NCBI RefSeq assembly: GCF_005239225.2
Contig: NC_133300.1
Span: 20,821,584 to 20,885,583, forward strand
Direction of reading: 5' to 3'
DNA from: Populus alba
Taxonomy: Eukaryota; Streptophyta; Magnoliopsida; Malpighiales; Salicaceae
Length of the DNA: 64,000 nt
The notes under the pieces are model-generated. The model saw only the letters and a program-made list of their open reading frames with translations. It made no database searches and was not told where the DNA came from. Position numbers and translations under genes: made by a program. Below are positions 1 through 64,000 of the stretch, piece by piece (position 1 is the stretch's first letter; each line of letters opens with the position of its first letter).

Positions 1-201
1 GATGATAGTTAGATCAACCGGAAAAGTGACTGGCATGGCGGAAAGCAGTTATTAAAACCATACCAAGATTTGAATCACGGGTTTGGTAGGATTCATCCAC
101 TCTCGAAGCTTGCAAGTATATTTTTGCATGAACTGAGATTTTTATCACCCAATTTTATTCGGTTCTATAGAAAAGAATGGTAATGCCTATTTTACAAACC
201 A
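1..201. repeat. Segmental duplication, left copy (partner 17659-17859)
   Basis: This stretch is repeated, apparently base for base, at 17659-17859. The copies diverge at position 202, where this one joins a different duplicated segment. The duplicated unit probably continues left of the window. No coding function is recognised. Confidence 0.9.
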
Positions 202-205
202 ATAT

Positions 206-430
206 GCTTGTTTGGGCAACTATTTTGTCTGTTTTCAATTTGTTAGCTAGTATATTGCAGAAATTGAGCCCACACACGAGCCGCTTTGGAGAAGAATTGC
301 GGTATTTTGTACTGTGGAAGATGGACTATACTGCTATGTTTTGTGAGAACCAATTGATTTGTTTTAAAAATGTGCAATTGCATGAATTGAGTAAACGATT
401 CCGAGTTATCTTGATAATGGGGTGGTGTTG
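206..430. repeat. Segmental duplication (partner 54197-54421)
   Basis: About 225 bp repeated at 54197-54421 with only a few substitutions. It holds an 84-codon open frame on + (177-431) and conserved open stretches on - in the partner. I do not recognise a protein in either strand. It abuts 1-201, whose own partner lies elsewhere, so the window begins in a mosaic of two duplicated pieces. Confidence 0.85.
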
Positions 431-1690
431 ACTGGCCCAGGATTTCTCACAACACTGAGATAGAGATGAATTTTGAAAGATCAAATGAAAAGGCAGTTAT
501 CCCTGAGCTTCTCTTTCATTCATCCACCACAATAAGGTACCATAACTAAGAAAACGTTTCTTATTATGTTAACAACAGTGATACCAGAATAAGATTTCCA
601 TGTTATATGTTGGCAGAATTTCTCACTGACGCTTTATGAATTCTTAGCAGGATTTTCCTTTCTCTATGCTAATACTCCCGAGGCGTTCGTGCTCTAAAAT
701 CAGTTCATTTCCGATTGCCATTGACTAAGAGAACAGCAGAATACTGGGATTGTTATAATTTGGAGCTCTGTGTAGCCATCTTTTGCTTCTACTCTGATAT
801 ATTTTGAATCCAGTTTTCAGTACATGTTGGAAGTTGGAACCCCGAAAATTTTGGTGGAAAATATTTTGTGTTGAATGAGATGATATTTTAGTGCAATGAT
901 TTGAAATGCATGCAATAATTTGTCACTATTCTTTTGTCCCGTTTTGTTCATGGTGATTCTTAGTGCTCCTCTGCTCGCCTGTAGTAAACAAAAGGGTATC
1001 ATAATTCAGATTAGATCTTGCTTAGGCTAGTCATTGAGTTTGATGATGGTTAGCCACTTTAACAAGCTCCTTTTCTGTTTCAGCCAATAATAACTGCGAC
1101 ACAGTTCTCTCAATTTGCTCACTACCACTACCACAGTCAGTTTCTTGTCCTCTTTGTTCTTGGAGATTGGATACAACCCTACAAATTTCCAACGCAAAAA
1201 CACTCAGTTTTCCGAAAGTTTTGATTTTCTTTAAATCAGGAAACAGGATTTATTAAGAAGAAATAAAACCACTATTTATCAGAGTAGAAGAGAAAAGTGC
1301 AAATGGGCCAGGTAGAGAAATTGTTCCATTCTATCTCAGATTCTAGCCGCCTGGGAGCACTAATAAGACGAGTCATGGTTGATTCTGCATGGAAGTATAC
1401 ATACTACGTGGTGTTTAATATCCATGGTTGATACAGATGATGACTGAGTAGGACTAACAACTTGGAAGCACAGCTTTTTTCCCTGCCACGGAGAGTACTC
1501 GCTAAACATCTACTCGATTAATCTGCCACGAAGAGATTTGAACTACAATCAACCTGGAAAGGTTGCTGGGTGGGGGAGCGGAGGCAGAGGCGGAGGCAGA
1601 GGGTAAGAAGTTCCACGCTTGTGTTTTGGGCTTTTTTAGGCCTGGATCTATTACTTGGGCGGGATACTTTTATTTCTTATTTAGTGTGTA
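431..1690. other. Intergenic, no gene recognised
   Basis: No convincing coding region. A short stretch near 1281-1313 (agtgcaaatgggccagg) resembles 56940-56965 in the HIPP-like remnant, and 1535-1555 resembles 58138-58160, so this may be a very decayed relative of the 56.7-58.2 kb region. A purine-rich GGAGGCAGAGGC tract lies near 1575-1603. Confidence 0.4.
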
Positions 1691-1860
1691 TTTTGGAAGG
1701 TGTTTTTTTTTTAAAGTATTTTTAGCTTAAAAAAATTAAATTAATATATTTTTATAATTTTAATTTTTTAATGTTATAATATAGAAAATATATAAAAAAA
1801 TTATTTTAATCTATCTTCAAACAAAAAATTATTTTAAAAAGCATTTTACTTTTGCGGAAA
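1690..1860. repeat. AT-rich dispersed repeat
   Basis: A/T-rich sequence with alternating poly-A and poly-T blocks. It resembles other AT-rich segments in this window near 27835-27910, 46015-46165 and 55880-55990. The pattern matches short dispersed repeats common in poplar intergenic DNA. That family assignment is from memory and not tested. Confidence 0.45.
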
Positions 1861-2507
1861 AAAACATCCATGAAAGAAAGAAAGAAAAATGTTTTATTCT
1901 TATTATTTTACTTCTGTAAAAAAATAAATAATAATTATCATGTTTTTTTGGAATAAATCAGAATTTTAATTAACTCACATTTTATATATCTTTTAATTGT
2001 ATGAGAAATATTTGCATTTTTTCCTATTATAGAACAATGTCTTGGAGTAGTTGATTAAGGCAAATAGAACAAATCCTTTCTTTAAGAGAATTACTTCAAA
2101 TCTTCTAATTAATTTGTTGAAATTTTCACATTTCCTATTTTAGCATCACCTAATTGTACTTCACTTTCTTTATTTTGATTTTTTTTTTCATTTTCCATAA
2201 TTAAAGGCAATAATAAATATTTTTTGCTATTGAAACCTTCTTTATTTTAGAGTTTTTTTTTTACCACAATTAAAGGCAATTACAAGTATTTGCTCATTGG
2301 ACTTCACCTTCTTTTCAAAGTTCCACAACTAATGGAAATAATAAATATTTTTTGTATTTTTATTTTAGTGAATACTTGTTATTTAAGTAAAGTGTTATTT
2401 TTATTCGACAACCAATCAAATAGAGGGTAGCATGTGCATTAAAAGAGGAAATAACTTTAATTTTTTATCAACTAAAACCACCTTTTATTCTAGTGTCTTT
2501 TTCGTAG
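1861..2507. other. AT-rich intergenic, no gene seen
   Basis: Low-complexity AT-rich DNA. The phrase 'ttaaaggcaat(a/t)a(t/c)aa' recurs around 2204 and 2270, suggesting an old local duplication. Nothing coding is seen. The right edge is the start of the 4.52-kb tandem duplication. Confidence 0.5.
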
Positions 2508-2736
2508 CCTGAAGTTTGCCAAACTACTTGATTTTGATATTTGTTTTGGACAACAGAAATCAACATCTTTACAACATAGAAAAACCTTGTGACAACACGC
2601 AGAGACTGTGCAACACAGTGCCACAGGGCTTTCAAAAGTGGTTTCATGGCCAGTAACTTCCCTGGATTGCCAGGTTCCAGAGTCAACATAATGGCCATGG
2701 AGAAGAGGATCCAACCAAATTAATTTTTGTACATTG

Positions 2737-2789
2737 AGTGTGTGTGTGTGTGAGAGAGAGGGAGCGGGAGAGGGAGAGGGAGAGGGAGA
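2737..2789. repeat. (GT)n/(GA)n compound microsatellite
   Basis: A GT run followed by GA and GGGAGA repeats. The duplicated copy at 7261-7301 has a longer GT run and a shorter GA run, as expected from slippage after the 4.5-kb duplication. Confidence 0.9.
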
Positions 2790-2983
2790 TTAGTAATTTT
2801 TGCTCTGAAATTAATTACGTTACGGGATTGTGTTTCATACCAATTTCTTCAAATCTTTCAGCAATCACTAATCTGAAGAGATTCAATAAGGGCGTGTTCA
2901 TACTCAATGTTTCAACTGGAGTTTGACAGCTCGGAAAGCCACCTTGGCCGACAATTTCATTGAAGCGCAGAGAGGAGAGTGAT

Positions 2984-3800
2984 CTAAGTTGAAACTTCAG
3001 GGTCAGGGGAACCATTCACGTGAAGGGCTTTCCACGCGTGGGCGTACATGACAAGCAGATAAAAACATAGGTTCACAGAACTTAGAATACCTAACAGCAT
3101 GTAATATTTGTCCAGATGACTTGTATGCAGAGTGTCATGAAACCAGCTGCCAGACAAAGTAAGAACAAGTGCCGCACTCAGGAACTTCCCAACGCCAATT
3201 GCAGACTCGTTGAATGGCGATTCATAATGTTCCAAAGATTCATCTACATGGATATTATAAAAATCAGCTAAGCCATCAGCAACCAGTCCTTCTACGAGTC
3301 CTATCAGGATAAACTATGGAACCAGCCATACTGTGCTCATTGGAAATGGTTCAGCATCTCCACGTGTTTTAATAAGATTCAACCAGCATTGATACCATGC
3401 AACAGATTATAAAGCACGCTATCCCAATTGCAATTCTCACAAGTCCAACACGATGCTTCAGAAGTTTTTGAATCCATATCGGTCTAACATGATGCATCAG
3501 AAGTTTTTTAATCCATCCGGATACTAAAAAGTCATGGCCGTATGGAACTATAGCTGTTACGAAACCCTAAAGGAGAAACAGAACATTTATAGACAAAACA
3601 GGATCAGGATCGAAGCTTACACTTTGCACAACAAAGAAAGTCGAACCCGTTACCAGAACGAGGCCGTGGATGGGGAGTGCTGTCCACATAGGAAGCAATG
3701 CAACAAGTTGCTTTATAAAAACATGCTTACCTTGTTTAATAAGACGTGTTTCGGGGTGATTCGTGGCTGCCAAGAACAAATCCTAGTTGACTTTTGCCTA
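2984..3800 (-). pseudogene. NPF (NRT1/PTR) transporter fragment, copy A
   Basis: The minus strand encodes the C-terminal half of a proton-coupled nitrate/peptide transporter of the NPF family. The last part (2984-3235) is open and reads GVGKFLSAALVLTLSGSWF, then DKYYMLLGILSSVNLCFYLL, matching the final transmembrane helices of the family. The upstream part (3567-3779) is in another frame. Two lesions are clear by comparison with copy B. A CAG codon is now TAG near 3316 (VP*FIL). Fourteen bases are missing near 3388, between two TTCAAC repeats. The N-terminal half is absent. The subfamily may be NPF5, but I cannot settle this. It is not expected to make a transporter. Confidence 0.85.
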
Positions 3801-3911
3801 TGCAAATTCTAAACATCTTCGATCAAATTCTCAATATTGCTATTCTTTACTTCCCCACTGCTCAATTCACCATTTTTCTGTCCACACTCACACCCTCTGC
3901 AAAGATTTATC

Positions 3912-6900
3912 ATGGCAGTTAAGATTGCGTTAGCATGTTTGAAAGGTGCTGCTGATTTTCTAGGCCAGCAGTTGACTCCTGTGCTTTTGCACATGTGGGA
4001 AGCTTAATAAGGAAAAGCTCGAGAAGTTGAGAGAAATATTGAATAATGTTAATGGCTTGCTCAATGATGTCGAGGAGAAGCAAATAGCTAAAGCTAGGAG
4101 AGATCTGTTTACTGTGATGGTTTTGAAGACTTGGATTGCGGATGCTAAAGAAGTTATTTATGAAGTTGAAGACTTGTTGATTGGGACTGATAGTGAAGCT
4201 CAACAAATAGTTTTGGTAGCTAGTTCTCAAACTAGCATGTATCAGGTGCGAAACTTTTTTATCTCCTTTCTTTGTCCTTAAACAAGAATGAGGAAGGAGA
4301 GAGGCCCATAAATTAGAAAAGATTTTCAAAATACTTGAAAGGTTAGAAGACAAAGCACGTAGCCTACATCTAATGAAGCAACCGCCATCTCATAAGCGCA
4401 TGCCTTGGACTTCTCTACTAGGTCATACTCGAGTTTATGGTAGGGACCAATATAAGGAGGCCATAAAGAAGTTGCTTTGATCTGATGATGCAGAAGGAGA
4501 AACCTCCTTGGCTAGATTTGTCTACGATAATGATGAAGTAAAAAAGTGGTTTGATCTGAAAGCATGGGTCTCTGTTTTGCAAGATCTTAATGTTCTCAAG
4601 CTAACAAAAAACATTCTCAAAGAGCTTGGGTTTTTGGATTCAGATTCCATGCCTCCCAATAGTCTTCACTGTAAACTCCAGGAGATATTGAAGGGCAACA
4701 AGTTATTTCTTGTTTTAGATGATTTTGGGAATGATGATCCAGAGGAATGCAATTTTTTAATCACACCTTTGATGGCTGGGGTAGAGGGAAGTATGATTAT
4801 CATTACAACACACGAGAAGAGCGGAAGATTATCATCATTGCAAAATCTTCACCCTAATCTTTTGCAAACTCTTTATCTATTCCATTACAGGGAATAAGCA
4901 GTGACAAGTGCTGGTTGTTGTTTTCAGAATATGCATTTAATGATGCAAATTGTAGTGCCCATTCACTATTTAAAGAAATGTTTCACTACACCGTTGTGTG
5001 AAGATGCAAAGGGTTTGCCTTTAGCTACAAAGTTACTTGGGGGTCTCTTAAGGTCTAAAACAAATGTTCATGAATGGAGAAAAATATTGAACAACAACAT
5101 GTGGGATTTTCAAGATGACCGGGGTCTACATGTTTTAAAAGTGACCTATTATTGTTTGCCGCAACGTCAATAATAATGTTTTGCCTATTGTGCAATTTTC
5201 CCTAAAGGTTATAAATTTTGCAAGGAGAATGTAGTTCTTTAGTGGATGGCTGAGGATTTTCTGTTTGCTTACAGTGGAAATAGAGAGATGATATAAACAT
5301 GATACACGTGCTTTGAAGATCTTGTATCAATGTCCATTTTTGAACAAGTGATAACTCACCATTATTCGTAATGCATGACCTCACAAATGACTTGGCAAAA
5401 TTTGTGTATGGAGAGTTTGCCATTTGTTTAGATGATGGCGATTCTTGGAAGGTTTCTAAGAAGACTCGTCACTTATCGTAAGTAAGAAGTACATCTAAAG
5501 ATCTAGACAATCTTGTAGGCCTTGATGAAGTACAAAATTTACGTACAATTTTGTTAATATCAAAGTTCTTTTTGGCAAACATGAATGATGAGGAAATCAG
5601 TGACTTTCTGAGAAGATTCCAGAGTCTTCATGTATTATCTTAGCTCCATGTAGGTAAGTTGCCTAACTCGATCTGAGGCTTAATTAATGCCATTGTTCCT
5701 TCCTGCCACCACTCGATCAGTTAGCATATCTAAAAAGACTTCTGATCAAAGCATTTGATAAAGTCGAGAGTGTAGGTTATGAGTTTTATGGACATTGCAC
5801 TTCCACAAGCATTGCATTGAAATCACTCGGGAGCTTGAGTTTTGAGAGGATGCCACAATGGTGTGAATGGATCCCTAATGTTGGTGAAAGTGAAGAGAAA
5901 GCTTTTCCTCGCCTCCAAGTGCTTTGCATAAGTGAAGGTCCTAAATTAAAGAAAACCCTACCCAGCCACCTCTCTTCTTTAAAAGAACTCACAATTACAA
6001 AGTGTTCCTAGTTTGTGCTTTCACTACCAAGGCCTACAACCTTTAACAAAATGTCTTTAAAGGACTCTTTAAATGGCCATCCTCATATGGTGAAATTACA
6101 GACTTTGACTTCAGGCGGGCACGGTCTCATAGTTCAATCTTGCTACTCCTTAGATTCCTTACTGAAGGAAATGGAGCAACTGAGTTATTTTCACCATATG
6201 AGGGAAATAGAGAGATGACATAAACATGATACAGGTGCTTTGAAGATCGTGTATCAATGTCCCTTTTTGAACAAGCAAGTGATAACTCACCATTATTCGT
6301 GATGCATGACCTCACAAATGACTTGGCAAAATTTGTGTATGGAGAGTTTGCTGTTTGTTTAGATGATGGCGATTCTTGGAAGGTTCTAAGAAGACTCGTC
6401 ACTTATCGTATGCAAGAACTAGATCTGAAGATCTAAACAATCCTGTGGGCCCTGATGAAGTGCAAAATTTTACGTACAATTTTGTTAAAATCAAAGTTCT
6501 TTTTGGCAAACATGAATGATGAGGAAATCGGTGACTTTCTGGGAAGATTCCAACCTCTCCGTGTATTATATTTGCTCCATGTAGGTAAGTTGCCTAACTC
6601 GATTGGCAACTTGAAACAACCATGGTATATAAACCTCTCAGAATCATCGGAACACAGGTTGTCTGAAACTGTGTGTACCTTGCATAACGTGCGGATACCA
6701 ATCTTTCGTTGGTGCAAGAATCTTGTTGAGTTGCCAACCAACATGATGAATCTAACAAACTTGTATCATCTGGATATTAAAGGAACAAGACTGCAACAGA
6801 TGACGCCTCAAATGGGTAAATTATCTAAACTTCAAACTTTGACTGATTTTTTTGTGGGTAAACAAAATGGATCCAACATAAATGAAATAGGAGAGCTCAA

Positions 6901-7030
6901 ATGCCTAGAGGGAAAACTTCGTACTTGGATGCTTCAAAATGTTGTCGACGCCCAAGATGCTTTAGGAGATAATTTGGAAGGCATGAGGGATCTCAGAAAG
7001 TTAGATTTGAGATGGAGCAATGATTCGTAT
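3912..7030 (+). pseudogene. CC-NB-LRR pseudogene copy 1
   Basis: A decayed resistance-gene copy of the R13L1-like CNL type. The ATG at 3912 is conserved in copies 2 and 3. The Rx-N coiled coil is shifted out of frame near 4000 (GKLNKEKLEKLRE resumes in another frame). A TGA replaces Leu near 4477. The P-loop is deleted (GET joins SLARF near 4500). The NB core 4508-4897 keeps RNBS-A (FDLKAWVSV), a damaged kinase-2 (LVLDDFGND) and RNBS-B. RNBS-D is broken by stops near 5170. The LRR part holds two module copies. The first (5281-6202) has an internal deletion of about 550 bp at 5671. The second (6203-7030) is cut off by the duplication breakpoint. Not functional as protein; transcription is unknown. 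Confidence 0.9.
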
Positions 7031-7260
7031 AGCCTGAAGTTTGCCAAACTACTTGATTTTGATATTTGTTTTGGACAGCAGAAATCAACATCTTTACAAC
7101 ACAGAAAAAACTTGTGACAACACGTAGAGACTGTGCAACACAGTGCCACAGGGCTTTCAAAAGTGGTTCCATGGCCAGTAACTTCCCTGGATTGCCAGGT
7201 TCCAGAGTCAACATAATGGCCATGGAGAAGAGGATCCAACAAAATTAATTTTTGTACATT
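7031..7260. repeat. Start of 4.52-kb duplication copy B (partner 2508-2735)
   Basis: Nearly identical to 2508-2735. It lies 3' of the NPF fragment on the minus strand. Short open frames exist on both strands, but none is recognised. Confidence 0.85.
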
Positions 7261-7301
7261 GAGTGTGTGTGTGTGTGTGTGAGAGAGAGAGGGAGAGGGA
7301 G
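7261..7301. repeat. (GT)n/(GA)n compound microsatellite
   Basis: Duplicate of the microsatellite at 2737-2789, with different repeat numbers. Confidence 0.9.
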
Positions 7302-7501
7302 ATTAATCATTTTTGCTCTGAAATTAATTACGGGATTGTGTTTCATACCAATTTCTTTAAATTTTTCAGCAATCACTAATCTGAAGAGATTCAATAAGGG
7401 CGTGTTCGTACTCAATGTTTCAACTGGAGTTTGACAACTCGAAAAGCTACCTTGGTCGGCAATTTCATTGAAGCGCAGAGAGGAGAGTGATCTAAGTCGA
7501 G

Positions 7502-8310
7502 ACTTCAGGGTCAGTGGAACCATTCACGTGAAGGGCTTTCCACGCGTGGGCGTACATGACAAGCAGATAAAAGCATAGGTTCACAGAACTTAGAATACCT
7601 AACAGCATGTAATATTTTTCAGATGACTTGTATTCAGAGTGTCATTAAACCAGCTGCCTGAAAAAGTAAGAACAAGTGCCGCACTCAGGAACTTCCCAAC
7701 GCCAATTGCAAACTCGTTGAATGGCGATTCATAATGTTCCAAAGATTCATCTACATGGATATTATAAAAATCAGCTAAGCCATCAGCAACCAGTCCTTCT
7801 ACGAGTCCTATCAGGATAAACTGTGGAACCAGCCATACTGTGCTCATTGGAAATGGTTCAGCATCTCCACGTGTTTTAATAAGATTCAACTTGCGAGTCT
7901 CAACCAGCATTGATACCATGCAACAGATTATAGAGCACGCTATCCCAATTGCAATTCTCACGAGTCCAACACGATGCTTCAGAAGTTTTTGAATCCATAT
8001 CGGTCTAACATGATGCATTAGAAGTTTTTTAATCCATCCAGATACTAAAAAGTCATGGACGTATGGAACTATAATTGTTACGAAACCCTGAAGGAGAAAC
8101 AAAACATTTATAGACAAAACAAGATCAGGATCGAGGCTTACACTTTGCACAACAAAGAAAGTCGAACCCGTTGCCAGAACGAGGCCGTGGATGGGGAGTG
8201 TTGTCCATATAGGAAGCAATGCAACAAGTTGCTTTATAAAAACATTCTCATCTTGTTTAATAAGACGTGTTTCGGGGTGATGCGTGGCTGCCAAGAACAA
8301 ATCCTAGTTG
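7502..8310 (-). pseudogene. NPF (NRT1/PTR) transporter fragment, copy B
   Basis: Same C-terminal NPF fragment as 2984-3800, but open for 233 codons (7599-8300). The frame covers membrane segments such as LVALLPIWTTLPIHGLVLA, RIAIGIACSIICCMVSML and VWLVPQFILIGLVEGL. Here VPQFIL is intact and the 14-base segment missing in copy A is present. This copy has its own single-base deletion near 7616, where DKYYMLLG becomes KNITCC then stop. The two copies therefore broke independently after duplicating. The N-terminal half is missing. The fragment is divergent from NLR copy 2, which starts about 120 bp away. Confidence 0.87.
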
Positions 8311-9801
8311 ACTTTTGCCTATGCAAATTCTAAACATTTTCGATCAAATTCTCAATCTTGCTATTCTTTACTTCCCCACTGCTCAATTCACCATTTTCCT
8401 GTCCACACTCACACCCTCTGCAAAGATTCATCATGGCAGTTGAGATTGCGTTAGCATGTCTGAAAGGTGCTGCTGGTTTTCTGGGCCAGCAGTTGACTCC
8501 TGTGCTTTTGCACATGTGGGAAGCTCAATAAGGAAAAGCTTGAGAAGTTGAGAGAAACATTGAATAATGGTAATGGCTTGCTCAATGATGCCGAGGAGAA
8601 GCAAATAACTAAAGCTGGGAGAGATCTGTTTACTGTGATGGTTGTGAAGACTTGGATTGCGGATGCTAAAGAAGTTATCTATGAAGTTGAAGACTTGTTG
8701 ATTAAGATTGATAGTGAAGCTCAACAAATAGTTTTGGTTGCTGGTTCTCAAACTAGCATGTATCAGGTGCGAAACTTTTTTATCTCCTTTCTTTGTCCTT
8801 AAGCAAGAATGAGGAAGGAGAAAGGCCCATAAATTAGAAAAGATTTTTGAAATACTTGAAAGGTTAGAAGACAAAACTTGTAGCCTCCATCTAATGAAGC
8901 AACCGCCATCTCATGGGTGCATGCCTTTGACTTCTCTACTAGGTCATACTCAAGTTTATGGTAGGGACCAATCTAAGGAGGCCATAAAGATGTTGCTTTG
9001 ATCTGATGATGCAGAAGGAGAAACCTCCTTGGCTAGATTTGTCTACGATAATGATGAAGTAAAAAAGTGGTTTGATCTGAAAGCATGGGTCTCTGTTTCG
9101 CAAGATCTTAATGTTCTCAAGCTAACAAAAAACATTCTCAAAGAGCTTGGGTTTTTGGATTCAGATTCCATGCCTCCTCATAGTCTTCACTGTAAACTCC
9201 AGGAGATATTGAAGGGCAACAAGTTATTTCTTGTTTTAGATGATTTTTGGAATGACGATCCAGAGGAATGCAATTTTTTAATCACACCTTTGATGGCTGG
9301 GGTAGAGGGAAGTAAGATTATCATTACAACACACGAGAAGAGTACAAGATTATCATCATTGCAAAATCTTCACCCTAATCTTTTGCAAACTCTTTATCTA
9401 TTCCATTACAGGGAATAAGCAGTGACAAGTGCTGGTTGTTGTTTTCAGAATATGCATTTAATGATGCAAATCGTAGTGCCCATTCAGTATTTAAAGAAAT
9501 GTTTCACTCAATCGTTGTGTGAAGATGCAAGGGTTTGCCTTTAGCTGCAAAGTTTCTTGGGGGTCTCTTAAAGTCTAAAACAAATGTTCATGAATGGAGA
9601 AAAATATTGAACAACAACATGTGGGATTTGCAAGATGACCAGGGTCTACATGTTTTAAAAGTGACCTATTATTGTTTGCCGCAACGTCTAAAACGATGTT
9701 TTGCCTATTGTGCAATTTTTCCTAAACGTTATAAATTTTACAACGAGAATGTAGTTATTTTATGGATGGCTGAGGATTTTCTGTTTGCTTACAGTGGAAA
9801 T

Positions 9802-11370
9802 AGAGAGATGAGAGAAACATGATACAGGTGCTTTTGAAGATCTTGTATCAATGTCCTTTTTTGAACAAGTAAGTGATAACTCACCATTATTCGTCATGCA
9901 TGACCTCACAAATGACTTGGCAAAATTTGTGTATGGAGAGTTTGCCATTTGTTTAGATGATGGCGATTCTTGGAAGGTTTCTAAGAAGACTCGTCACTTA
10001 TCGTATGCAAGAACTAGATCTGAAGATCTAAATAATCCTGTGTGCGTATGCAAGAACTAGATCTGAAGATCTAAACAATCATGTGTGTGTATGCAAGAAC
10101 TAGATCAGAAGATCTAAACAATCATGTGGGCCCTGATGAAGTACAAAATTTCCATACAATTTTGTTAATATCAAAGTTCTTTTCGGGAAACATGAATGAT
10201 GAGGAAATCGGTGACTTTCTGGGAAGATTTCAGCCTCTTCGTGTGTTATCTTTGCTCCATGTAGGTAAGATGTCTAACTCGATTGGCAGCTTGAAACAAC
10301 CATGGTATATGAACCTCGCAGAATCATCGGAACACAGGTTTTCTGAAACTGTGTGTACCTTGCACAACTTGCGGATACCAATCTTGCGTTGGTGCAAGAA
10401 TCTTGTTGAGTTGCCAACCAACTTGATGAATCTAACAAACTTGTATCATCTGGATATTAAAGGAACAAGACTGCAATAGATGACGCCTAAAATGGGTAAA
10501 TTATCTAAACTTCAAACTTTGACTGATTTTTTTGTGGGTAAACAAAATGGATCCAGCATAAATGAAATAGGAGAGCTCAAATGCCTAGAGGGAAAACTTC
10601 GTACTTGGATGCTTCAAAATGTTGTCGACGCCCAAGATGCTTTAGGAGATAATTTGGAAGGCATGAGGGATCTCGGAAAGTTAGATTTGAGATGGAGCAA
10701 TGATTCGCATGGTTCTCTTGATGAACGCGTGCTTCATCAACTAAAGCCTAATATGAATGTGTGTTGTCTTGTAATTGCTGGTTATGGGGGTTCAAGATTC
10801 CCTCCTTGGTTAATAGACCCATTCTTAGTGGATCTTGAGGCTTAGTGAATGCCATTGTTCCTTCCTGCCACCACTCGGTCAGTTAGCATATCTAAAAAGA
10901 CTTCTGATCAAGGCATTCGATAAAGTCGAGAGTGTAGGTTGTGAGTTTTATGGAAATTGCACTTCCACAAGCATTTCATTCAAATCACTCGAGAGCTTGC
11001 CTTTTGAGAGGATGCCACAATGGTGTGAATGGATTCCTAATGTTGCTGAAAGTGAAGAGAAAGCTTTTCCTCGCCTCCAACTGCTTTGCATACGTGAAGG
11101 TCCTAAATTAAATAAAACCCCACCCAGCCACCTTCCTTTTTTAAAAGAACTCACAATTACAAAGTGTTCCTAGTTTGTGCTTTTACTACCAAGGCCTAAA
11201 ACCATTAACAAAATGTCTTTAAAGGACTCTTTAAATGACCATCCTCATATGGTGAAATTATAGACTTTGACTTCATGCGGGCACAGTCTCATAGTTCAAT
11301 CTTGCTCCTCCTTAGATTCCTTACTGAAGGAAATGGAGCAACTGAGTTATTTTCACCATATGAGGGAAAT
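9802..11370 (+). repeat. Array 1 module 1 (ARC2/MHD-LRR)
   Basis: 1569 bp. Encodes the MHD region, then LRRs in three open pieces (9851-10060, 10081-10479, 10480-10845), and resumes in another frame at 10835-11173. It holds three copies of the 43-bp minisatellite and a TAG at 10477. Its left edge joins normal NB-ARC sequence, so it is the founding module. Confidence 0.92.
10002..10130 (+). repeat. 43-bp minisatellite, 3 copies (module 1)
   Basis: Period 43 with starts at 10002, 10045 and 10088. The core holds AGATCTGAAGATCT. Because 43 is not a multiple of three, each added copy shifts the frame and ends the ORF at VCVCKN*. Confidence 0.93.
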
Positions 11371-12938
11371 AGAGAGATGACAGAAACATGATACAGGTGC
11401 TTTAAATATCTTGTATCAGTGTCCGTTTTTGAACAAGTAAGTGATAACTCACCATTATTCGTAATGCATGACCTCACAAATGACTTGGCAAAATTTGTGT
11501 ATGGAGAGTTTGTCGTTTGTTTAGATGATGGCGATTCTTGGAAGGTTTCTAAGAAGACTCGTCACTTATCGTATGCAAGAACTAGATCTGAAGATCTAAA
11601 TAATCCTGTGTGCGTATGCAAGAACTAGATCTGAAGATCTAAACAATCATGTGTGTGTATGCAAGAACTAGATCAGAAGATCTAAACAATCATGTGGGCC
11701 CTGATGAAGTACAAAATTTCCATACAATTTTGTTAATATCAAAGTTCTTTTCGGCAAACATGAATGATGAGGAAATCGGTGACTTTCTGAGGAGATTCCA
11801 GCCTCTTCGTGTGTTATCTTTGCTCCATGTAGGTAAGTTGCCTAACTCGATTGGCAGCTTGAAACAACCATGGTATATGAACCTCGCAGAATCATCGGAA
11901 CACAGGTTTTCTGAAACTGTGTGTACCTTGCACAACTTGGGGATACCAATCTTGCGTTGGTGCAAGAATCTTGTTGAGTTGCCAACCAACTTGATGAATC
12001 TAACAAACTTGTATCATCTGGATATTAAAGGAACAAGACTGCAATAGATGACGCCTCAAATGGGTAAATTATCTAAACTTCAAACTTTGACTGATTTTTT
12101 TGTGGGTAAACAAAATGGATCCAACATAAATGAAATAGGAGAGCTCAAATGCCTAGAGGGAAAACTTCGTACTTGGATGCTTCAAAATGTTGTCGACGCC
12201 CAAGTTGCTTTAGGAGATAATTTGGAAGGCATGAGGGATCTCAGAAAGTTAGATTTGAGATGGAGCAATGATTCGCATGGTTCTCTTGATGAACGCGTGC
12301 TTCATCAACTAAAGCCTAATATGAATGTGTGTTGTCTTGTAATTGCTGGTTATGGGGGTTCAAGATTCCCTCCTTGGTTAATAGACCCATTCTTAGTGGA
12401 TCTTGAGGCTTAGTGAATGCCATTGTTCCTTTCTGCCACCACTCGGTCAGTTAGCGTATCTAAAAAGACTTCTGATCAAGGCATTCGATAAAGTCGAGAG
12501 TGTAGGTTGTGAGTTTTATGGAAATTGCACTTCCACAAGCATTTCATTCAAATCACTCGAGAGCTTGCCTTTTGAGAGGATGCCACAATGGTGTGAATGG
12601 ATTCCTAATGTTGCTGAAAGTGAAGAGAAAGCTTTTCCTCGCCTCCAAATGCTTTGCATACGTGAAGGTCCTAAATTAAATAAAACCCCACCCAGCCACC
12701 TTCCTTTTTTAAAAGAACTCACAATTACAAAGTGTTCCTAGTTTGTGCTTTGACTACCAAGGCCTAAAACCATTAACAAAATGTCTTTAAAGGACTCTTT
12801 AAATGACCATCCTCATATGGTGAAATTAGAGACTTTGACTTCATGCGGGCACAGTCTCATAGTTCAATCTTGCTCCTACTTAGATTCCTTACTGAAGGAA
12901 ATGGAGCAACTGAGTTATTTTCACCATATGAGGGAAAT
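11371..12938 (+). repeat. Array 1 module 2
   Basis: 1568 bp, very similar to module 1. It has three 43-bp minisatellite copies (11570-11698), a TAG at 12045 and the shared extra T in gatcttgagg near 12402. Confidence 0.92.
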
Positions 12939-14463
12939 AAAGAGATGACAGAAACATGATACAGGTACTTTAAATATCATGTATCAGTGTCCCTTTTTGA
13001 ACAAGTAAGTGATAACTCACCATTATTCGTAATGCATGACCTCACAAATGACTTGGCAAAATTTGTGTATGGAGAGTTTGCCGTTTGTTTAGATGATGGC
13101 GATTCTTGGAAGGTTTCTAAGAAGACTCGTCACTTATCGTATGCAAGAACTAGATCTGAAGATCTAAACAATCATGTGTGCGTATGCAAGAACTAGATCT
13201 GAAGTTCTAAACAATCATGTGGGCCCTAAAGAAGTACAAAATTTCCATATAATTTTGTTAATATCAAAGTTCTTTTCGGCAAACATGAATTATGAGGAAA
13301 TCGGTGACTTTCTGGGAATATTCCAGCCTCTTCGTGTGTTATCTTTGCTCCATGTAGGTAAGTTGCCTAACTCGATTGGCAGCTTGAAACAACCATGGTA
13401 TATGAACCTCACAGAATCATCGGAACACAGGTTTTCTGAAACTGTGTGTACCTTGAACAACTTGCGGATACCAATCTTGCGTTGGTGCAAGAATCTTGTT
13501 GAGTTGCCAACCAACGTGATGAATCTAACAAACTTGTATCATCTGGATATTAAAGGAACAAGACTGCAATAGATGACGCCTCAAATGGGTAAATTATCTA
13601 AACTTCAAACTTTGACTGATTTTTTTGTGGGTAAACAAAATGGATCCAGCATAAATGAAATAGGAGAGCTCAAATGCCTAGAGGGAAAACTTCGTACTTG
13701 GATGCTTCAAAATGTTGTCGACGCCCAAGATGCTTTAGGAGATAATTTGGAAGTCATGAGGGATCTCCGAAAGTTAGATTTGAGATGGAGTAATGATTCG
13801 CATGGTTCTCTTGATGAACGCGTGCTTCATCAACTAAAGCCTAATATGAATGTGTGTTGTCTTGTAATTGCTGGTTATGGGGGTTCAAGATTCCCTCCTT
13901 GGTTGATAGACCCATTCTTAGTGGATCTTGAGGCTTAGTGAATGTCATTGTTCCTTCCTGCCACCACTCGGTCAGTTAGCATATCTATAAAGACTTATGA
14001 TCAAAGCATTCGATAAAATCGACAGTGTAGGTAGTGAGTTTTATGGAAATTGCACTTCAACAAGCATTTCATTCAAATCACTCGAGAGCTTGCCTTTTGA
14101 GAGGATGCCACAATGGTGTGAATGGATTCCTAATGTTGCTGAAAGTGAAGAGAAAGCTTTTCCTCGCCTCCAAGTGCTTTGCATACGTGAAGGTTCTAAA
14201 TTAAATAAAACCCCACCCAGCCACCTTCCTTTTTTAAAAGAACTCACAATTACAAAGTGTTCCTAGTTTGTGCTTTTACTACCAAGGCCTAAAACCATTA
14301 ACAAAATGTCTTTAAAGGACTCTTTAAATGACCATCCTCATATGGTGAAATTAGAGACTTTGACTTCATGCGGGCACAGTCTCATAGTTCAATCTTGCTC
14401 CTCCTTAGATTCCTTACTGAAGGAAATGGAGCAACTGTGTTATTTTCACCATATGAGGGAAAT
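12939..14463 (+). repeat. Array 1 module 3
   Basis: 1525 bp, i.e. 43 bp shorter than module 2. It has two minisatellite copies (13138-13223), a TAG at 13570 and the shared frameshift near 13926. Confidence 0.92.
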
Positions 14464-15987
14464 AAAGAGATGACAGAAACATGATACAGGTGCTTTAAAT
14501 ATCTTGTATCAATGTCCCTTTTTGAACAAGTAAGTGATAACTCACCATTATTCGTAACGCATGACCTCATAAATGACTTGGCAAAATTCTTGTATGGAGA
14601 GTTTGCCGTTTGTTTAGATGATGGTGATTCTTGGAAGGTTTCTAAGAAGACTCGTCACTTATCGTATGCAAGAACTAGATCTAAAGATCTAAACAATCCT
14701 GTGTGCGTATGCAAGAACTAGATCTGAAGATCTAAACAATCTTGTGCGCCCTGATGAAGTACAAAATTTGCATACAATTTTGTTAATATCAAAGTTTTTT
14801 GGGCAAACATGAATGTTGAGGAAATCGGTGACTTTCTAGGAAGATTCCAGCCTCTTCGTGAATTATCTTTGCTCCATATAGGTAAGGTGCCTAACTCGAT
14901 TGGCAGCTTGAAACAACCATGGTATATGAACCTCTCAGAATCATCGGAACACAGGTTTTCTGAAACTGTGTGTACCTTGCACAACTTGCGGATACCAATC
15001 TTGCGTTGGTGCAAGAATCTTGTTGAGTTGCCTACCAACCTGATGAATGTAACAAACTTGTATCATCTAGATATTAAAGGAACAAGACTGCAACAGATGA
15101 CGCCTCAAATGGGTAAATTATCTAAACTTCAAACTTTGACTGATTTTTTTGTGGGTAAACAAAATGGATCCAACATAAATGAAATAGGAGAGCTCAAATG
15201 CCTAGAGGCAAAACTTCGTACTTGGATGCTACAAAATGTTGTCGACGCCCAAGATGCTTTAGGAGATAATTTGGAAGGCATGAGGGATCTGGGAAAGTTA
15301 GATTTGAGATGGAGCAATGATTCGCATGGTTCTCTTGATGAACGCGTGCTTCATCAACTAAAGCCTAATATGAATGTGCGTTGACTTGTAATTGCTGGTT
15401 ATGGGGGTTTAAGATTCCCTGCTTGGTTGATAGACCCATTCTTAGTGGATCTTGAGGCTTTGTGAATGCCATTGTTCCTTCCTGCCACCACTCGGTCAGT
15501 TAGCATATCTAAAAAGACTTCTGATCAAAGCATTCGATAAAGTCGAGAGTGTAGGTTGTGAGTTTTATGGAAATTTCACTTCCACAAGCATTTCATTCAA
15601 ATCACTCGAGAGCTTGCCTTTTGAGAGGATGCCACAATGGTGTGAATGGATTCCTAATGTTGCTGAAAGTGAAGAGAAAGCTTTTCCTCGCCTCCAAGTG
15701 CTTTGCATACGTGAAGGTCCTAAATTAAAGAAAACCTCACCCAGCCACCTTCCTTCTTTAAAAGAACTCATAATTACAAAGTGTTCTCAGTTTGAGCTTT
15801 CACTACAAAAGCCTACAACCATTAACAAAATGTCTTTAAAGGACTCTTTAAATGACCATCCTCATATGGTGAAATTAGAGACTTTGACTTCATGCGGGCA
15901 CAATCTCATAGTTCAATCTTGCTGCTCCTTAGATTCCTTACTGAAGGAAATGGAGCAACTGGGTTATTTGCACCATATGAGGGAAAT
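14464..15987 (+). repeat. Array 1 module 4
   Basis: 1524 bp. It has two minisatellite copies (14663-14748) and a private one-base deletion near 14793. The LQQMTP codons are intact where modules 1-3 have TAG. A TGA interrupts the LRR frame at about 15382. A new frame runs 15452-15997 without the stop after KCS seen in modules 1-3. Confidence 0.92.
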
Positions 15988-17298
15988 AGAGAGATGACAG
16001 AAACATGATACAGGTGCTTTGAATATCTTGTATCAATGTCCCTTTTTGAACAAGTAAGTGATAACTCACCATTATTCGTAATGCATGACCTCACAAATGA
16101 CTTGGCAAAATTTGTGTATAGAGAGTTTGCCGTTTGTTTAGATGATGGTGATTCTTGGAAGGTTTCTAAGAAGACTCGTCACTTATCGCATGCAAGAACT
16201 AGATCTGAAGATCTAAACAATCCTGTGGGCCCTGATGAAGTACTAAATTTGCGTACAATTTTGTTAAGATCAAAGTTCTTTTCGGCAAACATGAATGATG
16301 AGGAAATCGGTGACTTTCTAGGAAGATTCCAGCCTCTTCGTGTATTATCTTTGCTCCATGTAGGTAAGTTGCCTAACTCGATTGGCAGCTTGAAACAACC
16401 ATGGTATATGAACCTCTCAGAATCATCGGAACACAGGTTTTCTGAAACCGTTTACCTTGCACAACTTACGGATACCAATCTTGCGTTGGTGCAAGAATCT
16501 TGTTGAGTTGCCAACCAACCTGAAGAATCTAACAAACTTGTATCATCTGGATATTAAAGGAACAAGACTGCAACATATGACTCCTTAAATGGGTAAATTG
16601 TCTAAGCTTCAAACTTTGACTGATTTTTTTGTGGGTAAACAAAATGGATCCAGCATAAATGAAATAGGAGAGCTCAAATGCCTAGAGGCAAAACTTCGTA
16701 CTTGGATGCTTCAAAATGTTGTCGACGCCCAAGATGTTTTAGGAGATAATTTGGAAGGCATGAGGGATCTGGGAAAGTTAGATTTGAGATGGAGCAATTA
16801 TTCGCATGGTTCTCTTGATGAACGCGTGCTTCATCAACTAAAGCCTAATATGAATGTGCGTTGTCTTGTAATTGCTGGTTATGGGGGTTCAAGATTCGCT
16901 GCTTGGTTAATTGACCCATTCTTAGTGGATCTTGAGGCTTAGTGAATGCCATTGTTCCTTCCTGCCACCACTCGGTCAGTTAGCATATCTAAAAAGACTT
17001 CTGATCAAAGCATTCGATAAAGTCGAGAGTGTAGGTTGTGAGTTTTATGGAAATTGCACTTCCACAAGCATTTCATTCAAATCACTCGAGAGCTTGCCTT
17101 TTGAGAGGATGCCACAATGGTGTGAATGGATTCCTAATGTTGCTGAAAGTGAAGAGAAAGCTTTTCCTCGCCTCCAAGTGCTTTGCATACGTGAAGGTCC
17201 TAAATTAAAGAAAACCCCACCCAGCCACCTTCCTTCTTTAAAAGAACTCACAATTACAAAGTGTTCCCAGTTTGTGCTTTCACTACCAAGGCCTACAA
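15988..17298 (+). repeat. Array 1 module 5 (terminal, truncated)
   Basis: 1311 bp. It has a single minisatellite unit, like the modules of array 2. Private lesions are a two-base loss near 16447 and a TAA near 16586. Homology to the other modules stops at about 17299, after aaggcctacaa, which marks the right edge of the array. Confidence 0.9.
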
Positions 17299-17658
17299 TA
17301 TCTTTTTCTTCTTTGAACTGTGAATCCCTTAGCCACCTAGCTTTGTTTTGGCCTCTGTACAATATCATAAAGCAGTACTTGTTGTATTTACCTTCAAGCA
17401 TTTAAGGGAGTTGGTCTCTATGAATCTGTCTTTCCATATTGTCTCCTCTTGCTGTGCATATATGGTATACCATCTCTTCAATTTTGCAATGATTGGAATG
17501 AGGAATTAGTCACCATCTTCTTCGGCAATTTTTCAGATAGGGGTGGACCTAGATTCTTCCTTGAAAAGAAGAGAACAGAAACTATTAAACAGATTTAATG
17601 ATTTCGGTTAAAGGGTGTCGTTTATGATGTTGATATACATCCAAGAAATCTAGAGTAG
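17299..17658. other. Intergenic after array 1
   Basis: Unique-looking sequence that replaces the module from 17299. No gene recognised. The duplicated segment shared with 1-201 starts at 17659. Confidence 0.5.
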
Positions 17659-17859
17659 GATGATAGTTAGATCAACCGGAAAAGTGACTGGCATGGCGGA
17701 AAGCAGTTATTAAAACCATACCAAGATTTGAATCACGGGTTTGGTAGGATTCATCCACTCTCGAAGCTTGCAAGTATATTTTTGCATGAACTGAGATTTT
17801 TATCACCCAATTTTATTCGGTTCTATAGAAAAGAATGGTAATGCCTATTTTACAAACCA
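17659..17859. repeat. Segmental duplication, right copy (partner 1-201)
   Basis: Appears identical to 1-201. Here it continues into agtacattgag rather than into the segment shared with 54197. The near identity indicates a recent duplication or a conversion between sites 17.6 kb apart. Confidence 0.9.
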
Positions 17860-17950
17860 GTACATTGAGTGGGAATACTGATTTTTGTGACAGAAACACC
17901 TTTCTTCAACTATTAGCATATGTCATCTTTCTTTGTTAATTGCATGCAGA

Positions 17951-18070
17951 AAGAGCAGCAACATGTACACGAAAATCACCAAAGAAATCTACTGGAAGAA
18001 GGTTCAGAGTCGTTGAATGTGCGAGATCCTCTTCTAGACACTATTATGCAGGGGATTCATCATTTCTAAC
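17951..18070 (+). other. Possible orphan terminal exon
   Basis: A pyrimidine-rich stretch ending in ttgcatgcag is followed by an open frame of about 40 codons (KEQQHVHENHQRNLLEEG..., ending GIHHF then TAA). This looks like an acceptor site plus a last exon. The protein is not recognised and no partner exon was found, so chance is quite possible. Confidence 0.25.
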
Positions 18071-18546
18071 ATGCAACTCAATATAAAAGTTAAAAAAGTC
18101 ATGGTTTCTAGAGACATAGAATAAAAGGGTGACTAATTTAGTGAGAGAACACATGAAACAAAATACCGATTCTAAATGAGAGTTCCACTTCGATTTTAAG
18201 GATAGGATGATGTAGTCCATGGGGCCATATTCAAAAGGGAGATCAATGGACTGAGTATATTAGTATAAAGTACTAAAAAAGAACTCATAAAGAATGAACT
18301 CTTATATTATCTATATCTTATAATTTAGTACCTATATTTTATAAAACTAGCTTCCCTAATTTAATTTTTTCTATTTGAGATCCTGTATATTTTAATGTTC
18401 AAAAAAATAAAAAAAACTATTTTTTCTGTGCAAAAGATTTCCCAAGAAATTACATTTGCCATTAAATTCATATAATATATTTACAGAAAAAAACAAAACC
18501 TTTTGGGTCAAATTATTAAAAGAAAAGGAATAAACCCATCATTCCA

Positions 18547-18570
18547 TAACCCATAACCCATAACCCATAG
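18547..18570. repeat. ATAACCC heptamer repeat
   Basis: Just over three tandem copies of ataaccc, a telomere-like but not canonical (CCCTAAA) heptamer, about 410 bp upstream of the PRORP start. Confidence 0.7.
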
Positions 18571-18684
18571 GGACTAAACATGGGCCAAAACCCACAAAAC
18601 CCACATTGTTTGCCCTTCTGGGTTATCACCCGGATCCGGATTCATCCAATTACCGCCTTCTTCTCCTCCACCAAACCCCCAGTC

Positions 18685-18693
18685 TTAGGGTTT
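18685..18693 (-). promoter_or_regulatory. Telobox-like element upstream of PRORP
   Basis: TTAGGGTTT, the reverse complement of the telobox AAACCCTAA. Teloboxes are often found in the 5' regions of plant genes for translation and RNA-processing proteins. Its use here is inferred from position only. Confidence 0.45.
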
Positions 18694-18977
18694 TGGCTAT
18701 GTCCCTCCAAAGTCAAGGATTTCAAAGAACCCCAAAACCTCAAGGTTTTCTCTTTCTCTCAAATCACTGACTTTCTGATTCTGTATTGCATCAAAATTGA
18801 AACTTTAATGTTTTTTCTGCTAAAAAATGGAGAAACTTTGGCTGCTAAAAATGTTTTTTTATATATAATTTTTTTGTTAATTTCATGTAGTTTTTTATTT
18901 CTAATTTAGTATATAATTATTATTGCTTGTTAGTTAGGAAAAGAATTTGAAAGAGGAATTATCAGTATCTGTTAGAA

Positions 18978-21900
18978 ATGCTGCTCTGTAGAAGAAGCAC
19001 TATTTTTGTTCCTTCTTTTATTGCAAAAACCTCACCAAATCTTTTTTCTTACTTTACTAAGAAAACCCATGCTCTTTCATTGTTTAAGAACAGCCCAATT
19101 CGTTGTAATTACAGTTATTTATTTGGAAAACCCATAAAAGATTCGAACTTTTTTGGTGCACATGATTTGTTTGTGAATAAAAAAGCTAAATTTTGCAACT
19201 TGGCAATCTCCGGGACATCGCGGAGAAATGAGAAAGCTGTTGGTGGTAATGTAATGTCTTTAAGGGAGAAAAAGAAAGCACGACGAGAGGCACCGGAGGG
19301 AGTGCTTAAGTTTAAGCTAAATGCGTGTTCAAAGCGTGGTGATGTTGTTGAAGGGCTTAGGTTGTATGATGAGGCGAGGAAAAATGGGGTTGAGCTTAAT
19401 CAACACCATTATAATGTGTTGCTTTATCTGTGCTCTCAAAATGGAGGTGAAAATGTAAGTGATTTGAGAAAACAGGGTTTCGAGATATTTCAGCAGATGA
19501 TTATCGATAAAGTTCCTCCCAATGAGGCTACGTTTACAAATGCAGCAAGGTTGGCTTCTGCAATGGAAGATCCTGAAATGGCTTTTGATTTGGTTAAGCA
19601 AATGAAGGGTTTTGGTATTCTGCCGAAGTTGAGGTCTTATGGTCCGCCGTTGTTTGGGTTTTGTAAGACAGGGATGGCTGATAAAGCTTATGAAGTTGAT
19701 GCACATATGATTGAATATGGGGTTGTGGCTGAAGAACCTGAGCTTTCTGCTCTTCTGAAAGTTAGTGCTGATGTAAACAATGCTGACAAGGTGTATGAGT
19801 TGCTGCATCGGTTGCGAACCTCTGTAAGGCAGGCCACAGAGTCAACTGTAGGGATTATTGAAGATTGGTTTAAGTGCAAACATGCTGCAAAAACTGGGAA
19901 GGAGAATTGGGATGTGAGCAAGGTGAAGGAAGGAGTTGCGAGAGGAGGAGGAGGTTGGCATGGACAAGGGTGGTTAGGATGTGGGCAGTGGAGAGTGGTC
20001 AGGACTCAAATGGACAAGGAGGGTGTTTGTGGTTCTTGTGGTGAGAGGCTTGCTTGTATTGATATTGATCCAAGAGAGACGGAGAACTTTGCTATCTCAT
20101 TATCTAAGTTGGCTTTGGGAAGAGACGTTAAGGCTGATTTTATTCGGTTCCAGGTGCGAGACAATCCCTTCTGTAACATAATAAGGGTCACTAAATAATT
20201 GATCAATTTAAAGCTCTTGGTTTCTCTGTCGCCACTGCTTGAGCATGTAAAAGAGTCTCCATATGAGAACTTTAATCAAAATATGCTCAACATTATGAGA
20301 ATTTGTTGGATGGGTCTATGTGATCATTGGTATATCACTAGTTTGTTTATGATCGTATTCTTCTTCCCATCAAAATCTCAAATCTCAACATGCTCCATAA
20401 CTTTTTGGTCACTGAATTTTTAATGAATAAAAAATGGTAGATTCCGCCTTGTCTGTATGCTTAAGGCTAATAACACATAAAATAATTGCCAACAAGCTAT
20501 TAACTGACTTACGTAATGAACTGATTCAGGATTGGCTTCAGCGGCATGGTCCATTTGATGCAGTTGTAGATGGAGCTAATTTGAGTCTTATCAATCAACA
20601 GACTTTCAGCTTCTCCCAGGTAAGTTGCCTGTTGAGTAACTCTTATGAGATTACACTTCTTAATATCTTTATAGCAAGAAATGCTGATGGGACGCTGAAT
20701 GCTTCTTTTGAATTGTAGCTTAATTCTGTTGTACATCGATTACACGACATGAGTCCATCCAAGAAATTGCCACTCGTTATTTTGCATAAAAGTCGTGTAA
20801 CTGGCGGTCCAGCTCAGAGTCCTTATAATAAGAAGTTGTTAGAGAGGTGGAAAAATTCTGGTGCACTTTATGTTACTCCGGCTGGTTCCAATGATGATTG
20901 GTGAGTGTGCATTTCATGAAATATATGACTGTTGTATTCATACGAACTTGCCCTGTTTTGCAAGTTCTTTGCTATGAAGTTTACAATGAAGACAGTCTAA
21001 ATCCCAAAATCATAAATAAGTGCACTCCAGTCGCTGTACAAGTAATTGCTCCTAAAAGCTTCCACAAAATTATACCAACTGTAGCAAAACAAAATCATAT
21101 TTTATCTCATAACACATGTCTCAGTGCTATGTGATTGGTTAAAAGTCTTGCATAACTCTCCATCCAAAAATATTGAAGGTCTACACTTATGGCACAGTAC
21201 CAGAAGTTCTTGCAATTCTTCTCTTTCAAAACTCTCAACTAACTAACAACGTGTTAGAATTACCATTGGATGTCCAATTTGGTTGCTGGAAAAAGAAAAG
21301 TAACGCTCAATGTTTTCAGGACCAAAAAGCAGGAAATTGCCTTGATGTGTGAGGATCTAAGAGAATTACTCTTTCAACGTTACATACAAGATGAATAAAT
21401 TTTTATCCAGTGTTATTTTAATTTAGGATTCCCTGCAAGCTAATCACTTTTATTGATTGGATTACCAAAGGATCAAATTTTTGCATTAATTCAAATTGTT
21501 CTAGAGGTGACCTTTGGGCCTGTCGTAACAAGTGGAGTTGCTGGTTCTGCTGCATGCCATAGGTTTTGGGAGTAGGAAAGATACCGACCTCTTATGTATG
21601 CTATGATTTCAGTTATTTGGTATTTGAGTACAAACGCTAGAATCTTTGCAAACCATCATCTTTTTAAACAATTGTTATGGCCTTGTATGATAGAACTTGC
21701 TAAGTGTCACAACCAAATGCTAAGGTGCATCCTAGCAATCTACGTGGTTGTTGTTTGGCACTTTCTCCTTTATAATTCCTTTGCTGTATTTGTGCCATGT
21801 TTATTTACAGGTACTGGTTATATGCTGCTGTTTGCTATAAGTGTTTGTTGGTGACAAATGATGAAATGAGGGACCACTTGTTTCAGTTGCTAGGGACTTC

Positions 21901-22684
21901 CTTTTTTCCAAGATGGAAGGAAAAGCATCAGGTATTTCAACTCTTTCAGATGCATGTGGTGTATATATATGTTTTATGTTGTGTTGGTTCACAGATTTAC
22001 AAAACTAAGCTTTTCTCTGATTGAGAAGTAGGTGAAACCTCCTTGTTTTGCTTTTTCTTGAGCGTTTTCTAAACTATGTACTTTCTGGTGATACGTCCAT
22101 GATGTTGTACATTTATGGGCTTCCAAGTTTTGCTCTGAATTCATTGATCTTATACACTCTTTGCCTAAGAGCATTTTTACCTCACATTGCTTAAGGGCTC
22201 CTGTATATCATATGATCTAATAGCTGTCTTACATTGCATGAAATAACATTTCAGAATGTGCCAAAGTTTTCTTGGAGTGTCCAGTTTAAACTCACCCAAG
22301 AATGTGATTAATCGAATTTCATAAATAAAAAATGCATTCCACTATATTCAGTATTAGAAGAAATTGATAATGCCATGTATTATATGGGAACTCATCTTTC
22401 TTGGAAATATTTGCAGGTTCGACTCTCAGTATCGCGATCTGGAATTGCTTTGCAGATGCCTCCCCCTTACTCAATTGTTATTCAGGTGCGATGTTCAACC
22501 ATGAGTATGCATTCATGCTAATCTTTTTCATCATTATATGGGGGCTTTCAAGAGATTTTGGTGTATGATGGTTTTGTAAACGCAGGAGTCAGAAAATGGC
22601 AGTTGGCATGTTCCGACAACCACAAATGATGATCTTGAGACCCCAAGGCAGTGGTTATGTGCCACCCGACCCATCAAATCATGA
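18978..22684 (+). CDS. PRORP1: Protein-only RNase P (PRORP1-like), six exons
   Basis: Single-protein RNase P that removes 5' leaders from precursor tRNAs. Exons read from GT/AG junctions: 18978-20153, 20530-20619, 20719-20900, 21811-21931, 22417-22485 and 22586-22684, giving 578 aa (Arabidopsis PRORP1 is about 572). The N-terminus is basic and Ser-rich, fitting an organelle presequence. PPR-like helices cover roughly residues 100-290. The split zinc site is visible as C351 and C354 (CGSC), H554 (SWHVP) and C571 (WLCATR). The NYN metallonuclease aspartates are D406 (VDGAN), D481 and D482 (NDDWYW) and D500 (TNDEMRD). All are present with the family's spacing, so it should be active. The start is the first ATG of the open exon. 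A telobox lies upstream. PRORP2/3-like paralogues are nuclear; the presequence favours the organellar type. Confidence 0.94.
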
Positions 22685-24800
22685 TTCATGGCTATGTTCA
22701 ACAGGGATGGGTTACATCCAACGTATGCTGGCAAGTATTCTTGCATGAACGAGCATGTGTACGAGGAATGAATCGAAGAGATTCATAATATCCATTTCTA
22801 CTGTGCTGTATTTTTCAAATAGTAATCATACCTCAGAGAATTAAAGAGTCATTTTTCAACTTACCATTTTCTTCTGTGAAAGTTATAGCTTCCCCTGTGT
22901 AATAGTTGGAAAATGAGAAAACAGTTTGTTCAATGAATCAATGAGCAGCTGCCCATCAGATTATGTTTGTTTTCCACTTTCCAATTTTTCGCCAGTTTGT
23001 GGAAGTTATTAGGCAGCTAGAATTTGTTCTGAAGATCATTTCAATTTCACTAGTATTATATATAGAATAGCATAGTTATAAAACTTGGCACTGTCAGGTG
23101 ATCCATTAACTTAAAACCTAACTCAAGCTAGGTTTTCTGTAAAATTGGAATGGATGTTGAGCAGTGGGACTTGGCTGAACAACACAATTAACTCTAAATA
23201 GAGAAAGCATTTTGCTTATGGATCAAAAGAAAGATGGGTTGTTAAGTAAATTCATAAGTCACTATATGATTATTTTTTATAAAATCAAAAATAATAATTT
23301 ATACTATAATTTTGGTTTAGTTGGGTTTGACTAGAAAAATGTTTTTTCTATTTTAAAATGAAACTTGATCTAGGTTAAATTTTACATCATAGTTTTCCGA
23401 GTTAACCTAACTTATGGGTTAAATAACTATATTGTAAGCAAACTAACCAATAACCCTTGACAAGCAAATAACAAAAAACATTCATCAGCTCAGGGAGATA
23501 AAAACACATTCATGAGTGAAATTGCAAGTATCAAGAGACAGGAGTAATGATTGGAATAAATATATCAATGGACTACATTTACTGCAATGACTCATGTGCC
23601 TTCCATTCCCCAATTTTTCCCATATATGTTCAAATATATCCATGAGCTTTCATTTCCACTCCAACACCATCCAAGGAGCGCAGCAGCATGAGTTTCAGGA
23701 CCATCATCAACAAGCTCCCCATCAACATGCTATCATAGATTTAATCCAAGGTACTTCCGAAGGATTTAACCTTTGCCTTTAGATGCTCTTCTTCTCTGTT
23801 TGCTCAGCTATGATATCTATCTGTCAAGTGTTTGAGGTGCTTTCTGTACAATTTTCTGTGTAGATAATGTGGATACCCTCTCATCATTTGGGACGTCATT
23901 GGCGGCTTGGCATAACCTAAGCCTTGTCTGAATTGCATGAGCTAAAGCCCATGCAACAGATGAACCTTGGAAAAAAAGGAGGGAGTTATCTTTAAAGAAA
24001 AAAACTAATTACACTAACTGTAATAACCTGAGGAAGAGAAGAAATGTTCTTGCTTCTGGTGATTTCATAGATTGCAATTGTTTAGATTAAATTGCTTGAA
24101 GAAAGGAAGATGTTGTTTTTAAGGATTAAGTCCTTTGTCATTAAAACTAAAATGAACAATCTTCTTGCAAATCATTCCTTAGGATTCCAACAACTTACTT
24201 ACATTTTCTTTGAAAATCTAGGAATTAAGAAAACAAGACTAAAAATCTCTAATTAAAATACTAGAACTAAGCTATAGAATAGAGTAACAACTAAGCAAGA
24301 CCATAGTTAAACGAAGCTGAAAAAACTAAAGAGAAGAAGGCAAAGAGCTATTGCAAGTTATGAAGAACATGTCCCATTCAACTCTTTTTTATACTTAGAA
24401 AACTAAATTGTTCAAGAAGAAAAAAGTTATTGTTCAAACTATTTATTAATGGTCTGACTAAATAAAAATAGATTGATAAAATATTAATTTTTTATAAGTT
24501 AAAAAATCATTTACAGCTAATTCACACCCAAACTCAAGCACATGCCCAAACCTAGGATAGAAACCGGAGGCTATTTCACTCTTCCTTTTCTTTTGTTATT
24601 TCACTCACTTTTCTTTTTTTTTTTTCTTTTCTTCTTGATTTTTTTATTTCCCTTTTTTTCCATTTTAATTTTTAGTCGCAATTTTTTTTATTTTGTTTTA
24701 TTTTTGAAAGCTTGATGTCAAAATTAAAATACTCCTAAGTCATAATTTAAAAAAAATTGACCGAATTATTATATTTATGAAAAATTGACCGGATTGTGCT

Positions 24801-24806
<6 letters not shown>
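22685..24806. other. PRORP 3' region and intergenic DNA
   Basis: No further gene recognised. A short frame at 23594-23782 shows no known motif. The sequence becomes AT-rich and low complexity after about 24400. Confidence 0.5.

Positions 24807-24884
<78 letters not shown>
24807..24884. repeat. (TA)n microsatellite, about 78 bp
   Basis: Uninterrupted TA dinucleotides. The 61-codon open frame across it is only alternating Ile-Tyr and is not a gene. Confidence 0.97.
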
Positions 24885-24886
<2 letters not shown>

Positions 24887-25999
24887 AAAAACAAAGTTTG
24901 GATACCGGGGGGGTTAAATTGGGTTACAACAGCTTTGTTGGAATCTAGTAGTAATAAATATTGTAAGTAGATAAAGCCATCGGAATTAGTAATTGTAAAT
25001 AAAATTTACAGCATGTTATTAGAGGCTCACTCTAAAGTATTAGAAATATTTTATTAAGAATTAGACTGATTATCCCTTCTTCTTATTTGGCAGCGTCAAT
25101 AGATTCCGGCAAAATTCCACTAGTCACTGTCAAAAATCTATTTTTGTTATCCATCACACACACACACACACAATACAAACAAAAAACATATGTAAAGACA
25201 CTACCATCAATAAATATTAATTAAATAATATATCTATATTTAAATTAAAATATTTATTTGTTAAAGTACTTTAAATAATGAAGTTTTTTTTTGTTATCAA
25301 TGATAAATTATTTATTCTTAAAATTTTATTGTTCATCTCTTGATGCAAAAATTGTTTACAATGCACATTCCATGATTTAAATAATACTACTTTAGTTAAA
25401 TGCATTTCTAAACAAGGTTTTTTAAATCAAAATAAATAAATTTAATAACCTCTCAATAAAACCAATCTAAGCTCTAGGTTTGGGAGGAATATAAAAACTT
25501 TAAAAATATGGAGAAAAACATTAAAAATTTAAGTTAAAAAAGAGTATCTAAAATCAAGAAAAACTTTATCTTGAACTTTTTATTCACCATCCCTTTTTTT
25601 ATAGTTGATTTTGGAAGCTAAAAATTTGAGGAATTAATTATGATATTAATCACATTAATTTTCACATTATCAACTTTTGATTAATGACAAAACCTATTCA
25701 TGCTTTGTTAAAAAAAATACTAAAAAAACTAATTAAATTATTTCTTTCATGGGTGGACAAAACAGTGGGTTGGACTAGAAGAAATAATTCTTTGCGGATG
25801 AAATCCAAACCTATAATTTGTATGCTCTAGTTTTTAAAAAACATAAATGTGCATATCAACGTATAAAAGTAGAATAACTTACAATACTTGTTTACACAAA
25901 ATAAATTTGAATAAGTCAATCTTTTGACTTCAAAATAATTTATTGTTTTATTTATGGTGCTAGCAGTGTGATTGTAATAATTTATTGTTTAATCTTTCA
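24885..25999. other. AT-rich intergenic, no gene seen
   Basis: Contains a short (CA)n run at 25155-25172. No coding sequence or clear repeat boundary found. Confidence 0.5.
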
Positions 26000-26530
26000 T
26001 TTGGTACATAGCTTAGCAATCAGCTTCCCATTAAAATTATGAGCATTATCAGTTACTAATCTTATTGGTAAGCTATAACAAAAAATCAAATCCTTTTCAA
26101 TGATTTTTTTTATTATTTTCTATGTCACATGGGCATAAGAATTGACCTCTATCCGTTTAGTGAAGTAGTGGGTGGTCATGAAAATGAATTCATGCTCATT
26201 GTTAGCTTTTGGATTGATTGGTTTTGTGACATCCAAACCCCATGTATCAAAAGGCCAAGTCAAGGTCATATCAAACAGTAATGTCGGGGGTACATTTATT
26301 TTATCACCATATATTTGACACTTATAATACTTTCTGATATAGTTTGCACAATTTCTCTCCATGGTCAACTAGAAATATCCAAATCTTGGCATTTATCTTG
26401 CCATCGTATGGCCATTGGTCTGGGTGGCACAGATTCCCTTGTGTACCTTCTTCATGGCTTGCTCAATTTTATTTTCATTCAAACATCTAAATAGAATCTC
26501 ATAAAATGACCTCTTATATATGATTTCTCT
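26000..26530 (-). mobile_element. Ty3/gypsy integrase remnant
   Basis: The minus strand encodes part of a retrotransposon integrase. First comes a zinc-binding region (KVHKGICATQTNGHTMAR, then NYIRKYYKCQIYGDK) of the H-H-C-C type. The start of the catalytic core follows (PFDTWGLDVTKPINPKA, then FIFMTTHYFTKRIEV). Further on, ITDNAHNFNGKLI is recognisable near 26010-26050. Stop codons interrupt it in the zinc region (MAR*MPRFGYF*). No LTRs, reverse transcriptase or Gag were found nearby, so only an old fragment remains. Confidence 0.87.
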
Positions 26531-28467
26531 GTCCAAGTAAAGTTTCATAGTCATTCTTCTCAAAGTCTTCTTATATATTTTAGAAGCCTTTTAAGGATAT
26601 TCTTGGTGCTGGAGAAACCTTAATTGACTTCAAACTTTTGATTTTTCTTGTAATTTTACCAATGATTTCAATCAATTGACTTGGTAAAAATTAAATTTAA
26701 TCTTTTAAAATTTTAATCTTCTCAATTAAGTCCAAATTAGGCTCTCATACTTAATGTTTCACCAATTAAACTCCTAATAAAATTCATTTGACCCAGCTAA
26801 AGTATAAACCTAATTAAATCTTTTAATTAGACTCAAAGTAATTCTTAAACATAATTAAACCTTTAATTTGGCTATAATTAAAACAAATTGACCTATTAAA
26901 ACATTAATTATGTCATTAGACTTATTTTTTATGCAGATTTGTCCAATAATAATTTAATTTGATATTGAATCTGTATTGTTTTTTCAATATTGAGTATAAT
27001 GGGATACAATTAGACTTCTAATTTCATCTAAAATTACAACTTGATTTTATGTATAACTGAAATCCTTTCTTAACTTGTTTTTTCCACATCGTCAATCTCC
27101 TAGCTATTATTATTTATTATTTATTTTTATATTAAAAAGGAAAAAAAATAAATTTATAGGGAAATAACCCTAAAATGGGTTATGAAAAAAATAAATAGAC
27201 ATCTCTTTATAAAGATATAATTAAATTAAATGATACTCTATTTTAGAAAAATAAAACTCTTCATTCCCTAGATATAACTTTTCCTTCACCTTAACAAAAC
27301 TCAAATTTAAGTTGGTAAAAATTAATCTCTTGTGGCCTAAAAATATTTTACAATGAACTAACACCCAAGCACAGGCTTGAGCAGAAGTTGAGTTAGGCTA
27401 GCATGTGTATATAAGTTTAAGCTCAAAACTCACTTTGTTTAGGTCATTTCTATTTTAAAAACTTAGGTGTTTTTCAGGCCCAATCTTAACTCTTAAACTA
27501 CACATTATATAAACACTAGGAAAATTTTATTTTTTTTAATGTGAGATAAAGATTTTTATTGGGTTTTAGATTTCACCAAAACATGTCAATCAAGGTTCTT
27601 TGAGATCAATTTTTTATTTATTATAATTTGTTTAAATCATATTAATGTTTTATATTAAAGAATATATATTGAAGATTAAATTTCAATATAGATATGATAA
27701 GAAAGAGACTCCATCACGACTTGTCTTCAATAATTTCTTTCAGAATCAATGCAATAAATTATAGTATTTTTTCTTAAATAGTGTATCTTATCATCAATAC
27801 TTGTTAGCGTGTTTGGAAAAGTTGTTCCTTCAAATTTATGTTTTTTATTTAAAATTATTTTTTATATTTTAAAATATAAAAAATATTATTTTAATATCAC
27901 AACAACAGTTATCAAACATATAAACAAAATCTTTAAAAATTTAAATTTAATATCATAAATTATCTTTCAATAAATAGTAAATTCATCCTTCCGTTTCATC
28001 CTTCTAAATAAAAATAACAAAAAATTAACATTAACAATAACAAATAAAAAAATTTAAAAAGAGCTCAGTTTTTTCACTGCTCATCAACCTCAGGTTTTTT
28101 AAGGTTGATTTCCTCTTTAGATCTCTAAATTTTTTTGTTATTTATATTTCACTCAATGAATTTTTTTTATATGATCATTACAAGTTATGTTGATATAGTT
28201 TTATGTGTTAGAACATGTTTTGCGATACATGTTCTTGTGAATATGGTATTACAAAGATTATTTTTACATTAAATTAAAGATCTCTAATATAAAATAGATT
28301 TTTAGGTTATAATTGAAAAGGAATTAAAAAAAAAAAAAACTAAGATCAAAATTGAAAAAAGAAAAAGAAAAAAGCATAGCCAGTTTCCTTTAATTTTACT
28401 ATTTAGGAGGTGCGTCTTTCTAACATTTTGGTCCTTGTAGTTTTCAAATCTTTCATTTCAATCAACA
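26531..28467. other. AT-rich intergenic DNA
   Basis: May include more of the decayed retroelement, but nothing definite was recognised. An AT-rich block near 27835-27910 resembles the dispersed repeat at 1690-1860. Confidence 0.45.
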
Positions 28468-28680
28468 AACCTAGTGTGTGTTTGTATTTGAGGTAGAGGT
28501 TGAGGTTTAGGTGTGGGACCCATTAAAAAACAAGAAAAAACAAGAAAAAATAGTTTTTTTGTGTTTGAGGTTTGTGCATAAATGAATTGTACCCAACCAC
28601 AACCTCAACCACAAAACAAACATTTGAACCCTTCACTGTAGTACCCATTAAAAAGCAAGAAAAAAACAAACACACTGTAG
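28468..28680. mobile_element. Candidate MITE with inverted ends
   Basis: The left end (tagtgtgtgtttgta, then gaggtagaggttgagg) is matched in inverse orientation by cctcaaccacaaaacaaac near 28605-28622 and aaaacaaacacactgta near 28664-28680. The size and imperfect inverted ends fit a small non-autonomous DNA transposon, perhaps hAT-like. No clear target-site duplication was seen. Confidence 0.4.
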
Positions 28681-28902
28681 TACCCTTCACAACCATACCA
28701 TTCAACAACAAAAAGCAAATCTTGATATGGTGTGTGATGATTAAAATTTGAGCTGCTTCTAGCATTTTTTTAAAATAATTAACTATTAAAAATTAATATA
28801 AATTATACTGAAATTTCATTTTTAACCTTTTAAATTCCTAATTTTTTTATTAAAAAAAATGCCCTTGTGAATATTGAACCACTAATTAATAAAATAAAAG
28901 TT

Positions 28903-28920
28903 TTATATATATATATATTA
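28903..28920 (+). promoter_or_regulatory. Possible TATA region of the CNL gene
   Basis: A TATATATATATATTA run about 160-175 bp upstream of the CNL start codon. Downstream, atcaaggaaaattc occurs twice with a 40-bp period (28938 and 28978). A TATA function is plausible by position only. Confidence 0.3.
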
Positions 28921-29077
28921 TCCCCGAACTAGGCTTTATCAAGGAAAATTCAATGCATAAGCTTAGTTATATCTTCAATCAAGGAAAATTCTTATCTCTT
29001 CTCTTTGCTTACCTGCAATTCTTTTGCATTTTGCTCTCACCATTTTTCTGCTCTCGTACCCTTTGCAAAGATTCTCT

Positions 29078-32000
29078 ATGGCCTTTCTAGGTGAGATTGG
29101 ATCAGCATTTCTCAAAAGTGCTGTTGATCTTTTGGTCCATAAGTTTAATTCTCCTGAGGTTCAGCGGTTCTTTCAACGCCAGAAGCTGCTTGAAGGACGA
29201 CTCCCATTCAAGTTGACAAAAAGTTTGAAATCCGTCAACAGCATACTCCTTGATGCAGAGTGGAAGCAGACCACCAAGGTAGGTGTGAAGGATTGGCTCG
29301 ATGATGTTCAACATGTTGTTCATGAAGCTGAGGACTTGGTGGACGTGATTTTTTGTCAAGCTCGAGGATCAAAGTTGAAACCTGGCTATTTTAACACCGA
29401 GGACGAAATTATAAACAACTTGAAAGATATTCTTGAGAGACTAAGAGGGTTAGAGGAAAGGGCTCGTACACTCTGTCTGATAAAGAGTTTTAAGGGAAGC
29501 CTCCCATGCTTGAGCTTTGTGGAAGCTGAGTTTGGATCAGAATTTCTCAGCAGTTCTATTGTTCTCTTGGTCCAGCAGTTGGGTTCTCCGATTGAATTTC
29601 GAGGTTCCTTCAGACGCCAAATTCTCATCGAAGGACTCTTCGAGAAGTTGAAGGAACCTTTGAATACTATCAAGATCATGCTCCCTGAGGCTGAGACAAA
29701 GCAGATCACCAATGAAGACGTGAAGAATTGGCTTCAACAAGCTACACATGCCGTGTATGAAGCTGGAAATTTGCTGGACGAGATTGTTCATGAAGCTGGA
29801 CGAGCAGAATTGAAATCCAGCTCTCAAAGCTATCTAGATAAGATCCAGAACGTTTTCACCTCTCTTTGTACTTCTAACGAAAACAATAAGGAAGAGACAA
29901 TGGTAGAAAACTTAGTCAAGATTTTTGAAAAGCTTGATATGTTGGCAAAAGAAGGGGAGAACCGCCACAATCTTCTACGGAGTGATGGACATTCATATAT
30001 TGATAATGGTGTTTATGGCAGGGACTGTGATAAAGAAACCATAATGCCCTTGCTGCTATCAGAAGATGCAAAAGGTAAAAGCTTAGAAGCAATTGTTGTA
30101 GAGGGTATTGGCGGTATTGGTAAAACCACGTTTGCTAAGCTTGTCTACCTTGATATGAAGGTACAAGAGTGCTTTGATCTGAAAGCATGGGTCTACGTCT
30201 CGCAAGAATTTGATGCTGTCAGGATAGTAGTAGATATTCTGAAGAATATTGGTTCATTCAGTGGTGTTACCATGGATGCAAATGAGCTTCAAAAGGAGCT
30301 TAAGAAAAGATTGACAAGAAAGAAATTATTGCTTGTATTAGATGAAGTTTGGAAGGCAGATGATCAGCATGCTCAATGGAACTTCTTAGTCACAGCTTTG
30401 GGATCTGCAGCAAAGGGGAGCAAGATCATCATTACAGCACGAAAGATGAGTCCTACTGTAGCATCAGTCCTGCCATCTGTTACACCTTTTAATTTGAAGG
30501 AAATAAGCGATGATGCTTGCTGGGCCTTGTTTTTAGAACATGCTTTTTGTGGTGAAGAAAGCCAGGCTCGTTTGCCATTTGATATAAATTTCCGTTCGAA
30601 AGTATTGGGAATGTGCGGTGGCATACCTCTACGTGCAATAATGATTGGGAAACACCTTCGGTGCAAACCAGATTTGTACTGGGAAGAAATATTGAGTAGG
30701 GAGGATCTTCAACAGGTCATTATTCTTGCTACTATGAAATTAAGGTATTATAGATTTCCTTCAAATCTTAAACAATGCTTTGTTTACTGCTCACTCTTTC
30801 CTAAGGATCATTCATTTCGAAGGGAGACAATTGTACTTTTATGGCTGGCTAATGGTTTTCTAGGAGGGGATACGGGGAAGAAAGAAGTAGGATACGGGTA
30901 CTTTCAAAAACTTGTAGCCTACTCTTTTTTTCAACAAAAAAGTGACGATACATCATCCTTTGTTATGAATGACCTGGTACACGGTTGGGCTAAAGTTTTA
31001 CGTGGAGATTTTTCTGTCAGTTTGGATGATGGTGATTCACATGTTTCGAGCAAAGCTCGTCACTTATGGTGTGGTAGCATAAGAAGATATGAAGACCTAA
31101 AGAATCTTGTGGGCGATGGATTTCACAGTTTCCGCACCATTTTGCCAATATCAAATGAGTCCTTTTGGGGAGATGTTAATGTTGAGAAACTTAAGGCATT
31201 CAATCGCCTACGGGTATTGTCTTTGTCTAATATAAATCAGTTGCCTGATGTATTTTGCTGGCTGAAACACCTACGACATCTTGAAATCTCTGGAGAATCA
31301 ATAAAAAGTTTACCTGATACTTTGTGCATGACGTTCACTTTGCAAACATTAATCTTGCGCCAGTGCCCAAATCTAGCTGAGTTACCAGCCGACATTGTGA
31401 AGTTAACTGAACTGTGTCATCTTGATATTACAGAAACAGGATTGCAACAGACGCCGCCACAAATGGGCAAACTAAAAAAGCTTGAAACGTTGACTGATTT
31501 TTTTGTGGGACAACAACATGGGTGCAGAATTGATGAGCTAGGAGAGCTTAGATATCTACTGGGAGAACTTCGTATTTGGAACCTTCAAAATGTTTCTCAT
31601 GGTCTAAATGCATCTGAAGCCAATTTGATGGGCAAGGATCTTAAGAAGTTAGAGTTAAGATGGAGTGGCAGGAGGGATACAGATGATTCTTTAACTGAAG
31701 AAGCTGTGCTTGAAGAATTGCGGCCTAGTGCAAAAGTGGAAGATCTTTCTATAATCGGTTACGGAGGTAAAAAACTTCCAGGATGGGTAGGACACACTTC
31801 TTTCGAAAATATGGTCGATCTGAGGCTTAGTGGATGTAAATACTGTGTCTCTTTACCATCTCTTGGTCAGTTAAAAACTCTAAAAACGCTGTTGATTGAA
31901 GACTTTTATAATTTAGAGTATGTTGGTGATGAGTTCTATGGAAGTCCCTCCACCCAAGGGAATCCATTCCAATCCCTTGAAAGCCTAACTTTTGAGAGGA

Positions 32001-33652
32001 TGCTGCAATGGCGTGAATGGAAATCTAAAGGCAGAGCTTTCCGAAGCCTTCAAGTGCTTTGCATCAGAAAGTGTCCAAGCCTAACAGCACTGCCCAGCGA
32101 CCTTCCTTCTTTAGTGGAGCTTGAGATTGCAAAATGCAAGCTTGTGGGTCCACCTTCTGGCTGGTCTCCTGCACCCATTAGTAAAATAATTCTGGTTAAT
32201 GATTTTCATAAGGTGCAGTTAGAGAAATTGTCTTCTGACTCGCGAAGTCTCACAGTCGATTCATTCCATGCCTTGGATTTTATACGTCAGGAAATTGGAG
32301 AGTGGGGTTATGCTTGCTCTACTTTACAAAACATTGACATCACTCGCTATCCCCTTGAGTTCTTCCCACTAAATCTTTTCCCCCAGTTAAAGCAACTTGA
32401 GATCAGCAGGTGTCCAAAGCTCAAATCCCTTTGTGGACCAGAGGAACTTCTTGGTGATTCCATGTCTACCGAATCCTTTTGCAGTGGCTGTCCGACTTTG
32501 GAAACCCTTGCATTATCAAATTGCTCAAGTTTTGAATCATTGTTTTGCTCCCTCCCTTCCCTTGTGAATCTAAAAATAGTTGCTTGTGGGAAACTTCAGT
32601 CATTGCCTGGGATGGATTTCTCCGCTCCATTAGAACCGCTTGCTGGCAACAGTAATGGGAATCCGGAAGTCTGCAAGTACCCCAAATTGAAAATTCTTTC
32701 ACTTGAACATTGCTCGAATTTTGTATCATTGTTTTGCTCCCTCCCTTCCCTTGTGAATCTAAAAATAGTTGCTTGTGGGAAACTTCAGTCATTGCCTGGG
32801 ATGGATTTCTCCGCTTCATCAGAACCGCTTGCTGGCAACAGTAATTGGAATTCGAAAGTCTGCAAGTACCCAAAATTGAAAATTCTTTCAATAGAACACT
32901 GCTCAAATTTTGAATCATTGTTCTGCTCCCTACCTTCCCTTGTGAATCTAAAAATAGTTGCTTGTGGGAAACTTCAGTCATTGCCTGGGATGGATTTCTC
33001 CGCTTCATCAGAACCGCTTGCTGGCAACAGTAATGGAAATTCGGAAGCGTGCGAGTATCCCAATTTGAAACTTCTTTCACTAGAACATTGTTCAAATTTG
33101 AAAACAGTGCATTGCCTCCTCCCTTCTCTTGAGAATCTGGAATTATATAATTGTGGTCAACTTGAGCCATTTCTCGGAATGGGTTTGTCTTCATCTTCTG
33201 GATTGAGTTCGCCTTCCAAATTAAAATCATTAGTGATCCGAGGTTGCAGAAAACTCCTTGCTGGCTGTGACAAATGGGGTATGGGTAGATTCCCTTCTCT
33301 TTCAACCTTATCATTAGATTACAGTGATGAAGTGGAATCCTCCCTCAAGCAACGTTCGTTCTTCCCCGCGCCGTTCACATTTCTTTCAATCTGTGATCTT
33401 CCAAATCTGACGTCTCTGGAACTTCAAGGGTTCACGTTCCTTTATGGACTCGAACTCAAAGACTGCCCTAAGCTCCAATCCTTGTCAGAAGGCAGCCTGC
33501 CTTGTGATCTCTTCTCTCTGTACATCAGGTCATGTCCCTTGATGGAACAGAGGTGTCAACAGGATACAGGGGAAGACTGGCCCAAGATATCTCATGTCCC
33601 CAATATATCGATTGGTTACCACAATTTCAATGTGAAGAGCAGGAGATTGTAA
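29078..33652 (+). CDS. CC-NB-LRR immune receptor (R13L1-like), double CC domain
   Basis: Intact intracellular NLR of 1524 aa in one exon. The ATG at 29078 is chosen because the pseudogene copies share its context (tttgcaaagattc then ATG); the frame is open upstream but lacks an ATG. Two Rx-N coiled-coil domains lie in tandem: residues 1 to about 105 (MAFLGEIGSAFL, EDVID-like VHEAEDLVDVI) and about 148-250 (VEAEFGSEFLSSS, VYEAGNLLDEI). NB-ARC motifs: P-loop GIGGIGKTT about 343-351, RNBS-A FDLKAWVYVSQ, kinase-2 LLLVLDEVW with D422, RNBS-B GSKIIITAR, GLPL as CGGIPLRA, RNBS-D CFVYCSLFPK, and MHD degenerated to MND (630-632). About 850 residues of LRRs follow, with a 63-residue module repeated three times from residue 1149. 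AATAAA lies at 33839. It should recognise pathogen effectors; the Asn in MHD could alter its off-state. Confidence 0.95.
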   Translation: MAFLGEIGSAFLKSAVDLLVHKFNSPEVQRFFQRQKLLEGRLPFKLTKSLKSVNSILLDAEWKQTTKVGVKDWLDDVQHVVHEAEDLVDVIFCQARGSKLKPGYFNTEDEIINNLKDILERLRGLEERARTLCLIKSFKGSLPCLSFVEAEFGSEFLSSSIVLLVQQLGSPIEFRGSFRRQILIEGLFEKLKEPLNTIKIMLPEAETKQITNEDVKNWLQQATHAVYEAGNLLDEIVHEAGRAELKSSSQSYLDKIQNVFTSLCTSNENNKEETMVENLVKIFEKLDMLAKEGENRHNLLRSDGHSYIDNGVYGRDCDKETIMPLLLSEDAKGKSLEAIVVEGIGGIGKTTFAKLVYLDMKVQECFDLKAWVYVSQEFDAVRIVVDILKNIGSFSGVTMDANELQKELKKRLTRKKLLLVLDEVWKADDQHAQWNFLVTALGSAAKGSKIIITARKMSPTVASVLPSVTPFNLKEISDDACWALFLEHAFCGEESQARLPFDINFRSKVLGMCGGIPLRAIMIGKHLRCKPDLYWEEILSREDLQQVIILATMKLRYYRFPSNLKQCFVYCSLFPKDHSFRRETIVLLWLANGFLGGDTGKKEVGYGYFQKLVAYSFFQQKSDDTSSFVMNDLVHGWAKVLRGDFSVSLDDGDSHVSSKARHLWCGSIRRYEDLKNLVGDGFHSFRTILPISNESFWGDVNVEKLKAFNRLRVLSLSNINQLPDVFCWLKHLRHLEISGESIKSLPDTLCMTFTLQTLILRQCPNLAELPADIVKLTELCHLDITETGLQQTPPQMGKLKKLETLTDFFVGQQHGCRIDELGELRYLLGELRIWNLQNVSHGLNASEANLMGKDLKKLELRWSGRRDTDDSLTEEAVLEELRPSAKVEDLSIIGYGGKKLPGWVGHTSFENMVDLRLSGCKYCVSLPSLGQLKTLKTLLIEDFYNLEYVGDEFYGSPSTQGNPFQSLESLTFERMLQWREWKSKGRAFRSLQVLCIRKCPSLTALPSDLPSLVELEIAKCKLVGPPSGWSPAPISKIILVNDFHKVQLEKLSSDSRSLTVDSFHALDFIRQEIGEWGYACSTLQNIDITRYPLEFFPLNLFPQLKQLEISRCPKLKSLCGPEELLGDSMSTESFCSGCPTLETLALSNCSSFESLFCSLPSLVNLKIVACGKLQSLPGMDFSAPLEPLAGNSNGNPEVCKYPKLKILSLEHCSNFVSLFCSLPSLVNLKIVACGKLQSLPGMDFSASSEPLAGNSNWNSKVCKYPKLKILSIEHCSNFESLFCSLPSLVNLKIVACGKLQSLPGMDFSASSEPLAGNSNGNSEACEYPNLKLLSLEHCSNLKTVHCLLPSLENLELYNCGQLEPFLGMGLSSSSGLSSPSKLKSLVIRGCRKLLAGCDKWGMGRFPSLSTLSLDYSDEVESSLKQRSFFPAPFTFLSICDLPNLTSLELQGFTFLYGLELKDCPKLQSLSEGSLPCDLFSLYIRSCPLMEQRCQQDTGEDWPKISHVPNISIGYHNFNVKSRRL
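32522..33090 (+). repeat. Three 189-bp in-frame LRR repeats inside the CNL
   Basis: Units start at 32522, 32711 and 32900 (period 189 bp, 63 aa). Each encodes CSLPSLVNLKIVACGKLQ and then LPGMDFSA. Units are nearly identical at the DNA level, including synonymous sites, so the expansion is recent or homogenised. A fourth, diverged unit follows. Confidence 0.95.
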
Positions 33653-33838
33653 CCTCTGTTAATATATTGATTATTATGGGGCCTGTGTCCCGAATGTGCA
33701 GGGCCTGTTGTGGTGTTTCGAAAGGTAGCCGTTTGACTTGCCTTGTGTGTATTTTATTTTTTTTTAGCTGTCAGAACATCCAGAGTGCATTGAGTGTACA
33801 GCGATGAGGATTTTGAGTCTCCAAAACCTCTATATTTT

Positions 33839-33844
33839 AATAAA
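33839..33844 (+). terminator. Candidate polyadenylation signal of the CNL
   Basis: AATAAA 187 bases after the stop codon, in an A-rich context. A further aaataaaat lies near 33931. Confidence 0.4.
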
Positions 33845-36173
33845 AAAACAATTACCATTGTTTTGTATTTTGTGTTGATGATTGATAGAGGAATTTCCTT
33901 TCCTTTCCGTTTATGGATGTAACTTTAATCAAATAAAATTTCGTGTTTATATTTTATTTTCTTTCCTTTATCTCTTAAAGTTAATTTTTTTGGACCTACA
34001 ACAAGAGTTAATATATTAACAGAAAGAGTGTGATCTGTAGCAAAAATATAATTTATTCTAGATTGAAACACTGGAATTTTGATTTTTCAAAATTTTTGTG
34101 CATTTAAATTACTTGAATGCCCTTTAGAAAACATTTAACTATAATCTAGAAGCATTATTGATTTTTCACTTTTTTAAGACCAATATAATGATGATTGCTG
34201 TTAAATTTAAAATTCTTAAAACAATGCTACAGGGGCTTATTTATCATTTCATTGTGGTTTTTTGTGATAATTATTTGGTCTGATCATTTAATCATTAAAA
34301 TGAAACAAATTAAAAAGTTGTTAACACGTGCAATTCCATCATTTTTTAGCAACGCAAGCAAATGACTCTGGTGGTTGAAGCCACTATTTTGCCACGTCAT
34401 TAGATTCTTCTTGGCATCTCTTTTCTTCCCAAGCAGTATGTGCATGTTGATACCATTGGATTTTGATGCCGGTTTGATTTTATTTTTTCTCCTTATTTTT
34501 TCTCCTTCATCTCGATATGCGCACTGAAAAAAAATCACAATAGCTCTTCAATTTTTTTTCCCTCATATTTAATTTTTATTTTTTTAATTATAATTTTTTA
34601 TTTGAAAAAAATAATTTTAAATTAATTTTTTTTTTCAATTTTATCATTCTTTAATTTTTCAACTCTAGAATTAGTCCTCATTTTTTTAATTTTTTTTTTT
34701 GAGATAATTTACAAAATTTATTTTTTCTTACTATTTCATCTTCATTCACTTTTTTTAGCAGGTTTATCCTCATTTTATTGCTTTGGTTAATTTTTTTAAT
34801 TGATTTTTTCTCAATTTTATCCTTCAATATTAAATTGGTTGAGAATTGAGCTTTTTTTTATTTAAGTTCAAGTATGAAATTTTACGAGTTATGATTTTAA
34901 AAGATTAACAAATTTGCTTAGTTTTTCATATTATTAAATTATTAAACATATTCGGCTTAATAACCCAAGTCTTAGATTTCTTGTACTTTTTTAGAAATTC
35001 TTGCGTTGCCTTAACTATTTTATTCTTGGTTTTGAAAAAATTTTCCTGGTCCACGGCATTGCGCTAGTCACCAATACAGATTTGCTCGAGTCACTTTTTT
35101 AAATTTAAAATCAGCCTTTAATATTTGATTTGACTTTCTAATTTGTTTCAGAATGATTATATGATTTTATCATAATCTTGTACCCTACATCACGAGATTG
35201 TACTAGAATAACTATAGTTGGCCCGAATCAATTTAATGTATCATTATTACAATAATTTTTTAAAAAATATATTGTTCAATGTGACACTATTTAGATATTT
35301 TAAAAGTTTTTAGGCCAATATAAATCAAAATTTTAACTTTCTAATGTCTTTATATTTTTTTTAGACTTGAAAAAATAATTCAACCCTCACCGTATCATGG
35401 ACTAAAAAACTAGCTAGTAACTAACAAAAAGGTGCAATAATGATAAAACTGTATTATATAAGTTGATGGTAAAAGTGTAAAACAACCCCTCCCTCCCCAA
35501 ACAATAGCATTGTAAAAAAAAATAGAAGAAAAAAATTAAAATAAAATCAATAAATGTAGATACCAATTTGTTCATTATTTCTTTAATAGATAGTTGTGGG
35601 GAATAAAGAACAGAGGAGAAAGAAAATAGAGAGAGAAAAAAAAAACTAGATTCAATTTCCTCTCTATGATAGAAAAAAAAATTCTGAAGTTTGAAGAATC
35701 CATGAAGACGGTAAAGAAAACGAGGAGTCAAAGGGTAGTAGATAGCAGAAGACTTGTAATTTTTTATTTACCTTAATTTATTTTAAATATGTGAATATTT
35801 TATGTTAAAATATTTCTGTTGAATAAAATTTTTCAACAAAATCTTCCCTTTAAATGTGAGTGAACTCGGTATTTATTTTGACTTTAAATATACACATTAA
35901 TCATATTAAAACCAATTTCCAATACACATATTTCACATCTTTCTTCCTCTTTTCTCAGCCTTCCACCAAGCACAGTAGCCCAGCACATGCCAAATTAGCT
36001 TCCTAACTGCCGATGAGTAGATCCAAATCTCCACACCAAGATAATATGAAAGATTCATAGTTGAAGACGCCAAGAGAGTTCAAATCTCAGCAACAACAGT
36101 CGAAGCTATTTTCCAACAAGGATTGCTGGATAGAACGCTGATAATTTGGAAGCAAACTGTGGTGAACCGAGAG
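33845..36173. other. Intergenic between CNL and DUF247
   Basis: Very AT-rich with long poly-T and poly-A tracts (34550-34860). No gene recognised. The sequence becomes more balanced from about 35930, where the DUF247 5' leader may begin. Confidence 0.5.
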
Positions 36174-36751
36174 GTAATTGTGTTTTGCTTATTGCTTTAT
36201 GAAAATGCTCTATAAGAAGTGTTAAATCAAAGCTTGAACAACTGATTTTGCTTGTTAAAGTCTTTTGGGAACAAATTAAAGTCTATATTTGAAAAAAGCT
36301 TTAGACCAATTATTGTTATTTCCTCTCTGTATGGTATGATCCTGGTCATTTATATTCACTTTCACATCATTTTTGCATGTTGATTCTTGTCACTTTCATG
36401 ATTCCTAAGTTGTAGCATCTTATCCTCCTGCCCAGCATTTGCTCTGACCCTCTTGCCATTCTTTTTTTTTTTAATTGAGAAAGGGATTGTCTTTGTTGGA
36501 AGACTGTTGTCTGCTATTTGGTGTCAATTTAATTATTTTTGTTGTTGTTGGATTTCCAGCTTCTTGTTTATGAATACATTTGAGATTGTGAAAGCTTCCA
36601 GTTCATGTTATTTCTTGGTTGAAGTTGGATTGCATATGAATTTATTTTGCTACCTATTGTTATGGGAAAGGCACATGCTACCCAAACTAGCTAATGAAGA
36701 ATAAGAGTAAGGTGGGTTAGAAAACTGAAAACAATTTTGATTCTTTGTCAG
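36174..36751 (+). other. Possible 5' UTR intron of the DUF247 gene
   Basis: Donor gag|gtaattg at 36174 and acceptor ttctttgtcag| ending at 36751, about 30 bases before the ATG. Leader introns are common in this family. Inferred from splice-site sequences only. Confidence 0.35.
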
Positions 36752-36781
36752 ATCGATCTCGTTTGGATCAATTTGGGACTT

Positions 36782-38092
36782 ATGGCCAAAGATATAGCTC
36801 AAGGTGCAGATGGTGGTGCTTGGCTGGAGTGCATAAAGCTAGACATTGCAAATTTGCAGTCAACATCCACTCGTTATACCATCTGTAAGGTACCAGACAA
36901 GCTTCGGAATGGGAAAAATGATGCTTACAGTCCTCAAACCATCTCAATCGGACCTCTTCACAATCCAAAGGACAAGCCGAAGGAGAGTCTGAAGGCTATG
37001 CAGGAACATAAATTGTCCTACATGCTATCCCTGCTTGAACGAACACGCAACGAAACAGATGCTTTAGAAGCTTGTGGTAAAGCTACTTTAGATTTGGATG
37101 CAAAAGTTCGTCCTAACTATGAAGAAAAAGTTGAACACTCAGAAACTGAACTTGCCAGAATGTTGTTAGTTGATGGTTGCTTTATACTAGAGCTTTTCAT
37201 AAGATATTATATCAATGACCTCAGACCTGATGATCCCATACTTCTTAATCCTCGGATGATCTCAGTTGTCCGGCGTGATTTGGCACTGCTAGAGAACCAG
37301 ATTCCGTTCATTGTTCTCGAGGAGTTATTTAAGGTAATACAAAACCACAGTGATATTAGTCTACCAGAATTAAATGATCTTGCTATTTCTTTTTTCAAAC
37401 TAGATTGCTCGAGAAAGGGAAGCAAAAGCTGTCATTTGCTTGATCTAATACACAATTGTTACTCACCGGATTCTGCAAGTAAACATGCAACAGCCAAAGG
37501 AGAATGGAAAGTAATGCAATGTGCGACAAAACTCAGTTACAATGGAATTAAGTTTGCTAGATCTGACATTGAAAACAATCACAAGAAAAGGGGAAATGAG
37601 GTTGGAAATGGTAGTAAAAAAGATCTATTTGATTTGAAGTTTGAAAAGGGTACTATGAAAATCCGACAATTGTGTGTTGAGAACTCACTCTTCCAAAACC
37701 TCATTGCTATGGAGCAGTGCTTGCATGGCCGAGAACATTACATGACATCTTATGGGTTACTCATGGATTTCCTTGTTGACTCATCTAAAGACGTCGAGTT
37801 TCTTGTGAACAAGGGCATCATTCCACACAATTTTGGTGATTATGAAGAAGTTGCACATCTCTTTAACAATATCGGTAAGCAGGTTGTGGTGCGAGACTTC
37901 TATTTTGCAGGAACATCCGAGCAGGTGGTTAACTACTGCAAAACGAGCTGGTGGCTCAGATATGTGCAATCCTTGCTCCGTGACTATCTTGCCAATCCCT
38001 GGATGGCTACATCAGTCGTTGCTGCCATTATCCTTCTAGTAGCTACTTTAATACAAACCATCTACTCTGTACTTTCTTATTATCATCGTTGA
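36782..38092 (+). CDS. DUF247 (UPF0481) membrane protein
   Basis: 436-aa protein with the DUF247 layout: IYKVP-like start (TICKVPDKL), YSPQTISIGPLH, EHKLSYMLSLLER, then MLLVDGCFILELFIRY, VRRDLALLENQIPFIVLEELF and near the end GKQVVVRDFYF. A single C-terminal membrane helix (about residues 405-427, MATSVVAAIILLVATLI) precedes a short tail. The length is usual for the family and no frameshift is seen. The ATG at 36782 is the first Met after an in-frame region without one. The molecular function of most DUF247 proteins is unknown. Some grass members act in self-incompatibility and others in stress responses, and nothing here says which applies. Confidence 0.94.
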   Translation: MAKDIAQGADGGAWLECIKLDIANLQSTSTRYTICKVPDKLRNGKNDAYSPQTISIGPLHNPKDKPKESLKAMQEHKLSYMLSLLERTRNETDALEACGKATLDLDAKVRPNYEEKVEHSETELARMLLVDGCFILELFIRYYINDLRPDDPILLNPRMISVVRRDLALLENQIPFIVLEELFKVIQNHSDISLPELNDLAISFFKLDCSRKGSKSCHLLDLIHNCYSPDSASKHATAKGEWKVMQCATKLSYNGIKFARSDIENNHKKRGNEVGNGSKKDLFDLKFEKGTMKIRQLCVENSLFQNLIAMEQCLHGREHYMTSYGLLMDFLVDSSKDVEFLVNKGIIPHNFGDYEEVAHLFNNIGKQVVVRDFYFAGTSEQVVNYCKTSWWLRYVQSLLRDYLANPWMATSVVAAIILLVATLIQTIYSVLSYYHR

Positions 38093-38859
38093 GCCTGGAC
38101 ATGTTATTCATGGCTAGCTCCACCTTTTCCTCTGCAGACTCCATGGTTGTACCTTTATGCTTCCAAACATGTGTTGGTCTTGTCCCTTTAGTCTCTTGCT
38201 GATTTTATTTTATTTTTATCTAAATTTGCCTCTCATGTTATAAATCTAGTATGTTGTCAAGAGTAAATTCATATGTCTGGCATTATCTTCGATACCTTTT
38301 AATTTCCAACTTAATTCACTAATTGCAGCTATTTGTTTATCTTGCTCATAATATTCTTCATCTTGGTTAACATAATAATTTAATTTTATCATTTCATGAT
38401 TTCTCGTTATGCTATTAGATATTAGTCAAACTACAATAAAGTAGCAGTATTATAATATTGTTGATCAATCTAGACAAAACAATACATAAACTTAGCCTCG
38501 GTTTGAGAAATATTATACTTTAGAGAAAAATATAAATCAGAATTTGAAATTTTTTTGAATTGATATAATTTTTAATATAATCTAGTTTTGATGACTAAAC
38601 AACACTTGATAAATTTTTGAGTTGACTTATCTTTATAGTAATAACCTCTCAATCTCTTGACTTTCTTAGATTTAAATTACAAAGTCGATATTAAAAAAAA
38701 AATTATTAAATCCTTTTGAATGCCATAAGTTCATGTAAAGGGTGCTTCATTAAGATACCGTGGAGGAGAATTTAGTTTGATTAATACACAATCCGGTCAT
38801 AAAATACTCTTATTACCGAAAAAAAAAAATCAACTGATCAATCTTATTCATTTTTTTAA
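38093..38859. other. DUF247 3' region and intergenic DNA
   Basis: AT-rich, with no gene recognised. Confidence 0.5.
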
Positions 38860-39340
38860 AATTAATTAAATTATAAAGTATTGCCTATAGTTTTGAGAAA
38901 TATATTAATTAATTTTTCTTTCAAAAAGTAATTATTTAGTTTTTTTTGTTCATTTTTAAAATAGAAAAGGAAGAAAATAAACTGATATTTTGAAAAGATT
39001 AATGAGTAAAGAAAATAACATTTTAAGAAAAAATAATTAAGTAACTAAGCGTGGTAAACAATAATCAAGTGATTAAATAATTAAATTTATAAATAAAAAT
39101 AGTAATTTATTTTTCAAAACTGAAGAAATAATTTACACTTAATAAAGCTAGACATCTGGCCACTTACAGCTTAGGATCCTAAAAAGTTGAAAAAGGGAAA
39201 GTAGACCTGGGCCTATGAAATAATACAAGTTAAAGCCCAAAAGGCAAGCCTTGAGTCCTAAGAAACCCGTTAACTCATCAGAAAAAGCATAGGACAAGCA
39301 CCAGATATATATGAACCCAATACTAGCTGTTACAAATTGG
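38860..39340. repeat. Dispersed repeat, copy 1 (diverged)
   Basis: Collinear with 47390-47880 and 55470-55880. Shared landmarks include gagaaatatattaattaat, a gctagacat motif, a cctgggcctatgaaa block and an aagaaacc(c/a)g block. This copy is the most diverged. No open frame and no clear ends. Confidence 0.65.
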
Positions 39341-41893
39341 AAAAAACGAGAAATAAAGTAATGCTTCAATTTTATAGAAAACATAAGTCTGGAAAAAAAA
39401 AACGGGAATATCATGATTAAATGCAATAATTTTCTATTTAAAAAAATTAAAAGCTATTTTTTTATTTTTTTTTTCAAATTTATAATGAGTTTGAAAAATA
39501 TATTTTAGAGGTTTTCAATAATTTTCCAATACAAGTTTTTCGCTATTTTTCAAATGAAGAAAAACATGAACAATACAATGTTTTTTATTTTATATAAAAT
39601 AATTTTTTAGCGATGTAAAATATTAAATTCTTTTTCTATTTGCATATTTAGTAGTGTAATAAATTTAATTTTCAATGTAAATATAATAAAATTATGTTTA
39701 GCTAACTAATTTTTTAACTTGAATGAAATAGAATTAACTTTATAAAATTAGATTATAATGCAAAAGTAATATGAGTATTATAAACCATGGTTCTGAATTT
39801 TTTTTTTTATGAAAAACAGTTGTAAACTTGTAATTGTGATATATTTTGTATTTGAAAAAATTCATCTTTGTTTTCAACAAATAAATATATTTTTTAATTT
39901 TTCATTGAAAAAGTAAAACTAGAAAAGAAGAAGAAAACTAGTAGGTGCAACAATTGGTTTGATAAAAAAAAAAAGAGCATTCGCCTGACTAGTGGGGAAA
40001 AATTCGAGAAGCTCCTGTGTGTAGATAGGAAACAAATAAAAAAAATCAATGGGCTGTCTTCCGTGGAAAAGGACTAATGGGCCAAGCATAATCAAGTTAG
40101 GAAAATGCAATAAATCAAAACTAATGGATTCTTCTACAAGCAAAATCATGGGCCCTACAAACCCAAAGAGAAACAGTCTCATTCATTGCTCATGATTCAA
40201 TCTCAATACATGATAGAATATCTTCTAAACATAACTGTTCATATTACGAATTTATTCTTCAAAATTTATTAATTTGAATTTTATAAATTCTAGAATGATT
40301 AAAAATTTATATAGTTATTAATTTTAGGACCTATAAAATTAATTAAATTATATACAAGTTGGTCTAAAAATCTACGTTAATTTAAAAAAATAATGTCGAT
40401 GAGTTGAAACTATAAAATATATTAAAAAATTTATAAATAAATTTTTTATAAAAAATAAAAATATATCTGACCCAAGTGATATAACTAACCTACTGCTTCA
40501 TGAGCAATAACTGAACAGTCCTCAGGATCATGCATTAAAATCATCCACTTAACTCTAGAGTTGAAAATGTATAAGTTGATATTGATGTCAGGCGGTGGAA
40601 AAAAAATGTTTTAAAATAAGGTTCGGGTGGTCATATTCCTTCGTAGGATGGTAATTTGCCTCTCTTGAGTAGGTGTTGTCTCAGTCTTGAGTTTTATATT
40701 AAACGGTGGGTTAACCCAAGGTATGTATATATAAAAAAAACAATTTCATATTATTTATTTTTTAAAAAAATTGAAATAACAATTATTTTTTTTAACTTGA
40801 AACAATATCACTTAAGAAAAATAAAAAAATATATATATTCAGATCCCACTTGGATTTAACAGTTGTTTAGATTTCCCTAAATCAATTACATGGCATGATC
40901 GGTCAAAAGATTAACCCACTAATTCTCAAACAGTGGTTTAGCACGTTGGCAAGGCAATAATAATTAATTTCCCAAGTCAAGAAAGCATTTATAAATATCA
41001 CAACTAGCGACAGTACCTAGTCAATTTCCGATTACCACCACCTTCTAGTTCAGCCCTGCTTTTAAATTTTCAACACGATGAATCTTTTAATATCTTTTGT
41101 CAATTTCTACTCATTTTTCATACCGTTTTGAATATTTATATTTCTTATATGTATGATATTTCTCTATCACTTCTCTTCACAGCTTATTTTTTTATGTTAT
41201 CAAGTGTAATTGGGTTTTAGAGATTTTAATTTCAAGATTGGTGGATTGGAACAACTTCGTTATCATATTATATTTAATAATTAAATTTGAAATACGTTTC
41301 AAAGATATTAATTAAGTTTACTTCATTCTCGATTTGTAACACATGCATGGCGTCAACCTTGGAATGTATTCTCCATGAATCAAAATTTCAATGGGCTCGC
41401 TCTCAAGGGAATTACAATGGATGCTTGACAAGAACACTCGTTACCGCTCTCACGTTCCAGCAGAATATCGGCAGCAATGTCACGAGCAAAAGGCAATCCG
41501 TCACCATTATTAACAATCTTTAATGTTGATTAGAAGTAAATGTTAAGGGCTTAATTAGAGGATTTTATTTCTCGTCACCAAAATTACCCATAATTAACAA
41601 TGTCAAAACAATCCTTCTTTTAGTGAATTTTGTTGCCGGTGGAAGCTCAGTTAATTTGTATAGTTTGGCATATTTCCTGTAATTTGTCAAGTAAAAAGTG
41701 ACTCGTAAAATGAGAGTGCTTGATTTTTGCATAACGTTTAATTACACAGAACAGATTGCTTGAACAAGACAGGCACTTAAACAGGTTTCGTGCCCTTTCA
41801 GGGACGCTTCTGACTAGTAGCTAGGTAGGACTCATGCTAATGCAAACAAGCAAGTTACAACATTTGAACTCTATTAATCCTCATGTCACATAC
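39341..41893. other. Intergenic, AT-rich
   Basis: No gene recognised. An open stretch at 41287-41523 (+) and its complement (INGDGLPFARDIAAD on -) has more balanced composition and might be a gene fragment, but I cannot identify it. It lies in the 3' flank of the LRR kinase. Confidence 0.45.
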
Positions 41894-44800
41894 TCACTTC
41901 GAAATCGTCTGGACCCTATAGGGCAAGCTGGAACTTCTAGGAGGGTAGCTGTCCATGCCTTCGAGAAAATTGGCCTTGGTTCGATTCAATACAGCTACAA
42001 CATTGCTGATGTCCATTCTCTCTCTTGGTAAATTTTCTGAACAAAACACTCCTACCTTGCTAATTGACATCAAACACTCCAGGATTTGATGAGCGTCTTT
42101 TCCCTGATCAACTTCTATCACAAGTTTCGGGTCCGCAACGTCAACTACACGGTCAGGTAATGCCATTTTAACATAGTTGTGGAGTTCTATTCCATCTTTA
42201 AACATGCTATCTGTAGGTCTCTTTCCAGTAATCATCTCCAGCAGTAGGATTCCATAGCTGTACACATCCCCCAAAGTTGACACCTCGCTTCCGATGCCAT
42301 ACTCTGCAGTCCATATGTTTGCATGGTTAATTAATCAGGGTTGTTCATGACCTTGCAGGTAAAAGTCAAGAGAAGAATTGTAAATAATGGAATACATAAC
42401 CTTCTAGTGCTGTGTGTTACCTGGAGCTGCGTAGCCAACGGTGCCTTTTAATCCAACAGAGCTTGTCTGATACGAAGCTTCAGAAAGGAACTTTAACAAT
42501 CCAAAGTCCCCAACATGAGCAGTCATATCTCCATCGAGAAGAACATTACTAGGCTTAAGATCACAATGAGAAATAGGCGTTTTGCAATGGTTGTGCAAAT
42601 AGTCGAGCGCATTAGCCACATCAATTGCAATGTTTAACCTCTGAATGAGACTAAGATTTCTTGGCTCATGCACTTCCTGATACAATGTTTGGTTTGGATG
42701 CAACCATTCTTCTAGACTTCCATTGATCATGAACTCATAAACAAGAGCTTTGAAATCATTACCTTGAAGATCAACGCCAGCATATGCACATAATACTTTG
42801 ACAAGATTTCGGTGCCTGATGTTTGTCAAAGCTGCACATTCTCTCATGAAGCTTTTGGAAGCTCCTTCGCGTTGCAAGTTGAATACTTTCACAGCAACAA
42901 TCACTCCATCAGATGCTAGTACTCCCTTATACACAGACCCAAAACTACCAGCACCAATTAAATTTTCAGAAGAGAATCCATTGGTTGCTTGACGGAGGTC
43001 TTTGTAGGCTACTCTTTGGAATGGGATTTCACGTGCCAAATCATTTTTTGTTTTTCTCAATGATTTTTTCAAGCAGCAAAAATATAAAAAAGATGTGATG
43101 AAGATTAATCCAATAAAGCCACAAGGAATTGCGACTATCAATGCCAGCTTGGTAGAAGATTTTGGCTTTGTTGACTTGGATCTGCATTTGGGAAGATTCA
43201 ACTGAAGAATTCCTCCACAAAGATTCTTGTTCCCTGAAATTGAAATCGCACTTGTGTTTTCAAAAACACCGTTCATGGGCACCTCACCTTCAAGGTCATT
43301 AAATGACAGGTCCAAACTCTGCAACAACTTGAAATCTCCCAAAAACTTGGGAATTTGGGCAGTCAAGTTGTTGTGAGAGAGATTAAGATCTTGAAGTGCT
43401 CTCAAAGGTTTCAAAGACTCAGAAATGGGGCCTTGAAAGAAGTTTCCATCCAAATACAAATGTTCCAAACTCTCGCAACTGCCAAGACTTGAGGGAATTT
43501 CCCCTGATAGCCTGTTTTTGGAGATGTCCATGTATCCAAGAGTCACTAACTTGCCCACTTCAAAGGGAAGGGAACCAGTCAACTGATTTTCAGACAGGAC
43601 CAAATACATTGACAAGGATGAAATGCTAAGGACCTCTTTTGGTATGGGACCACTGAGATTGTTTTGGGAGAGAGCCAAGACCAACAAGTTCTGGCAGTTT
43701 CCAAGGCTTGGAGGGATGCTTCCCTGTAGATTATTTTGATCAAAATTAATTTGCATCAACGAGGTGATGTTCCCTAAAGAAGAAGGGATGCTCCCTGATA
43801 ATTTGTTTTCATTAAGAAAGAAATCAGCTAAATTTTGTAATTTACCAATAGAACTTGGTATACTGCCAGTCAAGTGATTTGCCTCTAAACCCAAAGTATC
43901 CAAGCTTACGAGATTTCCAATGCCATCAGGAATGTTTCCTCGGATTTGATTGCTTCCGAATGTCATCTGCTTGAGATTTGTTGAGAAGTTGCTAATTATA
44001 TCAGGCAGCACCCCTCCAAAATTGTTCTCATTTATAGCCAAAGCTTCCAACTTGCTGCTGTTTGAGAGGGTGTAGAGAAAGGACAGGTCATCATCCTCAC
44101 CATTTCCAAGCCCAATTGCTTGCATTGAAAGAACCCTTAGGTTAGGCATGATTGCTAAAGTGGGAACTTTTCCGGTGAATTCATTGTATGAAAGATAAAT
44201 CTCAGTGAATTTTGAGGCATTAAAGAGCGTTGCTGGGAGTTGTCCACTTAATCGATTGCCGTGAATGCCAAGATATTGGAGATTTGGAAGAGTTAGGCCA
44301 AAGTATGGAGGAAGTGTACCATGAAATTGGTTATGAGCCAAAGATAAATGAAGGAGAGAAGAAATATTGTATAAGGAGAGAGGGATTGTACCACTCAGAT
44401 TATTTGAGCCAAGTGAAAAGAAGCTTAATGTTTTCAGTTTCCCAATACCACTGGGAATACCTCCTTGTAAATTATTAAGTGCTCCATCAATTTCAATGAT
44501 AGATGAAAGATTTTCGAAAGAGGGGGGTATCTTGCCACCTAGATTGTTTTTTCTAAAACTAAATACCTGCAGCTTTGATAACGATCCAAGTCCTGCAGGA
44601 AGGTTGCCAGTAAGATTGTTTCCCTCTAAATTAAGGCTCAGGAGGTTCGAGCAATGAGAGATGTTGGCCGGGATTTCACCGGTGAACGAGTTATTCCCGA
44701 GAATCAGTGTCTGTAGCCGAACCAAACGATCTATTTCTTGGGGGATAGTATTGGTGAAACTGTTGTTTTCCAATCTTAGCAGCCTAAGAAAACTCAAGTT

Positions 44801-45073
44801 CCCAATGGAGGGAGATAGGCTGCCCACCAGTTGGCTGGAGTGGAGGTCAAGCTCTATGACTCTTTGATGCCGTCTTCCACATGTTACTCCTGACCACTGG
44901 CAGAGGGGCAAGGATTCATTCCACGAGCTTAGTTTTTCAGGGGGGTCTGAGATTTGAGCCTTGAAAGCTAGTAGCGAGAGCTTGTCTATCTCGCTTTCTC
45001 CTCTAGCTAATGAGATGGAGAAAGAGTGGTGAATTACTTGCAAGAAAAGAAACCACAAAATGCATGAACTCAT
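41894..45073 (-). CDS. LRR-XII receptor kinase (EFR/Xa21-like), two exons
   Basis: Surface immune-type receptor of 1020 aa. Exon 1 is 45073-42421 and exon 2 is 42303-41894. The intron splits codon 885 (GYAAP|EYG) with GT/AG ends, the conserved position in this subfamily. A signal peptide (MSSCILWFLFLQVIHHSFSI) leads into an LRR-NT cap (CQWSGVTCGRR) and about 20 extracellular LRRs of the GxIPxxLGNLxxL type. A membrane helix lies near residues 643-666. The kinase has a Gly loop GAGSFGSVYKG (about 705), VAVKVF, a catalytic HCDLKPSNVLL (about 834) and GDFGLLK. Cys in place of Arg before the catalytic Asp makes it a non-RD kinase, the hallmark of pattern-recognition receptors such as FLS2, EFR and Xa21. 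The ATG at 45073 is chosen; the frame is open seven codons further upstream but without an ATG. The ligand is unknown. Confidence 0.96.
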
Positions 45074-46746
45074 GCTTGAAAGCTTCAGTTTCAATGGGGT
45101 CCTAGAGGTTTAAGTTGAGATGAAAGGGCTTGCTGTGATTCTCTGTGGATGAAACAACATTATAAGAAAGGAACGGATGCGATCCTTGAGATGCATTCAG
45201 ACGCAAATTGTACCTTCTTCGGATTCATCAACAAACACTTGACCCCACACTGGCTTTAAGTCAAGTTAGATAAGGTTTAATTAGTTCGAGAAAATTAATG
45301 TTAATGACTTTCCATCTTCATAACCACTTGAAGATGTTTTCGGACGTCAGCCATGACATCGAAAAGGGTCCAAATTTCAAAGTCGATAAGATGGTTCCTC
45401 CCATTGATTTTTTTTTACAGAGACTATTCTTTTCTCACCGTGGAAAGTAAACCTTTGACCGTGCTGTCGTACGTAAATGTAATTGCGTCTATTCTTTTCT
45501 CATCGTGGAAAGTAAAGCCTTTGACCGTGCTGTCGTAATTGCATCCTTATGGCCTATGGGGTTTGTTGGCTGTGCTTTTTGACATTTATTTTTCACAGCG
45601 TATCTTAAGAAATTAGTTTGTCTAGTGATTTATCTTCGGCAGTTTCCATCATTCCTTTTCCTCATTTATTGTTCTTTTGCTCTAGTTTTGTTGGCTACCT
45701 TGCAATTATAAAAGATCTTGCTCAAGCTCCTACCCTGCGCTTCCCCCCCTTTCCTTTGGTTAGACAAACTCTTCACTTCTTGTAAAGTAGATCAACTTTT
45801 CGATCTAGTCGTTCAAAACTCTTTTTATGGCTTATTTGTTTATGTATTTTTCAATTTATTCCATCAAGTGTAGATATCATGTTTCATTTATTTTCTTAAT
45901 TAAAAGAAGTTTATAGCACTAGAAAACACGTCTAGAATTCTATCACCTTTTCCCCTTACACTAGAAATTAATTTAGAATCCTGTCCTGATATAAATTGTT
46001 TGGCACTACTCCAATGGGAAAGTATTTTTAAATTTTTTTTATTTTAAATTAATATTTTTTTTTATGTTTTCAGATCATTTTAATGTATTAATATCAAAAA
46101 TAATTTTTTAAAAAATAAAAATATATATTATTTTAATTTATTTTAAAATGAAAAGCATTTATTACCACTCTTAAATATTTAGGTATATTTGACACTCTTG
46201 ATCATTGATATACTTACCCTTTTGGAAGTATATAATGTATAATTTATTATTTTCTTCCTTTATAATATAATGGAAATAATAACTAATATGTATCTTTTCT
46301 TTCCAAATAATATTATCTTAGCCATTATAAATATTTCAAGTAAACGATCTCATCTTGCAAGCGCTGAAAACATTTTAAATTTCCAAGCATCAAATCACTC
46401 ACCAACCTCTAGAGATTAGAATATTTAGGCCGGCATTGACTTTTTGTGATGGAGAAAATATTGTTCATGGAGACTCTGCAGTCTTGAATACTTGATGTAC
46501 AGTATCTGGCCTCTTAATCTGCGTGCAGCTTCTTGTTCAAAAACACATCCTCGTCATGTCAAGAGGACTACTACTATGCTTGTGAAAGAGAATAGAATAC
46601 TTAGTGAACTATTTACAGTAAAATTAATTAACAATCTTGAGAGATTCAAAGAAATAATTCACATCTTGTTTCAGATAACATATTCTTTGATGAAAACGAA
46701 AAGAAGAGCAACAAGCACAGGAATTCAAGGCACAGCCTTGCTAAGA
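45074..46746. other. Upstream region of the LRR kinase and intergenic DNA
   Basis: The first few hundred bases contain the kinase promoter (read on -). An AT-rich dispersed repeat lies at about 46015-46165. A 95-codon frame at 46492-46779 has no recognised motif. Confidence 0.5.
45424..45537. repeat. Direct repeat, period 65 bp, two copies
   Basis: ctattcttttctcaccgtgg at 45424 recurs with one change at 45489, and both continue through gaccgtgctgtcgta. Unit length 65 bp with about 48 bp conserved. It lies about 350-460 bp upstream of the receptor kinase start. Confidence 0.85.
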
Positions 46747-47060
46747 ACAGTAATGATTAAAATCTTGAGTTTTCTTTGAATCCATTAATTTTGTTTGTGT
46801 TTTCTTTTTGTTCCTGTGGGAATGTAAATGATCATCACTTCATGTAATTTCAGCAGAGTTCAAGCCCAGAAAATAAGTTTGCTTTTATCCACTGGTTGCA
46901 ATGATATTTAATAACAATTAACAAGCTTAAATTCCCTCTTCAGTCTCCTAGCTAAGAAAGGCGTGTGCTTGCTCCTTAATGTCTTGGCAAGAAGAAAGGG
47001 GTTTAGGGTTCCTATTTCTTTTCTTGCTCTAGAAAATCTGAGTTCGAAGAGAATTTAGTA

Positions 47061-47116
<56 letters not shown>

Positions 47117-48020
47117 GATGAAGACTTGAAGCAGTTAATGGAATTCTAAATGTCGCGCCTTAAAGACAAAATAAATGTCGTTTCAAATTGATTATGAATG
47201 ATGATTAACCATATAATTAAAATAATCTAATCAATATTATCTCTTTATATTATATAGATATAAATAGAATCATCTAGCCATTATAAGTTTCTAATTATAA
47301 ATTTTCCTTAATCAGAAGAAAAAAATGAATAACATTTAGTAGTTGGATGGTATCTTTGCTATCGAAAAAAAACAAATGATGATTTTATTTATTTTTGTAA
47401 AGATTAAATTATAAATTATTTTCTTTATTTTTTAGAAATATATTAGTTAGTATTTTTTTTATTTCAAAAAACTAACTATTTAGTCCTTTTCCTTCATTTT
47501 ATGTTCTTTTCCATTTTTTTTAATTTTTTTTAAAAATAGATATTATAAAAAGATTGATGGGTAAAGAAATTATTTCTTATGATAAAGTAATAAAAAATTA
47601 AGGGTTCTCGACGATATGATCAAGTGACTCAATAATTAATTTTTTGAAATTAAAAAACCAATAATTTATTTCTCAAACTTGAAGAACTAATTTATAATTT
47701 ACTATTTTAAAAAAAAAATAAGCTAGACATAGACGAGTTATGTAAATTTAAAAATAAAAGCATCTTGATCAACTAATAGACCCGGGCCTATGAAAGCCCA
47801 AATTCCAAGCCTGGAATCAAAAGAAACCAGGAAACTAATCGGAAAAAGGAAAAGGCAGGACAGGCCCCGGATATGTGTACCACCGTCATCCACACGCCGC
47901 CGCTGCAAATTGGAAAAAGGAGAAATAATATTTCTTCCCCTCCGCCTTTGCCTCTCCCCCGTATCCAGTTAGCTTTCCAAGTTGGCTGTAGTTTAAATTT
48001 CTAAAAGCTCTATGGATAAG
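46747..48020. repeat. Segmental duplication, copy 1 (partner 54578-56050)
   Basis: Collinear with 54578-56050, starting near gtaatgattaaaatcttgag and ending near gctctatggataagaaggc. Differences: a long (TA)n run at 47064-47113 is absent from the partner, and the partner has about 265 extra bases at 55083-55350. It includes a copy of the dispersed repeat at 47390-47880. No coding sequence recognised. Confidence 0.85.
47064..47113. repeat. (TA)n microsatellite, about 50 bp
   Basis: Pure AT dinucleotide run, expanded in this copy of the duplication only. The partner has tttttatatata at the same place. Confidence 0.95.
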
Positions 48021-49080
48021 AAGGCCAAGGTAATTAAAAATAATTTTTTAACATGATATGATATGAAAAATATAATATAAACTCAGATATTAAATTTAAA
48101 TAGTAAAATTATAAAATCAGAAGTTATTTTTTTAATTATTTATTTATTAATAATTCTAGCTAAAAAATTAAATTGCATTAAAATTTGATAAAATAAGTTA
48201 ACAATATTATAATCAATTAATAATCTAAATAAAATGAGAGAAAGGAATTTAATAAATTAATGACATAGAAAAATAAAAAATTTCATAATGAAAATTTTTA
48301 ATACAGGAAAATCATTGAAAGATAGGTAACACACATAAACCTAATGACAACCTTATTGTTTCCATCACAATAAGTTTTGATATACCCCTTTTGAGTTGTA
48401 AGCTAGTGAGTTTAAATTAGTAATTAACTAACATAAATTCAATAACAAAATAAATCCCTAAGTAATGTTTAATGCGTTAGAAAAAAAAAAGAAATTAAAA
48501 ATAATTATTTTAAAGTACATAAATAGATAAAATAGAGTTATAAAAAAAATTTTAATGTTAAAATTTCTTCATATAACCTAAATATTTAATTTTTGTATAT
48601 TCTTGGTAAATTTAAGTCTTAATTTTAAACATATTGTTCTTTCTTGTTTAGATTAATTATTGGACCTATAATATATGGTTTGGAAAGTTTTTAGATATCT
48701 AGTTTCTATCTTAACTTTAATTGAATCAAAATTCGATTGGTAGTTCTAGATATGTCTCAAATAATACATAATGGTCTTGTTTAATATATTTGATAATATA
48801 TCTCAACTTTAATAGATAAAAAATTTTAATTAAAAAATAATAAGATGAAACAAATAATAATTAAAAAAACTTTTTTTCTATATATAACAAATTACAGGTA
48901 ATTCATAATTAATTGTTTTTATAAAGTTTAGTTTTGATTGATGATATTTAAATATTTTTACTATCAAATTAATTAAAAAAAATCATCATTGAATAAAAGT
49001 ATTCCACTCTAAATTAATTAACCAAGAGTTATTTTTTTTAATCTAAAAAAGAATTACTGTCACTCCATATGTATGTATAA
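48021..49080. other. AT-rich intergenic, no gene seen
   Basis: Very AT-rich, without open frames of note. Confidence 0.5.
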
Positions 49081-49461
49081 CCGAACATTCAAAAGGCCTT
49101 TTTTTCATAAATTAAAATTTTACTTGCACAAGCTTCATTAGCAACGAGTTCACACACAGACAGAGAGCCTTGCCACTCCTCTCCACCTCCCATTGGTCCC
49201 AATCCACGGTCCAAATTTCCACTAGTCGCGCTTCTTAAAACACAAAAATTCAATTCCCGCCTTAAAAACACCTCCCACTGGTCCATCCACAATGCACGCG
49301 GATCACAATTCTCGTCTTGATAATCCAAAGTCCAAACATTCCTACCCGTCGATTAATCCCTAGTCAACGGCCCCAATTCACTCTCCTCACTTTTCTTTAC
49401 TTCCCCACTGCTCAATTCACCATTTCCCTATCCACACTCACACCCTCTGCAAAGATTCATC
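49081..49461 (+). promoter_or_regulatory. Upstream region of NLR copy 4
   Basis: Less AT-rich than its surroundings. The last 80 bases match the leader of copies 1-3 (cttccccactgctcaattcacc and on to the ATG). Further up, cctcccattggtccca and cctcccactggtccat form a short direct repeat containing a CCAAT-box complement (attgg). It is probably a retained NLR promoter. Confidence 0.4.
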
Positions 49462-50452
49462 ATGGTAGTTGAGATAGCGTTAGCATTGAATACTGTTAAT
49501 GGCTTGCTCAATGGCGCCGAGGAGAAGCAAATAACTGAAGCTGGGAGAGATCTATTTACTGCGATGGTTCTGAAGACTTGGATCGCGGATGCTAAAGAAG
49601 CTATCTATGAAGCTGAAGACTTGTTGATTGAGATTGAAAATGAAGCTCGACGAATAGAGTGGGTAGCTGGCTCTCAAACTGGCATGTATCAGGTGCGCAA
49701 CTTTTTTATCTCCTTTCTTTGTCCTTTTAGCAAGAATGAGGAAGGAGAGATGACCCATAAATTAGAAATGATTTTCGAAAGACTTGAAAGGTTAGAAGAC
49801 AAAGCTCGTAGCCTCCATCTGATGAAGCAACCGCCATCTCACGAGCGCGTGCCTTCGACTTCTCTGCTAGGTCATACTCGAGTTTATGGTGGGGACCAAT
49901 CTAAGGAGGCCATTAAGAAGTTGCTTCTATTGATGCAGAAGGAGAAAGTTTGCAGGTAATTCCCATAGTGGGCATGCCTGGGATTGGCAAGATTTGTCTA
50001 CCATGGTGATGGTGTGCGAAAGTGGTTTGATCTGTAAGCATGGGTCTCTGTTTCACAAGATCTTAATGTTTTCAACCTAACAAAAATCATTCTCAAAGAG
50101 CTTGGGTTTTTGGATTGTGATCTCATGTCTCACAGTAGTCTTCACTGTAAACTCCGGGAGATATTGATGGGCAACAAGTTATTTCTTGTTTTAGATGATT
50201 TTTGGAATGATGATCCAGAGCAAAGCAAGTTTTTAATCACACCTTTGATGGGCGGGGCAAAGGTAATTAAGATTATCATTACAACATAATACGAGATAAA
50301 CATAGCATCATTAGCATTGTAAATTTTTCGTTCTTATTTTTTGCAAACTCTTTATCTTATTGCATTGCAGGGAATAAGTAAATAATCGTTGGTTGTTATT
50401 TTCTGAATATATATTTAGTGATAAAATTACAGACTATTTAAAAAAATATTTT
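49462..50452 (+). pseudogene. CC-NB-LRR pseudogene copy 4, 5' part
   Basis: The best-preserved N-terminus of the broken lineage. A 165-codon frame (49462-49959) runs without the early frameshift of copies 1-3 and reads FLCPFSKNEEGEMTHKLE, where those copies are frameshifted. About 110 bp after the start codon region are missing (IALAL joins NTVNGLLN). Half of the P-loop remains (VIPIVGMPGIGK at 49958-49992), but the TTLA that should follow is deleted and the frame is lost. RNBS-A, kinase-2 (LVLDDFWND, about 50185-50215) and RNBS-B follow with stops. At about 50452 the sequence switches to an ORMDL gene fragment. It resumes at 52068. Confidence 0.9.
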
Positions 50453-52067
50453 TCTAATCTGGGTCTCCTTATTCCCTTTGTTAAACTCATTCTCTAACCT
50501 TCTCCAACAACAAAGAAAACCAAAGAAATGTATGTTAAAGCTGAGCCAACGACAGATGTGAATAGGAACACGGAGTGGTTCACATATCCTGGAGTTTGGA
50601 CCACTTATATGCTCATCGTTTTCATGTCATGGCTCCTTGTTCTTTCCATCTTTGGTTGTTCTCCTGGGATGGCTTGGACTATTGTCCATTGCTGTCATTT
50701 CGCTGTAAGTTCTCTCGTTTGTTTTCTCGCTTACATACACAGTGCCTTCTCTATTGGGTTTAATTTGTTTGATTGAAACATTCATTCCTTGCTGATTCGA
50801 TGAGATAGTTTTGCTGTTGTGTTCTTTTTGGTTTTTGATCTGTTTTATGTTGGATTTGGATTTGTGGTTTTGTTCTTTCATTCTTCTTGTTTTTTTCTTA
50901 ATGAGATTTGAATGTGTATTTATGGTGTCGAGACTATGATAATTTATTTGGTTAAAGGGCTAGGTGAAGCTGATCATGGAGTTTGGGATTAGGGACAATT
51001 TGTGTCCTGTTAGGGCTCGTTGTGAAATGGCTTAAGATTGACTCATACAAGAAGAGCCTCAAAATTATTGAAAGTTTGATTTTCAATTTGCTTTGGTAAG
51101 TTCAATAGACTTAACCTGAATGTTAACATAAAGGAAATTAAATGTGACTTTGTATTGCCTAAAACCTGGTAGAGCTTGTGAATGGGTGATAATATACAAG
51201 AATTAAGCCAGATGCACATCACGCGAACAATTTTCATTTTAGCTAACTTGAATGAAGGTATTTCTGATAGTAATAGTGCAAAAGGATAGATTTCAAATTT
51301 ATATTTTTTTGATTGAGGAAGCTGGGGTTGACACGCTAAGGGACTCTTTTTCCAATATCATTTAGCTTCAGAACAAATTCCTTTTTCTAAATGTTGAGAT
51401 TTCTAGAGAATCAAATAGGTTCCCTTAATGTCAAGGTCATGAACTATATATTTTAGGATCTTATCTTTGCACGGGTTTTGGATTAACTTTCTAGAATTGT
51501 TTTGAAATACATCGATTTTCTTACACCTTAGACATGATAATTGAGGCTAAACAATGAAATATATTGCCCTGAACGTGCGCAGGCACATGTGTTCTTGTGT
51601 GTTGTTTTTTTTTCTTTTTTTGGGTGGGGGTGTAAATTGTGTTTGTATCTCTTTTGATAAACCGTAATTAGATAAAGGTTTTAGAAGATGCTACAGTTCT
51701 TGTTATAGCTTTGGTGCATGGATCACATGACCTGATCATTTTGTGGGAGGATTTGTTTGTGCTTCTTCTTATAGCCGATGAGTGTTAATCTGCTAGGTTC
51801 CTAGTATCTAAATAACCATTTTAGTGATTAGCAGTTGTCTACCATTGTTTTTTTCTCTTACCTCTTCAAATGGATCTCTTTTTTGTCATATGCAGATAGG
51901 TAAAATAATATGTTTCTACAGTCTTTTACATAAAGTATATTTGCTTATTTTACATTGTTCTTTCAACAATAATATCAGCCAAGCTATGGAGTAAAATTTG
52001 CTTTCATTTGTTTCATGCTACTGGAGATATTTGCTTTGCCTTTTGGAAAGAAATCTGTCATAGTGAG
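50453..52067 (+). pseudogene. ORMDL (ORM1-like) gene fragment: exon 1 and intron
   Basis: The frame from ATG 50528 reads MYVKAEPTTDVNRNTEWFTY, then WLLVLSIFGCSPGMAWTIV, an almost perfect plant ORMDL N-terminus. ORMDL proteins sit in the ER membrane and restrain serine palmitoyltransferase, the first step of sphingolipid synthesis. Exon 1 ends at 50704 before gtaagttc. The next exon (the TYHFFHWKKGTPF-type region) is not found in the following 1.36 kb, which looks like intron. At 52068 NLR sequence resumes, so the gene is truncated after one exon. It is embedded in NLR copy 4. Leader bases 50480-50527 are kept, so a short transcript is possible but not a full ORMDL. Confidence 0.88.
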
Positions 52068-52590
52068 AATATGTAAAGATTTGCTTTTAGCTGTAAAGTT
52101 ACTTCAAGGTTTTTTAAAGTTCAAAACAAATGATGATGAATGAAAAAAAAATATTGAACAACATGTGGGATTTGCAAGATGACCGGGGTCTACATGTTCT
52201 AAAAATAACTTATTATTACTTGTTGCAACGTTTAAAATGATGTTTTGTTTATTGTACAATTTTTTAAAAATGTTATAAATTTTGCAAAGAAGATATAGTT
52301 TTTTTGTTGATAGCTGAGGGTTTTCTGCTTGTTTATGATAGAAATAAAGAGATGAAAGAAACAAGATATATATACTTTGAAGATCTAGTATTGATATTCC
52401 TTTTTGAACAAGTAAGTGATAACTTACTATTATTCATAATGTATGATCTCACAAATGACTTGATAAAATTTGTGTATGGAGAGTTTGCTGTTTGTTTAAA
52501 TTATGGTGATTCTTGAAAGGTTTCTAAAAAGACTTGTGACTTATTGTATGTAAGAATTAGATTTGAAGATCTAGACAATTTCGTTTGCCT
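52068..52590 (+). pseudogene. CC-NB-LRR pseudogene copy 4, 3' part (hairpin left arm)
   Basis: NLR homology resumes at the GLPL region (gtaaagatttgcttttagct, matching the GLPLA codons of the other copies) and runs through RNBS-D and MHD (MYDLTNDLIKFVYGEF, 52304-52516). Many C-to-T and G-to-A changes mark it relative to copies 1-3, for example cttactattattcataatgt where the others have ctcaccattattcgtaatgc. It keeps AGA in KETRY, where copies 1-3 have the shared TGA. Homology to the family ends near 52590. Confidence 0.88.
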
Positions 52591-52709
52591 TTTAAAAAAA
52601 TTAATTCATTACTTTACAATGTTCAATGATTGAAGAAGAGTAGAGACAAAATTTGTGATATTTTTTTGCTTATTTGATCTTCTAGCACTTAATCTTTACG
52701 TCATGTGAG

Positions 52710-52745
52710 AGAGAAATATTGAACAATAACATGTGGGATTTGCGA
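52710..52745 (+). repeat. 36-bp NLR fragment in the hairpin loop
   Basis: agaaatattgaacaataaca and the following tgtgggatttg match 52145-52175 and the other copies (ILNNNMWDLQD region). It is a third, direct-orientation scrap of the same gene, sitting in the loop of the fold-back. Confidence 0.75.
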
Positions 52746-52852
52746 GATTGAGTGTTAGAACATCAAATAAGTAAAAAAATCTTACCAATCCTGTCTTGAC
52801 TTTTTTTAATAATTGAATATTGTGAAATAATGACTTAATTTTTTTTTAGAGG

Positions 52853-53596
52853 CACATGAAATTGTCTAGATCTTTCAGATCTAGTTCTTGCGTATGATAA
52901 ATGACAAGTCTTCTTATAAACCCTTCAAGAATCATCATTATCTAAACAAATATCAAACTCTCCATACACAAGTTTTGTCAAGTCATTGTAAGGTTATGCA
53001 TTACAAATAATGGTGAGTTATCACTTACTTGTTCAAAAAGAGATATTGATACAAGATCTTTGAAGCTTTATTTCCACTATAAGCAAGCAGAAAACCCTCA
53101 GCCATCTATAAAAGAACTACATCTTCCTTGCAAAATTTATAACCTTTAGAAAAAAATTGCACAATAAGCAAAACATCGTTTTAGACGTTGCGGCAAACAA
53201 TAATAGGTCACTTTTAGAACATGTAGATCTCAGTCATCTCGCAAATCTTACATGTTGCTGTTCAATATTTTTTTCCATTCGTCAGCATTTGTTTTGGATT
53301 TTAAGAGACCCTAAGTAATTTTACAGCTAAAGGCAAACCCTTGCATCTTTTCATTTTGGTGGAGTGAAACATTTATTCAAATGGTAAACGGGCACTATGA
53401 TTTTCATCACTAAATGCATATTCTGAAAATAACAACTAACGTTTTTTACTGTTTATTCTCGGTATAGGATGAAGAGTTTGTAAAAGATTAGGGTGAAGAT
53501 TTTGCACTAATGATGATCCTCCACTCTTCTCGCGTGTTGAAATGATAATCTTACTTCCCTTTGCCCCGACCATCAAAGGTGTGATTAAAAAATTTC
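52853..53596 (-). pseudogene. CC-NB-LRR fragment, inverted copy (hairpin right arm and beyond)
   Basis: Reading the minus strand from 53596 down, it covers RNBS-B (LITPLM.G.KGSKIII), RNBS-C, GLPL, RNBS-D and the MHD region, ending just after the aagatctagacaatt site. Bases 52853-53360 pair with the left arm. The outer 53361-53596 has no partner there, because the left side carries the ORMDL insert. Frameshifts and stops prevent translation. At 53596 it abuts an HMA exon in the opposite orientation. Confidence 0.88.
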
Positions 53597-53690
53597 GGAC
53601 ATAAATTAGTGTTGAAAGTTGATGTCCAAGATCAGAAGACCATGACCAGGATCATCAAGACAGTTGTTTCTCTGTCAGGTATTAGAATCT
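53597..53690 (+). pseudogene. HMA-domain (HIPP-like) exon fragment
   Basis: The plus strand reads KLVLKVDVQDQKTMTRIIKT, then VVSLSG followed by gtattag, which looks like a donor site. This resembles the first beta strand and helix of a heavy-metal-associated domain lacking the MxCxxC metal site, as in many HIPP/HPP proteins. A related sequence lies inverted at 57810-57910. No complete gene follows. Family assignment from a short match only. Confidence 0.5.
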
Positions 53691-54196
53691 TCTATTCTAT
53701 GCTTATTTTGATTTAAAAAAAGTAAACTTGTATGTGCAATAAGTGGTTTGATAATAAAAAAAATAAAATGGGATGACCCATCAATGAAGAAAGATTTGAC
53801 AAATTAAATGGGATTTTGATTCTTGCAACTGAAGGGCAAGAAATCAGTAGAAAAGGGACTCGATCAAACACATATGACACATGTTTGTCAGACCCTGAAA
53901 TCTTTGGTGAAGATATTTTTCCAAATTCCTCGAGAAGTTGATCTTGTTGAGTCTGAGATTGAAGGCAATTTTTAGATTTCAATTTTAGAGTGTTTAGCAG
54001 AATCATTCTTGAAGAATAAACAAAAGATGATGAGGTAGAAGATAATAGAAAAATTAATCAAGATGATGGTGAATTTAACTTGGAGATTAGTAAGAAGCAA
54101 CAGACAATTAGGTGAAACAAGGGCTCAACAAGGTTTCTTTGATTGTGTTGTTGAACTTGTTCCGCGTGGTGTGAAGTTGTTGGGGGGACAGTAATG
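53691..54196. other. Intergenic, possibly decayed gene
   Basis: A short part just after the HMA exon (gcaataagtggtttgataat) matches 57785-57805 inverted, so the duplication includes flanking intron. The rest shows no recognised gene. Confidence 0.4.
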
Positions 54197-54421
54197 GCTT
54201 GTTTGGGCAACTATTTTGTCTGTTTTCAATTTGTTAGTAAGTATATTGCAGAAATTGAGCCCACACATGAGCCGCTTTGGAGAAGAATTGCGGTATTTTG
54301 TACTGTGGAAGATGGACTATACTGCTATGTTTTGTGAGAACCAATTGATTTGTTTTAAAAATGTGCAATTGCATGAATTGAGTAAACGATTCCGAGTTAT
54401 CTTCATAATGGGGTGGTGTTG
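54197..54421. repeat. Segmental duplication (partner 206-430)
   Basis: About 225 bp, nearly identical to 206-430, 54 kb away. Minus-strand open stretches here (54317-54619, 54234-54428) suggest a decayed coding segment, but the protein is not recognised. Confidence 0.85.
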
Positions 54422-54577
54422 CTTGCATACGTGGAGGAGTTCAACAAAGTAGAGGATATCGTTTTTGACATCTATAATAACAGATGGTTCATCAATACTG
54501 GTCTTTGTGAGAGTTTGTTGGGCAAGAAAGACAGCAAATGACTTCAAGTTCTTGTTTTCAAATGGCAAGTAATGCTC

Positions 54578-56050
54578 AGAATAGTAATGATTAAAATCTT
54601 GAGTTTTCTTTGAATCCATTAATTTTATTTGTGTTTTCTTTTTGTTCCTATGGGAATTTAAATGATCATCACTTCATGTAATTTCAGCGGAGTTCAAGCC
54701 CATAAAATAAGTTTGTTTTTATCCACTGGTTGCAATGATATTTAATAACAATTAATTAACAAGCTTAAATTCCCTCTTCAGTCTCCTAGCTAAGAAAGGC
54801 GTGTACTTGCTCCTTAATGTCTTGGCAAGAAGAAAGGGGTTTAAGGTTCCTATTTCCTTTCTAGTGCTAGAAAATCTCGAGTTTGAATTAAGAGAATTTA
54901 GTAATTTGTTTTTATATATAGAAGATGAAGATTTGAAGCAGTTGACTTAGAGCAGTTAATGGAATTCTAAAGACAAAATAAATGTCGTTTCAAATTGATT
55001 ATGAATGATGATCAACCATATAAAACAATATCTAATAAATATTATCTCTTTATATTATATAGATATAAATAGAATCATCTAGCTATTGTGATTGATGATC
55101 AGCCCCCATAAATTTCTTTATGTAATTTATTCAACCCATCTTCTTGTTGCTTTTTATTTGCTTTCTTTTACAATATTTATTTACAAACAATCCTTTATTT
55201 TTCTTTTATATTTAAGCTCTTTATTTTTCCTTCAATTTTTTCCATCACCTCTTTCGTGTGGCATTGCTTGGGATAATATACGCCTTTTTTAAAGGTTAAC
55301 ATTGGATGATATCCACTCTCTATTTGATTTTGTAAAGTTGCTAGAAACCTAGATTAAGTTTCTAATTATAAATTTTCCTTAATCAGAAGAAAAAAATGAA
55401 TAACATTTAGTCATTGGCTGGTATCTTTGCTATCGAAAAGAAACAAATGGTGATTTTATTTATTTTTGTAAAGATTAAATTATAAATTATTTTATTTATT
55501 TTAAGAAATATATTAGTTAGTATTTTTTTTATTTCAAAAACTAACTATTTAGTCTTTTTCCAATTTTTTAAATTTTTTTAAAAATAGATATTATAAAAAG
55601 ATTGATGAGCAAAAAAATTATTTCTTGGGATAAAATAATAACAAATTAAGGGTTCTCAGACTCAATATTTAATTTTTTGAAATTAAAAAATTATTAATTT
55701 ATTTCTCAAACTTGAAGAACTTATTTATAATTTATTATTTTTTTTAAAAAAAAGGTTAGACACAGCCGAGTATCTCGATCAATTAATAAACCCGGGCTAT
55801 GAAAGCCCAAATTCCAAGCCTGGAATCAAAAGAAACCAGTAAATTAATTGAAAAAAAAAACAGGACAACACCAAATATATTTGTTTTTTATTTAAAAATA
55901 TACTAAGATAATATTTTTTTATTTTTTTAAAATTATTTTTAATATTAATATATCAAAATAATCTAAAAATATCTAAAAAAATTAATTTTTTTCAAAAAAA
56001 AAAATAAAAAAAATCAATATCTCTCAAAGCTCTATGGATAAGAAGGCGAG
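54578..56050. repeat. Segmental duplication, copy 2 (partner 46747-48020)
   Basis: Collinear with 46747-48020. It carries about 265 extra bases at 55083-55350 and lacks the TA expansion. It includes the third copy of the dispersed repeat at about 55470-55880. Between 55880 and 56020 it differs, with an AT-rich dispersed repeat. Confidence 0.85.
55083..55350. other. About 265-bp insertion relative to 46747-48020
   Basis: Present in this copy of the duplication and absent at 47275. A ctag motif occurs at both edges, which might be a target-site duplication. The 3' part (gtgtggcattgcttgggata) faintly recalls LTR ends. Alternatively it is ancestral and was deleted from the other copy. Confidence 0.4.
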
Positions 56051-56734
56051 AGCTAATTATGATTTGACTTTTTTTGTGAGAAACCATTGATCTCTTCTTA
56101 AACAGAGCGTCCTTGTATTTGCAAATTTGCAGGGCTGGATTTATACTGTTGGTTTGTGTGGGTGTGATATTTTTTTGATTTTTTTTATTAAAAGTTTCAG
56201 ATTATTATTTTTTAATTATTTTGATATATTAATATTAAAAAAAATTAAAAAATATTTTAATATATTTTCAAATAAAAATAATAAACAACTATACATACAA
56301 ATTAACAATTTAGATCAAACCCTTTATTCTTTATCCTGAAGTCAAAAGAATTTTTAATTTTTTCTCATTTATTCATTTTCAATCCAGTTAAATCCCTCTC
56401 TTTTTCCTACCACACATATTTTAAAGCTAAAATTATTGTAAATCACAGATGACCTAATCCATCCCAGAATTTTTTGTTACCTGGAATTGAAAGTACTATC
56501 ACCCATAGCTCTAATTTTGAGAACAAGTTACCATTGCCATTCTTCCTCTCTGTCAAAAGAAATGCCAGCCACAAACTTGACAGGACATCCCACATTCAAA
56601 ACAATAAACGGTGTAGGAAGATCAAAACCACAACAATTATACATTAATGAAAAATATTTATATATATTTTACATGAGGGAGAGAATCCATTAATAATATG
56701 ATATAAATCCAATGTCAACTTCTGTCCTACAGAC
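56051..56734. other. Intergenic, no gene recognised
   Basis: AT-rich to 56290, then more balanced. Short open frames at 56127-56339 and 56487-56693 show no known motif. Confidence 0.45.
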
Positions 56735-56763
56735 TTCTACTAACTCTCTTGACATCTGCCAGA

Positions 56764-57910
56764 TTACACAAGGACACAAGCATTTCGATCATCCTCAGGA
56801 GCTGTAAGAGCTAAACAGGGATCAATATTGGCCTGGTTAGACTTGTTCAACTCAGCAAAAGCATTTTCATCTTTTTTAACTTGATCTTCATCTTTACTCA
56901 TCTGACCTTCTTGCTTCTTCTGCTCTTCTTTCTTGGGTGAAGAGAAGAGTGCAAATGGGCCAGGCCAATTGAAAATATAGAGGTAATGCAGGGTCAGTCA
57001 AATTCCACCGCGGCACTGAGCAGGGAGGCTTAACACTGCCAATTACCATCTGGAAAACATGAAATCAAATAACCACAGGTGGCAGGTGGGCCTCCAAAGA
57101 GCCAGAGACCCGTTTGCCATGGAAATCTTGCCACTCAACTAGGCACTGGTGTCTGGATAACCAAACCCTAAATCACCAAACACCACCTGGACAACATACA
57201 ATCCTCAAGGGACACCCTAAAACCAACTACAAAAACAAATTCTGAAACCCTCTAGATCCACACTAGGAGAGCATCAACCACCCAAACAGAACAAACCACC
57301 ACCACATACCCTTAGCAACATGCACACTCCATAAACCCAAAGGTACACCTCCTCAAAATCAATCCATCATCATGTAATCCCCCAAATGGCAACAGATACC
57401 TTCAAAACCACAGAGCAGCTTTATTTAACCTAAACGATGAAATGCCAGATTGACCTAGGTAGAGCTTTGAATTGGATTGCAGGAAAACCAAGCTAGATGT
57501 TATGATCATTGAATTAATGGGTTTGTTTGTTGTATTTGGTAAGCAAGAATGACATGGAGAAGAAAATCAAGAGAAGGCAGACAAAGGTTAAGAAGAAGGA
57601 GAGAGGATGTGAGAGGGAGGGAGGGAAACACAGTAAGAGAAATTGAGGAACAAAATTTGTGTTGAATATTCACTAGTGAACTATTTGTCCAATTGGCATC
57701 CTATACAAGCCTAAACAAACCACGGATCCTATCCAATAGGGTTGGGTTACAAAATATTAATACATCCCTTCATGTAACACCAGTTATTATCAAACCACTT
57801 ATTGCACATACAAGGGTTTTTTTTAATCAAAGTAAGCATAGAATAGAAGATTCTAATATTTGTTTATGACCCTGGTCATGGTTTTCTGATCTTGGATATC
57901 AACTTTCAAC
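56764..57910 (-). pseudogene. HIPP-like gene remnant with CaaX-type C-terminus
   Basis: Minus strand. The 3' end is an open tail of about 65 codons: SSPKKEEQKKQEGQ, a Lys/Glu-rich linker, then TAPEDDRNACVLV and stop at 56764. CVLV fits a prenylated CaaX box, and a charged linker plus CaaX is the layout of heavy-metal-associated isoprenylated plant proteins (HIPPs). About 1.1 kb upstream (57840-57910) lies an acceptor-like ccggacag followed by KLVLKVD(I)QDQKTMTRV, the start of an HMA domain. Relative to 53597-53690 it lacks about 23-29 bases, including the end of the helix. I could not assemble an intact frame between the parts. Probably a broken gene; an intron-rich live gene is possible. Confidence 0.45.
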
Positions 57911-58756
57911 ACTAATTTCTGTCCGGAAAAAAAAATCATATAAAAAAATCATTACAGATCAAAATCCAGATAATCAAGACATGGTGATTCCCTGAAAATT
58001 ACAGGGAAAAAAGAGACCAAGAATCCATAGAAACCATTAACAAATTAAACTGAGGTTTTCCATAACTACATGTACAAAAAATACAAGTCAACTCATAATT
58101 AACTCTCACCTGCCACATTCCTATAAAGCTTTGAGAGAATTAAACTACAATCAACTTCGAAAGCTGAGGCGAGCGAGGGAGTTCAGAGAGAGAGAGAGAG
58201 AGAAGAGATGGCTTTGAGTTAAAGACAAGCCTTCTTAGGTCTTTTTTTTATGCGATCGGACGCTAAACAAATAAGTTTCTTAAATCAACCCTTATACTCG
58301 AAATCCATCCTAAAGTTAAAAAAATCCAGCCCAGCCCTATAGGTTATTCCGCATCTAGCCATCTCGATATATAAATCATTTTAGCTTAAAAAGAGAGGGA
58401 AAAGAATTCATCTGGTTTTTCCTGATTTGAGTCGATTCAGGATACAATTATCTTGGTTAAAAATTTATATTTTTTAAACAATATAATTTTAATTTAAAAA
58501 AATTAATTAATTCATGTCAACTCTTCTTATAAATCAGTCTAGACCGAATAGACCCGGTGATATAAAATTATATTTGAAGAAACTATGAAAAGCTAAAGAA
58601 AATGATAAATAAGTTAAAGGATTAAAAAAAAACTAAAATAAAATTTATATTCTTAAAAACAAGATGAAAAAAATTAAAATCTTAATTTTGTAATATGAGA
58701 AACAAAAGAAAGTAAAAAACTATAATATTCTACATCAACGAATAAGGATTCAGAGA
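57911..58756. other. Upstream of the HIPP remnant, then intergenic
   Basis: A (GA)n run at 58185-58202 may lie in the leader of the minus-strand remnant. The rest is AT-rich. At about 58757 homology to the NPF/NLR block begins. Confidence 0.45.
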
Positions 58757-58860
58757 AGGTTTTTATATAAACATGCTCACCTTGGTTAATAAAACATGTT
58801 TCGAGGTGATGCGTGGCTATCAAGAACAAATCTTAGTTGGCTTTTGTCTATGCAAATTCT
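58757..58860 (-). pseudogene. Short NPF fragment upstream of NLR copy 3
   Basis: About 100 bp (catgctcaccttggttaata through caaatcttagttggc) match the end of the NPF fragments nearest the NLR in copies A and B (3720-3810 and 8240-8330). Copy 3 therefore descends from the same NPF/NLR arrangement, with a breakpoint near 58757 that removed the rest of the transporter. Confidence 0.8.
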
Positions 58861-59984
58861 AAACATCTTCGATCAAATTCTCAATCTTGCTATTCTTTAC
58901 TTCCCTACTGCTCAATTCACCATTTTCCTGTCCACACTCACATCCTCTGGAAAGATTCATCATGGCAGTTGAGATTGCGTTAACATGTCTGAAAGGTGCT
59001 GCTGGTTTTCTAGGCCAACAATTGACTCCTGTGCTTTTGCACATGTGGGAAGCTCAATAAGTAAAAGCTCGAGAAGTTGAGAGAAACATTGAATAATGTT
59101 AATGGCTTGCTCAATGATGCCGAGGAGAAGCAAATAACTAAAGTTGGGAGAGATCTATTTACTGTGATGGTTCTGAAGACTTGGATTGCGGATGCTAAAG
59201 AAGTTATCTATGAAGTTGAAGACTTGTTGATTGAGACTGATAGTGAAGCACAACAAATAGTTTTGGTAGCTGGTTCTCAAACTAGCATGTATCAGGTGTG
59301 AAACTTTTTTATCTCCTTTCTTTGTCCTTAAGCAAGAATGAGGAAGGAGAGAGGCCCATAAATTAGAAAAGATTTTTGAAATACTTGAAAGGTTAGAAGA
59401 CAAATCTCGTAGCCTCCATCTAATGAAGCAACCACCATCTCATGAGTGCGTGCCTTTGACTTCTCTACTAGGTCATACTCGAGTTTATGGTAGGGACCAA
59501 TCTAAGGAGGCCATAAAGAAGTTGCTTTTATCTGATGATGCAGAAGGAGAAACCTTCTTGGCTAGATTTGTCTATGATAATGATGAAGTAAAAAAGTGGT
59601 TTGATCTGAAAGCATGGGTCTCTGTTTCGCAAGAACTTAATGTTCGTAAGGGTTTTTGGATTCAGATTCCATGCCTCCCAATAGTCTTCACTGTAAACTC
59701 CAAGAGATATTGAAGGGCAACAAGTTATTTCTTGTTTTAGATGATTTTTGGAATGATGATCCAGAGGAATGCAATTTTTTAATCGCACCTTTGATGGCTG
59801 GGGTAGAGGGAAGTAAGATTATCATTACAACACACAAGAAGAGCGAAAGATGATCATCATTGCAAAATCTTCACCCTAATCTTTTGCAAACTCTTTATCC
59901 TATTCCCTTAAAAGGAATAGGCAGTGACAAGTGTTGGTTGTTGTTTTCAGAATATGCATTTAATGATGCAAATCATAGTGCCCA

Positions 59985-61117
59985 TTCGTGTATTGTCTTT
60001 GCTCCATGTAGGTAAGTTGCCTAGCTCGATTGACAGCTTGAAACAACCATGGTATATAAACCTCTCAGAATCATCGGAACACAGGTTGTCTGAAACTGTG
60101 TGTACCTTGCACAACTTGCGGATACCAATCTTGCGTTGGTGCAAGAATCTTGTTGAGTTGCCAACCAACCTGATGAATCTAACAAACTTGTATCATCTGG
60201 ATATTAAAGGAACAAGACTGCAACAGATGACGCCTCAAATGGGTAAATGATCTAAACTTCAAACTTTGACTGATTTTTTTGTGGGTAAACGAAATGGATC
60301 CAGCATAAATGAAATAGGAGAGCTCAAATGCCTAGAGGGAAGACTCCGTACTTGGATGCTTCAAAATGTTGTCGACGCCCAAGATGCTTTAGGAGATAAT
60401 TTGGAAGGCACGAGGGATCTCAGAAAGTTAGATCTGAGGTGAAGCAATGATTCGTATGGTTCTCTTGATGAACGCGTGCTTCATCAACTAAAGCCTAATA
60501 TGAATGTGCGTTGTCTTGTAATTGTTGGTTATGGGGGTTCAAGATTCCCTGCTTGGTTAATAGACCCATTCTTAGTGGACCTTGAGGCTTAGTGAATGCC
60601 ATTGTTCCTTCCTGCCACCACTCGGTCAGTTAGCATATCTAAAAAGACTTTTGATCAAAGCATTCGATAAAGTCGAGAGTGTAGGTTGTGAGTTTTGTGG
60701 AAATTGCACTTCCACAAGCATTGCATTCAAATCACTCGAGAGCTTGACTTTTGAGAGGATGCCACAATGGTGTGAATGGGTTCCTAATGTTGCTGAAAGT
60801 GAAGAGAAAGCTTTTCCTCGCCTCCAAGTGCTTTGCATAAGTGAAGGTCCTAAATTAAAGAAAACCCTACCCAGCCACCTTCCTTCTTTAAAAGAACTCA
60901 CAATTACAAAGTGTTCCCAGTTTGTGCTTTCACTTCCAAGGCCTACAACCATTAACAAAATGTCTTTAAAGGACTCTTTAAATGACCATCCTCATGTGGT
61001 GAAATTAGAGACTTTGACTTCAGGCGGGCACAGTCTCCTAGTTCAATCTTGCTACTCCTTAGATTCCTTACTGAAGGAAATGGAGCAACTGGGTTATTTT
61101 CACCATATGAGGGAGAT
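59985..61117 (+). repeat. Array 2 module 1 (5'-truncated)
   Basis: The module begins part-way, at the LRR, because of the deletion at 59985. It reads LQQMTPQMGK then TGA at 60248, and has a private TGA in LDLR*SND near 60440. It shares acttttgatc and cctcatgtgg variants with module 3 but not module 2. Confidence 0.92.
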
Positions 61118-62599
61118 AGAGAGATGACAGAAACATGATACAGGTGCTTTGAAGATCTTGTATCAATGTCCCTTTTTGAACAAGTAAGTGATAACTCACC
61201 ATTATTCGCAATGCATGACCTCACAAATGACTTGGCAAAATTTGTGTATGGAGAGTTTGCTGTTTGTTTAGATGATGGCGATTCTTGGAAGGTTTCTAAG
61301 AAGACTCGTCACTTATCGTATGCAAGAACTAGATCTGAAGATCTGAACAATCCTGTGGGCCCTGATGAGGTACAAAATTTGCGTACAATTTTGTTAATAT
61401 CAAAGTTCTTTCTGGCAAACATGAATGACGAGGAAATCGGTGACTTTCTGGGAAGATTCCAGCCTCTTCGTGTATTGTCTTTGCTCCATGTAGGTAAGTT
61501 GCCTAGCTCGATTGGCAGCTTGAAACAACCATGGTATATAAACCTCTCAGAATCATCGGAACACAGGTTGTCTGAAACTGTGTGTACCTTGCACAACTTG
61601 CGGATACCAATCTTGCGTTGGTGCAAGAATCTTGTTGAGTTGCCAACCAACCTGATGAATCTAACAAACTTGTATCATCTGGATATTAAAGGAACAAGAC
61701 TGCAATAGATGACGCCTCAAATGGGTAAATGATCTAAACTTCAAACTTTGACTGATTTTTTTGTGGGTAAACGAAATGGATCCAGCATAAATGAAATAGG
61801 AGAGCTCAAATGCCTAGAGGGAAGACTCCGTACTTGGATGCTTCAAAATGTTGTCGACGCCCAAGATGCTTTAGGAGATAATTTGGAAGGCACGAGGGAT
61901 CTCAGAGAGTTAGATCTGAGGTGGAGCAATGATTCGTATGGTTCTCTTGATGAACGCGTGCTTCATCAACTAAAGCCTAATATGAATGTGCGTTGTCTTG
62001 TAATTGTTGGTTATGGGGGTTCAAGATTCCCTGCTTGGTTAATAGACCCATTCTTAGTGGACCTTGAGGCTTAGTGAATGCCATTGTTCCTTCCTGCCAC
62101 CACTCGGTCAGTTAGCATATCTAAAAAGACTTCTGATCAAAGCATTCGATAAAGTCGAGAGTGTAGGTTGTGAGTTTTGTGGAAATTGCACTTCCACAAG
62201 CATTGCATTCAAATCACTCGAGAGCTTGACTTTTGAGAGGATGCCACAATGGTGTGAATGGGTTCCTAATGTTGCTGAAAGTGAAGAGAAAGCTTTTCCT
62301 CGCCTCCAAGTGCTTTGCATAAGTGAAGGTCCTAAATTAAAGAAAACCCTACCCAGCCACCTTCCTTCTTTAAAAGAACTCACAATTACAAAGTGTTCCC
62401 AGTTTGTGCTTTCACTTCCAAGGCCTACAACCATTAACAAAATGTCTTTAAAGGACTCTTTAAATGACCATCCTCATATGGTGAAATTAGAGACTTTGAC
62501 TTCAGGCGGGCACAGTCTCCTAGTTCAATCTTGCTACTCCTTAGATTCCTTACTGAAGGAAATGGAGCAACTGGGTTATTTTCACCATATGAGGGAGAT
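61118..62599 (+). repeat. Array 2 module 2
   Basis: 1482 bp, one minisatellite unit. It has a TAG in LQ*MTP at 61706, the array-wide TGA after MGK at 61732 and the shared frameshift near 62054. Left and right junctions carry gggagatagagagatga. Confidence 0.93.
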
Positions 62600-64000
62600 A
62601 GAGAGATGACAGAAACATGATACAGGTGCTTTGAAGATCTTGTATCAATGTCCCTTTTTGAACAAGTAAGTGATAACTCACCATTATTCGCAATGCATGA
62701 CCTCACAAATGACTTGGCAAAATTTGTGTATGGAGAGTTTGCTGTTTGTTTAGATGATGGCGATTCTTGGAAGGTTTCTAAGAAGACTCGTCACTTATCG
62801 TATGCAAGAACTAGATCTGAAGATCTGAACAATCCTGTGGGCCCTGATGAGGTACAAAATTTGCGTACAATTTTGTTAATATCAAAGTTCTTTCTGGCAA
62901 ACATGAATGACGAGGAAATCGGTGACTTTCTGGGAAGATTCCAGCCTCTTCGTGTATTGTCTTTGCTCCATGTAGGTAAGTTGCCTAGCTCGATTGGCAG
63001 CTTGAAACAACCATGGTATATAAACCTCTCAGAATCATCGGAACACAGGTTGTCTGAAACTGTGTGTACCTTGCACAACTTGCGGATACCAATCTTGCGT
63101 TGGTGCAAGAATCTTGTTGAGTTGCCAACCAACCTGATGAATCTAACAAACTTGTATCATCTGGATATTAAAGGAACAAGACTGCAACAGATGACGCCTC
63201 AAATGGGTAAATGATCTAAACTTCAAACTTTGACTGATTTTTTTGTGGGTAAACGAAATGGATCCAGCATAAATGAAATAGGAGAGCTCAAATGCCTAGA
63301 GGGAAGACTCTGTACTTGGATGCTCCAAAATGTTGTCGACGCCCAAGATGCTTTAGGAGATAATTTGGAAGGCACGAGGGATCTCAGAAAGTTAGATCTG
63401 AGGTGGAGCAATGATTCGTATGGTTCTCTTGATGAACGCGTGCTTCATCAACTAAAGCCTAATATGAATGTGCGTTGTCTTGTAATTGTTGGTTATGGGG
63501 GTTCAAGATTCCCTGCTTGGTTAATAGACCCATTCTTAGTGGACCTTGAGGCTTAGTGAATGCCATTGTTCCTTCCTGCCACCACTCGGTCAGTTAGCAT
63601 ATCTAAAAAGACTTTTGATCAAAGCATTCGATAAAGTCGAGAGTGTAGGTTGTGAGTTTTGTGGAAATTGCACTTCCACAAGCATTGCATTCAAATCACT
63701 CGAGAGCTTGACTTTTGAGAGGATGCCACAATGGTGTGAATGGGTTCCTAATGTTGCTGAAAGTGAAGAGAAAGCTTTTCCTCGCCTCCAAGTGCTTTGC
63801 ATAAGTGAAGGTCCTAAATTAAAGAAAACCCTACCCAGCCACCTTCCTTCTTTAAAAGAACTCACAATTACAAAGTGTTCCCAGTTTGTGCTTTCACTTC
63901 CAAGGCCTACAACCATTAACAAAATGTCTTTAAAGGACTCTTTAAATGACCATCCTCATGTGGTGAAATTAGAGACTTTGACTTCAGGCGGGCACAGTCT
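62600..64000 (+). repeat. Array 2 module 3 (cut by window end)
   Basis: 1401 bp of an expected 1482. It matches module 2 almost base for base, but shares LQQ, LRKLDL, acttttgatc and cctcatgtgg with module 1. The array continues to the right of the window. Confidence 0.92.

Follow-up and report, generated by a model that had tools for sequence, protein, structure and literature searches.

An old NLR-derived inverted repeat in Populus alba bears C-to-T decay that may record dense methylation of the repeat

The hairpin and its NLR neighbourhood

The window analysed here is a stretch of 64,000 nucleotides of Populus alba DNA (C17:20821584-20885583). Its sole long NLR frame, at 28967-33652, is a CC-NLR frame of 1561 aa from stop to stop. 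Its LRR carries a tandem repeat of 189 bp (32520-33138), and its best protein matches come from Populus and Salix; it is 58-61% identical to the hairpin arms described below. The regions 2505-17298 and 58762-64000 hold NLR pseudogene copies and ~1.5-kb tandem units that are 86-99.6% alike, and the longest + strand stop-to-stop frames in the two regions are 226 and 197 aa. Triple repeats of 43 bp lie at 10002-10128 and 11570-11696, and 225-bp direct copies, 98% identical, lie 54 kb apart at 206-430 and 54197-54421. A direct duplication, 46739-47862 and 54573-55867 (81-85% identical, in two blocks), flanks one further NLR copy together with a long hairpin. The parts of this copy and of the hairpin are as follows.

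49390-50226, + strand: 5' portion of the NLR copy that continues into outer arm A, lying beyond the inverted repeat; serves as internal control and is poor in C-to-T changes
50227-50449, + strand: outer arm A, NLR homology to about 50451; separated from arm A by the insertion
50450-52053, + strand: insertion of 1604 bp, 98.3% identical to C3:16964887-16966490 (minus strand)
52064-52695, + strand: arm A, NLR sense, NB-ARC from GLPL to past MHD in 52064-52592, unrelated sequence in 52593-52695
52696-52744, + strand: loop of 49 nt, the end of the unrelated segment (through 52724) followed by a scrap of NLR sequence
52745-53353, - strand: arm B, inverted copy, mainly the unrelated segment in 52745-52847, then NLR antisense
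53354-53594, - strand: outer arm B, NLR homology onward to 53594 (equivalent to 9272 of the copy at 9517)

The inverted repeat that an earlier sequence-only reading had placed at 52068-53360 is confirmed, with arms at 52064-52695 and 52745-53353 around a 49-nt loop; the inverted homology goes further than that reading had it, to 53594 on one side and 50227 on the other. In the arm alignment, 503 of 603 ungapped columns are identical (83.4%), and the divergence, 16.6% of sites, disfavours a simple assembly artefact. The arms had been described as mostly NB-ARC sequence from GLPL to MHD, with one gap of about 30 bp and a near-perfect innermost 39 bp containing G:U wobbles. The NLR identity, the single large gap and the wobbles hold; the innermost ~100 bp are non-NLR, the biggest gap measures 25 nt, and the paired innermost stretch has 37 columns, among them G:U wobbles and a single C.C mismatch, before a U.C mismatch in the next column.

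Folding of the locus, as had been proposed, gave -679.9 kcal/mol for the 1290 nt of the + strand, with 562 pairs, 59 of them G:U, and a longest uninterrupted helix of 36. Thirty dinucleotide shuffles of this strand gave -256.5 +/- 9.2 kcal/mol (lowest -283.5), and the - strand folds at -575.1 kcal/mol. The hairpin is far beyond chance folding, and its 562 pairs form the long, near-continuous type of stem-loop that characterises an endogenous inverted-repeat siRNA (endoIR-siRNA) locus.

The NLR copy spans 49390-50451 upstream of arm A and is followed by the insertion and then by arm A itself. Since 50227-50426 and 53402-53594 are 74.9% identical in inverted orientation, the original repeat had ~0.85 kb per arm, with 50227-50449 plus 52064-52695 facing 52745-53594. 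The 1.6-kb insertion is, judging from its match on C3, recent, and it split the original arm A. It is non-NLR sequence with a few bases common to both joints, inspection by eye found no clear target-site duplication, and its C1 homologue is 79% identical over 1277 bp. The coiled-coil frame of the flanking copy starts with the ATG at 49462 and stays open up to a stop whose last base is 49959; this coiled-coil half of the broken copy, ~165 open codons with few C-to-T changes, is possibly a CC-only gene.

Origin and age of the fold-back

Arm A is 80-82% identical to the NLR copies at 9517-10036 and 4996-5523, and arm B with its flank is 81-82% identical to the same two. Both arms translate piecewise into NB-ARC sequence of the GLPL...MHD type, with stops and frameshifts, and their source was the NB-ARC of a CC-NLR pseudogene. 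From 52593 inward, arm A and the loop match C17:20887475-20887606 (85% over 132 bp). A whole-genome search with this inner segment, whose matches are lower bounds, found only that site itself and the two arms. The junction from NLR to unrelated sequence is common to both arms, and the same chimaeric junction in both shows a single inverted duplication, as the sequence-only reading had supposed; it rules out independent tail-to-tail NLR copies. An inverted repeat of gene sequence, as these NLR arms are, is also the form that PAI-type repeats take. The loop scrap at 52709-52748 is 92.5% identical to 9597-9636. Neighbouring matches have 16 nt in common where the first switch occurs and 5 nt at the other switch, which leads into arm B. 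From these junctions, we infer that the duplication formed by template switching at short homologies.

The fold-back is, by its divergence, old rather than young. Transversions separate the arms at 20 of 603 columns; the insertion differs from its C3 source by 14 transversions in about 1604 columns, and the homologous C3/C1 pair by 227 in 2896. The arm rate is therefore ~0.4 of that of the C3/C1 pair, which perhaps dates, as we assume, from the Salicaceae genome duplication; if it does, the age of the fold-back would be roughly 0.4 of that of the duplication. These counts lend no support to the view of the locus as an early stage.

Deamination along the repeat

We scored C>T and G>A changes relative to two long paralogues, at sites where both agree, and polarised the changes with eight NLR outgroups, one from the window and seven from other loci. 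The lines below give, for each part, C>T plus G>A per GC sites, other changes, and derived changes as deamination/reverse/transversion.

Arm A: 54/175; 26 other; derived 33/4/6 (16 ambiguous, 16 assigned to paralogues)
Arm B: 34/166; 18 other; derived 22/6/2 (8 ambiguous, 17 to paralogues)
Outer arm B: 15/81; 21 other; derived 8/3/4 (7 ambiguous, 10 to paralogues)
Outer arm A: 18/67; 22 other; derived 9/3/8 (19 ambiguous, 9 to paralogues)
Control, 49484-50225, the adjoining remainder of this NLR copy beyond the repeat: 10/258; 50 other; derived 3/13/13 (10 ambiguous, 17 to paralogues)

In polarised counts the arms differ from the control at p 2.6e-9, in a test that treats sites and arms as independent and concerns one locus. 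In outer arm B, eight deaminations are assigned to the arm and equally eight to the paralogues. Changes other than deamination are not elevated in the repeat. Along the contiguous copy, ten 75-bp bins have deamination fractions of 0-7% and the three that follow 38%, 31% and 62% (9/24, 8/26, 5/8), with a change point at 50285-50290 (support 50257-50298) that none of 2000 permutations equalled in strength. The step sits 30-70 bp inside the repeat edge at 50227, and the outermost bins of B are low as well (2/14 and 1/24, or 3/38). The inner unrelated segment has no deamination excess (8 of 19 arm-specific changes, with poor alignment and one outgroup); among its changes common to both arms, 6 of 10 are deamination. 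For dense methylation confined to the repeat, a feature of PAI-type repeats, what the sequence offers is a mutational trace: 54/175 and 34/166 in the arms versus 10/258 in the control, a step at 50257-50298, and an inner segment that is not raised.

The control stretch is itself unusually C>T-poor; against three paralogues the contrast of the arms is weaker (p 6e-4), and the history of the control may differ through gene conversion. This bears on a tentative alternative, to which we give a real but minority chance: an inert repeat left by NLR-cluster rearrangement, in which C-to-T change is ordinary AT-biased decay of a pseudogene and the outside stretch was converted from a working gene. The close copies in the window without a long frame, the near-open frame and few C>T changes of the control, and the lack of a deamination excess in the inner segment all agree with it. 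It accounts less well for a step that falls near the repeat edge, and for the lack of any deficit of non-deamination changes in the control (50 at ~670 sites) relative to arm A (26) and arm B (18), each with ~480 sites. Against it stand also the CHH changes per transversion, which are far lower in the array copies (25:68) and the paralogues (9:22) than in the arms (44:10, changes unique to one arm); the control stands at 7:26. Measured against all non-deamination changes, the CHH ratios are 70:44 in the arms, 25:84 for array singletons, 9:32 in the paralogues and 7:50 in the control.

By context, arm deamination amounts to 9/30 in CG, 9/25 in CHG and 70/286 in CHH, changes common to the arms being counted twice. 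The three paralogues outside the repeat show 9/828 in CHH and 18/183 in CG plus CHG, and the array copies 25/3577 in CHH, 3/446 in CG and 10/501 in CHG (singletons, sites times copies). The array copies are about as context-flat as the repeat, at a much lower rate. Over the whole repeat, deamination has no trinucleotide preference (CCH 23/89 versus CAH plus CTH 72/318), so that no methyltransferase preference is visible.

Spreading of methylation from the 1.6-kb insertion was considered and rejected. The insertion is young and lacks a C-to-T excess, 5 of its 10 insertion-side changes being deamination-type and its differences from the C3 source comprising 11 transitions and 14 transversions, and arm B, free of any insertion, decayed too.

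The decay also leans towards one strand. Over the whole repeat, C>T on the + strand reaches 72/244, compared with 49/245 for G>A (p 0.016), and the outer arms carry the same bias (13/33 versus 8/34, and 9/39 versus 3/36). The + strand RNA has 53 G:U pairs and 27 A.C mismatches (p 0.005). Such a pattern is to be expected from selection for pairing, and equally from a mutational bias caused by + strand transcription. We do not take the G:U excess as proof of selection, because the bias is present in the outer arms too and a mutational strand bias suffices. Flat contexts and strand bias are likewise what context-blind deamination of single-stranded DNA would leave, during replication or transcription through the palindrome and with no methylation involved. 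We regard this as improbable: both strands are affected, and in a cruciform it is the loop that is single-stranded and not the arms.

Small-RNA potential, interpretation and significance

The sequence-only reading had proposed a nascent MIRNA- or phasiRNA-type locus regulating NLRs in trans. Potential targets do exist: the proposed search for matches to arm-derived 21-mers found that 145 of 612 from arm A and 240 of 589 from arm B have at most two mismatches to positions 1-20000 of the window. Arm B 21-mers match the sense strand with at most one mismatch in 11 of 12 other NLR loci tested, with at least seven such 21-mers in 10 of the 12. The exception is L019, L011 was read on its own sense strand, and L013, L014, L015, L017 and L022 entered this comparison only, outside the outgroup set. 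For L012, L018 and L020, the three of these ten loci with match positions available, the matching 21-mers lie at 53153-53185 in arm B. In the portion of PMC10575705 drawn on here, NLR-targeting miRNAs are thought to originate as inverted repeats.

Several observations nevertheless make such a locus very unlikely. First, the stem exceeds 600 bp and the fold-back is old; plant MIRNA foldbacks are short, about 300 nt or less, and this one measures 1290 nt. Second, miR482/2118 acts at the P-loop; the arms begin at GLPL and contain no P-loop, and the motif GMPGIGK upstream of 50227 is presumably the P-loop remnant of the NLR copy that carries the arms, so the P-loop origin and direction of a miR482/2118-type regulator are absent. 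Third, Rfam gave 0 matches at gathering score across the 64-kb window, although a match is not required of a new MIRNA. Fourth, each arm 21-mer shows four or more mismatches to the sense strand of the intact NLR at 28967. Finally, the arm-matching part of the other copies (9790-10040 only) has no CHH excess (6 CHH to 18 other changes) and hence no trace of trans methylation; judged by mutational trace, the action of a PAI- or FERR-R-type trans-silencer is not seen. Although arm 21-mers closely match NLR copies, the copies themselves lack the corresponding trace, so any effect looks cis-acting.

We favour, with a probability of about 0.55, the reading that an old NLR inverted repeat drew dense methylation onto itself, guided by siRNAs or by pairing, and that its decay left a foldable hairpin rich in G:U, and not an early-stage MIRNA. 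The sequence of events would be as follows. Template switching produced an inverted duplication of an NLR-pseudogene fragment, and the repeat may then have attracted long-lasting dense cytosine methylation in all contexts, a step read from mutations, with either hairpin-derived siRNAs or DNA pairing as guide. Deamination of methylated cytosines would have worn down the arms, probably somewhat more on the + strand, and the + strand RNA could have stayed paired through G:U wobbles. If transcribed, the locus would be an endoIR-siRNA locus acting mainly in cis and not a MIRNA. The C-to-T decay in the repeat suggests, indirectly, that silencing acted on the locus.

Among the closest parallels are the Arabidopsis PAI1-PAI4 repeats and hpRNA transgenes. 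According to the sections of PMC9263138 used here, hpRNA transgenes with perfect repeats acquire methylation along the repeat and silence themselves, C-to-T replacement keeps a G:U hairpin and prevents methylation and self-silencing, and methylation of the PAI inverted repeat needs neither transcription nor RdDM factors. This independence means that the footprint favours methylation more than small RNAs, and that even proven methylation would be no proof of small RNAs. Likeness to these systems (PMC9263138, in part) lies in a repeat that attracts dense methylation, here proposed, and in C-to-T forms that keep a G:U hairpin; in the hpRNA transgenes, however, G:U pairs were designed, whereas here they would have come by decay and make up only 59 of 562 predicted pairs. 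Arabidopsis IR71 and IR2039, as excerpts of PMC4687873 present them, are likewise very long genomic stem-loops that could feed DCL2/3/4 without RDR, whereas the poplar arms are NLR pseudogene sequence, 17% diverged and C-to-T-biased.

Within the same genus, partial gene duplicates are reported, in the parts of PMC7674411 and PMC7465354 considered, to make siRNAs and guide methylation. These FERR-R/ARR17 repeats of the Populus Y region are inverted in several species, and their siRNAs and guidance of methylation are reported (P. deltoides) or proposed; they differ in acting in trans on an intact gene, with >90% identity in P. trichocarpa (same partial sources). The NLR hairpin has no trans trace, and the window's intact NLR shares only 58-61% identity with the arms. 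With miR482/2118 and NLR-derived MIRNAs it has in common the proposed route of inverted NLR duplication, and it departs from them in length, age and arms without a P-loop (PMC10575705, in part). Highly duplicated NLR genes are reported to be hypermethylated in non-CG contexts in the passages of PMC10271904 available, whereas here the copies outside the repeat lack a trace. Among the titles and abstract starts listed in the literature search, none named an inverted repeat of NLR sequence bearing a deamination footprint, a weak negative given that subscription papers lay mostly outside its scope.

A more far-reaching possibility, which we hold to be doubtful, is a natural G:U hairpin made through self-silencing: C-to-T decay, driven by methylation of the NLR inverted repeat, would have broken the DNA repeat while G:U pairs spared RNA pairing, freeing the locus from self-silencing to yield hairpin siRNAs. 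If true, it would provide an evolutionary path from a self-silenced inverted repeat to a stable small-RNA locus, recognisable in genomes by a deamination footprint that is bounded by the repeat edges. The step from inverted duplication to working small-RNA gene has been proposed and is seldom observed. If the footprint holds, the DNA itself could show which inverted repeats underwent silencing, its duration and the extent it covered, and it would become testable whether G:U decay lets hairpins escape self-silencing.
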